The notes: generated by a model from the letters alone, not told the origin. A DNA stretch of 64,000 nt from Bdellovibrio bacteriovorus (GCF_001592735.1 NZ_LUKE01000004.1:1-64000); one strand, 5' to 3'. Shown: positions 1 through 64,000, counted from the stretch's first letter. Program-made: numbers and translations.

Positions 1-55
1 AAGCTCCCTCTTCCAGCAAGCGTCCGCGCTCGAAGAGGCTACGAAAAAGATCTAG
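1..55 (+). CDS. 3' end of an unidentified protein (partial)
   Basis: From base 2 a plus-strand frame runs 17 codons to a TAG at 53-55. It encodes a helix-like C-terminus, [17 protein letters not shown]. It would converge on prpD, whose stop codon overlaps this one in a CTAG palindrome. The fragment is too short to identify. The frame may be open by chance, because the upstream part lies outside the window. Confidence 0.3.
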
Positions 56-1560
56 AAGATCCCTTTGTTGTCTCTTTTGTTGTTCACAAGTTTATCGATC
101 GGAATTTGAACGTTCAATTGTTGAACTTCTTCTGCCGTCAAAGATTCTAAACGCTCACAAAGACCGATGAAACGATCACGTTCTTGCTTAGTGATGATTC
201 CTTCAGTCAAAGTGTCAAACTTACGGATGTAGTCCGCACGTTTGAAAGGTCTTGCGCCCGCTGGATGCGCATCTGCGACACCGAGTTCATCCACGATTTT
301 AGTTCCATCTTTCATCGTGATTTCTACACGGCCACCGAAGCGTTTTTTATCTGGATCCGTTTCGTGGTACCAAGCCGTCCATTGTTTATCTTCAACGGTT
401 GAAATTTTATGCCACAAAGCCACCGTGTCTGGACGTTTCGCACGCTCTGGAGCGTATGAGTTAACGTGGTGCCAAGTGCCATCTTGAAGAGCCACCGCGA
501 AGATATACATGATCGAGTGATCCAAAGTTTCGCGAGATGCATTTGGATCCATTTTTTGTGGATCATTGGCCCCGGTACCGATCACATAGTGTGTGTGATG
601 AGACGTGTGGATCACGATGTCTTTGATGTCATCAAAGTTTTTGATCAATGGCTTCATTTTGCGAGCCAAGTCGATCAGTGCTTGAGATTGGTATTCCGCG
701 GAATGTTCTTTGGTATAAGTTTCCAAGATAGCGCGCTTTTCTTCGCCCACTTCTGGAAGCGGAACTTCGTATTTTCCGTCTTTACCGTCCAGCATGTAAG
801 CGATCACTGAATCTTCGCCTTCATAGATGGGTGAGGGAGCACCTTCGCCACGCATAACACGGTCCACCGCCTCAACGGCTAGTTTACCGGCGTGTGCGGG
901 GGCGTAAGCTTTCCAAGAAGAGATTTCACCCTTGCGTGATTGACGAGTCGTGAAAGACACGTGCACCGCTTGTTGCACGGCTTGCAAGATTGTTTCCGTT
1001 GGAAGATTCAACAAAGTCCCGATGCCGGCCGCTTGAGCTGGGCACAAGTGAGCAATATGATCTTTTTTGTGTTTATGAAGACAGATGGCTTTTACAAGAT
1101 CCACGTGAACTTCGTAACCAGTGACAAGACCTTTCAAAAGTTCTTTCCCGTTTTTACCCATTTGTTGGGCCACCGCTAAGATAGGTGGAATATTGTCACC
1201 CGGGTGAGAGTAATCCGCAGCTAAGTAAGTATCATGGAAGTCCAATTCACGAACCGCAGTTCCGTTGGCCCATGCCGCCCATTCACAGTCAAATTTTTGA
1301 TCATTAGGCATACCGAAAACAGTCGCACCACCGTTGCGAGGATGAGCTAAAGCCATGGCACGCGCTGAAGCCACCGGACGACGATTCGCCGCTGCGATCG
1401 CGACGGAAGCGTTGTCGATGATACGGTTGATGATCATATCGACAACATCCGCTTTGATCGGAGCATTGTCAGAAGCAATTTCTGCAATTTTCCAAGCCAG
1501 TTGATCCTTGCGGTCTAATTTTTCTTTAGATGGATATACACGAACTACGTGCTTCTTCAT
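52..1560 (-). CDS. prpD: 2-methylcitrate dehydratase, MmgE/PrpD family
   Basis: A 502-residue protein of the usual PrpD length. PrpD dehydrates 2-methylcitrate to 2-methyl-cis-aconitate in the cytosolic methylcitrate cycle, which disposes of propionyl-CoA. Family hallmarks are visible: the LDFHDTY segment (106-112), the SHPGDN active-site loop (118-123), and the helical MmgE/PrpD N-domain followed by an alpha/beta C-domain. The ATG has a purine-rich ribosome site (AGGAAAGGG) six bases upstream. No prpB or prpC lies inside the window; the partner genes could be beyond the left edge. Some family members act on other substrates, such as cis-aconitate decarboxylation, but the overall sequence looks like genuine PrpD. 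Confidence 0.88.
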
Positions 1561-1582
1561 TTGAAACCCTTTCCTCGGTCAT

Positions 1583-1614
1583 AGATAGCTTTTGCAATGG
1601 AAAACAAGCTATCT
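1583..1614. promoter_or_regulatory. Inverted repeat in the prpD leader
   Basis: AGATAGCTT (1583-1591) and its exact reverse complement AAGCTATCT (1606-1614) flank a 14-base spacer, 23-54 bases upstream of the prpD start. It could be an operator or a leader hairpin. No regulator is identified. Confidence 0.35.
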
Positions 1615-1661
1615 TGCAGCTCTGAAAGGGTCAAGAATAGGTAGGGAATCAAAGAGTTCGC

Positions 1662-2183
1662 TCAGTGCGTCGCGGGTAAGGTCCAAGCTTCGGCATTATG
1701 AAAATCCGCTTGGGGCGCGGGATGGCGAAGAGCCCAATAGCTTTTTTCATGATTTGTGGACTCAAAAACCATGGTTAAACCTACTTGAGAGAGCGCGAAC
1801 TCTTTTTCGCTGATCACTTGGACAAAAAATCTCGCCTCTTGATCATCTTTTTCCAGGCGAGTCAGACGCACGGTGATATGCTCTGCGCGTCGCATACCCT
1901 TGCGATAAGATTCAAACTCATAGGCGTTCCAATGCCCACTTGGTGAGCAATTGATCTCTAAGTAAGCGCCGCCTTTTTGGCCGAAGAAGGCCTCTAAACA
2001 GGTGCTTTTCCACAGTTCGTCTTGGCGCGAGGGTTCTTCCGGGGGCGGGCAGAGCATTTGGCTTATAGGACCTTGAAGCAGAAATTCAAGGTGGATCTCG
2101 AAGGGACTTTTTTGCACAAAGCGGGCCTGGATCTGAAACTTATCCGCCGAAGTATTTTTTTGAAAGGGAACTAATTTATTCAT
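1662..2183 (-). CDS. DOMON-like domain protein
   Basis: A 173-residue soluble protein with no signal peptide. The middle carries the pattern of small DOMON-like proteins: an LWKSTCLEAFFG segment around residues 56-67, then YLEINCSPSGHWNAYEF around 73-89. DOMON folds are beta sandwiches that bind heme or sugars; the ligand here is unknown. The gene overlaps the end of the upstream thioesterase gene by 8 bases, so the two are probably cotranscribed. The family call rests on motif resemblance and the function is open. Confidence 0.6.
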   Translation of the reverse strand: MNKLVPFQKNTSADKFQIQARFVQKSPFEIHLEFLLQGPISQMLCPPPEEPSRQDELWKSTCLEAFFGQKGGAYLEINCSPSGHWNAYEFESYRKGMRRAEHITVRLTRLEKDDQEARFFVQVISEKEFALSQVGLTMVFESTNHEKSYWALRHPAPQADFHNAEAWTLPATH

Positions 2184-2949
2184 GTTGCTTCTCCCAATTC
2201 ATCTTGGCCGTAAATAGAATTCGTTGATCTTCAACACAAATCCCACGATAGGTGCTTGCACCTTGGTTCGTAGTTTCAGGATCACATGAATTTTCGGCGC
2301 GGTCTATTTGAACTTCGTCGCCTAGGTGGGTTTCAGCCAGAAAATTGACGGTATAAGATTTAAGCCTCAATCCTTTATGTAAAGAGTAGGGAATGGAATC
2401 TAAGATCCATTGTGCATATTTGGTATTGTTGACATGTTGATTGATGTCTAAATCGGAATTTCGCACTCGGTACTTAGCTAATTTGGTGTATGCGCCTGCC
2501 ACCGAAATTTTATCTGTCGACAGTCCGGTGTTTTCGGTGGAGGTGATGTCTTCCCAGTTGCGAAGTTTTTGAATAGGCAAGATCTTGCGAGTGTGACGAT
2601 CTAGGGCAAGCCAGCTGGTGGTTGCCTTGCCAATCTCCTGTTTATTCGAATCAAGAATTGTAAAGTCACGCGTAACAAATGCGCCCTCTGGCGGCCGCAA
2701 CCAAGTGCGAATGTGAACTTCGTTACCAAATGAGGGCCATTTTGAAATCTCCACGGTCTGACGAGTTAACACCCAAAACAGTCCTTGGCTTTCCATGTCT
2801 TTCATTCCGAAGCCAAATTTTTCTGCATGCATCCACGCCGTTTCTTGCAGCAGATTAAGCAATCCAAAAAGGCCCAGTCTTCCCAGGGGATTGACCAGCA
2901 GACTTGTGATTTTAAATTGTTCTTCCCAAGAATTTGAAGTTTTACTCAT
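2176..2949 (-). CDS. Acyl-ACP thioesterase, FatA/FatB-like
   Basis: A 257-residue double hotdog protein. The first hotdog spans roughly residues 10-130 and the second about 155-250. The second contains DINQHVNNTKYAQW (168-181), which holds the Asn (N170) and His (H172) typical of acyl-ACP thioesterase active sites. Such enzymes release free fatty acids from acyl carrier protein in the cytosol. A bacterial FatA-type enzyme may serve lipid remodelling rather than bulk fatty-acid export; that is inference. It is divergent from the XRE regulator gene, with a 172-base shared intergenic region, and heads a two-gene unit with the DOMON-like gene. Confidence 0.82.
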   Translation of the reverse strand: MSKTSNSWEEQFKITSLLVNPLGRLGLFGLLNLLQETAWMHAEKFGFGMKDMESQGLFWVLTRQTVEISKWPSFGNEVHIRTWLRPPEGAFVTRDFTILDSNKQEIGKATTSWLALDRHTRKILPIQKLRNWEDITSTENTGLSTDKISVAGAYTKLAKYRVRNSDLDINQHVNNTKYAQWILDSIPYSLHKGLRLKSYTVNFLAETHLGDEVQIDRAENSCDPETTNQGASTYRGICVEDQRILFTAKMNWEKQHE

Positions 2950-3023
2950 ACTTTTGTTGCGCCCTCTTCATGCAATAAAACAAGTTTTTGATTGCCTTAA
3001 AAAATATATTTGCAAAAAAACAG

Positions 3024-3042
3024 GAAGTAATTTAGTTACTTC
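3024..3042. promoter_or_regulatory. Candidate operator palindrome
   Basis: GAAGTAA (3024-3030), a 5-base spacer, then the exact complement TTACTTC (3036-3042). It lies between the divergent thioesterase and XRE genes, about 20 bases upstream of the XRE -35 box. It is a natural candidate site for the XRE protein or another dimeric regulator. Binding is inferred. Confidence 0.4.
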
Positions 3043-3060
3043 GTTATATCAATTCATGGC

Positions 3061-3091
3061 TTGAGATTGCTTGTCATGATGATATTATAAT
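3061..3091 (+). promoter_or_regulatory. Probable sigma-70 type promoter of the XRE gene
   Basis: A -35 box TTGAGA (3061-3066; 5 of 6 to consensus) and a perfect -10 box TATAAT (3086-3091) are separated by 19 bases, a little longer than ideal. The XRE start lies 31 bases beyond the -10 box. Confidence 0.6.
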
Positions 3092-3121
3092 GATTAAGAT
3101 AGATTAATACTAGGGAGGCGC

Positions 3122-3400
3122 ATGAGACAAAAAAATATGTTAGCTGATTTTTTAAAGCAGAAACGCGTTGCAGCTGGCTTATCTCAAAGAGATGTCGCTG
3201 ATAAATTAGGATATTCAACTCCACAATTTATTTCTAACTGGGAACGTGGTGTATCTCATCCGCCAATCAATGCTTTGAAAAAATTGGGTGAACTTTACAA
3301 AGTGTCTGCCGAAGATCTTTTTGAAGTGACATTGAATGCCACGATTCAAGAAGTGACTCAAGATTTGCGCCGCAAATTTGCTAGCAGCCGCGCTCGTTAA
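3122..3400 (+). CDS. Small XRE-family HTH regulator
   Basis: A 92-residue DNA-binding protein. Residues about 8-65 form a Cro/C1-type helix-turn-helix: QRDVADKLGYSTPQFISNWE is the HTH core, followed by the usual RG-x-SHPP turn and a dimer helix with LGELYKVSAEDLF. The C-terminus is short and basic. The ATG follows a strong AGGGAGG ribosome site. The gene stands alone between its own promoter and a terminator. The sequence at 3024-3042 may be its own operator. Its target regulon is unknown. Confidence 0.85.
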   Translation: MRQKNMLADFLKQKRVAAGLSQRDVADKLGYSTPQFISNWERGVSHPPINALKKLGELYKVSAEDLFEVTLNATIQEVTQDLRRKFASSRAR

Positions 3401-3435
3401 TTTTCTTCTAAATTGAGCGACAATTTAAGTTCTTT

Positions 3436-3462
3436 AGAGCCCCATATTTTGGGGCTCTTTTT
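3436..3462 (+). terminator. Rho-independent terminator after the XRE gene
   Basis: AGAGCCCC (3436-3443) pairs perfectly with GGGGCTCT (3451-3458) across a 7-base loop and runs into five T residues. Confidence 0.85.
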
Positions 3463-3492
3463 GTTCTTGGGGATGGGTTATTGAGCTCTGCG

Positions 3493-4152
3493 ATGTCGAC
3501 ACGGGAAATATTTAAAAAACTCACCGAAGAGCTGGCGTCCTTTTTGGAAAAGGAAGGCGTGGTCGTCCGTCCTTATTCTGACCCTCAGATGTTTTATTTC
3601 CGTAAAATGAGTGATGAGCAGCAGCGTGAAACCATCTCCGGACTTAAGCATTTTCTGAGTGCCGTCAAAAGAGTGTTACTGCAGGGAAAGTCTTTAAAAG
3701 ATGCCGAGTTTTTCGTAAAGACCGCACTCAATTATTTTGGGGTTGAGCCTCACCCGGAGTTTCAATTACGAGCTTATGATATAGATGTCGTGGTTGAATT
3801 TTACTCTTTAAAGGGTCTTCAGCTTTTTAGAACCTTTAATTATTTTGAGCTCACAAGTTACACCTTAGAAGATATCTACTGCCGCCCTTGGCATGATCTT
3901 TACGAACGTCCCGAAGATTTTTCGGAAAACATGTTCGGGCAAATTGAAAAGATGGTGAGCGAGGGAAACGCCAAAGAGTCTTTGCTTTTTGGTTCGCATA
4001 CGATCAAAGAACGTCTTTCATTAGAACGCTTAGAAATATTCTGTGATGGAATGCATGTGGCCCCGCTGGTTCGCGGGGGAAAGATCGTGGCGATTTCCAG
4101 CTTGGTAGCTTGCCGCCCCTTAGAACGTGCCGACCGACAAGTAGTAATATAA
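3493..4152 (+). CDS. Uncharacterised protein with a PAS-like region
   Basis: A roughly 219-residue soluble protein with no signal peptide. The N-terminal half is helical and rich in Lys and Glu. Residues about 95-150 follow a PAS-like pattern: a short strand, then FNYFELTSYTLEDIYCRPWH and LYERPEDF, like the sensory PAS core. No output domain follows. The ATG at 3493 is preferred; an in-frame TTG at 3481 is also possible. The last 33 bases overlap the 3' end of the convergent tamA-like gene. The PAS assignment is a pattern judgement and the function is unknown. Confidence 0.55.
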   Translation: MSTREIFKKLTEELASFLEKEGVVVRPYSDPQMFYFRKMSDEQQRETISGLKHFLSAVKRVLLQGKSLKDAEFFVKTALNYFGVEPHPEFQLRAYDIDVVVEFYSLKGLQLFRTFNYFELTSYTLEDIYCRPWHDLYERPEDFSENMFGQIEKMVSEGNAKESLLFGSHTIKERLSLERLEIFCDGMHVAPLVRGGKIVAISSLVACRPLERADRQVVI

Positions 4153-6927
4153 CGGAGCCTCACCGGGGCGCATGTCAAGTTTCCAAGCCACGTCAAAACT
4201 GACGGGACCTACCGGAGTGTTATAGCGGAAACCAAATCCCACGGAGTCCCGATAGCTATCGGCAAATTCCACACCTTCTATTTGCACCGAACCGCCATCA
4301 TAAAAAAGTGCTCCGCCTAAGTTTCCGTAAACAGGCAAACGCAATTCCGACTTAATCATATACATGGTGGATTCCGTTTTCAGAGTGTAAGGCGGTTGAT
4401 TAGGGCCAACGCCTAAGTCGGCATCATTCGGGAAGACGTCTTGCGTGCCGGCCTGAAAGCCGCGCACGGTGGAAAGACCACCCAGCGTAAAACCTTTTTT
4501 ATCCCAAGGAACGCCTCCGTTGGCGCGAGTGGAAAGACTTTTCAAATATCCGCCACGCAATTGATTTGCCCATACGACGGGCTGGCGTTGCAAACGTCCG
4601 ACATTCCAATAGTGCGTGAAGTTTAAAGTGGTACGCCAGTATTCAATTTCGTAATCATTTGTACTTGTGCTGCCTAAAGCCGGTGAAGAGTATTCCGCAC
4701 TCCAACGTGTGAAGGTGCCGCGTGTGGGGTTGAATGGACTGTCACGGAAATCCAAATCCAAAGTCGGTCCGGTCGCCCCAATCACTTGGGTTTGATCGTT
4801 GTTATAGATGCCCGAATCCAAGCCATAGTCGCGGATGGTGGCTAAAGACCAAACATCCCAAGTTCCTAAAATATGCGACGTAAAATCCTGTTCAAGTGAA
4901 ACGGTCGAAGCATTAACTTGGCTGACTTTTTTCTTATCGTAATCGGTGATTGACGCAGATCGGGTCAGATTCAAGCGCCCGCGAATACGGGTGTCAAAGA
5001 TATAAGGCTCTAAATAACCAAGTACGACACGGCTTTCAGGGTAACGAATGTCGGTGACGTTATAGTTACCTTGTAAACGTAAAGAAACTCCACGACCGGT
5101 GCCAAGCAAATTGCGGTAAGAAACCCCGATATACCCACGTAAAGTTAAAGTTCGTTCATTGGTCGCACCACCGCCTAAAGTGAAAACACCCGGATCACGT
5201 TCGGTGACTTTAATTAAAACGGTGCGGGCCGCAGTATTTGATTTAGCTTCAACGGTGCGGATATCCACGGACCCAAAAAAGCCGGTTCTTTGTAAGCGGG
5301 CGATCGACTCTTCGGTTTTAGAAGGAGTTAAAATATCTCCCGTATCAAACTCAAGCTCTTTACGGATAACGTATTCTTTGGTGAAGGTATTGCCTTCGAT
5401 AACGATCGAGGCCACGCTGACCTTAGGACCTTCAAAAATTTTGAACTGCATCGAGGCTTTGGTGGTCGTTTCGTCGTAAGTGACAAGATCTTGCTTTTCA
5501 TTGAGCAAAATCATTTCGATATAACCATTTTCCGCATAAAATTCTTTTAAGCGGGCGATCGCGGTTTCAATTTGATTTAAGCGCAGGGGCCCCGGTCGAA
5601 TCCGCACGACATTTAGCAGTTCTTCAGTGCTATAAGATTGATTGCCGTTAAAGGTGACAGATTCCACGATGGTCTGAGGACCTTCATCGATATTTACAAA
5701 CAATGAGACCTTGTCTTTATCTTTGTTGTACTGGGTGCGGGTGGAAAGAATTTTAGCTTGCAGGTAGCCGTTATTCTGCATTTGCAGAACCAGATTTTTA
5801 AGACCAACATCGATATCGTCTTTATTATAAAAGCCAGAATTGACAATGTCTGAACTGTGTTCGCGAATTTGACGAACGTAATAGTCCTCTTTGCGGCTAA
5901 AGCGACCTTTGATCGAGATTTCTTCAATCTTAATGCGCGGGCCTTCATCAATGGTAAAAGCCACTTTACGCTCAAACGGACGACGACCTTCGGTCTCTTC
6001 CGCTTTGACCTCGACTCGGGCATGTCCTTGAGCCAGATAGTAATTGCGGATTTTTTGCGCCAACTCGGTCGCGACAGACGGATTTGCGGTATAGAAGTTA
6101 TCCAAATCCAAGGCGTCTTTGATGTCGCGGTCTTTAAGAAAGCGGATTCCCAAATAATCAAATACATATTTTTCCGTGCGCTCTAAGCGGAAGTACAAGG
6201 TCACTTCGCCCTCATCGCTGCTGTATTGCATTTCTGGACCTATGATATCGGCACGAACATAACGGTTTTTTCTTAAAAACTCGCGGGCGTCTTTTTGGAT
6301 GGCGCCGACGATGTTATCGGTGTAAGCATCATTCAAGAATGAACTGAGCTCTTTTGCCATGCTGCGATTTAAATCTTCGTTGGCACTTTGCAGGATGATA
6401 TTGCGAATATGAGTCTGGCGATTTTCAGTCGCTCGCACTAAGACTCCCACCAGGCTTTCGCTTTCTGGAGGCATCTCAATATCGATCGAAGCATTTAAAA
6501 ATCCGCGGGAACGGTAAATTTGGCGCAGTCTTTCGCCGCCTTCAATCAAGCTCTGTTGATCAAAGACGTCCCCCGCCTTCACTTCAAAGACGCTTTCGAC
6601 TTCGGAGGCCGACAGACTTGCAAAGTTAAGGAACTGAACCTTAGAAATCTTTTTGGTCGTTAAGAATTCAAGCTTATAAGTGCGATCTTCATCGTAAACG
6701 CGCACCATTTCAAATTGCGGGCGCATTTGCAAATAGCGAATGACGTTATCGACTTGATCTAAAGTCATGCGGTCTTTGCCGATGCCCGGGAAGCGTTTTT
6801 CAAGATCTTCTTGCACTTCAGGCGGAATATTAGCCATGCTTAAAACTTTTTTAGCAAAAGCAGGGGTGCTTAAGATAAAGCTGCTGGCAAAAATAAGTAT
6901 AAGCGAACGCAGAGGGATGTTACGCAT
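4120..6927 (-). CDS. tamA: TamA-like Omp85 outer-membrane protein with many POTRA repeats
   Basis: A 935-residue outer-membrane protein with a signal peptide (residues 1-25, ending PAFA). Residues about 30-575 look like a chain of POTRA-type repeats, recognisable by recurring IDEGP or IFEGP strands and GYLQAKI- or GYIEMIL-like helix-strand turns. I count about seven, more than the three of Escherichia coli TamA or the five of BamA. Residues about 585-935 form the D15/Omp85 beta barrel, with the loop-6 motif VRGF in STVRGFQAGT. The start shares one base with the tamB stop (TAATG), so translation is coupled. Context with tamB favours a TamA role in envelope protein or phospholipid transport. 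BamA itself is the alternative. Confidence 0.82.
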   Translation of the reverse strand: MRNIPLRSLILIFASSFILSTPAFAKKVLSMANIPPEVQEDLEKRFPGIGKDRMTLDQVDNVIRYLQMRPQFEMVRVYDEDRTYKLEFLTTKKISKVQFLNFASLSASEVESVFEVKAGDVFDQQSLIEGGERLRQIYRSRGFLNASIDIEMPPESESLVGVLVRATENRQTHIRNIILQSANEDLNRSMAKELSSFLNDAYTDNIVGAIQKDAREFLRKNRYVRADIIGPEMQYSSDEGEVTLYFRLERTEKYVFDYLGIRFLKDRDIKDALDLDNFYTANPSVATELAQKIRNYYLAQGHARVEVKAEETEGRRPFERKVAFTIDEGPRIKIEEISIKGRFSRKEDYYVRQIREHSSDIVNSGFYNKDDIDVGLKNLVLQMQNNGYLQAKILSTRTQYNKDKDKVSLFVNIDEGPQTIVESVTFNGNQSYSTEELLNVVRIRPGPLRLNQIETAIARLKEFYAENGYIEMILLNEKQDLVTYDETTTKASMQFKIFEGPKVSVASIVIEGNTFTKEYVIRKELEFDTGDILTPSKTEESIARLQRTGFFGSVDIRTVEAKSNTAARTVLIKVTERDPGVFTLGGGATNERTLTLRGYIGVSYRNLLGTGRGVSLRLQGNYNVTDIRYPESRVVLGYLEPYIFDTRIRGRLNLTRSASITDYDKKKVSQVNASTVSLEQDFTSHILGTWDVWSLATIRDYGLDSGIYNNDQTQVIGATGPTLDLDFRDSPFNPTRGTFTRWSAEYSSPALGSTSTNDYEIEYWRTTLNFTHYWNVGRLQRQPVVWANQLRGGYLKSLSTRANGGVPWDKKGFTLGGLSTVRGFQAGTQDVFPNDADLGVGPNQPPYTLKTESTMYMIKSELRLPVYGNLGGALFYDGGSVQIEGVEFADSYRDSVGFGFRYNTPVGPVSFDVAWKLDMRPGEAPLYYYLSVGTF

Positions 6928-9900
6928 TATTTAAACTCCCTCTTAAACTCTAAGTCCAAACCGAAAATATTTTCTTGAGCCCCGGTCGTAGTTTCCGTGC
7001 TTTGTCCTAATCCGGTGGACGTGTTGTCATTACCGCGACTTTCAAAAGAGCCTACGGCCGTATAGTTGCTGTTAATTTGATATTCCATACGCACGTCGTA
7101 AGACTGCGAATCACCCACGGGACGACTGCCAATGATTTTTACCTTGTCAGTGAGGCGTCGACTTAAAGTGATTTTCGGGACGCTGACGCTGCGGTAAGAA
7201 TCGTATTGCTGAGTGACGGCGACGTTAAAGCCGGTGGCTTCAAGTTGTTTGTTAATCGGTGCTGCCAAAACCGCGCCCCCAATTTCCGCCCCCACTTTTT
7301 CGGACTGACCACCTTGCAGGTTTTGATCTTTAGACGACGTGATAACGCCTAAAGCGATCAACGAAATAATATCATTTTCTGGCAATGGCGGAATACTTGA
7401 AAAACGGATGGTTAAGTTTTTGGCGGTCCCCTGAGCGACGACCGTGACATCGTATTCATTTACGCGCGTGATCGCGGTGATATAAAGGTTCGGATTGATC
7501 TCATCGGGATCATTAAAATCAATCACACCACTTTGAATTTCAAAAACGCGATCTTTAACGATCAGCTTGGTATTTCGGTCGGTGGTGATACGACCTAAAA
7601 GCACCGGATTTCCTGGAGGTCCCTTCACTTGAAGATTTCCGGACACCGAACCATCTAAAAGAGAGTTCTTGACCGCGATGTTGTTTTCTAAAATCAGCTG
7701 CAAATCTAAGATCACCGGCTCGAACTGACTTTCGCGGATGAACTTAGGTAAATACATGCTTTGACGCACACCCGTGACGCCACCCGAACCCTCGGTGATT
7801 TCTTTTTCCATCAAAGCATTTGAAATGTAATAGGTCCCGGAAAGGGTGAATGGGAACCAACGGCCCGCGAAAAGCAGATCCGCATTACCGCTGCTACGAA
7901 CTTTATCGGGAACATTAAAGGTGACTCCATCCAAGCGCAAACGAATTGAAGTCGGTAAATCGCGAATGCCGTTAATTAAAATTCCACCGTCGCCGGAAAG
8001 TGTTCCGCCGGCCATCACCCCGCGGACGGAGCTCACCAAGATTCGGCTTTGGGAAAAGACGACCTCCGTATTTAAGCGCTCAATGGGATGTGGCAAGCCT
8101 TTGATTTTTAAAAAAACATTACGGCTGCTGAGGTTCCCCAAAATAGAAGGCTTATTCCACGCGCCGGACATCTTGGTAGAAATATTAATGCCGCCACCTA
8201 GGTCTTCTAAGAAAGGAAGAAAGATTTGGAAAAGACGCATGTCTGATTGCAGATTCAAATCCATGTCGAGACGTTCGGCGGTGAAATTAGATCCGCGAAT
8301 AGAAAAATCAGCATTCGGACCCACCAAGCGGAAGTCTTGAATGCTTGTAAGTCCATCTTTCATATTGATTTTCATCGGGGCAGGGTTGGTCAGGCTTAAG
8401 TTGCCGCGCTTTAATTCAAACTTATCGACGTTAATGTGCCCAGTGGATTTTAAAATACTTCCGCTTTCTGAGCGCAAATCAATTTGCGAAGTCAGGGCGG
8501 AGTCATACTCACCGACAAGACTTGCGCCGCCGAAAAGTCCCAGCAGGGTCGAATAGTTCCATTCCTTGGTGTTGACCTTGATTGTCAGTGGTCGGCGATT
8601 TTGTTCAAACGGAACTTCGATTTCCCCTTGAACTCGATCTCCGAAAAGATGGACCTGGGCGCCCAAAAGGTCTTTGCGCACCTGCAAGATGAAGTTTGAA
8701 TTAGGAATGTCTTGTTCATTAAACGAAGTGTCGGTGATCGAACCTTTGATCGCGATATGCGGATCTTTGACGGATTCTTTAAGTTCGGCTGAAAAATTCA
8801 AATTGCCGATGAGGCTAGAGTTGATTTTGCTGATGATATCGGATTGCTCTAAGCGGAAGTTTTTTCCATCGGCATAAAGATTCATCATTTGATCTGAGCT
8901 GATGCCCCCGCGCAACCCTAAGACGGCATCTCCTTTGATCAAGGTTACATTGTCGGTTTTGATGTTTCCATCATCTGCTGAAACATTGAAAGTTAAAGCA
9001 TCAAAGCTTTCAGGTCCGATAAAAACATTTTTGAAAGCGGACTCAAGTTTGTAATCCATTTTCCAAAAATTAAGGGGACCCGAGATTTTTGCTTTGGCGG
9101 CCCCTTGGCCTTGTACGGGGAAGGGCAGGGTGAAGATTTGCGAAAAAACGGTCGAGACATCCGCCAGGTCGACGGAAGGAACACTGAATTCACCGCTAAG
9201 GCGGTCGTGATTTAAGTCTAACGAAAGATCACCCACATATTGGGTTTTATTTAAAGCGCCCGCAATTTCCTCAAAATTCAACGTGCCGCCGCGATAGCGG
9301 AGGTTGGCAATCAGGTTTCCTAAAGTGAAGTCTTCAAACACGAAGTCCCGGGCGTTGGCGGACATATCAAAGATCGCCGCATCGGTGCCGCCCGAGGTGG
9401 AACCTTGAATTTCGGCACTGCCACGCAGTTTCAGATTGGCTAGATTTTTGACGTTCTTAAAGTCTAATTTCTTGGTGGCATAGTTGATCTTAAAACCTTT
9501 ATCAAAATCAATGATACCATCGCTAGTGCCGGTATTATCGCCTAAACCCACTTCGGCAGAGTAACGAACGGATTTTGTCGAGATCTGTACCAGGCCCGCT
9601 GCTTTCATTCCATCAAGTTCTAAGATGGAAGTGGCTTTTTTATCCATACCGGATTTAACCCACAAATTCTTGGCACTGATTTGCACGTCATCGCAGGTCA
9701 CTTCGATTTCAGGATAAAAATGCCCTTCACAGGGCACGGTGCCTGAAAGGCTCATCCCCACCGGGATATTGTTTAAGTTTAATGAATGAAAAAGTTTTTG
9801 GACATCCATCTGAGCCACAGAGGCTTGGGCTTTAAAAGCATATTCATCTTTTAGAGAAATTTGCGATCGGGTGACCGTCGCTTCTCCCGATGGATGTTGT

Positions 9901-10904
9901 AATTTGATTTCTGAAAGAGAAACAATGCGGTCCTTGTATTCGCCTTGAATGCTGGCATTACCCATTTGCAGCTGACCGACGATCACATCTTGGGTTTTGA
10001 TTTCTGCTTTGGCTTGGATGTCTTCAAGACTTTTAAAGCGAATGTCTGATTCCATATCCAGTTGTCCCGCAAATGCCGGCGCTTCTAGCTTGGGACGCAA
10101 ACGTTTCATTTCCTCATAAATATCTTTTAATGAAAGTTTACCAGAAACGTTCAACACCCCTTGGGGTTTGATCGTGACTTGGCTTATCGGATTGATTTCA
10201 CCACGCGCCAAAAGCTCCGACTGATCAAGGCGCACACCTAATTGCAAAATTCTTAAAGACTGGCGAGTCAGATACAAATGAGTATCCAAAGAACCTTCAA
10301 AGCTGCCTATTCTATCGACCTCGACTTGCAGGGACGGAACAGAGGCCTTGAGGGTCAGATTTTTTCCCATATTGGTGACAAGCAGATCACCACTGTGCAG
10401 GGCAGATTCCGTTTTATATTTTTTAGAAAGCACTTTGACTTGGATGTTGCGTAAGAAAAGTCTTTGCAACGGAATTTTTTCTGTTTGGGCGAAGATCTCA
10501 TCTATCGGAAGCTCCGCGGCCGGTTGATCACTTTGTAAAAGGGGATCGATGTCCAATTCAAGTTCCGGAGAGTCCACCACCACCGCCGACAAGTGAACGC
10601 GGCCCCCCAGAAGAGTGAAAAAATCTAAAAAAATTCGCACGCTGCCGATGCGAATAGGCTTCAGGGACTGAGCCAGTTCGCCTTTAGGAATGACCTCAAC
10701 ACCTTCAGCACTTAATGAGGGTTTGAATAGATGCAGCTGCAATCTTTCCGCGCGTAAAGTCAGGGGGAGGGATTCCTCGGAGTACGTTTGAACTTTGGTT
10801 AAAATCCAGGACTCTAATTTGGGACCTAAAAACTGGCTGCCGATCAACCACAAAACTAATATCCCGGCTAGAGGTGTGATCAGAATCCAAAACACACGTC
10901 TCAC
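6927..10904 (-). CDS. tamB: TamB-like inner-membrane-anchored AsmA-superfamily protein
   Basis: A 1325-residue protein with one N-terminal membrane helix (about residues 5-26). A long repetitive beta-rich body follows, of the bridge-like TamB/AsmA type that spans the periplasm. The C-terminal 250 residues contain the TamB (DUF490) signature, including the FEIQSGVIDFNDPDEINPNL strand pair and IRFSSIPPLPENDIISL. TamB partners TamA, and the family is implicated in moving phospholipids to the outer membrane. It overlaps the upstream TPR gene by 4 bases (ATGA) and the downstream tamA by 1 base. The gene order tamB-tamA is the reverse of that in enterobacteria. Confidence 0.87.
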   Translation of the reverse strand: MRRVFWILITPLAGILVLWLIGSQFLGPKLESWILTKVQTYSEESLPLTLRAERLQLHLFKPSLSAEGVEVIPKGELAQSLKPIRIGSVRIFLDFFTLLGGRVHLSAVVVDSPELELDIDPLLQSDQPAAELPIDEIFAQTEKIPLQRLFLRNIQVKVLSKKYKTESALHSGDLLVTNMGKNLTLKASVPSLQVEVDRIGSFEGSLDTHLYLTRQSLRILQLGVRLDQSELLARGEINPISQVTIKPQGVLNVSGKLSLKDIYEEMKRLRPKLEAPAFAGQLDMESDIRFKSLEDIQAKAEIKTQDVIVGQLQMGNASIQGEYKDRIVSLSEIKLQHPSGEATVTRSQISLKDEYAFKAQASVAQMDVQKLFHSLNLNNIPVGMSLSGTVPCEGHFYPEIEVTCDDVQISAKNLWVKSGMDKKATSILELDGMKAAGLVQISTKSVRYSAEVGLGDNTGTSDGIIDFDKGFKINYATKKLDFKNVKNLANLKLRGSAEIQGSTSGGTDAAIFDMSANARDFVFEDFTLGNLIANLRYRGGTLNFEEIAGALNKTQYVGDLSLDLNHDRLSGEFSVPSVDLADVSTVFSQIFTLPFPVQGQGAAKAKISGPLNFWKMDYKLESAFKNVFIGPESFDALTFNVSADDGNIKTDNVTLIKGDAVLGLRGGISSDQMMNLYADGKNFRLEQSDIISKINSSLIGNLNFSAELKESVKDPHIAIKGSITDTSFNEQDIPNSNFILQVRKDLLGAQVHLFGDRVQGEIEVPFEQNRRPLTIKVNTKEWNYSTLLGLFGGASLVGEYDSALTSQIDLRSESGSILKSTGHINVDKFELKRGNLSLTNPAPMKINMKDGLTSIQDFRLVGPNADFSIRGSNFTAERLDMDLNLQSDMRLFQIFLPFLEDLGGGINISTKMSGAWNKPSILGNLSSRNVFLKIKGLPHPIERLNTEVVFSQSRILVSSVRGVMAGGTLSGDGGILINGIRDLPTSIRLRLDGVTFNVPDKVRSSGNADLLFAGRWFPFTLSGTYYISNALMEKEITEGSGGVTGVRQSMYLPKFIRESQFEPVILDLQLILENNIAVKNSLLDGSVSGNLQVKGPPGNPVLLGRITTDRNTKLIVKDRVFEIQSGVIDFNDPDEINPNLYITAITRVNEYDVTVVAQGTAKNLTIRFSSIPPLPENDIISLIALGVITSSKDQNLQGGQSEKVGAEIGGAVLAAPINKQLEATGFNVAVTQQYDSYRSVSVPKITLSRRLTDKVKIIGSRPVGDSQSYDVRMEYQINSNYTAVGSFESRGNDNTSTGLGQSTETTTGAQENIFGLDLEFKREFK

Positions 10905-11965
10905 TGCGCACTCCAGATACTTAGAAGTGCGCTGGCGGCACGATAGTGGGGACGAGAAGCCATCAAGCCCTCAAGAACTTCCACGGCGGCATGTTTTTGC
11001 CCTAAGCCCCACAAGGCTTGCGCCCTTAAGTAAGCTGTCGCAAAAAAAGTTTCGGGATCGCTCGCTAAAATCACTTCCACCCTGGCAAGATCGTTTAAAA
11101 CCTCGACGTAGTGGCGCGCTCGCAATAAAATTTCTAAGCGGAGCCACATGAAGGATTCCGTGTCGTCGGGATAATAAGAAAGGACTTGCAGTGCGCCTTC
11201 ATAATTTTCTAGCATGAAAAGCGCGATCGCAAAATCAATCGCCATCTCGGGTTGCGCTTCGGCGTGATCTAACAAGCTTTCAGTTAACGCCGCTAACGCC
11301 ATTTCAACGGCGGGATCTTGAGGCGTAAAAGTCTCAAGCTTTAAAGAGCGATTTTTAGGGGAGCGCTTTTGTAAGATCTCTAACGCATTTCTTTGTTTGT
11401 ATTCGGAGGCCTCGTCGCGGATGTCGCGATCGCCAGGGTAAAGCTTTTGCAAACGTTGCAATAGATTTTTTTCTTGTTCAAAAAGCTGTTGCGTACGTAA
11501 CGTCACCAGTTGATCAAGAAGCAAGCGTTTGTTGTTCAGATAATCTTTATGAATTTTATATTTACGATCCGAACGTCGTTGCGACAGCTCCGTAAGCGGC
11601 GGAGCATTTTTTGCGCGAGCCGCAAAATCAAGACCGTCCGTTTCGTTGATACCTTCACTGAGCGCATTCAGGGTTTTTTCGTTGAGTTCCGAACCCATCA
11701 TGGTCAGGGCTTCTAAAAAATACGGCCAAGGAATTTTGAAATCGCTTTTATCTAAATGGCGTAAAACAAAACCAATCAATAAGCTGGGTGATTCGCTCTT
11801 CAGCAAAAATCGAGAAAGGGCATTAATATTTTCAGCGGTGAAGTGATTGTCGTCGGAAATTTCTAGGGAGGATTCAAGATGCTGAATCAGGCGTTGACCT
11901 ACTTCATCGAGATCGGAAGTCTCGTTAAGTAAGTTCTGAATTTCAAGCTCGATATAAGCTGACAA
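10901..11965 (-). CDS. TPR-like protein, first gene of the tamB-tamA operon
   Basis: A helical protein of about 354 residues. Its C-terminal third shows TPR-like helix pairs, such as AIALFMLENYEGALQVLSYYP and AQALWGLGQKHAAVEVLEGL. No signal peptide or membrane helix is visible, so it is probably cytosolic. The start is uncertain. A TTG at 11965 sits four bases after a GGAGG ribosome site and is preferred; an in-frame TTG at 11989 would add eight residues. It overlaps tamB by four bases, which suggests it acts with the TamAB complex or in its assembly. The precise function is unknown. Confidence 0.7.
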   Translation of the reverse strand: MSAYIELEIQNLLNETSDLDEVGQRLIQHLESSLEISDDNHFTAENINALSRFLLKSESPSLLIGFVLRHLDKSDFKIPWPYFLEALTMMGSELNEKTLNALSEGINETDGLDFAARAKNAPPLTELSQRRSDRKYKIHKDYLNNKRLLLDQLVTLRTQQLFEQEKNLLQRLQKLYPGDRDIRDEASEYKQRNALEILQKRSPKNRSLKLETFTPQDPAVEMALAALTESLLDHAEAQPEMAIDFAIALFMLENYEGALQVLSYYPDDTESFMWLRLEILLRARHYVEVLNDLARVEVILASDPETFFATAYLRAQALWGLGQKHAAVEVLEGLMASRPHYRAASALLSIWSAQ

Positions 11966-12061
11966 AAAGCCTCCGCAAATCGCTTCCAAATCAATGCCAA
12001 AATCACCTTGTTATTTTGGTATATTTTTGAGTGGTTGCGGAGACTTAATATCTTGCGTTAA

Positions 12062-12628
12062 CTACTTTTGCGAAACGCGCTCGACGTAAACACCTTCGCT
12101 GGTGTCAATACGAAGAACATCGCCTTCATTGATGTGCAAAGGAACGTTTACGGAAAGACCTGTTTCCATAACGGCTGGTTTTGTCGCACCTGTCACGCGG
12201 TCACCTTTGATGCCCGGATCTGTTTGCGCCACTGTCAAATTCACCGCTTTTGGCACGTCGCAAGCAACGGCTTTTTCGTTGTAGAACAAGATAACGACTT
12301 TCAAGTTTTCAGTTAAGTAGTACTTAGATTCGCCCAGGTCGTCTTCAGACATTGCGATTTGTTCAAAAGTCTCTTGAGACATGAAATTGTAACCAGAGTC
12401 GTCCTTGTAAAGGAAAGACATCTCTTTAGTTTCAACGTTGGGGACTTCAAATTTCTCGCCTGATTTGAAAGTCGACTCAAGATTTTGGCTGGTAAGAAGA
12501 TTTCTTAGCTTGGTGCGAGTGAACTGGTTGCCTTTACCTGGTTTGACGTGTTGGAAATCCACGATCACATAGGGTTTCCCCTCAACCATGATTTTAAGAC
12601 CTTTTTTAAAATCCGACGTTTCGTACAT
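12062..12628 (-). CDS. efp: Translation elongation factor P
   Basis: A 188-residue protein of standard EF-P length with the three beta-barrel domains. EF-P relieves ribosomes stalled at polyproline stretches. The tip loop is HVKPGKGNQF with the modifiable lysine at K32; its modification cannot be read from this window. The start at 12628 is chosen because AAGGA lies seven bases upstream and the family begins here. A longer frame reaching 12706 is unlikely. Polyproline runs in neighbouring products (the 1130-residue secreted protein and the LysM protein) are plausible clients. Confidence 0.95.
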   Translation of the reverse strand: MYETSDFKKGLKIMVEGKPYVIVDFQHVKPGKGNQFTRTKLRNLLTSQNLESTFKSGEKFEVPNVETKEMSFLYKDDSGYNFMSQETFEQIAMSEDDLGESKYYLTENLKVVILFYNEKAVACDVPKAVNLTVAQTDPGIKGDRVTGATKPAVMETGLSVNVPLHINEGDVLRIDTSEGVYVERVSQK

Positions 12629-12657
12629 TGCATTATCCTTCAAGTGACTGGCTTGCA

Positions 12658-12674
12658 CTCTGGCGAGGCCAGAG
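12658..12674 (-). promoter_or_regulatory. Triloop hairpin in the efp leader
   Basis: On the minus strand CTCTGGC, loop CTC, then GCCAGAG: a perfect 7-bp stem about 30 bases upstream of the efp start and downstream of its predicted promoter. It is not followed by a T run, so it is not an intrinsic terminator. Confidence 0.5.
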
Positions 12675-12695
12675 CAGTTATTTAACAGAAGGGTC

Positions 12696-12724
12696 ATAAT
12701 GCTCAAAGGGTCGTATTAGGTCAA
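12696..12724 (-). promoter_or_regulatory. Probable efp promoter
   Basis: Reading the minus strand, TTGACC (12724-12719) is 17 bases from CATTAT (12701-12696). The -35 box matches 5 of 6 consensus bases and the -10 box 4 of 6. The spacing is ideal, and the implied leader is about 60 bases. Confidence 0.55.
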
Positions 12725-12737
12725 GTAGGCGTTTTTG

Positions 12738-13589
12738 TTAGGCAAGTCCGCGGTAGTCTTCTATTTTGCGAAGCATCATCTGAAGAACTTCAATTTTTCT
12801 TTCACGAATGACTTGATCGCGAGGTTGCAGTGGACGCAAGGGCGTGGCGTCATCAGAGTCATTATATCGCACTTGAAGCGTCTTCATGCGTCTTTGGATC
12901 TCTGCATTTTCGCCAAATTCTAAACGCGTGTCTTTTAAAAGCGCGTGAGCTTTCTCTAAATCGTTGCGCACAATAAAGGCATCAATCAATGAGAGCATGC
13001 GCTCCATGGCTTTTTGACGGTCGTTGGCTAAAGGTTTAACCACCATCTTTTCTTCTGCGGGCGCGACTTCAGGTGTTTCCTCAAGCATTAACGCGTCTAA
13101 TGAATCCACCGAATCAGTTGATTCTGCATGAAGTTCAGGCAGTTTCGTCATCGAGAAAACATCTTCTTCGTATTCATCGGCCGTCAAAGATTCTAATTTC
13201 TGCACGGCTTTTTGCGCGATTTGTGACTGAGGGTTTAAAAATAAAACCATCTTGAAAGCTCTTAAAGCTTCTTTGGGTTTTTTACTGGAAAGATAAATTT
13301 CACCCATCAATTGATGAGCTAAAATATTCTCTGAAGCTAAGCTGGTAGCGGTTTTTAAGGCCTCAAGCGCTTTAAGTGGTTGTTTCAAATCACGATACAC
13401 GCGAGCAAAAGTGACCAATCCTCCCACAAATTGCGGGTGGCGTTGAACGCCGGCAGTCACAACTTTTTGCGCTTCTGGTAGCAGTCCCATTTCTCGATAA
13501 GCCTCTGCGAGCGGCGCAAAAACCTGAGAGTTCGGATCTTTCTCCAAAATCTTTTGATATTTTTCGACCGTGCTCGCGTCAATCTTCAT
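12738..13589 (-). CDS. TPR repeat protein
   Basis: A 283-residue protein. Residues about 5-140 form about four tandem TPRs, for example FAPLAEAYREMGLLPEAQKV and LMGEIYLSSKKPKEALRAFK. An acidic linker and a second helical unit around residues 190-235 follow. No signal sequence is visible, so it probably acts as a cytosolic scaffold. The start at 13589 (MKIDAS) fits the fold best and has GGGAA upstream. An in-frame ATG at 13625, with AGGA eight bases upstream, would add twelve residues. It is divergent from ruvC. The partner is unknown. Confidence 0.75.
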   Translation of the reverse strand: MKIDASTVEKYQKILEKDPNSQVFAPLAEAYREMGLLPEAQKVVTAGVQRHPQFVGGLVTFARVYRDLKQPLKALEALKTATSLASENILAHQLMGEIYLSSKKPKEALRAFKMVLFLNPQSQIAQKAVQKLESLTADEYEEDVFSMTKLPELHAESTDSVDSLDALMLEETPEVAPAEEKMVVKPLANDRQKAMERMLSLIDAFIVRNDLEKAHALLKDTRLEFGENAEIQRRMKTLQVRYNDSDDATPLRPLQPRDQVIRERKIEVLQMMLRKIEDYRGLA

Positions 13590-13692
13590 CGTGTTCCCAG
13601 CAGGTTTTGTTATCTCCAAGCGCATACTTAAAATCCTAAAGCAGATTTATTGACTAAGCAAGACCTTCAGAACCAAAATGATTCCTGTAAGC

Positions 13693-13711
13693 ACTCCGAC
13701 TTCGTCGGAGT
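13693..13711 (+). promoter_or_regulatory. Triloop hairpin in the ruvC leader
   Basis: ACTCCGAC, loop TTC, GTCGGAGT: a perfect 8-bp stem 19 bases upstream of the ruvC ATG. There is no T run after it. It may be a leader structure or protein-binding palindrome. Confidence 0.5.
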
Positions 13712-13730
13712 CAGGCAGCACGGAGTTTTA

Positions 13731-14237
13731 ATGTCACTGACAATTCTTGGGGTCGATCCTGGTTCGCGCATCACCGGTTTTGGTATTTTGCGTGTTGATC
13801 GCGATCGGATTGAACATATCAGCCACGGAGTCATTCTTTTGGATGCAGAACAGGGTTTTGCAGGTCGCATGAAAGAATTGGGATCGGCATTTCGTGAGGT
13901 GATGGCAAAGTACAAACCTCAGCAAGTCGTGATTGAAAAAATCTTCTTAGGTAAGAACGCCGACAGTGCCTTTAAGTTGGGTCACGCTCGCGGCGTCATC
14001 ATGTACGAAGCGGGCTTGGGGGATTCAGAAGTTTTTGAATATGCCACTCGGGTCGTCAAAAAAGGTGTCACCGGTAACGGGGGCGCTTCCAAAGAAGACG
14101 TGCAAGCGGTGCTAAAGGCGATTTTAAAAATCCAAGCGATCAATCGTATTGATGCTTCTGATGCCTTGGCGATGGCGTGCCATCATGCTTTTGAAATGAA
14201 GAAACAAAGAGTTATGCAAAGAGCGGTGCAAATATGA
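13731..14237 (+). CDS. ruvC: Holliday junction resolvase RuvC
   Basis: A 168-residue endonuclease that cuts Holliday junctions left by recombination, working on the RuvAB complex. The four acidic metal ligands are visible: D9 (GVDPGS), E69 (VIEKIF), and D141 and D144 (DASDALAMACHH). The start at 13731 has CGGAG just upstream and begins at the conserved first strand; an upstream in-frame ATG at 13650 is rejected. It overlaps ruvA by four bases (ATGA). Confidence 0.96.
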   Translation: MSLTILGVDPGSRITGFGILRVDRDRIEHISHGVILLDAEQGFAGRMKELGSAFREVMAKYKPQQVVIEKIFLGKNADSAFKLGHARGVIMYEAGLGDSEVFEYATRVVKKGVTGNGGASKEDVQAVLKAILKIQAINRIDASDALAMACHHAFEMKKQRVMQRAVQI

Positions 14238-14821
14238 TTGGTTATTTACGCGGAAAAATTATTGAAGTTGGCGACACCGCTTTGATTGATGTGGCCGGTG
14301 TCGGTTATGAAATCAACGCCTCCTCACACACGCTCAGTGATATGGAAGGCCTTTTGGGAAAAGACATCATCGTGTGGGTGCACACCCATGTGCGCGAAGA
14401 TGCTTTACAGCTTTTTGGTTTTCACGACAAAATTGAAAAAAATCTTTTCTTGTCTTTGTTAAAAGTGAACGGCGTGGGGCCGAAGATGGCTTTAAGCATT
14501 CTGTCTGGCGGAAGGCCCGCGCAAATTCAAGAGATGATTGAAAACGGCAATGCCAAAGGCCTTTCAAGCTTACCCAAAGTCGGCAAAAAAACGGCGGAGC
14601 AAATCATTCTGACTTTAAAAGGAAAATTGGTTTCTGCCGAGGACGGCACCCCGGCAAAAAAAGCAAAATCAGAATCCCATACGCAAATCACGTCGGCATT
14701 GTTAAATCTGGGCTACAAGTCGCAAAACGTCGATCAATTTGTCGCGACCTTGCCCTTAGATATTTCTTTGGAAGAAGGCGTGCGCAAGGGGTTTCAAACT
14801 TTATCAGGTAACTTGTCATGA
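14234..14821 (+). CDS. ruvA: Holliday junction branch migration protein RuvA
   Basis: A 195-residue protein of normal length. It has an N-terminal OB fold ([20 protein letters not shown]), two helix-hairpin-helix motifs ([13 protein letters not shown] and [15 protein letters not shown]), and a C-terminal domain that contacts RuvB. RuvA tetramers hold the junction open for the RuvB motor. It overlaps ruvC and ruvB by four bases each, giving a fully coupled ruvCAB operon. Confidence 0.97.
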
Positions 14822-15810
14822 GTCGCATCTTAGAAGGTGACACCTTTGATGGTGGCGAAAAGGCCTGGGAAAATGAATTGCGCCCGCAGAAGTTCGAGGA
14901 CTTTCCGGGTCAAGACGACGTCAAAGAAAAATTAAAAGTCTTTGTGGCCGCAGCTAAATTTCGCAATGAGCCGCTGGATCATGTTCTTTTAAGTGGACCG
15001 CCGGGATTAGGTAAAACAACACTTTCAAAAATTTTGGCCAACGACATGGGGGCAGAGATCCGGGTGACTTCTGCGCCCGCCATTGATAAAAAAGGCGATT
15101 TGGCGGCGATCTTAACTTCGCTCAAGCCGAACTCCGTTTTGTTCATCGATGAAATTCATCGCCTCAGCCGCCACGTGGAAGAATATCTTTACACCGCGAT
15201 GGAAGATTACTACATCGATATCGTGACGGGGGAAGGTTTAGGCGCGCGTTCGATGAAGTTTCAATTAGCTCCGTTTACGTTGGTGGGAGCTACCACGCGA
15301 GCGGGGCTTTTAAATGCGCCCTTCCGCGATCGTTTTGGAATCGTCGAGCGTTTGCAATTTTACGACAAAAAATCACTGCAGACTATTTTGATGAGATCTG
15401 CGGAAATTTTAAAAGTTGGCATTGATGAACAAGGGGCTGAGGAAGTCGCTCGTCGTTCGCGGGGAACTCCGCGTGTGGCCAACAGACTTTTAAAGCGCGT
15501 GCGCGATTATGCCCAAGTGAAGGGCGATGGAAATGTGTCAAAAGAAATCGCCGTGTATGCTTTGAACCAATTAGGTGTAGACCAATTCGGATTAGACCTT
15601 ATGGACCGTCGTATTTTGAGCCTGATCCAAGAAAAGTATAACGGAGGGCCGGTAGGTATTGATACTATAGCTGCGGCCCTGAGTGAAGAGCGGGACACGC
15701 TGGAAGAAGTTTACGAGCCTTTCTTAATTCAAGAAGGATTCATTCAGAAAACACAAAGGGGTCGCGTAGTAACGGAGTATGCGAAGAATTCAGTCTTAGC
15801 GGAGAGTTAA
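14818..15810 (+). CDS. ruvB: Holliday junction helicase RuvB
   Basis: A 330-residue AAA+ motor that drives branch migration. The Walker A motif GPPGLGKTT is at 60-68 and Walker B with DEIH at 111-114. Sensor and arginine-finger regions ([18 protein letters not shown]) follow, then a C-terminal winged helix. The length is standard. It is coupled to ruvA by an ATGA overlap. Confidence 0.97.
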
Positions 15811-15814
15811 GGAT

Positions 15815-16819
15815 ATGATCTCAAGGACGCCCCTAGTTGTCGAAGTCACCCGAGGACCTGTTGTCGAAAGCTTGCATCAAGTGATGGCGGTGGTGGTGAA
15901 TGAAAACGGTTCGGTGGCGCAATACTGGGGAAATCCTAATTTTCTGACACTTCCACGCAGTGCTATTAAAATGTTACAAGTCTTGCCGCTGATCGAATCC
16001 GGGGCGGCTGATAAATTTAATCTTGAAGCTAAGCACATTGCTTTGGCTTGTGGTTCTCATCGCGGAGAAAAAGATCATATTTCCGCGCTTTCCCAGTGGA
16101 TGGAAAAGGCGGGTATTCGTGAATCGCAATTGGTGTGTGGTCCCCATTGGCCTTACGATGAAAAAAGTGCGCATGAGATGATTCGTCGAGGGCAAGCGGC
16201 CACACCGTTATGTAATAACTGTGCCGGCAAACATTTAGGTCTTATTTCCACCTGTCTTCACTTCGGTGAAAACCCTGAAGGTTACGACAAGTACGAACAT
16301 CCCGCGCAAAAACGACTGCGTAAAGCTCTCACGGAAGCGATTAAAGTGGATCACTCGAAAGTGGCCCATGGCGTGGATGGTTGTGGGATTCCGACTTACG
16401 GAGTTTCTTTGCAGGCGTTGGCGGTGGGGATGTCGTCTTTGATTTCACCGAAAGAGTCGGCGGCTCGCAAAGCGGCATCGATTCGTATTTTAGATGCGGT
16501 AAAAAGCCATCCTTATTACGTCGCGGGAAGTGACAATTTTGTCACAGCTGTGATTGAAAAGTCACAAGGCCGGGCGATTATTAAGTCTGGAGCCGAAGGC
16601 GTGATGTGCGGTGTTCTGCCGGAAAAACGTATGGCCTTTGCCATAAAAGCCTCGGACGGTGCGGGGAGGGCGGCCCAAGTGGCGACAGCAACTATTTTAT
16701 TGCAGCTGGGAGCCTTAACTGAAGCTGAGTTCCGCGCACTTTCCCCTTACACGTTGCCAGAAGTGAAAAACTGGAAGGGCGAAGTCGTCGGGCAGATGCG
16801 GATTGCGAAGAACGCCTAA
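15815..16819 (+). CDS. L-asparaginase II family protein (Rhizobium-type)
   Basis: A 334-residue protein of the asparaginase II family (the Rhizobium etli AnsA/ReAV group), unrelated to the common EcAII fold. Signature residues are present: PRSAIK with S49 and K52, CGSHRGE (79-85), and the two metal-binding cysteines in NNCAGKH (C136) and DGCGIP (C190). These enzymes hydrolyse asparagine to aspartate and ammonia in the cytosol. It starts four bases after ruvB, so it is probably part of the ruv transcript. No functional link is known; shared transcription may be incidental. Substrate identity is inferred from the family. Confidence 0.85.
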   Translation: MISRTPLVVEVTRGPVVESLHQVMAVVVNENGSVAQYWGNPNFLTLPRSAIKMLQVLPLIESGAADKFNLEAKHIALACGSHRGEKDHISALSQWMEKAGIRESQLVCGPHWPYDEKSAHEMIRRGQAATPLCNNCAGKHLGLISTCLHFGENPEGYDKYEHPAQKRLRKALTEAIKVDHSKVAHGVDGCGIPTYGVSLQALAVGMSSLISPKESAARKAASIRILDAVKSHPYYVAGSDNFVTAVIEKSQGRAIIKSGAEGVMCGVLPEKRMAFAIKASDGAGRAAQVATATILLQLGALTEAEFRALSPYTLPEVKNWKGEVVGQMRIAKNA

Positions 16820-16838
16820 TTCGAGTACTCTCTAGGGT

Positions 16839-17747
16839 ATGTTCTTACAAAAAACTATTCGTAAAAGAACCGTGGTTCATGGAATCGGCATTCACTCTGG
16901 TGAGCCTTGTTCATTAACTTTTCGTCCCGCACCTCCAGATACAGGTGTTTATTTTATTCGCGCCGATCTTCCGGGAAACCCTTCTTTAAAAGTTTCAGGT
17001 CGCAATGTTCAAGCCACCACCAATCAAACCACGATCGGCGGCGAGGTGTTTTCTGTGGCCACGATTGAACACTGTGTATCCGCTTTGTCAGCTTTGCGTA
17101 TTGATAATATCTTTATCGAACTTGATGGGCCGGAAATACCGATCTGTGATGGCAGTGCTAAAATGTTTTTAAATGCGTTACTAGATGTAGGCTTGGTTGA
17201 ACAAGATCAACCGCGCAAGTATTGTTATATCACCGAGCCGATTTATTTTAGCGAAGGTGAAAAACACGCTTACGTGGTTCCATATCATGGGTTGCGTTTA
17301 ACAGTGACAATTGATTTTCCGAATCCGACGATCGGAAAACAAACCATTGATTTAGATATCAACGAACATTCTTTTGGTCGCGATATCGCGAATGCCCGCA
17401 CTTTTGGATTTTTAAAAGATGTTGAAATGTTGCAATCCCGGGGGCTTGCTAAGGGCGGCAGTCTTGATAACTGTGTCGTGCTCGATAACGAAAAAGTCGT
17501 CAATCCTGAAGGCTTGCGATGGGCGGATGAATTTGTGCGCCATAAGGCCCTTGATGCCTTGGGTGATTTGGTGACATTAGAAATGCCATTGATGGGGCAC
17601 GTGGTTTTATACAAGGCCGGTCATGACATTATGAACAAGCTTGTGCGTAAGATCTGGGATTCCCCGCAAAGCTATCGCCATGTCGAGCTGGGCGCCGATA
17701 TCTCAGACGAAGTTCAAAGATTCTCTGGCTGGACTCTGCCGGGATAA
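16839..17747 (+). CDS. lpxC: UDP-3-O-acyl-N-acetylglucosamine deacetylase
   Basis: A 302-residue protein of typical LpxC length. LpxC carries out the first committed step of lipid A synthesis at the cytosolic face, so the cell makes lipid A. Zinc ligands H78 (TIEH), H235 and D239 (RHKALDALGDL) and the catalytic H262 (KAGH) are present, and E77 is the general base. ARTFGF (186-191) is also typical. The gene is last before a strong terminator and lies 19 bases after the asparaginase gene. Confidence 0.96.
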   Translation: MFLQKTIRKRTVVHGIGIHSGEPCSLTFRPAPPDTGVYFIRADLPGNPSLKVSGRNVQATTNQTTIGGEVFSVATIEHCVSALSALRIDNIFIELDGPEIPICDGSAKMFLNALLDVGLVEQDQPRKYCYITEPIYFSEGEKHAYVVPYHGLRLTVTIDFPNPTIGKQTIDLDINEHSFGRDIANARTFGFLKDVEMLQSRGLAKGGSLDNCVVLDNEKVVNPEGLRWADEFVRHKALDALGDLVTLEMPLMGHVVLYKAGHDIMNKLVRKIWDSPQSYRHVELGADISDEVQRFSGWTLPG

Positions 17748-17774
17748 AAAAGGCTCCTTCGAGGAGCCTTTTTT
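17746..17774. terminator. Strong bidirectional terminator after lpxC
   Basis: Six A residues plus GGCTCC (46-57 of this kilobase segment, i.e. 17746-17757) pair with GGAGCC (17763-17768) and six T residues (17769-17774) around a small TTCGA loop. The A and T tracts make it work for both lpxC and the convergent gene ending at 17779. Confidence 0.9.
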
Positions 17775-17778
17775 ATTT

Positions 17779-19431
17779 TTACCGCATCGACTTCAAGTAG
17801 CCGACAATATCAATATCTTCCGGCGAAGCCACGCCCGCGCTTGGCAAGGGGCCTTTGAGTTCACTCAAAGAATAATCCATGCGCGCGTCGTATTTGCGCT
17901 CTGATTGGTAGCGAAGCCATTTTTCTGCTGCATACCAGGCACGCTTGTTGGCGTCGTCTTGGCAAGAAGCCAGTTCGCCTTCAACGCGAGCCCCCCAACG
18001 AAGTTCGATGCAATGATAAGGGTCAAAACTCATATCCCACAAACGTTGGCGACCCGCCTCTAAGTTCATCATCACGGTTCGGCCGGCGCTTGTTGTGTAA
18101 GAGAACGTACAAGCCTTCGCGCGTTCAGCGTAAACCACTAATAAATCATTAGCTAAGTTGCCGCCGTTGTACTTGATCGCAGGATCGCGTTGGTTATAGC
18201 GTTCAATATTTGATTTCGTGGTGGACAATAAATCTTGGAAGGCGACTTTCAAACGCGCATCACGCGACGGGGAGGAATAGTCTTCCCACTCTCCCGAAGT
18301 GCCATAAATATTTTCTGGCAAGCGAGCTGGGTGAGGTTTTTTATCAATCCCATTGCGTCGTGCAGCTTCCACGGCGTCCACACGGTCTTTTAAGCTGACG
18401 CAGATGTCGTCCGTCAATTGCGCCATATCGCTGAGTGGGTCGATGTGAACTTCGCCCTTCATCAATTTCATTCGAACATAGTCATAGAAGTTAACGTTTT
18501 GGCCACTGATAACAAACTTTCCTTTGCTCCAAGAACCGTTGGGATCGGGTTGAGATCCATAAAATTGCGTTGTTCCGTACAAGGGAATTTCAGAGTTTGA
18601 ACTCGCAATCAATTGGCCGCCATAATAATTGCCGGCGGCGTCCTTTTTCGCATTCACCATTTTTAAGGGTCGGAAGTTTTTAAATCCCGCACCTTGGCCG
18701 GGTTTGCTGCGCACGAATTTAGGAGTGAACATTCCGCGAGTTAAAGAATTATCGGGATGCGCATCTATATAAAAGATGCGTCCGTCATCCGCCACGCGAT
18801 AAACAATCGCCACGTGTCCGTTGGGATCATAGATCACGGTGCCGGGGCGAATGGCTTCTCGAGAAATTGCGGCCGGGTAAAAATCAGAGCTGAGAGATTC
18901 GTCATTTGTGCCCGGCATTCGATAAGAAGCAGAGAAGGTGTAATCTGGAATGGTGTTATTCAAGATATTCAAGGCATTTTGAAAAACAACTTTGCCGTTG
19001 GTAACACGTGGAAGCACATCATAGCGTTTGGTGACGTAATTGCCTGCACTGGAATACCGAACATCATTGGTGGGATTTGTGTCAGCGCTAGGAGCTGGCT
19101 TTGCTTTGACTTCGCTGATGACCGACATGGGGAGGCCGTTTTTCCAAGCGAAATAGCTGCGCAAGTAATAGGGCAAATCTGCACAATCGGCGAAGTATTT
19201 AAGCCCGGCTGGGTCTGATTTGTAATAGGGATTTGCGCTGCTGCGAAGGCAGTCGTCGACTTTGCCGCAGTTGCGTTTTTCTACGGCCATGCCAATGCTT
19301 GCGACGAACTCGCCGAATTGACGTTCATGACTTTCGGTCCAGGTGGGTTGCGTGATTTTCCAACTGGTGCTTTGGGCGTGAACACTGAGTGAAGCCAGTA
19401 CGACAAGCGAAAACGCACTGATAAATTTCAT
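17779..19431 (-). CDS. Secreted protein, possible papain-like (NlpC/P60-type) hydrolase
   Basis: A 550-residue protein with a clear signal peptide (residues 1-19, ending VHA-Q). Residues 81-88 hold a Cys-x-Asp pattern (ADCADLPYY, with C83). A GHVAIV strand with H206 follows, then YIDAHPDN (221-228). A Cys on a helix followed by GH-[VT]-A-I-V is the layout of NlpC/P60 and CHAP-type cysteine peptidases and amidases, so a role on peptidoglycan is possible. The C-terminal half (about 330-550) is unique to this protein in my reading. The ATG has AAGGAG eight bases upstream. Catalysis is inference. Confidence 0.55.
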   Translation of the reverse strand: MKFISAFSLVVLASLSVHAQSTSWKITQPTWTESHERQFGEFVASIGMAVEKRNCGKVDDCLRSSANPYYKSDPAGLKYFADCADLPYYLRSYFAWKNGLPMSVISEVKAKPAPSADTNPTNDVRYSSAGNYVTKRYDVLPRVTNGKVVFQNALNILNNTIPDYTFSASYRMPGTNDESLSSDFYPAAISREAIRPGTVIYDPNGHVAIVYRVADDGRIFYIDAHPDNSLTRGMFTPKFVRSKPGQGAGFKNFRPLKMVNAKKDAAGNYYGGQLIASSNSEIPLYGTTQFYGSQPDPNGSWSKGKFVISGQNVNFYDYVRMKLMKGEVHIDPLSDMAQLTDDICVSLKDRVDAVEAARRNGIDKKPHPARLPENIYGTSGEWEDYSSPSRDARLKVAFQDLLSTTKSNIERYNQRDPAIKYNGGNLANDLLVVYAERAKACTFSYTTSAGRTVMMNLEAGRQRLWDMSFDPYHCIELRWGARVEGELASCQDDANKRAWYAAEKWLRYQSERKYDARMDYSLSELKGPLPSAGVASPEDIDIVGYLKSMR

Positions 19432-19725
19432 GGCTAAGACTCCTTACAAAGATCTGACGAAGATAGGTTTTTTTGTGAGTCTCTGCGAGTTTTTCATAGG
19501 GGCCGTGAAAGGTTTTCCCGAACGTCTAAAGTGAAGACAGGCTAGCGTGTTGTTAACATTCGAACAATTTTAATCGTCTCATCACGATTCATAAATCCTC
19601 GATTTTGGTACGAATATGAGAGCTTTCGTTTGTCTTACTACAAAACTTCGTGGCCTAGGGGTATCATTTAAACACTGAATAAACGGGAATGTCGTTCGGA
19701 TCGGTGGGGATGCCCCGGACGCTAT
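19432..19725. other. Intergenic region between divergent genes
   Basis: This 294-base stretch separates the secreted hydrolase candidate from the pilin-like operon and must hold both promoters. No near-consensus -35/-10 pair was found with confidence. No repeat, RNA gene or further open frame is evident. Confidence 0.4.
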
Positions 19726-20439
19726 ATGGGACGTATGATGAGTGAAACCTATGTGAATCGTACAAACAGCGATACATTTACTTCAGCGAAAATCCTTCGT
19801 GTTGCTTCTCCGTTTTCATCTCAATTCGGATTTACTATTTTAACTTTAATTGCTTATTTCGCGGTCTGGCGTTTTGCATCTGCGGATTCTTGGATTTCGC
19901 AAGCCTTCTTTGCTGAAGACCACTTGGGTGAGTGGTTGCAATTTGCTTTTTGCTTAGCGACGGGTGTCGTGGCCCTTAAAACTTTCCGGAGGGCTTCGCC
20001 GAAGTGGTTGTCGGCAGCGATTCTTTTGGGTGGCGTCGGTATGATCTTTATCGGTGGTGAAGAAATAAGTTGGGGACAGCGTCTATTTAACTTTCCGTCG
20101 TCTGAATTTTTCTTTTTAAGAAATTATCAAAACGAAACCAACTTGCACAATCTCTTGCCTTTAGAAAGCAATCTGATTCCGTATTATATTGCCGCCTTTG
20201 TGTTGGGTGTGGTTTTAAACGCCATTGGTTTTAAGTTAACTCCCTCGGGTCAAAAATGGCCGGTGGCAGATATGTTTATAAGCTCTTTAATTATGGCGGC
20301 ATTTTATTTCTTCTTGCCGATGTCTCAGCATATCTATTTCTACGAATACACCGAGCTTTGGATTTACGCTTCGATTTTCATTTATACAGTAAGAATTCGT
20401 AAAAATTTATTAGTGGAAAACAATAGGGGGGTCCTATGA
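19726..20439 (+). CDS. Multi-pass membrane protein of unknown function
   Basis: A 237-residue protein with about five to six membrane helices, starting around residue 34. Two conserved-looking loops stand out: GEEISWGQR (111-119) and NETNLHN (136-142). Acidic and His residues at membrane edges suggest an active or binding site, though no reaction is known to me. The start could be the ATG at 19726 or the ATG ATG pair at 19735-19740. It overlaps the next gene by four bases (ATGA), so it opens the pilin-like operon. A role in processing or anchoring the operon's surface structure is inference only. Confidence 0.65.
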   Translation: MGRMMSETYVNRTNSDTFTSAKILRVASPFSSQFGFTILTLIAYFAVWRFASADSWISQAFFAEDHLGEWLQFAFCLATGVVALKTFRRASPKWLSAAILLGGVGMIFIGGEEISWGQRLFNFPSSEFFFLRNYQNETNLHNLLPLESNLIPYYIAAFVLGVVLNAIGFKLTPSGQKWPVADMFISSLIMAAFYFFLPMSQHIYFYEYTELWIYASIFIYTVRIRKNLLVENNRGVL

Positions 20440-23400
20440 AACCATCTTTTATCGCCTTTGGTACGTTGATCACAGTATTAGTGACCTCCTTGACGGTCCA
20501 GGCTCAATGGGGACCTCCGCCGGATCCAAGTCCGTCGCCCAGTGCTTCGCCGTCGCCATCGGCGCCACCACCACCTCCGGAGTGTAATGCACGCTCATTT
20601 TGGGTGAATCCGGATGGCGCAAAGAGGGGCCAGAATTTTAATGTGCCTAAGACGGTGGCTGACTCCGGCCCCCTCAGTATGGACTGTTCAAGTTTTGAAG
20701 CAGAGGAGGGGAAGCGTTTAAGAGGAAGCGTCAGTGTGCGTTGTGAACGCGCTGGTAATAACGCTTATTGGAGCTCAGTTCAAAACAACTGTTCAACAGA
20801 AGAAGCGGTTCTGCAATGTCGGCCTGCGGTTTCTGTGGGTGTTTCAAAAAATGAATTGTTAAAAGCCTTCAATGAAGGTGGAACTTCAACGTCCGCTATT
20901 CGTGGAGAGTTGGTGGCGATTCCAAATGGGGATGCTGCTCAAAGTAATATCGCCAAAATTACGATGACCTGTAGAGCCGTGTATCCCTCTGACGATTCGC
21001 CAGCGAATTTAACAGCACAAGGGGTTTTCACTTCAAATTTGAGTGATTGTCGTGGCACGGAAGGAAGGGCTTGTTACTTAGATCCTTATAATGGTGTCAA
21101 AAGCAGAACCTATAGCGGGAACGAGTATGAGTTCAATGCGGATGGCAGCTATAAGCCATTAACCCGATATGGAAACTCTATTAAGCAGACCATTCTTTAC
21201 GTTTGGAATAAAGGAAACTCAACTCGTCAGTTGAATAATAATGACGTTCAATTCTTAACGCGCGCTAAGGTGGGAGGTTCCTATCCCGGCACCTATGTTG
21301 CCCGTGATGTTCATGGACTTGGTTCTTTCGAGCTTCAGGGCGTCGCGACGGAGGCGACAGCCTGTGACTTGCGTGTCTCAGGTGTTATTGGTGGTTATCA
21401 GGCCACTGTTCCGCCCTCCGCGCTTGTAGAAAATGACATGTTAGTTTTCACGGTCAATATGAAAGGCGGAACGGGTGTCGGTCTTGTTCCTCCGAAAATC
21501 ACTTACAGTGGGGGACCGAATCCGTTAACAGGGGTTTGGGAAAATCCGCCAGCTAACAGCACGGCCGTCATCACTGCGAATGTCGAAACAGGAGTCAGTA
21601 AAAATAAATTCAGCTGTCAATTAAAGGTCGATACTCGGGGTTCGACATCCACGGTGCGTCTGCGTCGCTTTGGGGATTGCGGATATTTTGATGCCCTTCG
21701 TTCGCATTTCTTCATGAATGCGGCCGGAACATCTTTTCAAAATCAGGGATTTTCTCCAGGCCTGACAATGCCGGGGATCAATGCTCAATACGGAACGACC
21801 ACTCCGGAAGTACCTTATGGCGGGGTGATGAATGCGGCAGCGTCCAGTGCCGGTGAAATCATCGTGGGTTCAGGAGGCAGTATCTTGTTGCCGCCATTAA
21901 ATAAACGTCTTTACTCAAAAGCTGTTATCGTTGCAAAACGTTTCCGCTCTGGCGGACAGGTTGAAGATCCGTTGTTTTGGGGTGTCATGGATTTAAATGA
22001 CTATTCGATCACTCGGATGAGTCAGGTTGATTCGTCGTTAAAACTGAATGATGACGACACCGTGGTATTTCAAGCTTTCTTGGCGGCGGTGCAGCCGAAT
22101 TCCAATTTCTCTCGGGACCTTCGCGGCACCGGAGAGGGGTTTGCGCTGTATTCATTTGCGCCCTCAACACGAGAAGGAAAACCTTTTGATAAGGTGATTC
22201 CGTTTACCAATGAATCTTGTATTCCGCTATTCCAGGCAAAACCGCCGTTACGCCCGGACGTGAAAAATCCTAACCCGGCTTTAACCGGGGTGACCCAGTG
22301 TTTGTATTCTCGTCCATATACGGTCGGCGACATCAAAAACGGTCGTGTGGATTTGACGTTGATGCACTTAGTGCCCATGCATGCGCATCATCAATTCCCG
22401 ACCGAACTTTTAAAAGCAAGCAGCCAGCCGGCCTGCGTGGCTAAAAATCCCACAGTGCAATCAGATTGTTGGGACGTTAAAGCAGCCAGCATGGGGGCCG
22501 CCGCAACCACGGATCCATTTGCGAGCCATGACCAGTGCCGTACGGTCACGACGACGTGGGTGACCCAAACTGCGACCTCAACGGACAGGGTCTGTCATCA
22601 GACGGGCGGGGGAAATAACTCTCGCACAGTATGTAACAATGTCACAAAGACTTCTTCGGCGAAAATTCCGGTGACCACCGTGACTTACAAACCAAGTTGC
22701 GCGGTTTTAGAAAGCAAAAGCGAATGTTCTGCGAACTTAGCGATTCGTTTTAGTGGTTACAATCAAATGATGATCGCAGGTTTGATGTGTGCGGCGAAAT
22801 ATAATAAGCCGGGCGATCAAGTGACCGCAACCCTCCAAGGCCGAGGAATTATTCCTTATACTCCGGCGGCAAATATGGGGGGATCTAATCCATTGCCGTA
22901 CACTTCTTATCCTCCGGCCTATGGCAGTGCCAAGGGCCTGGGTTGTATTCCATGCCGTTTCGGTACGGATGCGTTGGCCGCTGGCAGAAACCTAACAGAT
23001 AATGGAGAGACGATTCCACTTCCGGTGGACCAAGATTCAACATCGGCTCGTAAACCGATTTTCAGCTTCCGCAAAATGAAAGCACCGACAGAGTGCGTTC
23101 GTAATGTGAATTTCGAAGTTCGTTACTTCGGTTCGCAAGAGTGTAATGGCGTTAGCAATCCGGCCGGTCACTTCTGTTCGTCCTCGAACTTAGGTGGGCA
23201 GAGCTGCGGCGCGAACGATGGCCATGGGGGTGGTAACGTCGCCGCCCGCCTTTCAATCCCGGTATGCCCGAACTCAGGGTTTGAATTTGATAACGTATCG
23301 GTGTCGTGGTCTCCGCTTCTTTTAGATATCGGTGGTACGGGCATCCAAATCAGTCGTGATGCGTCCTATGCCTTGAAATTTGATATTCGCGGTGACGGCC

Positions 23401-23828
23401 GAAAACGTTTGGTCGACTGGCCGATCAATACCAACGAAGTGGCGTTCTTAGTGATGCCAAACAAAGATGGTAAAGTTGTATCCGGCAAAGAACTTTTTGG
23501 TGAATACCGTGCAAAAAATGGCTTTGATGCCTTATCTAAATTTGACAGCAACAAAGACCAGAAGATCGATAAACAGGATAAGGACTTTGATAAGTTAAGA
23601 CTGTGGTTTGATCGCAATCGTGACGGTGTTTACGATGAAGGTGAAGGCGAACTTTTAGCAGATCACGGAGTTGAAACTATTTACTTGCAACATCGTAAAA
23701 TCACGGATCGTGGAACAGACGGAAGAACTCTTTATTCTGTTTATTTCAACAATAAATTCCGTGAGTTTATGAACATCGCCGATTACTACTTCAACGAATA
23801 CGGCGTTGAAAAGAAAAGTAAAAAGTAG
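20436..23828 (+). CDS. Large secreted Cys-rich protein with C-terminal EF-hand-like repeats
   Basis: A 1130-residue exported protein. The signal peptide ends about residue 24 (VQAQ) and is followed by a Pro/Ser linker of repeated PSPS units. The middle is beta-rich with many cysteines. The C-terminus (about 955-1120) matches a module common in large secreted proteins: a FDIRGDG strand, ELFGEY, then two calcium loops, DSNKDQKIDKQD (1037-1048) and DRNRDGVYDEGE (1059-1070), with every EF-hand ligand position filled. It sits directly before three pilin-like genes, the position and size expected of a PilY1-like calcium-binding tip adhesin, though no PilY1 propeller was recognised. The ribosome site is GGGGGG, and the start overlaps the upstream gene. 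Confidence 0.75.
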   Translation: MKPSFIAFGTLITVLVTSLTVQAQWGPPPDPSPSPSASPSPSAPPPPPECNARSFWVNPDGAKRGQNFNVPKTVADSGPLSMDCSSFEAEEGKRLRGSVSVRCERAGNNAYWSSVQNNCSTEEAVLQCRPAVSVGVSKNELLKAFNEGGTSTSAIRGELVAIPNGDAAQSNIAKITMTCRAVYPSDDSPANLTAQGVFTSNLSDCRGTEGRACYLDPYNGVKSRTYSGNEYEFNADGSYKPLTRYGNSIKQTILYVWNKGNSTRQLNNNDVQFLTRAKVGGSYPGTYVARDVHGLGSFELQGVATEATACDLRVSGVIGGYQATVPPSALVENDMLVFTVNMKGGTGVGLVPPKITYSGGPNPLTGVWENPPANSTAVITANVETGVSKNKFSCQLKVDTRGSTSTVRLRRFGDCGYFDALRSHFFMNAAGTSFQNQGFSPGLTMPGINAQYGTTTPEVPYGGVMNAAASSAGEIIVGSGGSILLPPLNKRLYSKAVIVAKRFRSGGQVEDPLFWGVMDLNDYSITRMSQVDSSLKLNDDDTVVFQAFLAAVQPNSNFSRDLRGTGEGFALYSFAPSTREGKPFDKVIPFTNESCIPLFQAKPPLRPDVKNPNPALTGVTQCLYSRPYTVGDIKNGRVDLTLMHLVPMHAHHQFPTELLKASSQPACVAKNPTVQSDCWDVKAASMGAAATTDPFASHDQCRTVTTTWVTQTATSTDRVCHQTGGGNNSRTVCNNVTKTSSAKIPVTTVTYKPSCAVLESKSECSANLAIRFSGYNQMMIAGLMCAAKYNKPGDQVTATLQGRGIIPYTPAANMGGSNPLPYTSYPPAYGSAKGLGCIPCRFGTDALAAGRNLTDNGETIPLPVDQDSTSARKPIFSFRKMKAPTECVRNVNFEVRYFGSQECNGVSNPAGHFCSSSNLGGQSCGANDGHGGGNVAARLSIPVCPNSGFEFDNVSVSWSPLLLDIGGTGIQISRDASYALKFDIRGDGRKRLVDWPINTNEVAFLVMPNKDGKVVSGKELFGEYRAKNGFDALSKFDSNKDQKIDKQDKDFDKLRLWFDRNRDGVYDEGEGELLADHGVETIYLQHRKITDRGTDGRTLYSVYFNNKFREFMNIADYYFNEYGVEKKSKK

Positions 23829-23837
23829 GAACTGTCC

Positions 23838-25469
23838 ATGGCACGTATAAGAACCAGCTCTGGCTTTACGATCACCGAGTTGCTCGTTGCGACGGGGCTG
23901 GCCTCTGCCTTTTTCTTGATAGGAGCTTCGGTGATCCAGCAGCTCTTTCAATTTCAAAAAGACGTGAATACACGTTTGATGGATAGTTTTTCTATCACTA
24001 ATTTTCATCGCAGTTTGAATCAAGATCTCGAGGGCAGTTATTGGCATCGTTTCGGTGCTTTTTCCTGCGCTTCTTCGAATCGCTTGATGGAAACGATGGG
24101 GACTTCCGAGGTAAATCTTAATAGTAGCGGTGGTTTTCTTGAATTTGTGACCGCGGACTATTCAAGCACGATTGGTAACGTCCCCAATACCACGGAATTG
24201 ACTGTAGCCAGTATGCGCAATTTGGATGTGGGCAATTACGTTTTATTAAGTCTGGCGGCGGATCCTTCCGTGGTGTCTTTATTCCGGGTTCGAAGTGTCG
24301 CGCGTGACACCGGTCGTATTAATTTAGATACGACATCATTGTCGGTCGCGGGTTCAAATTGCAACTTTGCTTTGCCTTCGCGACCGTTAACAGATTTTTT
24401 CGGTGCTTCGGCAAGTTCTAACGCTCTTTTAACCCGAATTAAAATTGTTCAGTATCGAATTACTGGCGGTTCCTTGACCCGAACAGCGCTGCCGGGCGGG
24501 TCGGCCGAAGAACTTATGGATAAAATGAACTCCATGAATGTCCGATCGACTTGGGCGGCCAGTGCGGATGGCACGGCGGCCAAAATATTTGGTCAGATGA
24601 AGTTTCAAGTGGTCTTAGACCACAATCAATCCACGTTGATGGGCTCTAAGCAAACGTCGCGCAAGCAAGAAAACGTGACGGCCCAATACGCTCTTAATTC
24701 ATTTCAATATTTGAATCGAAATTTCACGTCGGGTTCAGCGCCGATCACGGCGACCTTCCCCAGTTGCTCGGTGGGCGTCAATTTTCGACCAGGGTCTTTG
24801 AAGGTCAGCTCGGCCCATTACAGTGACACCGTTCCAGTCAGTCTTGCCGGCTATGTTTCTACGGACAAGGTGAAGGGGGCCACCATTGACGTCAATTTCT
24901 CGCCGCGGACCGGAGCCCAAATAGATTGTTTTAAGTATGATCCCGATTCTTCGGATTTACCTTACCAAGTCACGGGAATAGGGATGAGTCAGACTATCAG
25001 CCTTGCGCAGACGGCGACGGGCTTTGATATTTATACTTGTGCGGTGAAGGGGATTGTCGACGTCGTGGCCGCCATGACCTACTTTGCCACGGATATAAAT
25101 CAGACCAAAACGATTCCTTGCTCGGTAGAGTCGATTGAAGCTCCGACGCGATATATATTTATCGGCGCCGCCCCTAAATGTGATCGGGAACTGGCTTCCT
25201 ATGATATGGGGAGCGAGATGTACAATACGATTTCAACGGGCAGCACCGTTTCTATCGGTAAATTCGGGGTGGATATGGACTCTAGCTGCCAGTGGCAAGG
25301 GCAGGCGGATGCCTCGGCCACGGGGCTCGCAGATAACTGCGATTGGGGAAGTCATGCCGGGTTGGAGTTGCGTCGCATCTACTTACGACCTTACAAACAA
25401 CAGGTTTATGCTGCGGATAAAGTAACACCGCTGTTTAGTTCTCAAGGTGCTTATATTAACTGCGATTAG
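23838..25469 (+). CDS. Type IV pilin-like protein, PilW-like
   Basis: A 543-residue protein with a class III signal: a short basic leader, then SGFTITELLVATGL with cleavage after G9, Phe at +1 and Glu at +5. A single hydrophobic helix follows to about residue 35. The remaining 500 residues are a large, beta-rich soluble domain with several cysteines, far bigger than a standard pilin. PilW/GspJ-type minor pilins start filament assembly. It lies nine bases after the large secreted protein and is followed by PilX-like and PilV-like genes. The subunit type is by position and size and so is tentative. Confidence 0.75.
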   Translation: MARIRTSSGFTITELLVATGLASAFFLIGASVIQQLFQFQKDVNTRLMDSFSITNFHRSLNQDLEGSYWHRFGAFSCASSNRLMETMGTSEVNLNSSGGFLEFVTADYSSTIGNVPNTTELTVASMRNLDVGNYVLLSLAADPSVVSLFRVRSVARDTGRINLDTTSLSVAGSNCNFALPSRPLTDFFGASASSNALLTRIKIVQYRITGGSLTRTALPGGSAEELMDKMNSMNVRSTWAASADGTAAKIFGQMKFQVVLDHNQSTLMGSKQTSRKQENVTAQYALNSFQYLNRNFTSGSAPITATFPSCSVGVNFRPGSLKVSSAHYSDTVPVSLAGYVSTDKVKGATIDVNFSPRTGAQIDCFKYDPDSSDLPYQVTGIGMSQTISLAQTATGFDIYTCAVKGIVDVVAAMTYFATDINQTKTIPCSVESIEAPTRYIFIGAAPKCDRELASYDMGSEMYNTISTGSTVSIGKFGVDMDSSCQWQGQADASATGLADNCDWGSHAGLELRRIYLRPYKQQVYAADKVTPLFSSQGAYINCD

Positions 25470-25481
25470 AAAAGGATTTTC

Positions 25482-27122
25482 ATGCGCGTTTTGAATCGTA
25501 AAGGAAGCTCGATTCCTTTAGTCATGATCATTAGTGCTTTGGTTTTCATCTTTAGTTACGTGATTTTCAACCTTTTACAATCACGTCGCCAAGGAACAGA
25601 AGATGATTTGCGCGTCTTGCAAGCGAAGATGTTGGCCGCCGATATCGTCGAGCTTGGAAAATACATGCTTCTTTATGAGCGCGTGGTTTATGTCAATGAT
25701 ATCTTAAACGTCGATAACTCTCGCATAGCCACTCGCCGAGAAATGTTAAATCAATCTTACGGATCACTTGTGGCGGCCAACTCGTTTATGATGAATGCGT
25801 GTGGGGGTTATGATGCAAATGCCGTGGAAATCGGTCCTTTGCGCGCGGACAACTCCCCGGTGTTTTGCCCGTTTTATCTTCGCAATCCGTTGATGGACGG
25901 AAAAATGTTTGAAGATATGATGTTGCAAATGTGGTCCATTGGGGGGCAGGTGGGTGAATTGGTGATGCGCGGGGGAGTGCTGGCCACACAGAACGCGACA
26001 CGGTCCCAAATTTTCACTAAAAATGGGGCGGGGTCTTATTCTTTGACCATTGATCTTGATTCTGCGATCCGCAATCCCAACAATCAATTCATTCGGCTGC
26101 ATTTAAATCAAAATATCGTAGAAAAAATGCGTCAAGATGGATTCTCCGCCAAGCTTATTTTTACTCTTTATGGTCCTTCAACAGGATTTAGAACTTTAAC
26201 CAACGAACGCTATGTGAACGTGCAAGCCGACGTGAGCTTTGGTACGAGCTTAAATAAAAAAAATGCGAGTGTTTCGGAAACAGCGATCTTGTATTCAACC
26301 ACGGTGAAAGATTTTGCCCTTTTTATGATGTATCCGGAAGACAGCGCAGGCCAACCCACGACACTTTTTTCACGCGCCGTGGAGCTTAATAGCACCAGTC
26401 AAATCAATGGACGCGTTTTATTTAATGGCGATATTGATAACTCCCTGGAAAGCCTTCCGATTTTTAATGAAGTCGTTATTATTTCTGGATCCGTGAATAC
26501 TGCCGGATATACTTTTGCCCGTGCCCGTGAGCTGATGTCCCAAAAGTTTCGCAAAGGTATCGTGATGGGTTTTCCCATTAAACTTCTGATCAATGATGGC
26601 ACTTGCGTTTCAGGCCTTCCTACGTCCAACGACTCTTCCATGTATTGTGTGGAAAAAGGCACCGGGTTGCCGTACAACCTTACTAAGTACATTGATAATA
26701 TGGGAAACATCTGTTCGAAACTGCCGGTGAACTTTTCGGGCGGCGAATTCACTTTTGATACCTCGACCGTCATTGATCCGGTGATTCGTGAGCAATGTAA
26801 AGGTTCTGCGCCCGGCAAGGTGTGGTTGTCTGGAGGCGTGCGGAATGTTTCCGTGGCCGGAAGCCATGCTTATATCCTAAGTCCAGTGAAAAACTTAATA
26901 ATGTCCGCCGGTGGAAGTTTGTATGGAACTGTGATGGGCGGCCACATCCGTGGAACCAACGTCAAAATCTACAGCTTAGGAGCTTTACGTCCTGGCCTTC
27001 CGGGCATTGCCAGCAGTACGGATCTTGGGGCAATATCAGGAGAGAGCGGACGAATCATGGCCGGAATTGGTGTTCCCCTGATCAATGTGGCTTTAATCAA
27101 GGAAGCAAAAATTGGTGAATAG
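25482..27122 (+). CDS. PilX/GspK-like pseudopilin lacking Glu5
   Basis: A 546-residue protein with an N-terminal RKGSSIPLVMIISAL segment. This is a pilin-type cleavage site after G8 and a hydrophobic helix, but position +5 is Leu, not Glu. Loss of Glu5 is the hallmark of tip-capping GspK/PilX-type pseudopilins, which need no salt bridge to a subunit above. The large C-terminal domain contains several Cys residues and ends in a Gly/Ser-rich beta-repeat-like region. The ATG has AAGGA eight bases upstream. It overlaps the next gene by 11 bases. It is probably the filament tip. Confidence 0.68.
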   Translation: MRVLNRKGSSIPLVMIISALVFIFSYVIFNLLQSRRQGTEDDLRVLQAKMLAADIVELGKYMLLYERVVYVNDILNVDNSRIATRREMLNQSYGSLVAANSFMMNACGGYDANAVEIGPLRADNSPVFCPFYLRNPLMDGKMFEDMMLQMWSIGGQVGELVMRGGVLATQNATRSQIFTKNGAGSYSLTIDLDSAIRNPNNQFIRLHLNQNIVEKMRQDGFSAKLIFTLYGPSTGFRTLTNERYVNVQADVSFGTSLNKKNASVSETAILYSTTVKDFALFMMYPEDSAGQPTTLFSRAVELNSTSQINGRVLFNGDIDNSLESLPIFNEVVIISGSVNTAGYTFARARELMSQKFRKGIVMGFPIKLLINDGTCVSGLPTSNDSSMYCVEKGTGLPYNLTKYIDNMGNICSKLPVNFSGGEFTFDTSTVIDPVIREQCKGSAPGKVWLSGGVRNVSVAGSHAYILSPVKNLIMSAGGSLYGTVMGGHIRGTNVKIYSLGALRPGLPGIASSTDLGAISGESGRIMAGIGVPLINVALIKEAKIGE

Positions 27123-27651
27123 ACGTTCATTAGGTCAAATACTGCGAAACAGAAAAGGGGTGACGGTTGTTGAGACGGTCGTCGCGGCGGCTATTTTGGC
27201 AATATTGGTTTTTGCGATCATGTCCTTAAAACAAATCGTCTTTAAAATGAGCCAAGGTGTTATTCAAAGATCTTCCAATGCCCGGATTATCTTTGCTATT
27301 CAAGAAGAGCTTGTCAAAGAGATGGACTCATTGCCATTTAGGAGCAACGCGGCCTTTATCACCGGTGCCAGTTTTAACCAAGCTGCCTATGAGGCCAGTT
27401 TTGACGACACCAGCGCGCAGCAAAGCTGCTACAATAAAGAAGGAATTGAAATTCCCGTTACGAACGAACCTGTTTGCGAATTTAAAGTTAGTTACTATCG
27501 CGTGCAAGAAGTCGATCGCAACTATACCGGCGATCTTGCCAAGATTCCGCTAAGCCGTCTTGTCATGCGTTTAGCATATATCGATAAAAATACCAAAACA
27601 CCTCGCACCCTTTATCTAAGTCGTCTTAAGGCCCATGTCATCAGATACTAA
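27112..27651 (+). CDS. Type IV pilin-like protein, PilV/GspI-like
   Basis: A 179-residue minor pilin. The leader ends RNRKG (G16) and the mature end VTVVETVVAAAIL has Glu at +5. A small soluble domain with two cysteines (about C104 and C117 of the long form) follows. It starts with TTG (27112) or GTG (27115), inside the end of the upstream gene and after a GGAAG ribosome site. With PilW-like and PilX-like neighbours it completes a three-member initiation complex. Confidence 0.75.
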   Translation: MVNRRSLGQILRNRKGVTVVETVVAAAILAILVFAIMSLKQIVFKMSQGVIQRSSNARIIFAIQEELVKEMDSLPFRSNAAFITGASFNQAAYEASFDDTSAQQSCYNKEGIEIPVTNEPVCEFKVSYYRVQEVDRNYTGDLAKIPLSRLVMRLAYIDKNTKTPRTLYLSRLKAHVIRY

Positions 27652-29149
27652 ACGCGATTCGCAGTTTCATGTCTTATTGGGACTATTCATATTTGCGGGT
27701 CTCATTTTACGAGTGATAGGTCTTTTTTATTTTCCGACGGGAATGGAAGGTGATGAGGTTCATGTCGTTTATTGGGGACGGCAGTGGATTCAATCCAAGC
27801 AATGGCTTTTGATTGATGTCGGTGATTTGCCAGCGTGGGAAACTCCTTCGGCATATATTTTTGGCGGCCTGGATTTAGTGGGGATCAATCCTCGATGGGG
27901 TGCTGTCGCGATTTCTTTTTTAGAACTCGCGATGTGTTATCTGTGGACGGCTCGTCGCAGTGATAAACAGACGGCATTGATGGCGACAGCCTTTCTTTCT
28001 TTGATGCCTTGGCATTTTTTCTTTTCGTATGTTTTAGGTCCTTGCGTGGCGGGCTTTTGGACATCTCTTTATTTGCTAGATATCAAAAATCCCTTGGGCC
28101 GCGTTCTTGGCAATATGGGCGGATTGCTTTATTACGTTTCTTATCGCGTTTTGTTAGTTTGGGGAGGACTCGTAAACCTCTATCGCCGTCAGTGGAAGAC
28201 TTTGGGCATCGACATCTTATCGGGGCTGGTGACTTTAGCTGTTCTGGCGATGTTTGGTGGCAATCACTTAAAAGGTTTTTTTGCCAAAGGTTCTTATCTG
28301 GTGAGCACGCGTGAACCGATCGAATGGGTGTATCACTATTTGAATTCTTTTATCTTGTGGTGGATGCCACCTCTTCAGGTCTGGTGGGAGCAACTGAGTG
28401 AATATTCAGCCGGAGACGTCGGATTTGGATTTGCTCACTCCCTGGGATTTCAAACCCCGTTGTCCCTAGGGACCAGTCTGTTTTTTGGATGGGGTTTGTA
28501 TATATCTTACAAGGACAAAAAGTACCGGGATCTTTTGGGGCTTTTCGTTTTATCTTTGGTATGTGTCGGTTTCGGTCCAAGCTTTGTTCATTTTCCATTT
28601 ATTCTTCCGGTGGTGGCTTTTTTGGCCGCCATCGCCGCGTCGCGGGCTCTGCAAAAAAATAAGCGGAATAGAGTTTTGGTTATAATGTCTTTAGTTTTAT
28701 CCGTGGCATCCTTAGTCGTGGTTATTTCAAATCTGGGCCACAGCGATAAGTGGCGTACATTCACCTCGAAAACCGAGTTGATTCCATCAGCTGTGCGGGC
28801 GGAGATAGGAACAACATCTTTCGTCTGGACGGCGGGAGCAGACTTGGCTCGCGCGACGCTGGCGGCCGATCGTGCCGATCTTTCGGTCTTTGGATTTTCC
28901 ACAAGTTTTTTAAATTGGGTGAATGAAATTACACGCGAGGCATACGCCAAAAAAACACCCTGGGTGTTTATTCAAAACACACCCGCGCCGGTGCACCCGC
29001 GGCCTAAAGTGATTCAAGAAATGCAGGTATTCAAGGAAGATTTTGACAGCCGCATAAAATTCTTTGAAGCCAACGTCTCCGTGAGTTCTAAAAAGACGAT
29101 TGTGGTGGACGGTGTTGAAATAGGAATTCTGTATGAAATTGTTTATTAA
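27635..29149 (+). CDS. GT-C type integral membrane glycosyltransferase (GT39/PMT-like)
   Basis: A 504-residue protein with about ten membrane helices and a C-terminal soluble domain (about 380-504). The first loop carries GMEGDEVHVV with D40-E41, the acidic pair typical of the first periplasmic loop in GT-C enzymes such as ArnT and PMT. Such enzymes transfer sugars from polyprenyl-phosphate carriers. It overlaps the PilV-like gene by 17 bases and the methyltransferase gene by 17, so glycosylation of the pilin-like or secreted operon products is an attractive inference. The acceptor is not shown by sequence. Confidence 0.65.
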   Translation: MSSDTKRDSQFHVLLGLFIFAGLILRVIGLFYFPTGMEGDEVHVVYWGRQWIQSKQWLLIDVGDLPAWETPSAYIFGGLDLVGINPRWGAVAISFLELAMCYLWTARRSDKQTALMATAFLSLMPWHFFFSYVLGPCVAGFWTSLYLLDIKNPLGRVLGNMGGLLYYVSYRVLLVWGGLVNLYRRQWKTLGIDILSGLVTLAVLAMFGGNHLKGFFAKGSYLVSTREPIEWVYHYLNSFILWWMPPLQVWWEQLSEYSAGDVGFGFAHSLGFQTPLSLGTSLFFGWGLYISYKDKKYRDLLGLFVLSLVCVGFGPSFVHFPFILPVVAFLAAIAASRALQKNKRNRVLVIMSLVLSVASLVVVISNLGHSDKWRTFTSKTELIPSAVRAEIGTTSFVWTAGADLARATLAADRADLSVFGFSTSFLNWVNEITREAYAKKTPWVFIQNTPAPVHPRPKVIQEMQVFKEDFDSRIKFFEANVSVSSKKTIVVDGVEIGILYEIVY

Positions 29150-29843
29150 ACAAAATTCCCCATTTTCTGATTTGGTTGAATTATCAAGCCCGCAAGTGCG
29201 CCGCCTTCTTGATTTGCAATTTCAAAGCCGCTGTTTAACCGAAAAAAAAATCTTTAAAAACCTGGATTTGACTCAGCTCAGGGTTTTAGATTTCGGGGCG
29301 GGAATGCAGGATTTTCGTCAGCGTCATCAGGTTGTCAAATACACATCATTAGATCCTTATCTCCCTGCGGATTGGAAGTCTTTGTCAGACATTCCAGAAG
29401 GTGAAAAATTTGATTTGATTGTCGCCAGTGAAGTCTTTGAACATTTAGAAAATCCCACAGTCACTTTAAGAGAACTTTTCAAGATACTGCAGCCTGGGGG
29501 AAGGATTTATCTTACAACCCCTTTTATGGCGCGTGAACACGGAGCCCCAGCGGATTTTCAACGGTGGACTCAAAGTGGATTAGAAAAACTTTTAACCGCA
29601 TCAGGATTTAAGATCGAGCAAAGTCATCGACGCGGAAACCTAGTGACGGTCCTAAGTTCGTTTTTAAATTTTTCGTTATTTAAACTTTTACGTTCACCTG
29701 CATTTATTTTGGGATTGGTCTTGTTGCCGTTGGTGCTGATTTTACTTTTGTTTGCTCAAGCCAGTTTTTTAATTAAAACTTCAAGTTCTGTTTATTTGGG
29801 ATTATCCGTTTTGGCCTCTAAAGTCCCATCAAAAGATTTGTAA
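29133..29843 (+). CDS. SAM-dependent methyltransferase with C-terminal membrane helices
   Basis: A 236-residue protein. Motif I is VLDFGAG (51-57), and FDLIVASEVFEHLENP is the post-I region with the usual EVFEHL signature of class I methyltransferases. The C-terminal 50 residues hold one or two hydrophobic helices, which would tether it to the inner membrane. It is the last gene of the pilin-like operon and overlaps the GT-C gene. Its 3' end runs 52 bases into the convergent methyltransferase gene. The substrate is unknown; a lipid-linked sugar or a polyprenyl compound would fit. Confidence 0.7.
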   Translation: MKLFIKQNSPFSDLVELSSPQVRRLLDLQFQSRCLTEKKIFKNLDLTQLRVLDFGAGMQDFRQRHQVVKYTSLDPYLPADWKSLSDIPEGEKFDLIVASEVFEHLENPTVTLRELFKILQPGGRIYLTTPFMAREHGAPADFQRWTQSGLEKLLTASGFKIEQSHRRGNLVTVLSSFLNFSLFKLLRSPAFILGLVLLPLVLILLLFAQASFLIKTSSSVYLGLSVLASKVPSKDL

Positions 29844-30529
29844 AACTCGATCCATAAAGACTGCGCAACATAATCGTTCAAGATGGCGGGCGTTGAGAGC
29901 TCGATTTTTTTGACCTGCTTTTGCAAGAAGACGGGCATAAAGGGGTAAGCCCAATCCTTTTTCAAAACCTGATATCGCGGATAGATATTTTTTAACAGGT
30001 CCTTGGCGATTTTTGCGGTGAATGCATTTTCTTCAGGTTCTAAATTCATCCATTTTCTTCCTAAAGATGTACCAAATAAAAAGCGCACCAAGGGGTTTTC
30101 ACGATTAGGTTCCCAAAAAAAACCTCGCCCCAGAACCGAAAGCCGCGTGGCTATCAGACGTAAAGTCTTGTCTAAATCCAAAATACAGTGATGCAAGATC
30201 CCCATGCCGACAACGGCGTCAAAGACGGGTCCCTCTTTTTCCAAAAACTCTAAGACATCGGCTTGCACGGTCACCAAGGCGGGATGGGAGGCACAGCGTT
30301 CTTGGGTCGCCTTCAGCATGATTTCAGAGCGATCCAGGGCGGTCACCCGGTGGCCCGCCTTTAAAAGGGCATGGGTTAAATCGCCATGTCCACAGCCCAG
30401 CTCTAAGACGTGAGAATTTGGTTTTAAATGCGTAAGAATCTGATGGATGCGTTGTTGGGCGCGAAAGACAGTGCTGGAATTTTCAGACCAGACCTGACTA
30501 TGACCTTTTTCATCTTTGACCGAGATCAT
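29792..30529 (-). CDS. Class I SAM-dependent methyltransferase
   Basis: A 245-residue soluble methyltransferase with motif I LELGCGHGD (42-50) and the typical VTALDRS acidic strand end. GMGILHH is the post-motif region. The last gene of the minus-strand glycan operon, it overlaps the epimerase-GT2 gene by 20 bases. It probably methylates a sugar or lipid intermediate made by the upstream genes. It is unrelated in detail to the convergent methyltransferase it overlaps by 52 bases. Confidence 0.72.
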   Translation of the reverse strand: MISVKDEKGHSQVWSENSSTVFRAQQRIHQILTHLKPNSHVLELGCGHGDLTHALLKAGHRVTALDRSEIMLKATQERCASHPALVTVQADVLEFLEKEGPVFDAVVGMGILHHCILDLDKTLRLIATRLSVLGRGFFWEPNRENPLVRFLFGTSLGRKWMNLEPEENAFTAKIAKDLLKNIYPRYQVLKKDWAYPFMPVFLQKQVKKIELSTPAILNDYVAQSLWIEFYKSFDGTLEAKTDNPK

Positions 30530-32414
30530 GTTCGCCCGCGGGGAATCGCACCAGGATTTGTTTTTGAATCAACTCTTCGGTGGTGTATTCCGGATACTGG
30601 AAGTTTTTTAAATAAAGCAAATTTACCAAGGCCACTAAGAGGGCCAAGCCTAAGAAAATATAAGGAATCACGAAAAACAAAGAGTCTTCAAAAAATAAAA
30701 ACCCCGCCAGGCCGCCTAATAAGTAAAAAAATGCGATGAAATTAGGCGTAGAAAATAAAAACTTTAGCGACCACATAATCAATTTGCGATTGCTGTTGGT
30801 GCTAAAACCAAAGGCGCGATTAGGACGACGATACGGAACTAAAGCGGTTTTGTAAGCGGGGAAGGCGCGTAAGGTTCGCCATAGCTTGATTTTTGTACGG
30901 AAAGAAACAATTTGTTTCGCAGCCGCGCGAGAAATTAAACCGAAATCTCCGCAATCAAGAGGAATATCAATGCGTGAAACGATATTCCACAAACGGTAAA
31001 AGGCTTTGCATTTAAACGAAAACCAAAAGCCTTCCTCGCGAGAAACGCGTTTGCCTAAGCAAAGATCAAAACCTTGTTCCCATTTTTCAATAAACTGAGG
31101 AATCAGTTCCGGAGGATCCTGCAGGTCCCCATCCATCAACACCACCGCGTCGCCAGTGGCGATATCTAAGCCGTGCATAAATATGGACTGAGAGCCAAAG
31201 TTGCGCGTGTGTTTAGCTAAAACCCAACGGGCATCTTTCAGCGCATGTTCTTTAAGGCTTTCGTAGGCACCATCGGGACTGACGTCATCAATCACGATAA
31301 ACTCAAAATCATATTTCAGGTTTTCAAACACCACGCGCAAGCGTTCAAACAAGATCGGAATGCTTTGTAAGTCCATATAGCAGGGCGCGATCACGGAAAT
31401 CTTTTTGCGAGGTAAGAAGAATTCGTTATTAAGTAAAAACCGATGTTCTTGGTAATATTCTAACGTTTGCTTTAAACCCGCCGCAAACGAGATTTTGGCT
31501 TGCCATCCGAAGCGTTTGAAAGTTTTTTCTGTAGATCCCACCCAGGTTTTTAGATCCCAAGATTTAGCGACTCCAGAACTCCAGCGCAGATTCTTAAAAT
31601 CAAATTCTTTCGCCAAAATATCGGCGACGTTTTTGAGTGAAGTTTGTTCGCCCGTGCAAACATTGTAGGCCTCTCCATAATCTTGGGGCTGAATTCCTAA
31701 GAGGCCATCAAGGATCATTTCAAGGGCATCATAAATATGAACGAAATCCCGGGAAGTTTCAGGATCACTTAAAGTCAGTGGGTGGTTTTCTAAGATCGAA
31801 GAACAAATATGCGGAATGAGTTTTCGGGGATGTTCCCCGGGGCCATAAATAGAAAACAAGCGCAAAGTCATGGCCGGCACATTGAGAGTTTTTCCGTAAT
31901 AAGAAATCAGATTGTGACACTGGATTTTGGCCAAAGAATAAAGACTGTTGGCATGCGGGGTTTGGTCTTCTTTAGCATAATTGCAGTTCTGCCCGTATTC
32001 ACTGGACGTGCCCGTGTGAATGAAGGCCTTGATCCCATTTTTTCGGGCTTCGCTTAATAAAGTTTCAAGCTGCTGCACTTGTTTAAAGATTTCGCCCGAC
32101 TCAACTTGCCAAGAATAAGCGCCATAAGTCGCCGTGTGCACAATCATGGTCACGCCATGAAAAGACCTAGCGACGCTGGCAGGTTGATCCAAATCACACA
32201 CCACTAAATTTTTGCGACCAAAAGAATTCACCCGGACGTTGGAGGTGGTTTTACCCGAACTTAAGCCCACGCAAGGGACGTGGGCAACGGAAAGCAGGTT
32301 TAATAATTGCGCGCCGATGAAGCCATGGGCTCCCGTAATCATGACGTGCTCGTCTTTCAAAGCGCGTGCTTTATTGAGCAATGATTCGGGATAGGGGTGA
32401 AAATTCTGTATCAT
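30510..32414 (-). CDS. Fusion of NAD-dependent sugar epimerase/dehydratase and GT2 glycosyltransferase
   Basis: A 634-residue two-enzyme fusion. Residues 20-325 are an extended SDR: GAHGFIG (28-34) binds NAD, and Y159-x3-K163 with SSEYG (137-141) form the active site. Residues about 338-555 are a DPM1-like GT-A domain with ISVIAPCYMD, IDD (377-379) and DGDLQDPPE (430-438), the last being the hallmark of polyprenyl-phosphate glycosyltransferases. Two membrane helices follow (about 555-610). The architecture suggests making a nucleotide sugar and loading it onto a polyprenyl carrier in one polypeptide. It lies seven bases after the transketolase C-subunit gene. The sugar is unknown. Confidence 0.85.
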   Translation of the reverse strand: MIQNFHPYPESLLNKARALKDEHVMITGAHGFIGAQLLNLLSVAHVPCVGLSSGKTTSNVRVNSFGRKNLVVCDLDQPASVARSFHGVTMIVHTATYGAYSWQVESGEIFKQVQQLETLLSEARKNGIKAFIHTGTSSEYGQNCNYAKEDQTPHANSLYSLAKIQCHNLISYYGKTLNVPAMTLRLFSIYGPGEHPRKLIPHICSSILENHPLTLSDPETSRDFVHIYDALEMILDGLLGIQPQDYGEAYNVCTGEQTSLKNVADILAKEFDFKNLRWSSGVAKSWDLKTWVGSTEKTFKRFGWQAKISFAAGLKQTLEYYQEHRFLLNNEFFLPRKKISVIAPCYMDLQSIPILFERLRVVFENLKYDFEFIVIDDVSPDGAYESLKEHALKDARWVLAKHTRNFGSQSIFMHGLDIATGDAVVLMDGDLQDPPELIPQFIEKWEQGFDLCLGKRVSREEGFWFSFKCKAFYRLWNIVSRIDIPLDCGDFGLISRAAAKQIVSFRTKIKLWRTLRAFPAYKTALVPYRRPNRAFGFSTNSNRKLIMWSLKFLFSTPNFIAFFYLLGGLAGFLFFEDSLFFVIPYIFLGLALLVALVNLLYLKNFQYPEYTTEELIQKQILVRFPAGEHDLGQR

Positions 32415-32421
32415 CAGACCC

Positions 32422-33291
32422 TTATGCTTTTATTGAATTGACGTTCCTTCTTATATTTTGACTCTCAAAGCCCTGACTGGCCAGTAAATAGTTGCGACTG
32501 CCGTTGGTGCTTGATTGAGAGATGGCGTGGATATGAATTCCAGCTCGTGGCCCTTCCAAAACAGAGGCTATTTTTTGAGACAAGCTGCCTTCGATTTGGT
32601 GCTCTTCAAAAAACACGATCCGTTGGGATTTCTCAAAATGAGATTGAATGGTTTTGACGTCCAAGGGCCATGTGTTGATGCCAAAGATCTGCACGTCAGA
32701 ATCATCTTTAAGAACCGGTAGGACAAGATCAAGCAAAGGTCCATAAGTCACCACGGTGACGCGTTCACCACCCCCGGTATTTGAAAGGGCACAAAACTCA
32801 TCGGTTGTTGGTAAATCATTATTAGTCAGTCGGATATAGTGCGGACCTTTTAGCGGCGAAACTTTCTTAAGAAGTGACGTGAGTTCTTGGTCGCGACGGG
32901 GAATCCATGAAGTCCAATGTCGCCATAGGCTGACCAGTCCTAAATCATCAAGGCTGTGATGGGAAGATCCCATGATGCCGTAACCAAAGCCACCGCCATT
33001 ACCGATCACGCGCAAACGATCCGTGGGGTCAAAATACATGCGTAAGCCTTCGGCGGCTCTCCACAAAGTGAAAGAACTAATGCCGTAAATAAAAACCTCA
33101 AAACCCTGTGAGCAAAGTCCTTTAGCAAGTAAAGCCGCATTTTGTTCGGCCACGCCGACATTGATAACGTGATCAGGATGTAAAGCAATCAGATCTAAAG
33201 CTTCGGGGTAGCCCAAATCACAAAGCAATAAAACACAGTGAGGATTGTGGCGCAAATGTTCGCGCATCCAAGAAAAAAAATATTTCTTCAT
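32422..33291 (-). CDS. Transketolase, C-terminal subunit
   Basis: A 289-residue protein equal to the pyrimidine-binding and C-terminal domains of transketolase. The catalytic Glu is in VGVAEQN (E49), and FGYGIMGSSHHSLDD matches the donor-site loop. It needs the N-terminal subunit encoded just upstream, with which it overlaps four bases (ATGA). Two-gene transketolases occur in polysaccharide and secondary-metabolite clusters. Here it stands with an epimerase-GT2 fusion, so a two-carbon transfer to or from a sugar precursor is likely (inference), rather than housekeeping pentose phosphate work. Confidence 0.85.
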   Translation of the reverse strand: MKKYFFSWMREHLRHNPHCVLLLCDLGYPEALDLIALHPDHVINVGVAEQNAALLAKGLCSQGFEVFIYGISSFTLWRAAEGLRMYFDPTDRLRVIGNGGGFGYGIMGSSHHSLDDLGLVSLWRHWTSWIPRRDQELTSLLKKVSPLKGPHYIRLTNNDLPTTDEFCALSNTGGGERVTVVTYGPLLDLVLPVLKDDSDVQIFGINTWPLDVKTIQSHFEKSQRIVFFEEHQIEGSLSQKIASVLEGPRAGIHIHAISQSSTNGSRNYLLASQGFESQNIRRNVNSIKA

Positions 33292-34040
33292 GGCTTCACC
33301 ACGGGAGGGTTTTTATAGTGAGCCTCCACTGGAGTGAGACGGTCTTCAAAACCAAAATTTTTACGGGTATCAAAAATATAAAAATGGGGTTTGGGGCCGG
33401 AAGCTTTAGAGAAATGAATGCTTTGCACGTCGTGTCCATTTTGGCGAGACATGTCCCAGCCCATAGAATCTAAACTCACCTCAAGATGGTGAAGCGAATA
33501 AATATTCGAGATGCTCCCTAAAGCTTGGGTTTTGTTATGATCAAAAAGAACATGTAAGTTTGAAAGCTGATTTTGCGCGGCAAAGTGCAACGCCTCCCAG
33601 GTCGAGCCTTCATTGAGATCTCCTTCAGAAATTAAAACATACACTTGGCTTTGCTCACCGCGGATTTTTTTTGCCAGAGCCACACCAGAACCTAGGCCGA
33701 CACCACAACCTAAACTGCCCGAAGCAAATCCCCACCATGGATGAGGTGTCGGAACCGTCGACGGCGGATGAGCACCAAAAATACTACCGTCGCGGCAACT
33801 TCCCGCAAGTTCGGCGTCCGTCATTAAGCCTTTCTGGTTTAGGATCAAATAAAGCAGACTTGCCGCGTGGCCCTTAGAAAGAATGAAGTGATCGTCTTGT
33901 TTAAGAGGTCCCCAAAAGAGGGCCGTCAGAATATCCAATGAGGACAAACATGACCCTAAATGGCCCAGATTGCGTTCCGTATGATACTGAAGAAGCTTCT
34001 GAGTGAGCTCGCTGCGAATGGCGGAGAGGCTTGTAGTCAT
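33288..34040 (-). CDS. Transketolase, N-terminal subunit
   Basis: A 250-residue thiamine-diphosphate-binding half of transketolase. GHLGS (26-30) and LSKGHAA (54-60) are the substrate and cofactor histidine motifs. The metal-binding motif, normally GDG, reads SEG within SEGDLNEG (138-145), giving Glu in place of the Mg ligand Asp, with DHN (167-169) as the second ligand pair. The start at 34040 is preferred; an in-frame ATG at 34079 would add 13 residues. Neither has a convincing ribosome site. It heads a four-gene minus-strand operon and is divergent from ald. Confidence 0.83.
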   Translation of the reverse strand: MTTSLSAIRSELTQKLLQYHTERNLGHLGSCLSSLDILTALFWGPLKQDDHFILSKGHAASLLYLILNQKGLMTDAELAGSCRDGSIFGAHPPSTVPTPHPWWGFASGSLGCGVGLGSGVALAKKIRGEQSQVYVLISEGDLNEGSTWEALHFAAQNQLSNLHVLFDHNKTQALGSISNIYSLHHLEVSLDSMGWDMSRQNGHDVQSIHFSKASGPKPHFYIFDTRKNFGFEDRLTPVEAHYKNPPVVKP

Positions 34041-34233
34041 ACACAAATGGTAGGGCGCAACAGTGCATAATAAAATCATTAATTATTTTTACGCACCGCC
34101 TCAGGGGTGAGGTTTTTCTCCTCGAGTATGAACTCCAGTCCTCTTGCTTTTTATTACGAATCTGGCATAGTTCCATGCGCATACCAAATTGACTAAAAAC
34201 AAAGCGTTCGCAAGAGCCCTTTAGGAGCTATAT

Positions 34234-35337
34234 ATGATTATCGGTATTCCAAAAGAGATTAAAATCTTAGAAAACCGCGTCGGTATTACTGATGCTGGTG
34301 TTCGCCAGTATGTACAAGAAGGTCACACTGTCATCATCGAAAAAGACGCGGGTGTGGGTTCTGGTATTTCAAATGAACAGTTTGAAAAAGCGGGCGCTAA
34401 GATCATCGATACAAAAAAAGAAGTGTACGCGAAAGCGGACATGATCCAAAAAGTAAAAGAACCGCTTCCAGACGAATATGAGCTGATGAAGGAAAACCAA
34501 ATCCTTTACACGTATCTTCACTTGGCCGCAGAACCAAAGCTCACGAAAGTTCTTTGCGAACGTAAAGTGAAAGCGATCGCTTACGAAACAATCCAACTTG
34601 AAAACGGTTCATTGCCTCTTTTGACGCCTATGTCTGAAGTTGCGGGACGTATGGCGACGCAAATCGGTGCGTACTACCTACAAAAAGATCACGGTGGAAA
34701 AGGGATCTTGATGGGTGGCGTGACAGGCGTAAAACCAGGCAAAGTCACGATCATCGGTGGTGGTGTGGTTGGTACGAACGCCGCAAAAATGGCGGTCGGC
34801 CTGGGGGCATCCGTGACGATCCTCGATGTGAACACGGCACGCTTAGAATATCTTGATGATATTTTCCAAGGTCGTTGCATGACTTTGTATTCAAACGCAA
34901 AAAACATCGAAGAGTCTGTTCTTGATTCAGACCTAGTCATCGGTGGCGTTTTGATCACGGGCCACAAAGCGCCAACTCTGGTTTCTAAAGACATGATTTC
35001 AAAAATGTCTAAAGGTTCTGTGGTTGTTGACGTCGCCGTGGATCAAGGTGGCTGTATCGAAACTTGCCGTCCAACGTCTCATCAAAACCCAACTTACGAA
35101 GTTGATGGCGTCATCCATTACTGCGTACCAAATATGCCAGGCGCGGTACCAAAAACTTCAACATACGCTTTGACTAACGTGACAGCGAAATACGGTTCTA
35201 TGCTTGCAGCCATGGGTGTGGAAGACGCGATTGCAAAATCACCAGCATTGTTCAAAGGTTTGAACGTGTACAACGGTTACGTCTGCTACGAGCCCGTAGC
35301 GCGCGACCTGCACATGGAATATCGTCCTTACAAATAG
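34234..35337 (+). CDS. ald: Alanine dehydrogenase
   Basis: A 367-residue enzyme of exact family length that interconverts alanine and pyruvate plus ammonia using [18 protein letters not shown] begins the N-domain, with the substrate lysine in VKEPLP and the catalytic His in YTYLHLAA. The NAD-binding GGGVVG turn follows around residue 175, and [14 protein letters not shown] is typical near the end. AGGAG precedes the ATG. The gene is monocistronic by position. An amino-acid-consuming lifestyle would fit, since alanine can be oxidised for energy. Confidence 0.96.
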
Positions 35338-35346
35338 GTGCCGCAT

Positions 35347-36996
35347 CTAAAAGCCGTCGGTGGTTCCAAGTTTAAAGTCTTCATCAAACGGGATGGCGTC
35401 TTTAGCATTGGCAACGGCCGCCGGCGCTGAGTTCAAGGGGATGACTTTAGCCTCGCGAGAAGCTACTGGCATTTTTTCTGTTGTTTTAGGTGGGACTGAA
35501 GTGGTCGCGGGCGCAGACTCTGTGTGGGGGGCGCCTTGGTTTCCGTAAATCACCTTATTTAAATCCATTGTTAGCTTTAAAGATGTTTGTGCTAGGCCAT
35601 TGATTTCAGTGCCGGTGGCGGCGATTTCTTCCGCCGACGCGGCATTGGATTGCGAAGACTGATCTAGTTGATTCATGGCTTTGCTGATTTGTTGAATGCC
35701 GGCGGTTTGCTCCGTGCTCGCCGTCGAAATTTCGTTGTTAAGATCTGACACTTTTTTGACGGCATTTACAATCGTGTTTAAGGCCTCGCCACTTTGGATG
35801 GCTAGGCGGCTGCCCTCGGCGACTTGTTGTACAGACTCCTTAATAAGATGAGTGATATCTTTTGCGGCGGAAGCACTTCTTTGTGCCAACGAGCGGACGG
35901 CTTCGGCCACGACCGCAAAGCCTTTTCCTTGTTCGCCCGCACGGGCGGCTTCGACGGCGGCATTCAGTGCTAAAAGATTTGTCTGAAAGGCAATATCGTC
36001 AATAACATGAATGATTTCTTCGATCTTTTTGGAAGAGCTTGAAATTTTCGTCATCGAAGAATTTAAACTGGCCATTTCGCTTTGTCCTTTTTCGGCCGCT
36101 TCGCGAGAAGCCCTGGATAAAGACGCCGCCTGTTTGGCATTATCTGAATTCATCTGCACCATGGAAGAAAGTTCTTCTAAAGAGGCCACCGTTTCTTCTA
36201 ACGACGCGGCGGCTTCGGTTGAGGATTGTGAAAGGCCCGTGCCGGCGTGATTTAATTGGTCAACGGACGTCGCCACATTGCTAGCGGCTTGATTCAAGCT
36301 TGATGCAATCGTGGCCATCGTATTAGACATATTTGATGCTAACCACAGTAGGTAACCTGAAATAAAGATATTTGAGATTATGATGGTCGCCATGGTCCAA
36401 GTTGCGACTTCCGATTGGGTTGTCGCGGCAAGTTTTCCTTCGCTCTCAGCGCGATGGCGATACATCTGCAAAGTATCCGAAGAAAATGCGGAAACCGGAG
36501 CACTGAGTGCGGTAAAATCTTTTTTTGCCAAGACATGGGCTTCTTTAGCTTTTTCAAGGTCGTGAGTGGCCACTAGCGAATGGATCTTTTCCATCAGCGC
36601 AATCATTTGCGGAAACGTACCTTTGATAGCTTCAAAGGCCTTCTTTTCATCCGGCATGAATGCAGAGTTTACATATTCTTTGTAAGCTTTTTCGTAGGAC
36701 TGCATCGCCGTATGGGCTTCTTTGATATCACTATCGGCTTGTCTGCCAGATTCAAGCTCGGCGAGCGCCGATGTGACATGAAATGCGAATTTGGTAGACG
36801 AGTGGCGCATTTCCTGAAGTGCTTCTATGTTGGGAATGATCTCTTTATGAGAACTGCTTAAGAGAAAATTGATTTTGGAAATGCCTGTCGAAGAAATGAT
36901 GTTGGCGACTCCAAATCCGACGATCGGCAGGGCGGCCGCTAAAAGAAGTTTACCTTTGATGCCGTGAAACCACGAAGACAATTGAGTCATGTGCAA
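35347..36996 (-). CDS. Methyl-accepting chemotaxis protein without a clear HAMP domain
   Basis: A 549-residue chemoreceptor. TM1 is about residues 14-33, a four-helix-bundle periplasmic sensor about 34-200, and TM2 about 202-222. The signalling core around residues 330-375 contains the highly conserved [20 protein letters not shown] hairpin. After TM2 the chain passes straight into coiled-coil signalling helices, and I see no HAMP linker of the usual 50 residues. The C-terminus has an Ala/Pro-rich tail and no NWETF-like CheR tether. The ligand is unknown. It would act at the inner membrane with CheA/CheW, not encoded here. Confidence 0.9.
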
Positions 36997-37117
36997 CCCC
37001 TTAAGAAAATGTTCCGCAGTTATTCTTCTCGGCGAAGTTCCGTTGATGAAGAGTCCAAAACGGTTAAATCCTCGTAGAGGGTGGATATTTTGAGATCCTT
37101 GAGTCCTGCGTACGATA

Positions 37118-37837
37118 TCACTCCAGCCAAATATGTCCCCAATCTTCGGTGCGCAACAAGGGGGTGCGAAATTTCTTGAGGCGAGCGATCGTCTGCGGGT
37201 GGGGATGAGAATAGCGCCGCCATCGAGCCGAGCTGATTGAAATCTTCAAGTTCGCCAAGCGATTTAAAAGCATTTCGGACGTACTAGTGTTGCTGCCATG
37301 ATGGCCTAAAACTAAAACCTGGGCGGAGGCAACCCAAGGAGTTTTGCTCCATAGTTCTTCCAACTTTTTCGTCGAGTCGCCGGGCATAAGAATATTCTTA
37401 AAAAGATAAACTCTGCTTGAGTCATTTGAGTTTTTCGAAAGGGGCGGGGTCCATGATGATATCGAAAGGGGTTCTGTTGAGCAGCTTCGAAATTTTTTTA
37501 AGATCTTTACTTTGCGAGGGGAGGCCGGACCCCGCGGTGCAAAGCGAATGCAGATGTCAGGAAGAGTTTTTATAATTTTACTTTGAGCCAGGGCGCCGAT
37601 GTGATCCCAGTCCCAATGACTTAAAAGCACTTCGTTCGCCCTGTGGGCACAAAGTTTTTTTAAACTTTCCCAAGGAAAGAACTCGCCACCCATATCAAAA
37701 TGAAAACAGGTGTTTTGTTCCGGCATGGTAATCCATTGGCCTTGGCCCACATTCCAAACCACAATACCTCGAGCCAATGTGGCTGGGGCGATTCGGCTGG
37801 CACTAAATAATATGACAAACATGACCAGGGTTTTCAT
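37118..37837 (-). CDS. ComEC-type metallo-beta-lactamase domain protein
   Basis: A 239-residue protein with a signal-like N-terminus ([13 protein letters not shown]). The MBL metal motif is HWDWDH (74-79), the HxDxDH variant common in ComEC C-domains. Further ComEC features are VWNVGQGQ near the start, LMPGDS, and [11 protein letters not shown]. It starts inside the stop codon of the upstream comEC N-half (ATGA), so the two are translated together and together make up ComEC. It probably processes or degrades the non-transported DNA strand in the periplasm. A longer frame to 37912 is less likely. Confidence 0.8.
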
Positions 37838-38739
37838 AAAAGATCTTTTCCTTGGCGAAGATGCAGACGTAAAAAATGAAACAAGATGTGTAAAAGAAAA
37901 ATCCAGATCCAAAAGCTAGAGCTAGAACCGACGCCGCTGGATGGAATGACAACGGGTTCAGCCACTGCACTTAGTGTGGCCTCAAAAAAACTCATCACAT
38001 GCGAAAACAGTTGCAGCAGTTTTTCATGAAAGACAGCGGTGAAACTTAAAGGCAATAAAACCAACGCGACAAGCGGGGCGAGTAAGAGATTGCTTAACAC
38101 GCCGACTGGATGCAGCGAGGCCCAGCCCCATAAGAGCGGTGCCATGATTAAAAGAATCAAAAAGTGGGAAAGCAGCGCGCCTTTCCATGAACGAGAAGAC
38201 AGGCCCAAGACCGAGGGGGCACTGAGCGCTAGAGCCGCGCACCAACTCATTTGAAAAGACAAGGACTGCCACCAGGTCGGAAAGATCGCCAATGTCAGCA
38301 GACCGCAAGCCAGAACCACAAGATCCCCCGGAAAAGCTATACGTCCGTAGCGCAACCCGGAACGCAGTAGAAGCGCTCCCAAAGCGCGAACTGCCGGCGC
38401 CTGCCAGCCCACGGCCAGTGAATAGAACCCCAGACTGAGAAATCTTAAAAAGAGTGGAATTTTAAGAATGCTTAAAAAACGATCAAGCAAAATCAAGTGG
38501 GATCCAGACACGATGAAAATATGGATCAGGGACGTCTTTGAGAGATTTTCTTTGAGCCGTGAGTCTGTGATCTTTTCACCACACAGCAGAGCTTGGATCG
38601 AAGCGCGGGTTGTTGCATCTGTAGGCACTTGTTTAAGACACTTTTGTTGATAAGTTTTCGACAGAGCTGATGTGTTTTTCAGCAATGAGTCTGGAGGCGT
38701 GATGCTTAAAGCAAGTGCAATGATCAATAGAAAGAGCAT
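37834..38739 (-). CDS. comEC: ComEC/Rec2 competence channel domain, stand-alone
   Basis: A 301-residue inner-membrane protein equal to the Competence domain of ComEC, the channel for single-stranded DNA during transformation. Family traits visible are LIHIFIVSGSHLILLD, APAVRALGALLL, WWQSLSFQMSW and LSNLLLAPLVALVLLPL. The N-terminal OB-fold domain (DUF4131) normally found in full ComEC is absent, and the C-terminal MBL domain is a separate coupled gene. With about seven membrane helices, it is close to a minimal channel unit. Confidence 0.83.
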   Translation of the reverse strand: MLFLLIIALALSITPPDSLLKNTSALSKTYQQKCLKQVPTDATTRASIQALLCGEKITDSRLKENLSKTSLIHIFIVSGSHLILLDRFLSILKIPLFLRFLSLGFYSLAVGWQAPAVRALGALLLRSGLRYGRIAFPGDLVVLACGLLTLAIFPTWWQSLSFQMSWCAALALSAPSVLGLSSRSWKGALLSHFLILLIMAPLLWGWASLHPVGVLSNLLLAPLVALVLLPLSFTAVFHEKLLQLFSHVMSFFEATLSAVAEPVVIPSSGVGSSSSFWIWIFLLHILFHFLRLHLRQGKDLL

Positions 38740-39054
38740 GGTTCTAAGGACTTAGCAAAAAGCGTTTCACGCACCATTTCTAAAATAATCTGTCATGATG
38801 TCCGCAGAACTTTGAAAATCGGATTTTAAGATCTGACATTTCAAGCTTGAAACGCAGGGTGTATTTTTAGAATAATTAAGTAAAAACAAATGCTTAAATG
38901 CTGATTATTATTTAGGCAAATCGCTGAAACCCTTGAAAACAAATAGGTCTAAGGTCTAGCATTACAATAACTCAACATTTTATGTGGATAACTCTTACTT
39001 GTTTGCCATTCTTATTGCGTGTCATACTAGAGGAAGATCAAGAGGTGAATAGAG
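38740..39054. other. AT-rich intergenic region between divergent genes
   Basis: 315 bases between comEC and the TPR gene. It is rich in A/T and holds the promoters of both. The nearest promoter-like feature for the TPR gene is TTGTTT with CATACT 18 bases later, close to 39000-39029, a weak match. No RNA gene or clear hairpin was seen. Confidence 0.35.
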
Positions 39055-39579
39055 ATGAAGCAACTTAGACGATTAGCAGCAACCGTTTGTATCACTGTGC
39101 CTTTAGCTATCTCGGCTTTCGCCAAGCCGTCGCCAAAGAAGCCGGTTATCAATTCTAAGCAACAAGCTTTGCTTGTTGAGCTCACAGGAAAAGATATTTC
39201 TAAAGAAAATGACATCACCTTATATGCTGAAATGGTAAGCGCTTATGAGAGAAATGATGAAATTGCATTTAAGAGTCGTTTGCAAAGCATGATGTCGCGT
39301 TTTCCGCAAAGTGTGTACGCTGACAATGCACTTTTCCTAGCGGGCCGCATGTCCGTCGACAACAACGATTTCGCCCAAGCCATAAAATACTTTTCACAAA
39401 TTGAAAAAAAATACGGAAAGAGCAACAAAGCTGCGGCCGCAAAATTTGCTAAAGGCATGACCTATAAAAAAATGAATTTGCCAGAGTATGCGGCTCGCTC
39501 GCTTAAAGAAGTTCGTGCTAGATACCCAGGAAGCCCCGAGTCTTTCCGCGCCGACGCTGAACTAAAAATTATTAAGTAG
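39055..39579 (+). CDS. Exported TPR protein, CpoB/YbgF-like
   Basis: A 174-residue protein with a signal peptide (residues 1-23, ending SAFA-K). Residues about 60-170 form TPR-like pairs: ADNALFLAGRMSVDNNDFAQ and AKGMTYKKMNLPEYAARSL, with the RFPQS and RYPGS turns seen in Tol-Pal linked CpoB. It is therefore likely to be periplasmic, coordinating envelope or peptidoglycan work at division. No tol or pal gene is adjacent. The next gene encodes a LysM protein and is separated by two short repeats. Confidence 0.7.
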   Translation: MKQLRRLAATVCITVPLAISAFAKPSPKKPVINSKQQALLVELTGKDISKENDITLYAEMVSAYERNDEIAFKSRLQSMMSRFPQSVYADNALFLAGRMSVDNNDFAQAIKYFSQIEKKYGKSNKAAAAKFAKGMTYKKMNLPEYAARSLKEVRARYPGSPESFRADAELKIIK

Positions 39580-39580
39580 G

Positions 39581-39663
39581 GCCGCTTTCGGCGTCAGCCG
39601 AAACGCAGCCCCGGCTTACCGAGCCGCTTTCGGCGAAGACGAAACGCAGCTCCGGCTTACCGA
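39581..39663. repeat. Two tandem imperfect 41-42-base repeats with hairpins
   Basis: Copy 1 (39581-39622) and copy 2 (39623-39663) share GCCGCTTTCGGC, GAAACGCAGC and CCGGCTTACCGA blocks. Copy 1 contains a TTTCGGC/GCCGAAA stem with a GTCA loop. The junction has GGCT/AGCC pairing. They fill the gap between the TPR and LysM genes, starting just after the TPR stop. Confidence 0.75.
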
Positions 39664-39694
39664 TTGACCCTTTTACCTTTGCAAGGATGCAAGA

Positions 39695-41320
39695 GTGATG
39701 AAAAAGAATTTCTCCGTAATGCTGGCTATGATTTTTTGTGCGCTTTTAGTGCAAGCACAAGATGCTCCTCCAGATGCGAATTGGGAAACTGATCCTTTAG
39801 ATGTGCTGGAGTCTCAGCCTTCGGCGGAACCCGCGGCACCGGCAATGCCAGAATTTAAAGAAGTGCCAGGTGAAGTTCAGGTTGAATCTACACCTTCGCC
39901 AGAGATCGCGGCTCCCGCGCCTCCTCCGCCGCCGCCAGAAATGCCCGCTCCTAAAAAATCGAAGCGTGCAAAAAAATCTACGGCGCAATTTGAAAATTTA
40001 ACTCCCGATGATCCGGATGCCCAAAAAGAGTCCGAGTTTCATCGAATTTACAAAACCTACAACGAAGCTCCGACCTCTGAAGAATCTTGGGAAAAAGCTT
40101 TAGGCGAGCGCAATGCGGAAACTTATAAGGTTCAATCCGGTGACACACTTTCAGGAATTTCGACGACGCTATTCGGGGACTCATTTTTTTGGCCCAAAGT
40201 GTGGTCCTTAAATCATGATCAAATTTTAAATCCGCATGAAATTTCTCCGGGCATGGGAATTCAATTTTTCCCGGGCAGCATGGGCGAAGCACCCACATTG
40301 GCGGTGACGGCTCAAGCCGAAGAAAAGAAAGTCACTTCGACAAGTATTCCGGTTCCGATGGCACCCCCTAAAGGTGCCATGGACGGTGTGGAAATTCCGG
40401 CACCAAAAAAACGTGCAGGCTTAGTGGAAAAACTGCCGCGCAGTTTACCTGGATCGCGTGTCAGCTCTGTCATCCGACCTAAGGATGATGTTCGTTTGGA
40501 TTTGTTAAAGCATAAATATCCCAAGGCTTATGAGTATTTGGAATATTACATTAATGATGCCCCGGTGGAAGGTTCCGGTAAAATCACCGGTACGGAAATG
40601 GGGCTTTCGACGGCCGGAGAGTATCAATACATTTACGTCAGCTTTGCGGGAACTCCGGATAAAAAGTACGTTGTGCAAAAAAATCTGACTCAACTCGAGG
40701 ACCCACGCAATAAAGAGCGCAAGGCCCAAATGGTTCAATTGCAAGGCGAGATTCAAGTTCTTGAAAAAGTGAATGACGCTGAAAACATGTATCGCGCTTT
40801 GGTGACGAAAACCATTCAACCGGTTGAAGTGGGTTCTACTTTGATCGCGGGATCGTTACCAATGATCGACCCCGCCGCCGGTCCGGTGACATCGGGGGTA
40901 GGGGCGACCATCATGGGCGGGCAGTTTGAAAAGAAACGTGCTTTGATGGGGCAAAACTCTTTGGTGTTCTTGGATGCGGGAAGCGGCCAGGGGCTGCAAG
41001 AGGGGCAAACGCTTTCGATTTATGCGGATGAAAGAGCTCGCAATAAAAATGTCAAAGCGGTGATGAATGACCGCGTGATTGGAAAACTTAAAGTTGTGCG
41101 TGTGACTAATAATTTTGCCACCGCTTATATTACCAGTGCCATTGATGACGTTATGATCGGGGATTATGCGGGTAAGTCGGTGGCGACAGCGGCCGTAAGC
41201 TCTGAACCCGTGATTGAAAACGAGGCGGGATCTGCAGATGATTTCGAATTGGACGATGCGCCGGTGGAAGATGCGTCATCGCCGGATTCCGGATCTGATG
41301 ATTCTGATTTAGAATTATAA
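39695..41320 (+). CDS. Secreted LysM-domain protein with Pro-rich linker
   Basis: A 541-residue exported protein. A signal peptide (about 1-22, ending VQAQ) is followed by an Ala/Pro/Glu-rich linker with PPPPPPE and a Lys-rich patch. One LysM domain sits at about 143-190 (YKVQSGDTLSGIS to FFPG), which binds peptidoglycan. The remaining 350 residues include a beta-rich region and a strongly acidic C-terminal tail (DDFELDDAP to DLEL). Start is GTG at 39695 or ATG at 39698. It is probably an envelope protein held to the wall. The Pro run makes it a likely EF-P client. Confidence 0.8.
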   Translation: MMKKNFSVMLAMIFCALLVQAQDAPPDANWETDPLDVLESQPSAEPAAPAMPEFKEVPGEVQVESTPSPEIAAPAPPPPPPEMPAPKKSKRAKKSTAQFENLTPDDPDAQKESEFHRIYKTYNEAPTSEESWEKALGERNAETYKVQSGDTLSGISTTLFGDSFFWPKVWSLNHDQILNPHEISPGMGIQFFPGSMGEAPTLAVTAQAEEKKVTSTSIPVPMAPPKGAMDGVEIPAPKKRAGLVEKLPRSLPGSRVSSVIRPKDDVRLDLLKHKYPKAYEYLEYYINDAPVEGSGKITGTEMGLSTAGEYQYIYVSFAGTPDKKYVVQKNLTQLEDPRNKERKAQMVQLQGEIQVLEKVNDAENMYRALVTKTIQPVEVGSTLIAGSLPMIDPAAGPVTSGVGATIMGGQFEKKRALMGQNSLVFLDAGSGQGLQEGQTLSIYADERARNKNVKAVMNDRVIGKLKVVRVTNNFATAYITSAIDDVMIGDYAGKSVATAAVSSEPVIENEAGSADDFELDDAPVEDASSPDSGSDDSDLEL

Positions 41321-41363
41321 AGCACTTTAAGGCCGGGTTTGTGTCTTGCACAGCCCGGTCGTC

Positions 41364-42284
41364 ATGAATGATCTTTACTCCCTTTCTCAAATTTTAAAAC
41401 ACCATCCCCTGTTTCGCACACGTCGCGATGAGGTTCTGCGGGTTTATTTTCTTTTAGGATCGCAGAAAAACTTAAATGCGGACTCTTTGTTAGCAGCTCT
41501 AAAATATCAGATTCCTGAATTGCACGGCGCTCTTCAGCAAAATCATGATCTTTTTAAACGCCATTGCGAGGAAACTTGGCGTATGAGTGAAAAAGGGGTG
41601 CAGATGATTTCTTACGGTGAAGAGGCTTATCCCCGTTCTTGCTATTTGATGGAGGACCCACCGCTGACATTAAGTTATTGGGGACAGCCCTCCTGGCAAG
41701 GCGGAAGAAGCTTGGCCGTGGTCGGCAGTCGTGAACCTTGTTTTGAATCCACACAGTGGATGGAAAAAGAGTTTTCTGATTTCTGTGAACGCGCAAAGCC
41801 CGTGGTTGTGAGTGGGGGCGCACGCGGCGTGGATCAAAAAGCGCATGCCATTGCACTTCGACATCATTTAAGCACGGTTGTGGTGCTGCCTTCAGGTTTA
41901 GGCAATCTTTATCCAGAAAGTCTGCGCGAGTGGATAGAGCCGGTGATTGCTAGTGGCGGTTGTTTTTTAAGTGAATATTCGTTTGAACAGCGGATGCATA
42001 AACATCTGTTTCATCATCGCAATCGATTGATTGCCGCTTTAGGGTGCGCCAGTCTGTTGATTGAGGCCCGTCGACGCAGTGGAACCTTGATCACCGCTCA
42101 ACAAGCTTTGCAGTTGGGAAGACCGGTGTGGGTTGTTCCGGGTCATCCCCTCGATGTGCACTTTGGGGGAAGTTTAGATCTTTTGAGCGAAGGGGCCTTT
42201 TTAATCCGTGATGCTGAGGATTTGTTCATGTCTTTTAACTCTGAGCCATTACCCAAAAAAGGGCAGTTAGAATTTTTAGTATAG
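41364..42284 (+). CDS. dprA: DNA processing protein DprA/Smf
   Basis: A 306-residue protein that protects incoming single-stranded DNA and loads RecA during natural transformation. The Rossmann-like DprA core is at about 80-290: AVVGSRE (118-124), SGGARGVD (150-157), VLPSGLG (174-180), RNRLIAAL, and EARRRSGTLITAQQAL. Preferred start is ATG 41364; an in-frame TTG at 41346 is possible. It lies 2.6 kb from split comEC, so two competence genes are near neighbours. No C-terminal winged helix was recognised. Confidence 0.93.
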   Translation: MNDLYSLSQILKHHPLFRTRRDEVLRVYFLLGSQKNLNADSLLAALKYQIPELHGALQQNHDLFKRHCEETWRMSEKGVQMISYGEEAYPRSCYLMEDPPLTLSYWGQPSWQGGRSLAVVGSREPCFESTQWMEKEFSDFCERAKPVVVSGGARGVDQKAHAIALRHHLSTVVVLPSGLGNLYPESLREWIEPVIASGGCFLSEYSFEQRMHKHLFHHRNRLIAALGCASLLIEARRRSGTLITAQQALQLGRPVWVVPGHPLDVHFGGSLDLLSEGAFLIRDAEDLFMSFNSEPLPKKGQLEFLV

Positions 42285-42425
42285 CTATAGTGGGGACCTT
42301 AGAGTGCCAACACTAGGGGTAGTGAGCTTTCTAAACTGCCAAAACTTCAAAGGAAAAAATGAAATCACCTGAAAAAATCTTTTGCCTGGCCTAAAGATTG
42401 TCTCTACCATTTGCTCTAGGGAGGG

Positions 42426-42473
42426 GCGATGTGGTCAAGGATGACCGTGGTAGTATGGACGCTGCTACATCGC
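42426..42473. repeat. Small structured inverted repeat between dprA and lptF
   Basis: GCGATGT (42426-42432) and ACATCGC (42467-42473) enclose an inner hairpin GGTCA-AGGA-TGACC (42433-42446). It lies six bases from the lptF stop codon, downstream of both convergent genes. No T run follows on either strand, so it is not a classical terminator. The other intergenic bases (42285-42425) hold no convincing gene. Confidence 0.5.
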
Positions 42474-42479
42474 TCTGTT

Positions 42480-43586
42480 TTAGTTCCAATTCTTTTGCAA
42501 AGCTCGCACACCTAAAATCGCAAAAATAACATTCGGTGCCCAGATCGCAAGCGCAACAGGAGCTGATCCTCCGCGAGCCATGCCTTCCGCCGCGATATAC
42601 AGAACCCAGTAAAAGATAATTAAACCGATACAAAGAATCATGCCTCCGGCTTTAGCGGCGCGGCGGTTGGTGGTCGTTCCTAATCCCACACCAATCATCG
42701 CAAAGACTAAACATAAAACGGTGATCGCAATGCGTTTATGAAACTCCGTGCGCAAGGTGCGCTCTAACTCTGGATCTTTGCTAAGATCTTCTTTGAGTCG
42801 GCCGCGAACTTCTTGCAGAGTCAAAGATTGAGGTGATTTTTCACGTTCTTGAATATTTAGCGGCGTTGAAAAGCGCACGTCATAGGTGTCAAAACTGATC
42901 TTGGTGTGATTTTGGGCTTGGCGATGAATTTCGCCACTTTTTAAACGCAATAAAACTTCATGACCAGGGTTCACCGGGTCGGGAATGATCTCGCCTTCTT
43001 TCGCGATGATGGTGAGTGGAACGTCGCCAGATTTTTCATCGTAAATAAATACTTTTTCTAATTGGCCTTTGTTGGAGTCCACCTTGTTGGCATAAACAAC
43101 CATATTAAAAAAACTGTCTGAAAAAGTACCTTCTTTAATAACGGCTCCGGCCTTGGTGCTTGCTAAACGAGAATATAAAACCTCGAATTGCCGGTTCCCC
43201 CAAGGGGCGATGTTAAACGACATTTGAGCTGAAATAATCCCGACCAAGGTGGCTAATACCAAGGCGGGTAAAAGCAAGGTTCCCATTGGTAATCCGGACG
43301 CCTTCATAGCAACAATCTCTGAATCCTGACTTAAGCGCCCATAAGTTAGTAGTACTGAGAATAAGAGGGCCATCGGAAACAGGACGGGCAGCAAAGAGAT
43401 GATCACAAACCCAATAATTTGGGCGATGACTTTGATGGCGACGCCGTGAACTAAAGCGAACTCCGTCAGGCGGAGGACCTGAAACATGAGGATGATTGAA
43501 ATAAAAACCAAAAGTCCCAGGATGAAACTTGGAAGCATCTCAAAGAAAATGTACTGAACTGCTTTTTTACCGTTAAAAATGCTCAA
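42480..43586 (-). CDS. lptF: LPS export ABC transporter permease, LptF/LptG family
   Basis: A 368-residue inner-membrane protein. Three helices near the N-terminus, a periplasmic beta-jellyroll (about 130-260) and three C-terminal helices give the LptF/LptG layout. These permeases pull LPS from the inner membrane into the Lpt bridge. GRLSQDSEIVAMKASG is the coupling helix typical of the family. The start is set at a TTG (43586) eight bases after AGGAG, which removes an overlap of more than 100 bases with the divergent gene implied by the longer frame. Only one of the LptF/LptG pair is here; which one is tentative. Confidence 0.85.
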   Translation of the reverse strand: MSIFNGKKAVQYIFFEMLPSFILGLLVFISIILMFQVLRLTEFALVHGVAIKVIAQIIGFVIISLLPVLFPMALLFSVLLTYGRLSQDSEIVAMKASGLPMGTLLLPALVLATLVGIISAQMSFNIAPWGNRQFEVLYSRLASTKAGAVIKEGTFSDSFFNMVVYANKVDSNKGQLEKVFIYDEKSGDVPLTIIAKEGEIIPDPVNPGHEVLLRLKSGEIHRQAQNHTKISFDTYDVRFSTPLNIQEREKSPQSLTLQEVRGRLKEDLSKDPELERTLRTEFHKRIAITVLCLVFAMIGVGLGTTTNRRAAKAGGMILCIGLIIFYWVLYIAAEGMARGGSAPVALAIWAPNVIFAILGVRALQKNWN

Positions 43587-43710
43587 AAAACTGTCTCCTG
43601 GTGCACGAGTCCCGAGCCCCAGTCTAAACCGGGACGACAAAGGTGTCATCTCTTCCATTGTCCAGGACCTCGGATTGACGCTGCCCCTTGCTTGTTCGAG
43701 AATAAGATTA

Positions 43711-44940
43711 ATGAACAAAATCCTCTTGGTGTACGAAGATTATGCAGATCTGATGAACGTGGAAAGCACGTTGAAAAAAGTCGGTTTTGATGTGATCGGT
43801 CTTACCAATGAATACACTGTGGCGGAACAAGTTTTAGCCTTCAATCCGGATCTTGTCGTGGGTTCGGGCCGCGGTGGCAAGGTCAACTCTTTAGGCGTTG
43901 GTAAACGTCTTAAAGAAATGCATCGGTGGCAGGGAAAATCCGTTCTCATTTTTCCCGCAAAATTTAAACCTGAACCTCAAGATCTTATTCGCATCCGCGT
44001 TGACATGATGTTGGAAGCTCCGGTTCCCGCACTGCGCCTCATTCAAGTGATCGGCAAGTTGCTCAATCACGATGAAGCTGTGCTGCTAGAGCGTTTAAAT
44101 AAAAACTCCACAACCGAGTCTGAAAAAAAAGCTTCGTCGTCGGCGACGTCGGTGGGCGGCAAATTCAACCTTGAATCCGAAGCGATTTATATCAAGGGTC
44201 GCACGGAAGAGGTGGATAAAAATTCAGAAGAACGTTCGATGCGTTCTGAAAAAATCGGTTCGGAAGACGGCGTTAATTTTTCATTCGACAATCAAGAGCC
44301 CGAAGAAAAGCGCAAAGTCTCCTTTAAATTTGGGGATCGGATGTCCGACGCCGCTTCGGGAGGCGCCCGCAAAACCACGGACGAAAAATCTTCCAGCCTT
44401 TTTGCCGACGTCGATTTAAAGGCTTTGGAAAAAGAGCTCTTGGGCGGCGGAACTCCCGAAATGGAGCGCATTGAGCCCCAAGAATTAGAAAAGCCTGTCG
44501 TCCCCGAAGCGCCTGCAGAACTGCGAGCTTCGGCCGAGGGCGAGTTTGAACCTGCCGCTGGGATCACCGAGCCTCCAGAGTCGCTTGAAGATGTGTCCGT
44601 GAATGATATGACTTTAGAAGACCTTATTGATGGTGAGGTTGTGCGCGGTGGGCCTCCAGAGAGCATTGATTCGGCGGTAGTGACGAGCGAGGCGAGGGAG
44701 CTTAAAGATCTTCAAGCCAAAGCGCAACGAGAGCTGGCTTCTGCTGAAAAAGCACTCAAAAATCGCATGGAAAAGTATGCTGCCCTGGTGGCGGATGTGA
44801 AGGTCGCTCCAAAAAGTACGGTGTCCCGGGTTGAGGCACGGCGGCGTCAGAAGCAAATGGCTGCAGAATGGGATGCTGAAAACCTGAACGAACTCGATAA
44901 GTTACGTCGCGAGTTTACGAAGGCTCTTTTTAAAAAGTGA
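43711..44940 (+). CDS. Pseudo-receiver domain protein with acidic disordered tail
   Basis: A 409-residue protein. Residues 1-125 follow a CheY-like receiver: the ILLVYEDYADLMN start holds the acidic pocket E9-D10. At the phosphoacceptor position, the sequence PDLVVGS places Ser52 where Asp belongs, so it cannot be phosphorylated in the normal way. The rest is a long, low-complexity, Glu/Ser-rich stretch, then a charged coiled coil (about 345-409). The start at 43711 (MNKILLV) fits the fold; a longer frame from 43579 is rejected because of lptF. It is likely a scaffold or protein-interaction switch. The function is unknown. Confidence 0.72.
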   Translation: MNKILLVYEDYADLMNVESTLKKVGFDVIGLTNEYTVAEQVLAFNPDLVVGSGRGGKVNSLGVGKRLKEMHRWQGKSVLIFPAKFKPEPQDLIRIRVDMMLEAPVPALRLIQVIGKLLNHDEAVLLERLNKNSTTESEKKASSSATSVGGKFNLESEAIYIKGRTEEVDKNSEERSMRSEKIGSEDGVNFSFDNQEPEEKRKVSFKFGDRMSDAASGGARKTTDEKSSSLFADVDLKALEKELLGGGTPEMERIEPQELEKPVVPEAPAELRASAEGEFEPAAGITEPPESLEDVSVNDMTLEDLIDGEVVRGGPPESIDSAVVTSEARELKDLQAKAQRELASAEKALKNRMEKYAALVADVKVAPKSTVSRVEARRRQKQMAAEWDAENLNELDKLRREFTKALFKK

Positions 44941-45007
44941 TTGATCGACTGGGACCTTGACGAGTCCGGTTTTGATGTTCAAATTAAGGGAAGATTACGG
45001 AGGCCTT

Positions 45008-45334
45008 ATGGGCGTTAATACAACAGCTGTTACTGACAGCTCTTTTGAAACAGAAGTTCTTAATTCATCAACTCCAGTACTAGTCGATTTTTGGGCTGAG
45101 TGGTGCGGACCTTGTCGTGCACTGGCTCCAAAACTAGAAGAAGTCGCTCAAGAGTTGGGTGGCAAAGTTAGAATCGTAAAAGTGAACGTGGATGAGAATC
45201 CAGGGACACCAGGCAAGTACGGCATCCGTGGAATTCCGGCGATGTTGCTTTTCAAAGGTGGCAGTGAGATTGGTCAATTGGTGGGAAATCATCCCAAAGA
45301 CGCGATCTTGGATTTCTTAAACAAGAACGTATAG
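45008..45334 (+). CDS. trxA: Thioredoxin
   Basis: A 108-residue thioredoxin of standard size. The active site WCGPC is at 32-36, preceded by the PVLVDFWAE strand, and the cis-Pro lies in GIRGIPAM. It keeps cytosolic protein thiols reduced. The ATG at 45008 has GGAGG four bases upstream, and an earlier in-frame start is rejected. It is followed by a strong terminator. Confidence 0.95.
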   Translation: MGVNTTAVTDSSFETEVLNSSTPVLVDFWAEWCGPCRALAPKLEEVAQELGGKVRIVKVNVDENPGTPGKYGIRGIPAMLLFKGGSEIGQLVGNHPKDAILDFLNKNV

Positions 45335-45357
45335 TTTTTGACTAGAAAATTCTAATG

Positions 45358-45389
45358 AAAAAGGGAATCTGTGAAGATTCCCTTTTTTT
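45358..45389. terminator. Bidirectional terminator between trxA and slt
   Basis: Five A residues plus GGGAATC (45358-45369) pair with GATTCCC plus seven T residues (45376-45389) over a TGTGAA loop. Both strands read as terminators for the convergent trxA and transglycosylase genes. Confidence 0.9.
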
Positions 45390-45402
45390 ATTTTATTTGA
45401 GT

Positions 45403-46116
45403 TTAGTTTGTCGCCACCATGCGCGGCGCTTTATCCGCAATCTTAGCATAAAGATCTTTATAGTTTTTCATCACCTTCGAATTGTATTCGGCAGGGACAA
45501 CATTTTTAGCAACCAAGCGGCGCACGTTTAATGGACCCATATTGTAAGCACTCACATAGCGAGCTGGTTTGCTAGTGAACTTGTTACGCAAGTAATCCAT
45601 GTAAGCCGTACCTAATTTGATGTTCACGGTAGGGTTTTTCAAAGACTCTTTGCCCTTCCATTTCATGCCGATTTTTTGCGCCATCCACTTAGCTGTTTCA
45701 GGACGGATTTGCATTAAACCGATTTCACCCACGCTGCCAATGGCTTCGGGATTGAACTTAGATTCAGTCGCAATCACCGCTAAGACAAACACGGGATCCA
45801 GTTCATATTTCGCACTTTCCGCAATAACGGTGCGAGCAATCGCGCGTGCTTGAGCTTTATATTTAGGCCCGAGCGAGCTTTGAATTTTCTTTTGAATCAT
45901 CAAGTTGAGAGCTTTTTGGCCTCCCATTTTTTCCGCGTCGCTGCCGGAATATTTCTTTCCTAAAAGCTCTTTAGCATGGGAAACCCGGGCTGACTCTAGA
46001 ACACTCTCAAGCACCGCTGGAAACTTGAAAGAGACAAAGTTGAAGTTATTAAAAAGAGCCATGGTGAGTGTTGCGGTGATAAGCGCAAGTCCGATTTTGA
46101 GATGTTTCGTTTTCAT
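45403..46116 (-). CDS. Lytic transglycosylase, SLT family
   Basis: A 237-residue exported enzyme. An N-terminal hydrophobic segment (about 8-30) acts as signal or anchor. The SLT domain spans about 95-225: AVIATESKFNPEAIG holds catalytic E118, followed by GEIGLMQIRPETA, LGTAYMDYL and YVSAYNMGP. It cleaves peptidoglycan glycan strands with 1,6-anhydro product formation. GGAGG lies eight bases before the ATG. It is monocistronic, and its promoter must lie in the 46.1-46.3 kb region, next to unusual inverted repeats. A role in wall turnover fits the nearby elongation genes. Confidence 0.9.
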   Translation of the reverse strand: MKTKHLKIGLALITATLTMALFNNFNFVSFKFPAVLESVLESARVSHAKELLGKKYSGSDAEKMGGQKALNLMIQKKIQSSLGPKYKAQARAIARTVIAESAKYELDPVFVLAVIATESKFNPEAIGSVGEIGLMQIRPETAKWMAQKIGMKWKGKESLKNPTVNIKLGTAYMDYLRNKFTSKPARYVSAYNMGPLNVRRLVAKNVVPAEYNSKVMKNYKDLYAKIADKAPRMVATN

Positions 46117-46330
46117 ATCCGCGACCTCCTGTTACCAACCAAATAGTTCAATGGTCGTGCCGACGGACTAACTATGCGGGATCTTTCAGGTCTTAGATTG
46201 GAGCGCGGGATAAAAGCTATCCATTCGAGTTGGCCGAACAGGTGTCTACCAGAGTTTAGTCACTGACTGAAAACTAGTGAGTCACTTTCGGGCATCTTCT
46301 CATCTTGAGACGTCTTGTCTGGGAACGGGC

Positions 46331-46507
46331 TTCGAACGCTGGATTTTTTCTTTGCAAAGGCTGCTTAGCTTCTCGTGCTCTGGGCGCGCCTTCCAGGCTC
46401 AGTTGCCGCCGTGGCTGAAAGCCACGGTTCGCGCCATCGTGGCGCCGGCAAAGGCCCTGCCGCACAAGAAGCTAAGCAGCCTTTGCAAAGAAAAAATCTA
46501 GTTCGAA
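46331..46507. repeat. Inverted-repeat element A with 32-bp perfect arms
   Basis: The arms 46342-46373 and 46467-46498 are exact reverse complements over 32 bases. An outer TTCGAAC/GTTCGAA pair (46331-46337 and 46501-46507) extends the symmetry. The 93-base interior is itself branched. TTGCCG (46403-46408) pairs with CGGCAA (46446-46451) and encloses two hairpins, CCGTGGCT-GAA-AGCCACGG (46409-46427) and GCGCCA-TCG-TGGCGC (46431-46445). The arms start with a T run and end with an A run on both strands, opposite to a terminator. No open frame was found. Confidence 0.85.
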
Positions 46508-46515
46508 TGACGTAT

Positions 46516-46616
46516 CTAACTTCAAACAGCGCAGAGGGCTCAAAAAGATCTTTGAAGGCGTTAGCGAAAAATTATTTGATCTAAACTCCGCAGAAGGCAG
46601 GAGCATGAGAAGTTAG
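46516..46616. repeat. Inverted-repeat element B, weaker
   Basis: CTAACTTC (46516-46523) pairs with GAAGTTAG (46609-46616). Inside, CTTCAAA and TTTGAAG give a second stem that competes with the outer left arm, and CTCC/GGAG a third. It sits exactly between elements A and C. Confidence 0.5.
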
Positions 46617-46621
46617 CAAGA

Positions 46622-46767
46622 GGCTTTTTTCCTAGGAATGGGTAAAGTCGATCACGAAGTGGCCTTCGTCGGCGCATGGATGCGCGAACCACCCGAAGGG
46701 TGGCGACGATGAGCCCGGATGGCGTGCCACGAAGCTGACGGCTTTACCCATTCCTAGGAAAAAAGCC
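46622..46767. repeat. Inverted-repeat element C with 26-bp perfect arms
   Basis: Arms 46622-46647 and 46742-46767 match perfectly over 26 bases; a G-U pair would carry the stem to 29. Interior hairpins include GCGCAT-GG-ATGCGC (46672-46685) and CCACCC-GAA-GGGTGG (46689-46703). The architecture copies element A, but the arm sequences differ. It ends 38 bases from the rodA stop codon. Confidence 0.85.
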
Positions 46768-46805
46768 GTCCTTGGTGACCAAGCATCTCCCGGGTTCCAA
46801 GAATT

Positions 46806-47930
46806 TTAGAACAAGTAGCGACGATAGGCGACGGAGGAGACTAGGCCCATTCCGGCCATGGTTGTGATCATGCCCGATCCCCCGTAACTAAGCAGTGGTA
46901 AAGGGACACCGACGATGGGAAGGAGTCCGATAACCATGCCGATATTGATAAACATATGCCAGAAGATATAGCAGAGGACCCCCACCGTCAGCAGGGCGCC
47001 AAACTTGTCCCTGGCGTTAGAGGCGATTCTGATTCCTGTGATAAATAAAAAGGCGAAGAGTCCGATGACGGCGAGTGAACCAACAAAACCATGTTCTTCA
47101 CTTAGTACCGAAAAAATAAAGTCCGTGTGACGCTCTGGTAAGAACTCTAGTTGAGATTGAGTTCCCATCATAAAGCCTTTGCCGAAAAAGCGGCCGGAAC
47201 CTACGGCGATTTTTGATTGGATGCTGTTGTAACCAGTTCCTCTTGGATCACTTGCCGGACTTAGGAAAGTAAAAACGCGATTTTTTTGGTAATCATGCAA
47301 TACGAACTTCCACGCCACCGGGATCGCGATAATTCCAAGGACAATACAGCTTGCCAAGATGCTTTTTCGGATCTTGGCAAAAATAAGCATCGAGCCCCCG
47401 ATGGCGGCTAACATCATCGCGGTTCCTAGATCGGGTTGTTCTACGACTAAGCCGAAGGGAATTAACAAGGCCAATAATGGCAGCCACATTTCTTTAAAGC
47501 CCATGCCGGGGCCATGCGTGCTGCGAGTGGAAAGAATTTTTGCCATCAACATAATCAAAGCCAGTTTCATCGTCTCTGACGGTTGATACCGAAAGAAGCC
47601 TAAATCAATCCAGCGTTGCGCCCCCAGAGCGACCTTACCAAAGAAGGTCACGTACAGAATGGCTAAAAGATTTAAACCATAAATCACCAACGCAATTCGG
47701 CTGACGATGGAATAATCAACGATGGTCACTAACAAGAAAATGGACCAGCCCGCCGCCAGCCATACAATTTGTTGAATGAACAGCGAAGCCACGTCTGTCG
47801 ATGTCGGACCGTGAGTGGCACTGTACAGGTTGATTAAGCCGATAACATTCAAAGCAAAGATCACAATGATCAAGTTGATATCTAATTTTTTAAAAAGTGT
47901 TCGTTCTTCAACGTGCAAGGCAGTTAACAC
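46806..47930 (-). CDS. rodA: Rod-shape SEDS glycosyltransferase RodA
   Basis: A 374-residue inner-membrane protein with about ten helices, family SEDS. RodA polymerises lipid II into glycan strands in the elongasome with PBP2. Conserved parts are GAQRWIDLGFFRYQPSE, VVEQPDLGTA, and PERHTDFIFSVLSEEHGF, which holds the catalytic Asp. The end carries LLSYGGSGM, typical of the family. The start is GTG with AGGAG just upstream, one base after the PBP2 stop. It is the last gene of mreC-mreD-mrdA-rodA. Its 3' flank contains the inverted-repeat elements. Confidence 0.95.
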   Translation of the reverse strand: MLTALHVEERTLFKKLDINLIIVIFALNVIGLINLYSATHGPTSTDVASLFIQQIVWLAAGWSIFLLVTIVDYSIVSRIALVIYGLNLLAILYVTFFGKVALGAQRWIDLGFFRYQPSETMKLALIMLMAKILSTRSTHGPGMGFKEMWLPLLALLIPFGLVVEQPDLGTAMMLAAIGGSMLIFAKIRKSILASCIVLGIIAIPVAWKFVLHDYQKNRVFTFLSPASDPRGTGYNSIQSKIAVGSGRFFGKGFMMGTQSQLEFLPERHTDFIFSVLSEEHGFVGSLAVIGLFAFLFITGIRIASNARDKFGALLTVGVLCYIFWHMFINIGMVIGLLPIVGVPLPLLSYGGSGMITTMAGMGLVSSVAYRRYLF

Positions 47931-47931
47931 T

Positions 47932-49923
47932 TTACTCTCCTTCCGACTCTTGAGGTGGAGGCGCCGTCGGGGCTTCCGCTTTTTTTAAGCCTTTAGCTTT
48001 AAGCGCATTTTCAATAACCTCGGGGTGATATTTTTCAAAGTAAGCTTGCACGATATCGCGCACAATCGGAGCCGCCCCCGAAGCACCATGGCACGAGTGT
48101 TCAGCCAATGCCGCAATGGTGATCTCTGGATTTTCTGCCGGAGCAAAGGCCACAAACCAACCATGATGGCGCATATGGATCGGACGGCCTTCGCACTTCA
48201 CATAGATCTGGTCGGCCGAAAAGCCCATGACTTGAGCAGTTCCTGTTTTACCAGCCATCTCGACACCCGGAACTTTATATCGTTGAGCGGTACCCCGGCT
48301 GCCGTTAGCCACGCGACGCATACCTTCTTTGACTGTTTTGAAAGTTTGCGGAGTGATTTGCACGCCGTTAGGTTGCATTTGTTGCAGATCGCGCACCACT
48401 TGCGGGAAGTTTTCGCGCAAAACTTTTCCATCTTGATCGATGACTTTACGGACTAAGAATGGACGGACGACTTTGCCTTCGGTGCCGATGGCATTATAAG
48501 CCACGGCCATAGACAACGGAGTGACGTTCACGAAACCCTGTCCAATCGCCGTACTTAAGTTTTCACCCGGTTGCCATTCTTCACCCACGGTGGCTTTTTT
48601 CCACGCCGAGTTTGGCATTGTGCCGGAAACCTCACGCGCAAGCTCGATACCCGTTTTTTGACCGATACCTAAAAGGTGGATGTAGTCATACATTTTATCT
48701 ACACCCAAGGCGATACCCATTTTATAGAAGAACACGTTCGACGAACGCTCTAAAGCTTCAAACACCGTGATGTTACCGTGACCGCCTTTTAAGTGATCAT
48801 GGTAGGGACGTCGGCCAAAGAAGAAAACCCCGGGGGCACTGACGATCGTGGTTGGCGTAATGACTTTTTCATTTAAAGCGGCGACAGCCACCAAAGGTTT
48901 GAAAGTCGAACCCGGAGCATTGTGGTCTTGAATGACTTTATTACGTAAAGGCTTAAACGGATCATTGATAAGCTTTGACCAAGTTCCGCCCGAAATACCG
49001 GTCGAAAACTCATTCGGATCAAAAGAAGGCGCGCTCACCCAAGCTAACACTTCGCCATTGGTTTTCATCGCCACAACCGCGCCAATGCGGTTTAAGTTTT
49101 TAAATGATTTATAAGCGGCTTCTTGAATCTCGCGGTCAATAGTTAAGACGGCGTTGTTCCCGTGAATAGGAACTTGGTCCCGAATTTGTTCACCATAAAT
49201 ATTGGGTGTTTGCGTGACAGTCTCGCGACCATGGGCATCGACCTGGATAAAGCTGACACCGTCAGTGCCGCGGATGTCGCGCTCTAAAGTTTCTTCTAAG
49301 CCGCTTTTTCCGATCACGTCACCTTGTTCAAAGCTCAAAGAGCCTTTATAAAGTTCATTTAAAATCGGAATCTGACGTTTAGAAATTTCGGCCACATACC
49401 CGAATAACTGGGCGCCATCTTCTTTGAGTGGGTAATAACGGATGATAGATTCACGGATCTCAAGTCCCGGAGTATCTAGGCGCATGCGCTTAAGACGAAA
49501 CACTTCTTCGCGGCTTAAGTTTTCTTTAAGACGAATCTGCGCAAAAGGACCGTTTTGACGGCGGCTCTTTTGGACTTTTTGCATAAGCTTTTCGGGATCC
49601 ATACTCAGAACCGGGGCCACGGTTTTAGACAAGGCTTCTAGATTTTCAATGTATTGAGGTGTTAAGATCGCCTCAAAGCCTGGTAGATTTTCTACCAGAA
49701 CCTTGCCGTCACGATCTAGCATCAAGCCGCGTGGAGCGGTGATTTTGTTTTGCTTAATACGATTTTTTTCCGAGAATTCACGCAATTCATTCCCCGAGAT
49801 CACTTGTAGATACCATAAACGCATCGTGAAGATAGTCATGGCAAAAGCGATCATTATATAGAAGAGCTTGTAACGGCTTAGATATTCCTTAGCTTCATCA
49901 GGATTGCTGACATAAGTACTCAT
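47932..49923 (-). CDS. mrdA: Penicillin-binding protein 2
   Basis: A 663-residue class B PBP, the transpeptidase of the elongasome and partner of RodA. One membrane helix lies at about 21-41. The pedestal region and the transpeptidase domain follow: STFK (339-342, catalytic Ser339), SSN (394-396) and KTG (559-561). The C-terminal tail is Lys- and Pro-rich. It overlaps mreD by four bases. Confidence 0.96.
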   Translation of the reverse strand: MSTYVSNPDEAKEYLSRYKLFYIMIAFAMTIFTMRLWYLQVISGNELREFSEKNRIKQNKITAPRGLMLDRDGKVLVENLPGFEAILTPQYIENLEALSKTVAPVLSMDPEKLMQKVQKSRRQNGPFAQIRLKENLSREEVFRLKRMRLDTPGLEIRESIIRYYPLKEDGAQLFGYVAEISKRQIPILNELYKGSLSFEQGDVIGKSGLEETLERDIRGTDGVSFIQVDAHGRETVTQTPNIYGEQIRDQVPIHGNNAVLTIDREIQEAAYKSFKNLNRIGAVVAMKTNGEVLAWVSAPSFDPNEFSTGISGGTWSKLINDPFKPLRNKVIQDHNAPGSTFKPLVAVAALNEKVITPTTIVSAPGVFFFGRRPYHDHLKGGHGNITVFEALERSSNVFFYKMGIALGVDKMYDYIHLLGIGQKTGIELAREVSGTMPNSAWKKATVGEEWQPGENLSTAIGQGFVNVTPLSMAVAYNAIGTEGKVVRPFLVRKVIDQDGKVLRENFPQVVRDLQQMQPNGVQITPQTFKTVKEGMRRVANGSRGTAQRYKVPGVEMAGKTGTAQVMGFSADQIYVKCEGRPIHMRHHGWFVAFAPAENPEITIAALAEHSCHGASGAAPIVRDIVQAYFEKYHPEVIENALKAKGLKKAEAPTAPPPQESEGE

Positions 49924-50456
49924 AGTTCCAGCCCTCCTGATTCTTGAAGCATTTCATTTTGGGTGAGCTTATCAATTTTCGCTAAGATCCAGTAAACAGG
50001 GAAGGCAAATGACGGAGTTAAAACGATTTGCACTAACCGATCCACGATTTCAAAGCTCGCCATGTTTTTTTCTAAAACCCAAGAGATCAACAAAAACAGG
50101 ACGTGATAGGCCACGGCCGAAAACGTACACATGATCGTATAATATCCTGAACCACTCCAGAAAACGCGGGACTTAACCCCGTAAACTAAAAGGAAAAGAA
50201 TCAAAAGGCTGAACCACATCATTTTTAATGGCATCGCGGTGAACGCCAATAAAACAAATCCCATCGCATAAATCCAAGTGATGGCTTGGCTAGGGCGGCG
50301 GTAAAGAATCACGTACACAATAAGGTTCAGCCATAACATGGGTGCTGGCACATGTCCGAAGACTTGAAACCAGAAGGTTGTCTGAAATCCGGCGACGGTC
50401 ATTAAAACCGCCAACATGATCAGAAAGTTTAAAAGAGTATTCCAACGAATTTTCAC
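49920..50456 (-). CDS. mreD: Rod-shape protein MreD
   Basis: A 178-residue polytopic membrane protein with about five to six helices, located between mreC and mrdA. MreD links MreC to the elongation machinery. The sequence itself is poorly conserved in this family; the assignment leans on size, topology and operon place. It overlaps both neighbours by four bases (ATGA). Confidence 0.85.
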   Translation of the reverse strand: MKIRWNTLLNFLIMLAVLMTVAGFQTTFWFQVFGHVPAPMLWLNLIVYVILYRRPSQAITWIYAMGFVLLAFTAMPLKMMWFSLLILFLLVYGVKSRVFWSGSGYYTIMCTFSAVAYHVLFLLISWVLEKNMASFEIVDRLVQIVLTPSFAFPVYWILAKIDKLTQNEMLQESGGLEL

Positions 50457-51484
50457 TGCGCAGCCCCTTGAGCGCTTGGAGACGGAGCGGGTGAGGGGGG
50501 TATCGCAGGGGTCGTTGCCGGTTTAGGCTTCGGAGTTGCCGTCACGGTGGGAGACGGCGAGGGACTTGCGGCGGGAGCGGGTGTCGTCGCAACCGCTGCT
50601 ACTGTGGTATCAGCTCCGGCTTCGTTATTTTCGGCTTGGGGGGGCGCAAAGCGATTGCCGAAATCTTCGTTAGACGCCTGGTTCACGACAAAAACTTCTT
50701 CCACTTTGTAGGGATCTACGACCGGACGCAAGTCAACTTTCAACGAAACGCTGAATGTTTTTCTTTCAACCGATTCAACAATCGCCACAGGGAAACCCTT
50801 CGGGAAAATGTTGTCCAGGCCGCCCGTCACCACAAGATCGCCTTCTTTCACATCTTCTGTTTTTTCGACATATTTCAATGTGCAACCATTTTGGCTTTTA
50901 CCTTCAACGATCCCATGAGCGCGCGTGCGCTGAACGATGCCATCGACAACCGCATAACGGTCTGTGATCAACATCACGTGAGCAGTGTAAGGTTCGGGCT
51001 TAAAGATATAGCCTAAAACACCACCCGTCGTGATAACCGCTTGGCCCGCAGTCAAACCGTCGGTCGTTCCTTTGTTAATCGTGACAGTGTTGTGATCAAT
51101 CACTAAGTCGCGGCCGATGACTTGGGCTGCGACCAATTTCATTTTGGTTTGCTCTTTGAAGCTTAAAAGTCCGCGCAAACGATCATTTTCGTTTGTCAGT
51201 TCGTTCATTTTTTCTAAGCGTGCTTGCAGTTCGTTGTTCGTACTTTGCAACTGCTCGCTATTTTTTTTGATATTGATCAAATTCACGTACATCGCCGTGG
51301 TTTCAGTGACTCCATGGCTGAATCCATAGAAGGTTTGGGAAATCCCGCTGCCTAAAAGGGCAAAAGGTTTCACCAACCAGTTGGACTCTTGAGGACGCTG
51401 TTGCATGTTGATAGAGATCAGAGGCAAAGCGAGCACAATGCCGATCATGATGATTTTTTTGAGATCAAAGTTGAAGAAATTCAA
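50453..51484 (-). CDS. mreC: Rod-shape protein MreC with a Pro/Ala-rich tail
   Basis: A 343-residue protein with one N-terminal membrane helix (about 9-26). A coiled coil (about 68-105) follows, then the double beta-barrel domain (about 110-265) with VTINKGTTDGLTAGQAV, VTGGLDNIFPKGFPV and the conserved VDLRPVVDPYKVEEVFVV. An unusual low-complexity tail (about 280-343) repeats Pro, Ala, Ser and Thr. MreC regulates PBP2 in the periplasm. The start is TTG with GAGGG upstream. No mreB precedes it, although mreB usually heads this operon. Confidence 0.93.
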   Translation of the reverse strand: MNFFNFDLKKIIMIGIVLALPLISINMQQRPQESNWLVKPFALLGSGISQTFYGFSHGVTETTAMYVNLINIKKNSEQLQSTNNELQARLEKMNELTNENDRLRGLLSFKEQTKMKLVAAQVIGRDLVIDHNTVTINKGTTDGLTAGQAVITTGGVLGYIFKPEPYTAHVMLITDRYAVVDGIVQRTRAHGIVEGKSQNGCTLKYVEKTEDVKEGDLVVTGGLDNIFPKGFPVAIVESVERKTFSVSLKVDLRPVVDPYKVEEVFVVNQASNEDFGNRFAPPQAENNEAGADTTVAAVATTPAPAASPSPSPTVTATPKPKPATTPAIPPSPAPSPSAQGAAQ

Positions 51485-51673
51485 AAGTACCCTCGTTGGA
51501 TTTTCGCATTTTTAGGCACCTATGGCGCGATGCGATTTACTAACCAATCATTTCATTTTCTCAACGCTACCAAAAGGCTCAAAGATTTCAACAATTTCCC
51601 CTTGAAAAAATAAGAAATTCGTAAGGTAATGATTTCCGACTTAAAAATCAGTGTAGGACAAGGAAGGGCATTT

Positions 51674-52711
51674 ATGAGCGACAGCATGGCAGATAAGATG
51701 AAAAGAAAGCTTTCCGCAAAGAGCGTGACGGCTATTATCCTCTTCGGAGCGATCATCATGGTATTCGTATTTTTCGGTTTGCCGTCACATATGGGAGCGA
51801 GTGTTGGTTCTGTCGCTCGAGTAAATAACACGTTGATTTCGGTCGCGGACTTCCAGCAAGAAGAAAACCGCATTCAACAGTACTACCAAAATCTCTTTGG
51901 CAGTCAGATGGATTTTAGCTCTCAGCGTCAACTTCTGCGCCAACAAGCGTTGGAAAACCTCGTGCGTATGGAGCTCGTTTCTCAAGGTGCGCAAAAAGAT
52001 GGCATTATGACGACAGACGCTGAGGTGCGTGATTTTATCGTGAAAGACATCCCATTTTTTCAGCAAGACGGTCGCTTTCAACGTGAATTTTACAATCGTT
52101 ATTTAGAATCAACTCATATGTCTCCGGGAAAATTTGAGGACAAAGTTCGTAAAGACGTGGCGAATGTGCGCACTCGCTATCTTTTTGAGCTTTCTTCACG
52201 CATCACGGATGCAGAGATGAACGTCTTGCAAAAAATGCGTTCCGCTAAAATGAATGTCGCGTTCGCAAAAGTGGACGAAGAAGCCGCCACAAAAGCTTTA
52301 GGCAAAGAAAAAGCCGAAGCGGCGATCAAAGCTTTGGACGAAGCTTTGAACAAGGGTGATGAAGCGGCTGTCAATGCTCAGCTGAAAGACCTTAAAGCAA
52401 CTTGGGATGAAACCGGTATGACGGAATTGACGGCTGAAAATTTCCCAAAGATCACAAGCTCTGTGGCGCAAGAAGCGATCTTTGATCTTAAAAAGTCAGA
52501 GCCTCTTTTGAAACGCTTGGTTCGTGATGGCAATTCAAAATACGTTTTGAAATTAAAAGACAGCAAAATGGAAGAAGCAAAACCTCTTGAGGCCATGGCT
52601 GTTGAAATGATTCAAAAACGTCGTGGGGACGGCATGGTCGATGCGTGGATGAACTTCTTCCGCTCTAAATCTCACGTCACAATGAACACTGACGCTTTGC
52701 AATTGAACTAA
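51674..52711 (+). CDS. PpiD/SurA-N-like membrane-anchored chaperone without a parvulin domain
   Basis: A 345-residue protein: a basic start, one membrane helix (about 18-37), then a SurA_N-type helical chaperone domain. It includes VARVNNTLISVADFQQEENR, LRQQALENLVRMELV, and VRDFIVKDIPFFQQDGRF. A Lys/Glu-rich middle and a PpiD-like C-terminal end follow. No parvulin prolyl-isomerase motif is present, so it is probably a pure chaperone at the periplasmic membrane face. The start at 51674 has AAGGAAGGG upstream. The TAA stop shares its last base with the ATG of the next gene. Confidence 0.75.
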   Translation: MSDSMADKMKRKLSAKSVTAIILFGAIIMVFVFFGLPSHMGASVGSVARVNNTLISVADFQQEENRIQQYYQNLFGSQMDFSSQRQLLRQQALENLVRMELVSQGAQKDGIMTTDAEVRDFIVKDIPFFQQDGRFQREFYNRYLESTHMSPGKFEDKVRKDVANVRTRYLFELSSRITDAEMNVLQKMRSAKMNVAFAKVDEEAATKALGKEKAEAAIKALDEALNKGDEAAVNAQLKDLKATWDETGMTELTAENFPKITSSVAQEAIFDLKKSEPLLKRLVRDGNSKYVLKLKDSKMEEAKPLEAMAVEMIQKRRGDGMVDAWMNFFRSKSHVTMNTDALQLN

Positions 52712-53385
52712 TGTTGCAATTTGTTCGTGAGATTCCTATTTCAATAAAAATCCAGAAAACCCTGTCACATCGACGGGGTTTTCATTTTCATGTGGCGGTA
52801 GGAGTTACGGCAGAGGTCAAACCTCTGTCAGGGATGACCGTCAATTTGCCCATCATAGACACATTGCTTGCCGCTCTTAAAGAACACTTGGAAGCCCAAA
52901 CCTTTGAAGCCCCCACTGAAAGCCTGAATCTCGTTTTTGCCGAAATTTATAATGAGTCCGCGCAGTTTTTAAAAGACCAAATCAAAGCCGTCAAAGATCC
53001 GACGCTGGCCGGGGAGTCTTCGGGCCCCATTCAACTCTCCAGCCTGCAGTTTCGCGAAGAAAGGGGCTTCGGTTTTTCAAACTTCCGAGTGCCGGTGAAA
53101 TCCCCGGAAGAGCTTGAATTCTTTCACTCCCATTTCATCGAAATCCTGCCGCCGCAAGCGCCGGCCCGTCTTTTAAAGGTCCGAATCTATTGGCAGCACA
53201 AAGCGGGAAGTCTTGCCGACTATTCTCACGAAAGCTTTAAACTGCTAAAACCGTTGATGGCTTTAGAGGCCGAAGCTCTTATATCGCAATTAGAGCCGTT
53301 AAAAGGCCATAAAATAGACTCGGGCAGCTTTATCTCTCGCATTGAAATCCACGATTTAGGGCAGAACCGAACGCTCGAAATTTGA
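52711..53385 (+). CDS. QueD/6-pyruvoyl-tetrahydropterin-synthase-like protein, divergent
   Basis: A 224-residue protein. Residues about 20-85 resemble QueD/PTPS: FHFHVAVGVTAEV resembles the HGH metal strand, GMTVNLPIIDTLL resembles GxxxDFxxL, and APTESLNLVFAEIY resembles PTSE-LA. Only two of the expected metal His are clearly in place, so activity is doubtful. The C-terminal 130 residues are unassigned and could be a second T-fold half. It is translation-coupled to the PpiD-like gene (TAATG). Function uncertain; any pterin or queuosine role is inference. Confidence 0.5.
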   Translation: MLQFVREIPISIKIQKTLSHRRGFHFHVAVGVTAEVKPLSGMTVNLPIIDTLLAALKEHLEAQTFEAPTESLNLVFAEIYNESAQFLKDQIKAVKDPTLAGESSGPIQLSSLQFREERGFGFSNFRVPVKSPEELEFFHSHFIEILPPQAPARLLKVRIYWQHKAGSLADYSHESFKLLKPLMALEAEALISQLEPLKGHKIDSGSFISRIEIHDLGQNRTLEI

Positions 53386-53461
53386 CCCTGCCAATGGAAA
53401 TCTTTCCAGGGGCCGAGGTTTTTTAGCTACTTAAGGGGGAACCTCAAGTACAAACACCCCC

Positions 53462-54568
53462 ATGAAAACAAGATTCTTAAAAATCATGGCTTTTGGGTTC
53501 TTGGTGGTTTCTTTTGTGGCCCTTTCCGCGCAAACGGCTTTTGCGACCTCTTATTGGGAAAATTCAAGCCTCCCGCCGCAATTCTGTTTTCAAAACTTCA
53601 ATGCTTACGGACCGCTTTATGCTTCGGGCCGGACGGAGCGCACTCAAGGAATTTTGGGACATCTCAAAGCGCGCCCCAAATGTGACATCGTTCAGTTGCA
53701 AGAAGTTTGGATGGAGTCCCACATCGATCATATCGAAAATTCGTTGAAGGACCACTACAGCTTCAGCTCACCGAATCGTGACTCACGCATCGGTATTATG
53801 GATTTGGTGATGGGGGATATTCTTTCGCGCGAGACCTTTACGTTTGCGGTGAACAATTCCGGATCAGTCTTAGATCGCGCCCGCAGTGTGGCGAGTGTTG
53901 ATAAGGCTTTCCATGTCTTGCGCGTAAAACTTCCAGCGATTGATGAAGAGTTTTATATCATCAATACGCATCTTCATCCTTCTTCCCAGGCGGTGCGCCT
54001 GACCCAAATTTTGGATTTATTGCGTTGGCGTTTACAAAACCAAAACTTGAAAATGCTTTTATCTGGCGATTTCAATTCGGATCCGCAAGATTTGGAAAGA
54101 AAACTGCTGATGAGTGTCGTCGGGTTGAAAGACGCCATGGCAGAGAGTTTTACAAATGGCAATTATCCCGCGGACTTTTGCACCTATTGTAAAGCCAATC
54201 CTTTAAGCTGGTTGCCTTCAGATCATGTGTTTGACTATATCTTTTATTCGAATGCGGGCACAGCCGAGACATCGCTAAAACTTGCTTCCGCTGAAGTGAA
54301 CTTAAAAGGTTCACCGAAAAAACCACTTTCTGATCATTACGGTATTCGTGCTTATTTCAATGTTGAAAATGGCAAAGCCCCAGCAGGGGAGTTAGATCAA
54401 GTTCAAAAAAAGTTGGCACTTGAAGCCTTAAAACAAACCATCGAGGTTTTGGATAAAGAATCCGGTGCTCAGTGGAAGGTTCATCAGAAATTAGCCCGCG
54501 ACCTATACAGCGATCTAGAAAGATCGCGCAGTGACTTTGAGCTTTATTTGGGTCATTCGCTTAGATAA
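53462..54568 (+). CDS. Secreted EEP-superfamily hydrolase (nuclease or sphingomyelinase type)
   Basis: A 368-residue exported protein with a signal peptide (residues 1-28). The endonuclease/exonuclease/phosphatase fold is clear: QNFN (44-47), QLQEVW with metal ligand E81, THLH (169-172), GDFNSDP (202-208), DYIFY and SDHYG (290-294). Such enzymes cut DNA, RNA or phospholipid headgroups. The secreted location would suit breakdown of prey or environmental polymers. The C-terminal 60 residues are a charged coiled helix. The exact substrate cannot be read. It stands alone. Confidence 0.82.
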   Translation: MKTRFLKIMAFGFLVVSFVALSAQTAFATSYWENSSLPPQFCFQNFNAYGPLYASGRTERTQGILGHLKARPKCDIVQLQEVWMESHIDHIENSLKDHYSFSSPNRDSRIGIMDLVMGDILSRETFTFAVNNSGSVLDRARSVASVDKAFHVLRVKLPAIDEEFYIINTHLHPSSQAVRLTQILDLLRWRLQNQNLKMLLSGDFNSDPQDLERKLLMSVVGLKDAMAESFTNGNYPADFCTYCKANPLSWLPSDHVFDYIFYSNAGTAETSLKLASAEVNLKGSPKKPLSDHYGIRAYFNVENGKAPAGELDQVQKKLALEALKQTIEVLDKESGAQWKVHQKLARDLYSDLERSRSDFELYLGHSLR

Positions 54569-54729
54569 GGACCTGTGGTTGCTCTGATCTGTGGCCTTAG
54601 CCCCTGGCGCAAAATTTGTAGCTGTTTAAAATTTTGACGGTCATGAATATTCTATATCAAATTGGGGCTCCGTTTACCTAGGCATGCGAACTGCAACCGT
54701 CTTTCGCATAACTAATAAATGGAGCTTAC

Positions 54730-55008
54730 ATGCTTAAACTAGTCATCGCTAATCTGGCCACTCTTTTGGTACTTCCGCTCAGTGCTTTTGCCGCAGACGC
54801 AACTTGTGCGGGATATAATCAGTACGTCACTCATCAATGCGCTTCAGAAAAGACTCTTAAAGGCGACCTAAGTGATGAAATGCTTAAAGGTTATTCCGTT
54901 AAAACTTGCAAAAATGAATCGTTCAAGATGATTCTGGAATCAGATCTTGTTGCTAAAGCTAGTTGCAAGCCGGTGATGTCCGGAAAGCTGATCAGCGCCT
55001 TGAATTAA
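54730..55008 (+). CDS. Small secreted protein with four cysteines
   Basis: A 92-residue protein: signal peptide (1-21, ending AFA-A), then a 70-residue mature part with four Cys (about C26, C37, C60 and C78), which likely form two disulfides. TTTAC-type leader and a ribosome site of TGGAG seven bases upstream support expression. No family is recognised. It converges on the HNH remnant with four bases between. Confidence 0.6.
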   Translation: MLKLVIANLATLLVLPLSAFAADATCAGYNQYVTHQCASEKTLKGDLSDEMLKGYSVKTCKNESFKMILESDLVAKASCKPVMSGKLISALN

Positions 55009-55012
55009 AATT

Positions 55013-55695
55013 TTAGTTTCGAGCGCGGTTGTGAACCCCACATAAAATTCGCAGGTTCGAAATCTTCTGGTCGCCACCTGCGGACAAAGGTTGAATATGA
55101 TCCACCTGCAATTGATACTTAGAGCGACATCGACCGGCGTGGGGATGATGATGTTCACATTGGTATTGGGCCTTAGATAAAAGCAAGCGCTTGGTTTTTA
55201 CCGAAATATAGGGCCGGTATGGTTGCATGATTTTATTTCTATCTCGAACATCCTTGTTATCCTGCTTGCGACTCCCCGCGGTCTTCTGTTCTGAGCTTAC
55301 CAAGAAGCTTTGCGTCGCCAAGGGGTTATTATTTATCGCTTCTCCCAATTCCAAATTTTTAATTCCGAACGTATTTTTCCCCAACTTGCTTTGATTTATT
55401 TTCTTTGCCAAAGTGGTAATCACCTCTGACCAGGAGCCGCTGGGACAAACATGACTTAAAAGTTCCTGCGTTCATAGGCGCTGTATTCGGAATACCCCAG
55501 TTCTTTAGTTAAGTAAGAAAAAATGCGATCATACCCCAACTGCAAATGCAGCTTGCGATTTTCCACTTCAATAATATGCAACAAAACCAAATGAGTGATT
55601 TTTCGCTCTGCCTTGGCAAGGCGTTTTAAACTTAAAACAAGATCCGAGTTTGAAAGATGCCTTAAGTCTGCCTTCATAGTTGATTCCGTTGTCAT
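55013..55695 (-). pseudogene. Broken HNH endonuclease gene
   Basis: Two fragments of one HNH gene in different frames. The 5' part (55695-55456, 79 residues) starts normally with LSNSDLVLSLKRLAKAERK and RKLHLQLGYDRIFSYLTKELGYSEYSAYERR, then stops. The 3' part (from about 55490 down to 55013) resumes as CPSGSWSEVITTLAKKI and ends with the HNH core: CEHHHPHAGRC, QLQVDHIQPLSAGG and NLRILCGVHNR. About 130-150 residues normally between them are missing. This indicates an internal deletion with frameshift. The HNH core is intact and might still be made from a GTG at 55423. Confidence 0.7.
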
Positions 55696-56119
55696 GATAT
55701 TTCCTCTTTGCCAGAGTTATAACATCACTTTTAAAACTCGACTTTTAAGGTTTTTTCTGAGGCATTTGGCCTAAGTAAGATATTTACAAAAGACCCGCAA
55801 AGACGTTTATAAAGCCATAGTGAACCGATAAAATTGCATTTGAGATCCATCGCGAAGAGCGCAAAAACATTTATTATCGAGGATTTTAAGAATAAGAAAA
55901 TCATGGCAAGAACAAAGTTGTTAAATTTATAACTCCATGTTTCTTGGTAAGCGCAGGGAGAGAAGTCTTAATTCGAATCTATTGATGGAAATAAGGGCGA
56001 GGAGTTTACGGTAAGCCTAGGTTCGCTGACTTCACCTAAAGGATGTGTATCCAAGGGTTGGACACAGTTTGTGTACAAACCTCTTGCCATCCCAAGATCA
56101 AATTCCGATACTTTTTTGC
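55696..56119. other. AT-rich gene-free stretch
   Basis: 424 bases between the HNH remnant and the TIGR02147 gene. It is visibly more A/T-rich than the flanks. No promoter of good quality, RNA gene or repeat was recognised. A ten-codon frame is present but not credible. It probably includes decayed sequence and the promoter of the downstream pair. Confidence 0.4.
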
Positions 56120-56881
56120 ATGGAACAAAGAAGTTCGGATTTCAGAAATTATCTTCAGGAAGAGTTGGTTTTGCGCTGTCGCAAAAACCCGGCGTACTCC
56201 TTAAGGAGCTTTGCAAAATCTCTGGATCTTTCGCCGTCTTTTTTAAGTAAAATTCTGAACGGCAAAAGAAGAATCACAGACGAGATTTTTAAAAAAGTTT
56301 CCACGCATCTGAATTTGGAACCCGAACAAATGAATTCCTTTAAAAACTTCGTGGGTGCCACCAAGGGCGAGCTGGATTTTCATGGTCTTCAGTTAGAATA
56401 CTTTAAACTGATCTCGGACTGGTTTCATTATGCCATTCTTGAACTGACGCATGTCCAAGATTTTAAAAATGATGCAGAATGGATCGGGGCTCGTCTAGGG
56501 ATTACGGCCAACCAAGCCAAAGGTGCCATCGAAAGATTGATTGACCTGGAGTTGCTCGAAGAAATACATGGCCAGCTGCGTGTGACCTCTGGCGGAAACA
56601 CCACCACGAAGAATGAATTTACAGCCCTGGCCTTTAAAAAAATGCAGGATGAACTTTTAAGCAAGGCCCGTCAGTCACTTTGGAATGAAGATATCAGTCA
56701 AAGAGACCATACATCTATTTGTATGGCGATTCACACTGAGGACATTCCGGAAGTTAAAAAAAGATTAACTCAAGTTCGTCGCGATCTTTGTGAATATCTT
56801 GAGCGTCCACGAAAAACGAAGCCCGATGATGTCTATAATTTAAGCCTCTCGTTTTTTTCACTTACTAAGGAGTCACCATGA
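56120..56881 (+). CDS. TIGR02147-family (DUF4423) regulator
   Basis: A 253-residue protein. The N-terminus is an HTH of XRE type: NPAYSLRSFAKSLDLSPSFL and SKILNGKRRITDEIFKKV. The DUF4423/TIGR02147 domain follows (about 85-245), with FKLISDWFHYAILELT and AIERLIDLELLEE as its winged-helix-like core. The family is abundant in Bdellovibrio and Fibrobacter and often lies next to a secreted or lipoprotein gene. Start ATG 56120 lacks a good ribosome site, but matches the family's start. It overlaps the next gene by four bases (ATGA). Confidence 0.8.
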   Translation: MEQRSSDFRNYLQEELVLRCRKNPAYSLRSFAKSLDLSPSFLSKILNGKRRITDEIFKKVSTHLNLEPEQMNSFKNFVGATKGELDFHGLQLEYFKLISDWFHYAILELTHVQDFKNDAEWIGARLGITANQAKGAIERLIDLELLEEIHGQLRVTSGGNTTTKNEFTALAFKKMQDELLSKARQSLWNEDISQRDHTSICMAIHTEDIPEVKKRLTQVRRDLCEYLERPRKTKPDDVYNLSLSFFSLTKESP

Positions 56882-58092
56882 ATAATGCAATAGCCCTTCT
56901 GCTCATTTCAGTTCTTACGATTTCTTGTCAGGGTGGGGGAGGCTCCGAATTAAAACCATTTTTGCCTGCCAAGCCGGAAGCCAATGCCGCTCCAGATTCA
57001 GACGATTCTTTGACAGGATGGAAACGGGATTTCATAGGTCAAGAAGGGCATGGTGGTGATGCCTTGGTTTGTTTTAGCATTCCCGTGCAAAGGGCGGTTG
57101 TAAAAGAATCTTTTGGTCAAGAAGAGGATTGCACGAAAGGTTGCTCTAGCAGTGGTAACTCTGGATCAACCCCCCGAGCTACGGCGGTTTGGCGTATGAC
57201 CGCGGAAGGTCGTGCGGCTATCGTTTCAGCGAAGCCCCTGGAGCAGTATTTGCTTGAAAAGATCGGCGGTCGCCAAGCCATGCTAGATCAACTGAATAGA
57301 ATGTCTACAGAGGAAGCTTATACAAAAGTGATCACTTCGCTTAAAACTTTGCCTGCGGCCTATGAGAAAGTTTCTTTAATACATAATAAGCTGGGCTGGC
57401 TAAAGCAAAGTGGTATTGCCAGTGAATATGGCTTAATGGATGTTCAGGATTCTGGATTTTTAAAAGAAAACGAGATCGATAAAGTGTATTGCAAAGAGCT
57501 TCAGGCCGTCATACGTCGTGATGATCAGTTGTGGTACGACTCTGACATCGTAGGCCGATTTGATAACGTGGGTCTGGTTTTGATGCAGCTTCATGAGGAG
57601 ATTTATGCTTGGGGTAAAGCGCAAGATCAAATCAACTTTCTGCAAGGTCCTTCTGCGCATGAAACGTCGGTGAAAACTCGTCGTTTGATCTTAAAGCTGT
57701 TAGATGAAAATTTAAGTGCTGACATAGTGAATGAGCATTTAAAGTCTTTGGGTTTTTCGGCCTTTTACTGGGTTGAAAATTTGAACCTTCCAACATCTGC
57801 AGGATATTACATGGATGTCGCAACCTGCAAATCAGAGCAGGATTTCCTAAGGTCGGCCCTAAATACTTACCGCAAAGATTACTGGTTGTACGTAGAGCGC
57901 CTTTTTTCAACCCGCTATTTGCAAACGGATGGATCCGAGCCCAAGTTGCCGTTGCGACACAATTATCCCATCGCCTTGGCTAACATGATAGCCTACACGT
58001 ATAGCACTCGGTCCTCAGATCCGAATTTTGCAACTCAGCTTTTAAAAATGGCTGAAAATTTTAATCAAACGACCGCTTGCGAGGTTCGTTAG
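56878..58092 (+). CDS. Lipoprotein of unknown function
   Basis: A 404-residue lipoprotein: the N-terminal lipobox LTISC places the acylated Cys at 17, followed by a Gly-rich flexible stretch. GQEGHGGDALVCF (about 54-66) is a distinctive motif, and a short CTKGCSSSG loop follows. The remaining 300 residues are mostly helical, with several Cys. No known enzyme motif was found. AAGGAG lies five bases before the ATG, and the gene overlaps the TIGR02147 gene, so regulator and lipoprotein are made together. It meets cdd tail to tail with a 4-base overlap. Confidence 0.7.
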   Translation: MNNAIALLLISVLTISCQGGGGSELKPFLPAKPEANAAPDSDDSLTGWKRDFIGQEGHGGDALVCFSIPVQRAVVKESFGQEEDCTKGCSSSGNSGSTPRATAVWRMTAEGRAAIVSAKPLEQYLLEKIGGRQAMLDQLNRMSTEEAYTKVITSLKTLPAAYEKVSLIHNKLGWLKQSGIASEYGLMDVQDSGFLKENEIDKVYCKELQAVIRRDDQLWYDSDIVGRFDNVGLVLMQLHEEIYAWGKAQDQINFLQGPSAHETSVKTRRLILKLLDENLSADIVNEHLKSLGFSAFYWVENLNLPTSAGYYMDVATCKSEQDFLRSALNTYRKDYWLYVERLFSTRYLQTDGSEPKLPLRHNYPIALANMIAYTYSTRSSDPNFATQLLKMAENFNQTTACEVR

Positions 58093-58493
58093 GCCAAATG
58101 CTTCGGAGTAAAAGCCTCCGGGAAAATTTCCGGGAACGTGAACGTCTTGATCGTTCCTTTGTTGTTAGCGGTGTGGATCAAGGTTTTTTCTGTGGCAAAT
58201 TCTGCGATCACTTGGCGGCAAAAACCGCACGGAGGCCAGGGTTTATCGGCGGTGCTCACCACCAAAACTTCTGAAATCTGTTTTTGTGCGCCTTCGCTCA
58301 CGGCTTTAAAAATCGCCACGCGCTCCGCACACACGGTGCCGCCGTAAGATGCATTTTCGACATTGCATCCCGCATGCACACTGCCGTCGGCCATTAAGAT
58401 CGCCGCTCCAATGCGTGCTTGGGAATAAGGGGAGTGAGAATTTTTTTGCGCTTTAACGGCCAAATCGAAAAGTTTTTTTTGTGTGTCGTTCAT
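58089..58493 (-). CDS. cdd: Cytidine deaminase
   Basis: A 134-residue tetrameric-type cytidine deaminase. Zinc is bound by C55, C89 and C92: CAE (55-57, with catalytic E57) and PCGFC (88-92). NVENASY (44-50) is the nucleoside-binding segment. It salvages pyrimidines by making uridine from cytidine. It overlaps maf by four bases; the pair forms a small nucleotide-maintenance operon. Confidence 0.95.
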   Translation of the reverse strand: MNDTQKKLFDLAVKAQKNSHSPYSQARIGAAILMADGSVHAGCNVENASYGGTVCAERVAIFKAVSEGAQKQISEVLVVSTADKPWPPCGFCRQVIAEFATEKTLIHTANNKGTIKTFTFPEIFPEAFTPKHLA

Positions 58494-59059
58494 AGGTTTA
58501 AATTCTCTAATATTTTACTGAGTGCGATCAAGGGTAAACCTTGAATCGCCGTAAAATCTTCGGTTTCAATTTTATCAAAAAGCATGATGCCATGGCTTTC
58601 AGCTTTATAGCTGCCCGCGCAGTCCATGGGTTCATCCAGTTGCACATAGCGTTCGATTTGTTCTAAGGTGCGCTTTTTCATCGTCATGCGCGTGACATCG
58701 GTGTGGGCGTACATTTTGTCTCCGTCAAAAACGCAGATGGCCGTAATCAGTTCGTGCGTTTTTCCCTGCATGGACATCAATTCTTTGACGGCTTTTTCTG
58801 GCGTGTGCGACTTGCCTAAGATGCGGCCTTCAAATGAAATCAATTGATCGCCACCGATGACGACTTTTCCGGGGCCTTTGAGGCTTTCGGCCTTTATGCG
58901 AGCTAGTTTTTCGGCCAAGGCGCGCGGGGCGAGGCTTAAGTCTTTTTCTTTTTCCTCATCCGCTAAAGGGGCCACGGCTTCGAATTTATAAGCCAATCGG
59001 GAAAGAAGCTCATATCTGTACTTAGATGTGCTTGCTAAAATCAATTGTTTTTCAGCCAT
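58490..59059 (-). CDS. maf: Maf-like nucleotide pyrophosphatase
   Basis: A 189-residue protein. LILASTSKYRYELL (5-18) is the Maf signature, and GGDQLISFEGRILGK follows the family core; the canonical SxSxRR turn is SxSKYR here. Maf enzymes hydrolyse modified or canonical nucleoside triphosphates. Start at 59059 has GAGG eight bases upstream; a GTG at 59083 would add eight residues. Its substrate class (dTTP/UTP or m7GTP) is not settled by sequence reading. Confidence 0.88.
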   Translation of the reverse strand: MAEKQLILASTSKYRYELLSRLAYKFEAVAPLADEEKEKDLSLAPRALAEKLARIKAESLKGPGKVVIGGDQLISFEGRILGKSHTPEKAVKELMSMQGKTHELITAICVFDGDKMYAHTDVTRMTMKKRTLEQIERYVQLDEPMDCAGSYKAESHGIMLFDKIETEDFTAIQGLPLIALSKILENLNL

Positions 59060-59186
59060 ATGATAAACCTCGCAAAGTCTCACTTTCCCTTAAAACATGT
59101 TATTTCTCAAGAAGCAAAAGACTGTTTTGCTCAGCTACGTAACGGCTTTAAAATGGGAAGAAGGCCTAAAGTCTGAAGGAGTCTCT

Positions 59187-60158
59187 ATGGGCAAAAACAC
59201 TATTTCCACCTTCAGTTTGATTTTGCTTATTGCTGCGGTCATGTTCTTTTTCCACGTGAACCGCGAAGCAGAAAAACGCGCGGCTGCACAAATTGAAGAA
59301 ATCGAACAAACCAGTATCGTGGCTGAAATGCCTCGCCCTGCGGCGACAACGACCACCACTCCTAAAGCCCCTGTGTCCCCGACGCCCTCTCGTCAAGCCG
59401 AACTTGCCAGTGGAGAGTTGCAGAATTTAGAACAACAACTGGCGCAAGCCCAAGCGGATCTGCAAGTCCAGCGTGAATCCGTCAATCAATTGGCAACGCA
59501 AAGTCAAAGTTTCACGTCACGGATGCCGGCCGCCTTGGGATCTTTTGATTTGAATGTGTTGCGATCAGAGTCTCAAGTGCAAAACGCGCTGATGGAAATA
59601 GACGCTTATCGCAACCTAGAACAGCAAATAAATCGTCAGGCCGAAGATCAAATGCGCATTCAAAATAGTGCCGCGCAAGCGCAGCTGGCGCAGATTGATG
59701 AAAGCATTCGCGCCCAGGAGCTTCAGATTCGCCAAACCCGCGAAGATATCATGTATTGGAATCAGAATTTTAACGATCAAACCCGTCGGATGGCGGAGCT
59801 TCAACGTTTGCAGGAACAGCTCGATGCCCTTAATCAGCAGCGTGATTTGATGTTGCAGCAGCGTCTGTTAATTGCGGCTGAGTCCTTAAGCGCCGCGCAG
59901 GCCCTACAGGCAGGTAAACAAGAGGCTCTGAACGATCTGCAATCTAATCAGGCCAATGCCCAAGGAAATATCGAAAGTTTGCGGGACTCCATCATTCGCT
60001 TGCAACAATCGCAAAGAGAAATTCGCAATAGCCAAATCTCACTTGGCTCTCAATTACGTCAGGCTCAGCAAGCTCTGCAAAGCCAAGAAACCCAAGTTAA
60101 AAGCTTAGAGACGGCGGTGGAGCAAAAGAGACAGGAATTAAACTCCCTCGTGCAGTAA
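59187..60158 (+). CDS. Membrane-anchored coiled-coil protein
   Basis: A 323-residue protein with one N-terminal membrane helix (about 7-23), a Thr/Pro-rich linker, then about 250 residues of Gln/Leu-rich coiled coil. The start at 59187 has GGAG six bases upstream. The topology (short inner end, long outer coil) resembles envelope scaffold or peptidoglycan-linked proteins. No enzyme domain. The function is unknown. Confidence 0.65.
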   Translation: MGKNTISTFSLILLIAAVMFFFHVNREAEKRAAAQIEEIEQTSIVAEMPRPAATTTTTPKAPVSPTPSRQAELASGELQNLEQQLAQAQADLQVQRESVNQLATQSQSFTSRMPAALGSFDLNVLRSESQVQNALMEIDAYRNLEQQINRQAEDQMRIQNSAAQAQLAQIDESIRAQELQIRQTREDIMYWNQNFNDQTRRMAELQRLQEQLDALNQQRDLMLQQRLLIAAESLSAAQALQAGKQEALNDLQSNQANAQGNIESLRDSIIRLQQSQREIRNSQISLGSQLRQAQQALQSQETQVKSLETAVEQKRQELNSLVQ

Positions 60159-60293
60159 ATAGGGGCGGGCATAGAGAAGATCTATGGACCTATCGAGGCA
60201 AAGCGGGGCGTAAAATCGCTGTAAAATCTATAAATGGCGAGCCAAAGCCCCGAACTTGCGTTATACGTTTTCTTGCCTGAAGGACTTTTTCGT

Positions 60294-61208
60294 ATGACTA
60301 AACAGACTCTTCCCGATGTTGCTAAAGAAACCCACACTGAAAAATTCGCGCCCATTGATTGGGTGGGGATGGGCTCAATTGAGCTTCCGGTTTTACTAAA
60401 GCAAAGCGATGGAGTTTATCGTGTTCCCGCTCGGGCTGATGCGAAAGTCAGCTTAGATAAAAAACCTTCACGCGGTATTCATATGTCTCGCTTGTACCTG
60501 ATCACTCAGGAGCTTCTAACCAAGAACGAGCTGAATCTGACTCTTCTGGGGCGCACGACGGATGAGTTTTTAAGAACTCACGAAGACCTTTCAACCCAAG
60601 CCCGTGTGCAACTTCAGTTTGAAGCACCGCTTGTGCGTAAAGCTTTAAAAAGTGCCAACCAAGCTTGGCGCTCTTACCCGGTGGTGTTATCCGCGGTAAA
60701 TAAAAATGGTGTTAAGAATTATTACGTCGAAGTGGTTGTGACTTATTCTAGCACGTGCCCGGCTTCGGCGGCACTTTCTCGACAATTGATTCAAGATGGG
60801 TTCAAAGCTCAATTCAACGATAAGTCTTTAGATTTTGATGTGATTCATTCGTGGCTCGGAACCCCCCAAGGTATTGTGGCGACCCCTCACGCACAACGCA
60901 GCTTTGCTCGTGTGAAAGTAGAAGTAGGGACTGAGTTTGATTACGGGACCCTTATCGACACCGTCGAAGAGGCTTTACAGACGGCGGTTCAGGGCGCAGT
61001 GAAGCGGGAAGATGAGCAAGAGTTTGCTTTACGCAACGGCCAGAACTTGATGTTCTGTGAAGATGCGGCTCGACGAGTGAAGGATGCTTTGGATGCGCGC
61101 CCAGAAGTCTTGGATTACGTGGCCGAGTTCAGCCATGTTGAGAGCCTTCACCCTCATAACGCTGTTTCCCATATCTCCAAAGGCCTTAATTTAAGTCATT
61201 TTGAATAG
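60294..61208 (+). CDS. folE2: GTP cyclohydrolase FolE2 (type IB)
   Basis: A 304-residue protein. GIHMSRLY (61-68) is the family's first hallmark, then C155 in SSTCPAS and HAQRS near the C-domain. FolE2 converts GTP to dihydroneopterin triphosphate, the first step of folate and queuosine synthesis. Unlike FolE it does not need zinc. The start at 60294 has AAGGA upstream; an earlier in-frame ATG at 60234 is less likely. The next gene is a Fur-family regulator. Confidence 0.93.
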   Translation: MTKQTLPDVAKETHTEKFAPIDWVGMGSIELPVLLKQSDGVYRVPARADAKVSLDKKPSRGIHMSRLYLITQELLTKNELNLTLLGRTTDEFLRTHEDLSTQARVQLQFEAPLVRKALKSANQAWRSYPVVLSAVNKNGVKNYYVEVVVTYSSTCPASAALSRQLIQDGFKAQFNDKSLDFDVIHSWLGTPQGIVATPHAQRSFARVKVEVGTEFDYGTLIDTVEEALQTAVQGAVKREDEQEFALRNGQNLMFCEDAARRVKDALDARPEVLDYVAEFSHVESLHPHNAVSHISKGLNLSHFE

Positions 61209-61257
61209 TTGAGTGGGTCTTAGTGGCGCCAAAGTAGGCTTTAAGTAGCGTCCCGAG

Positions 61258-61280
61258 TTGAAAATGATTCTTAATTATCT
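61258..61280. promoter_or_regulatory. Candidate Fur-family operator
   Basis: TTGAAAATGATTCTTAATT leads into ATCT, an AT-rich imperfect palindrome with Fur-box-like character. It abuts the -35 box of the Fur-family gene. Autoregulation is inferred. Confidence 0.4.
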
Positions 61281-61309
61281 GGACATCGGGTGCCCGGCTG
61301 GTCTATAAA
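61280..61309 (+). promoter_or_regulatory. Probable promoter of the Fur-family gene
   Basis: TGGACA (61280-61285; 5 of 6) and TATAAA (61304-61309; 5 of 6) are separated by 18 bases. The ATG is 28 bases downstream of the -10 box. Confidence 0.65.
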
Positions 61310-61337
61310 TTTGAGACCGACCACTTGAGGTGTGCCT

Positions 61338-61844
61338 ATGAGTAAAGAAGCTGTTCCCTTTTTGCCCCGCCAACACGACGAAGATATCATCGTTCACGGT
61401 GAAGAATTCGACGAGTCAGAGCTTAAACGCATCATTCGTGCCCTTAATTTGAAAGTGACCAGCCAACGTTTAGCGATTTTAAAAGCTTTGCATGAAGGCC
61501 GTCGTCACGTTACTGCTCAAGAACTCTATGAAAAACTAAATAAGATTCACCCTGATATCGGTTTTGCGACCGTGTATCGTTTCTTGCGTACTTTGACCGA
61601 AGGTCAATTTGTGACGGAAGTTCGCATGGGTGGTTTGCCCGCTCGTTATGAGCTCACGCCCAAAGGCCATCATGACCATTTAACGTGTGTGAAGTGTGGC
61701 AAGATCTGCGAATTTGAAAATCGCGCGATCGAAAGCTTGCAAGAAAAAGTAGCAAATCAGTTCGGCTTTAAGCTGACTCATCACATTTTAGAACTTTATG
61801 GCGTGTGCCCAGCCTGCCAAGTAAAAGCGACGGCGGACCGTTGA
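61338..61844 (+). CDS. Fur-family metal-dependent regulator
   Basis: A 168-residue protein. The winged helix (about 25-100) includes VTSQRLAILKAL and GFATVYRFLRTL. The metal site has HHDHLTC (111-117) and CxxC pairs: C117/C120 and C157/C160, which bind structural zinc. Fur, Zur and PerR share these traits and cannot be told apart here. An acidic N-terminal extension of about 25 residues is longer than usual. GAGG precedes the ATG by seven bases. It follows folE2, whose homologues are often Zur targets, so Zur is a fair guess. Confidence 0.88.
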   Translation: MSKEAVPFLPRQHDEDIIVHGEEFDESELKRIIRALNLKVTSQRLAILKALHEGRRHVTAQELYEKLNKIHPDIGFATVYRFLRTLTEGQFVTEVRMGGLPARYELTPKGHHDHLTCVKCGKICEFENRAIESLQEKVANQFGFKLTHHILELYGVCPACQVKATADR

Positions 61845-61886
61845 AAAACGGCCCTCTGACTGCCTCTGACCGTTTTTGAACGGTCC
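61835..61886 (+). terminator. Probable terminator overlapping the Fur-family stop codon
   Basis: A 17-base arm (61835-61851) pairs with 61870-61886 with one mismatch around an 18-base loop. The following bases are T-rich (TTGGTTTTTGGGTTTT). The hairpin starts inside the last codons of the gene. Confidence 0.6.
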
Positions 61887-61982
61887 TTGGTTTTTGGGTT
61901 TTAAGTTTCTCTCTTGTAGTGCGGCATTCTGTTTTCTCTGGCCCTTGCGAAGTGGTCTCTTCTTCAACTACAATCATTTTCT

Positions 61983-64000
61983 ATGTCACAGAGTGAAGAC
62001 GGAATCGTAGTCAAAGGCGCCAAAGAACATAATCTTAAAGATGTTAGCGTCGTTATTCCCCGAAATAAGATCACCGTTTTTACGGGCCTGAGCGGCAGTG
62101 GTAAGTCGTCACTGGCATTTGATACCGTTTATGCCGAGGGCCAACGTCGTTACGTGGAAAGCTTGTCGGCTTACGCGCGCAATTTTTTGGAACAACTAAA
62201 AAAGCCGGATGTGGATTCAATCACGGGGCTTTCTCCGGCCATTGCGATCGATCAAAAATCAGTCAGTACCAATCCGCGTTCGACGGTGGGAACGGTCACG
62301 GAAATTTACGATTACTTGCGCTTGCTTTTTGCAAAAGTCGGCGTTCCAGAATGTCCTATTCATCACATCCCCGTGGCAAGCCAATCACCTCAACAGATCG
62401 TCGATGATATCTTGAAAAAAAGCATGGGCACCAAGTTCTATGTTTTAGCTCCGATGGCTTCGGGAAAAAAAGGGGAGTTCTTAGCTGAATTCCAACGTTG
62501 GGCTAAGAAGGGTTTTGTGAAAGCCAAGGTCGACGGCAAAATGATCGAGCTTGATAAAGCCACAAAACTCGCAAAAACCAAAACCCATGATATTGATCTG
62601 GTCGTGGATCAGTTGATTTTAAAAGACAATCTCAAGCTCCGTCTTTCAGAAAGTATCAACACCGCGATATCGATGGCCAATGGCCGTGTCATCATTGAAA
62701 CTTTATCGGGTGAAAGAACAAATTATTCTATTCACTCAGCGTGTCCGATTTGTGGTTACAGTTATCCTGATATTGAACCTCGTCTTTTTAGTTTTAATAA
62801 TCCGCGCGGAGCGTGTGGCACCTGCCACGGTTTAGGCACCATTGACCTAGTTGAGGAAGAACAGTTTTCCGATTCGGAAGTCGGCGGGAAAAAGCTTGAT
62901 AAGGTCGTCTATAAATACAAAGGCAAAAAAACTTCCGACGATGATGACGAGGAAGAAGAAGAAATGGTTTTAAGCGCTTGCCCTGACTGTCATGGCTCGC
63001 GACTTAAAACGGAAGCTTTGAATATCAAAATCAAAGAAAAAAATATCGCCGAACTTTCTGATATGGCTGGAACCGAGCTGCGCCAATGGATTTCTAAATT
63101 AGAATGGAAAGCCAAAGATCAGTTGATCGCTGATAAAATTAATAAACAAATCCAATCGCGCTTGGATTATTTGATCCGCGTGGGAACGGGCTATCTTTCA
63201 CTGAGTCGTCCCTCAAGAACTCTCTCTGGCGGGGAAGCTCAGCGGATTCGCTTGGCAACTCAAGTGGGATCATCACTTATTGGCGTATTATATGTGATGG
63301 ATGAACCCAGTATCGGACTGCATCCGCGGGATCATCATCGCTTGCTCAATATTATTGGCGAATTAAAAGATCGCGGGAATACCATTTTATTGGTGGAGCA
63401 TGACGAAGATACGATTCGTTACGCTGATTTCGTTGTCGACTTAGGTCCTCGCGCCGGCGTCTTAGGTGGCGAAATGATGGCGCAGGGGACTCCGGATCAG
63501 TTGGCGGCCAATCCACGTTCTTTGACGGGAAAATATCTTAACGGTGAAATGCGTATTCCGGTTCCGGAAAAACGCCGCAAAGGCAATGGAGAGTTTTTAA
63601 TTTTGTCTGGCGCCACCGGAAACAATCTGCAAAACGTAGATTTAAAGTTGCCTCTAGGAACTTTCACCGCCGTGACGGGAGTTTCGGGATCTGGTAAAAG
63701 TACGCTGATCATCGATACGCTTTACAAAATTTTAGCGAAGCATTTTTATAAGGCCCATGTTCAGGCCTCTCCATACAAAAAAATCGAAGGCCTAGATAAG
63801 ATTGATAAGGTCATTGATATCAATCAAAGACCCATTGGGCGAACGCCGCGATCGACACCAGCTACTTATGTGGCGTTATTCCCAATGATTCGTGATCTTT
63901 TTGCCAACCTGCCAGAATCTAAACTGCGCGGTTATGAGCCGGGTCGCTTTAGCTTTAATGTGAAAGGCGGACGCTGTGAAACTTGTATGGGTCACGGGCA
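61983..64000 (+). CDS. uvrA: Excinuclease ABC subunit A (3' end outside window)
   Basis: The first 672 residues of UvrA, the damage-sensing ATPase of nucleotide excision repair. Walker A GLSGSGKSS is at 35-43. The UvrB-binding region follows (about 118-245), then zinc ligands C254, C257, C278 and C281. The first ABC signature LSGGE is at 414-418, and the second Walker A GVSGSGKST near 560. Between the GLG turn (284-286) and C333 only 46 residues replace the much longer insertion domain of E. coli-type UvrA. They include an acidic run DDDD-EEEEE (319-327). The gene continues beyond the right edge. Confidence 0.95.
   Translation, partial: MSQSEDGIVVKGAKEHNLKDVSVVIPRNKITVFTGLSGSGKSSLAFDTVYAEGQRRYVESLSAYARNFLEQLKKPDVDSITGLSPAIAIDQKSVSTNPRSTVGTVTEIYDYLRLLFAKVGVPECPIHHIPVASQSPQQIVDDILKKSMGTKFYVLAPMASGKKGEFLAEFQRWAKKGFVKAKVDGKMIELDKATKLAKTKTHDIDLVVDQLILKDNLKLRLSESINTAISMANGRVIIETLSGERTNYSIHSACPICGYSYPDIEPRLFSFNNPRGACGTCHGLGTIDLVEEEQFSDSEVGGKKLDKVVYKYKGKKTSDDDDEEEEEMVLSACPDCHGSRLKTEALNIKIKEKNIAELSDMAGTELRQWISKLEWKAKDQLIADKINKQIQSRLDYLIRVGTGYLSLSRPSRTLSGGEAQRIRLATQVGSSLIGVLYVMDEPSIGLHPRDHHRLLNIIGELKDRGNTILLVEHDEDTIRYADFVVDLGPRAGVLGGEMMAQGTPDQLAANPRSLTGKYLNGEMRIPVPEKRRKGNGEFLILSGATGNNLQNVDLKLPLGTFTAVTGVSGSGKSTLIIDTLYKILAKHFYKAHVQASPYKKIEGLDKIDKVIDINQRPIGRTPRSTPATYVALFPMIRDLFANLPESKLRGYEPGRFSFNVKGGRCETCMGHG

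Follow-up and report, generated by a model that had tools for sequence, protein, structure and literature searches.

The window analyzed here is a 64,000-nucleotide stretch of Bdellovibrio bacteriovorus DNA, and seven ORFs on its plus strand, at 19726–29843, form one tight operon, with successive junctions of −4, +9, +12, −11, −17 and −17 bases. The preliminary description had reported seven packed coding regions with overlaps or gaps of no more than 12 bases, encoding a membrane protein, a 1130-residue exported protein, three pilin-type proteins, a GT-C glycosyltransferase and a membrane-anchored methyltransferase; the range of junctions (−17 to +12 bases) and the gene types agree with that account. 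The first ORF, P1 (20436 being the start of its neighbor; P1 itself spans 19726–20439), encodes a multi-pass membrane protein of 237 aa with weak TgpA_N similarity. One distant genome has a P1 homologue next to the cluster (L191:12695-13351; 33% identity, E 9e-19); at locus L042 no homologue stands beside it. P2 (20436–23828) is an exported protein of 1130 aa with a Cys-rich body and a C-terminal domain related to the self-processing module (SPM) of FrpC. It is followed by three pilin-like genes, P3 (23838–25469), P4 (25482–27122) and P5 (27112–27651), by the GT-C-like membrane glycosyltransferase P6 (27635–29149) and by P7 (29133–29843), a SAM methyltransferase (Methyltransf_23) with a C-terminal TM segment. 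The conserved block also takes in four convergent genes on the minus strand at 29792–34079. A promoter scan gave fewer sites than were found in shuffled sequences. Upstream of the operon, a 550-aa ORF on the minus strand (17779–19431) has no Pfam or NCBIfam match, and farther away, at 4120–10904 on the same strand, TamB-like (1325 aa) and BamA/TamA-like (935 aa) neighbors constitute a TAM-type pair.

The three pilin-like proteins are distinguished by their leaders. P3, a large PilW-like minor pilin of 543 aa (SSG/FTITE), and P5, a PilV/GspI-like minor pilin of 179 aa (RKG/VTVVE), both have Glu5, so that two co-encoded pilins combine a class III leader with this residue. P4, a large PilX/GspK-like minor pilin of 546 aa, lacks Glu5 (RKG/SSIPL) and qualifies as a PilX/GspK-like pilin at the sequence level, its fold being weakly supported. 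This distribution of Glu5 is the one first noticed in the preliminary description. P5 is translated from a TTG, an uncertain start, and the true start may lie downstream. It matches N_methyl with E 5e-4, slightly below the curated cut-off, and GspI with 13.9 bits against a cut-off of 44.35, while P3 and P4 match no Gsp model; none of the three reaches a curated Gsp cut-off. With only three pilin-like ORFs in the operon, no FimU/GspH-like pilin is found there.

The structure model of P4 (pLDDT 55, weak) suggests a long helix with a beta-rich head, and its best PDB match is the pilin ComZ (6qvi; Foldseek E 2e-4, VIA Z 9.0, low TM-score). VIA matches of P4 to ice-binding beta-helices (Z 7.7–8.9) were discarded, as this range is common for unrelated models. 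The ComZ match, together with a ComEC-like Competence-domain ORF at 37834–38739, raises the question of a DNA-uptake pilus tip similar to that of Thermus. We consider such a competence function improbable, since the P4 model is poor and its TM-score low, the ComEC-like ORF lies outside the conserved block, and the phenotypes of the related cassettes in strain HD100, described below, are predatory.

Behind its signal peptide, P2 has a linker rich in Pro, Ser and Ala (84% of residues 25–49). All of its 28 cysteines precede residue 945, upstream of the last domain. The protein has no match in Pfam or NCBIfam, the PilY1 domain PF05567 included, and the only match among PDB sequences is the FrpC self-processing module (6sjw and 6sjx), with E 6e-12 against 6sjw for the single sequence and E 7e-19 for a five-sequence profile. 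Homology of P2 to PilY1 was therefore rejected on the outcome of these Pfam, NCBIfam and PDB sequence searches, and as judged from them the likeness is one of size and position only. Thus, of the earlier proposal, the pairing of minor pilins with a large exported protein stands, whereas the PilY1-like nature of P2 gives way to an FrpC-type SPM. The structure model of P2 (pLDDT 37.6) is too poor for fold assignment. An RGD near residue 985 was set aside as an adhesion motif, as it sits within the SPM.

The SPM domain of P2 covers residues ~958–1100 (about 23307–23735 in the window). The FrpC module folds upon binding calcium, cleaves itself between Asp414 and Pro415 and joins the freed Asp to a Lys (PMC7078468). 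By alignment, the equivalent pair in P2 is Ser959–Pro960 (codons at 23310–23315), and the Asp-Pro pair is thus absent. Serine occupies the scissile position in all 43 short pilin-linked SPMs and in all nine large-type ones. The 58 distinct domains from Bdellovibrionales have Ser there in 53 cases and Glu in one, with four unassigned; Asp is found in none of the Bdellovibrionales copies alignable there. In other bacteria, Asp is present at this position in 39 of 76 SPM domains; a contig scan yielded mostly RTX-type SPMs of such bacteria, which were used solely as an outgroup. Two EF-hand-like loops of P2 are intact, at the sites matching FrpC 499–511 and 521–532, and the sites matching FrpC 419–424 and 462–474 appear degenerate, so that the full set of four calcium sites is not predicted. 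P2 contains no GGxGxD nonapeptide repeats and its signal peptide is of the Sec type, which does not fit an RTX exoprotein. Given the lost scissile Asp and the two kept and two degenerate sites, we read the SPM of P2 as a structural, probably calcium-stabilized scaffold and not as a cutter.

Serine can support acyl-shift chemistry, and Ser959–Pro960, along with W995/W1057, is invariant in nine of nine large-type SPM domains. The domain might then still be reactive through Ser959, a calcium-triggered acyl shift or cleavage linking the body of P2 covalently to a target. However, the published mechanism forms an anhydride via the Asp side chain (PMC7078468), two of the calcium sites are degenerate, and Ser or Thr at the scissile position is common in other bacteria too, which makes this chemistry very improbable, more so than the competence function. 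We retain the scaffold reading of the SPM.

Four relatives, namely G003, G014, G038 (Pseudobdellovibrionaceae SKYG79) and G029, carry P2, P3, P4 and P5 side by side as a set. Farther out in the phylum, three genomes have it as well (L191, L193, L195), while a fourth set, at a contig edge, is partial (L194) and a fifth has its genes rearranged (L192); the distant P2 orthologues with P3–P5 neighbors belong to G095, G146, G194 and G329, and a partial case to G281. Because the set recurs both in relatives and in distant genomes, the linkage of P2 to P5 is more than chance. A search of other genomes for the cluster had been proposed at the outset, with homologues standing mostly apart from pilin-like genes as the result that would count against a pilin-linked device; the homologues of P2 do sit beside pilins.

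Nearly all genomes of the genus also carry a short SPM protein of ~400 aa, in one to three copies and usually two. The short SPM genes adjoin a PilW-like gene, as well as PilV- and PilX-like genes wherever the fetched sequence extends far enough, and the usual order is X-V-W-SPM. A PilW-like neighbor was found for 61 of the 77 listed Bdellovibrionales SPM rows and for none of the 79 rows from other bacteria (duplicate rows included). Every listed row of the CGGYxSP class has such a neighbor, which for L167 was seen in the wider locus L196. A second class of Bdellovibrionales SPM proteins, of about 400–680 aa and present at six loci (L056, L057, L054, L059, L211, L212), consists for the most part of apparent lipoproteins, besides other exported proteins, with no pilin neighbors and no scissile Asp. 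In G018 (L058:8366-10243), a single protein starts as a type IV pilin with Glu5, contains a short run of collagen-like Gly-X-Y repeats and ends in an SPM.

When the large and short sets are compared, the SPM profiles align with E 5.5e-24, the PilW-like proteins align over the N-terminal helix only (E 4.4e-8), and the PilX-like proteins reach 56% probability (E 1e-4). Beyond the SPM of P2 and the N-terminal helix of P3, similarity is barely detectable or absent. The window cluster thus shares the four-protein operon of the Bd2209-2212 type, with PilX-, PilV- and PilW-like proteins and an SPM protein, and not full-length homology of all four proteins. The P2 cluster is no isolated case but the large variant of a set that is spread through Bdellovibrionota and has short versions in HD100.

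Bdellovibrio needs pili for prey entry. In genome G006, the first short set (L208) encodes proteins of 995, 153, 328 and 414 aa, matching the published lengths of Bd2212, Bd2211, Bd2210 and Bd2209. The second (L209) encodes proteins of 325, 162 and 384 aa and a 924-aa ORF (901 aa as published; the start differs), and its lengths match those of Bd2724, Bd2725, Bd2723 and Bd2726 (PMC12034629). On the basis of these protein lengths, the two G006 sets match Bd2209-2212 and Bd2723-2726 of HD100. Each of these operons has been predicted to form a four-protein complex (ipTM 0.852 and 0.837, respectively), both are expressed in attack phase, and mutants of Bd2210, Bd2211, Bd2212 and Bd2723 lose predation (PMC12034629). 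The Bd2210::tn mutant shows reduced attachment (Duncan et al., PMC6561027). The terms "minor pilin," "PilY1" and "calcium" are all absent from the text of PMC12034629. We infer that the HD100 short sets are SPM-type minor-pilin tip complexes. Two operons previously known only as predation-required predicted complexes would thereby gain an identity, as minor-pilin sets with an SPM protein. The SPM protein would hold the position of PilY1 in them, a proposed use of the SPM fold beyond RTX proteins.

Neither a short SPM protein nor a short PilW is encoded in the genome that contains the window (100% complete, 9 contigs), and the P2–P5 cluster is its only SPM/minor-pilin set. At the gpmA site (L206:11089-13092, contig C1), the flanks are conserved, the amidohydrolase gene and gpmA lie 12 bases apart, and the Bd2723-2726 set is cleanly absent. 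The cation-efflux site (L207, contig C3) is otherwise syntenic, with mostly signaling-type genes in place of the Bd2209-2212 set. The replacing stretch (L207:9333-15724) encodes a 1127-aa membrane-anchored protein and has apparent CheR, CheB and response-regulator genes. Across the genus, the short sets number 0, 1 and 1 in the three members with a large set, and the mean of the other 21 members is near 2 (permutation p 0.012 for large-set versus short-set count, with genomes that are not independent and with G003 and G014 as fragmented assemblies). These counts are only suggestive of a large set replacing short ones. G008, of the same genus and 96% complete, has neither a short nor a large set, a further reason for caution.

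The same genome encodes a type IVa pilus machine. A pilB-pilT-pilC-pilS-pilR cluster was located at G000:C2:345001-365000 through a T2SSE family search and gene order; the family scan covered the ATPase only, and the other gene names, here and in the secretion operon described next, were read from the sequence. The PilB-PilT-PilC machine therefore co-occurs with the cluster in the host genome, which for pilB and pilC answers one of the checks suggested initially. None of 81 Bdellovibrionales genomes yielded the PilY1 domain PF05567, in a search that matched all five positive-control genomes. By this domain search, the recognized form of PilY1 appears to be missing from Bdellovibrionales as sampled.

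A type II secretion system (T2SS) operon is present as well (L173). It is conceivable that P3, P4 and P5 form a GspJ/K/I-like pseudopilin tip on this system with P2 as its cargo, since GspI/J/K and PilV/W/X are related, P5 has its marginal GspI match, and P2 carries a signal peptide. Nevertheless, this arrangement is unlikely, if less so than a competence pilus. The T2SS operon has pseudopilin-like genes of its own, no match of P3–P5 attains the Gsp thresholds, and the impaired attachment seen on mutation of an HD100 cassette is a pilus-like phenotype. We therefore continue with a type IV pilus as the assembly to which P2–P5 would belong.

In seven genomes P6 comes immediately after P5, and in the window the two genes overlap. 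D40 and E69 are invariant in the P6 family, one of seven homologues of which matches PMT_2 (E 2.7e-6). The four convergent genes, all on the minus strand, comprise a second SAM methyltransferase (29792–30529) that travels with the conserved block, a 634-aa fusion of an NDP-sugar dehydratase/epimerase to a polyprenyl-phosphate GT2 close to GtrB and ArnC (30510–32414; 5ekp, E 4e-32; ArnC, E 4e-25), and the C-terminal (32422–33291) and N-terminal (33288–34079) subunits of a split transketolase, the latter matching the split-chain transketolase 6yak with E 1.5e-24. These genes are 54–64% identical and adjacent in G003 and G014, and parts of the block recur beside distant clusters. GtrB/ArnC enzymes load sugars on polyprenyl phosphate, and a PMT/ArnT-type GT-C protein such as P6 would use such a donor. 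Modifications of this sugar could come from the split transketolase pair and the two methyltransferases. That the pilins or P2 are glycosylated is plausible, and the linked sugar modification first suspected from the operon extends to a gene set that travels with it.

The sugar genes may instead act in making LPS or a surface polysaccharide and be linked to the pilus genes by position only. Modification of LPS or O-antigen is another task of ArnC/GtrB-type GT2 and GT-C proteins, other polysaccharide-type genes occur at L192, and the fetched stretches of two large clusters (L044, L045) contain no dehydratase or transketolase genes. However, the position of P6 immediately after P5 is kept across genomes, and the block is intact in G003 and G014 despite their differing flanks. 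We regard this explanation as a serious contender, somewhat less probable than not, and take the large tip complex to be probably glycosylated.

What the sequence shows in the operon are three co-encoded pilin-like proteins and an exported protein whose last domain is homologous to the FrpC SPM. We propose that they probably form the tip of a type IV pilus, as a priming complex built on minor pilins, most likely driven by the PilB/PilT/PilC machine, with P2 docked through its SPM and the set plausibly used for prey attachment; we infer the tip location, the calcium binding, the glycan target and the machine. P3, P4 and P5 would assemble in the inner membrane as a cap. P2 would cross by Sec and fold with disulfides and probably calcium, and its SPM end would attach to this cap in the way that the conserved C-terminal domain of PilY1 docks elsewhere. 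Its N-terminal body would face outward and bind a surface, probably that of prey. The GT2 domain would load a modified sugar onto a polyprenyl carrier, and P6 would pass it on at the outer side of the inner membrane, the acceptor most likely being the pilins or the Pro/Ser-rich linker of P2. In the window species, the large cluster may do the job of the two missing short cassettes. Points against this reading are the poor model of P2, the weak one of P4 with its low TM-score, the lack of a FimU/GspH-like pilin in the operon, the scant similarity of large and short sets, and G008 with neither.

More tentatively, and with somewhat less than even confidence, it is possible that across Bdellovibrionota PilY1 has been replaced by a silenced-SPM tip protein, that the short sets are the device by which Bdellovibrio pili attach to prey, and that the window species has swapped both for one large glycosylated set. 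This species would be a natural case of a genome that keeps a larger glycan-linked set and has lost the two short ones, and the swap is genetically testable.

Among known systems, ComZ of Thermus thermophilus (6qvi) resembles P4 in that the model suggests a large pilin with a beta-rich head; P4 shows only 9–13% identity to it, a low TM-score and a different operon. The SPM of FrpC/ApxIVA (6sjw, 6sjx) is a homologous 140-residue domain with two EF-hand-like loops and paired Trp residues, whereas P2 has Ser for the scissile Asp, a signal peptide and a pilin operon context, and no RTX repeats. FimU-PilV-PilW-PilX-PilY1 operons are likewise tight minor pilin operons with one large exported protein and a PilX-like protein without Glu5. 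In contrast to them, the window cluster has an SPM instead of the PilY1 beta-propeller and PilY1 calcium motif, has no FimU, and encodes much larger pilins. Compared with Bd2209-2212 and Bd2723-2726 of Bdellovibrio bacteriovorus HD100, the window cluster has the order SPM-W-X-V instead of X-V-W-SPM, an SPM protein of 1130 aa instead of ~400 aa, an X protein of 546 aa instead of 900–1000 aa, and attached sugar genes, of which the HD100 sets have none. It shares with them three pilin-like proteins and an SPM protein, the same lineage, and Ser at the scissile position.
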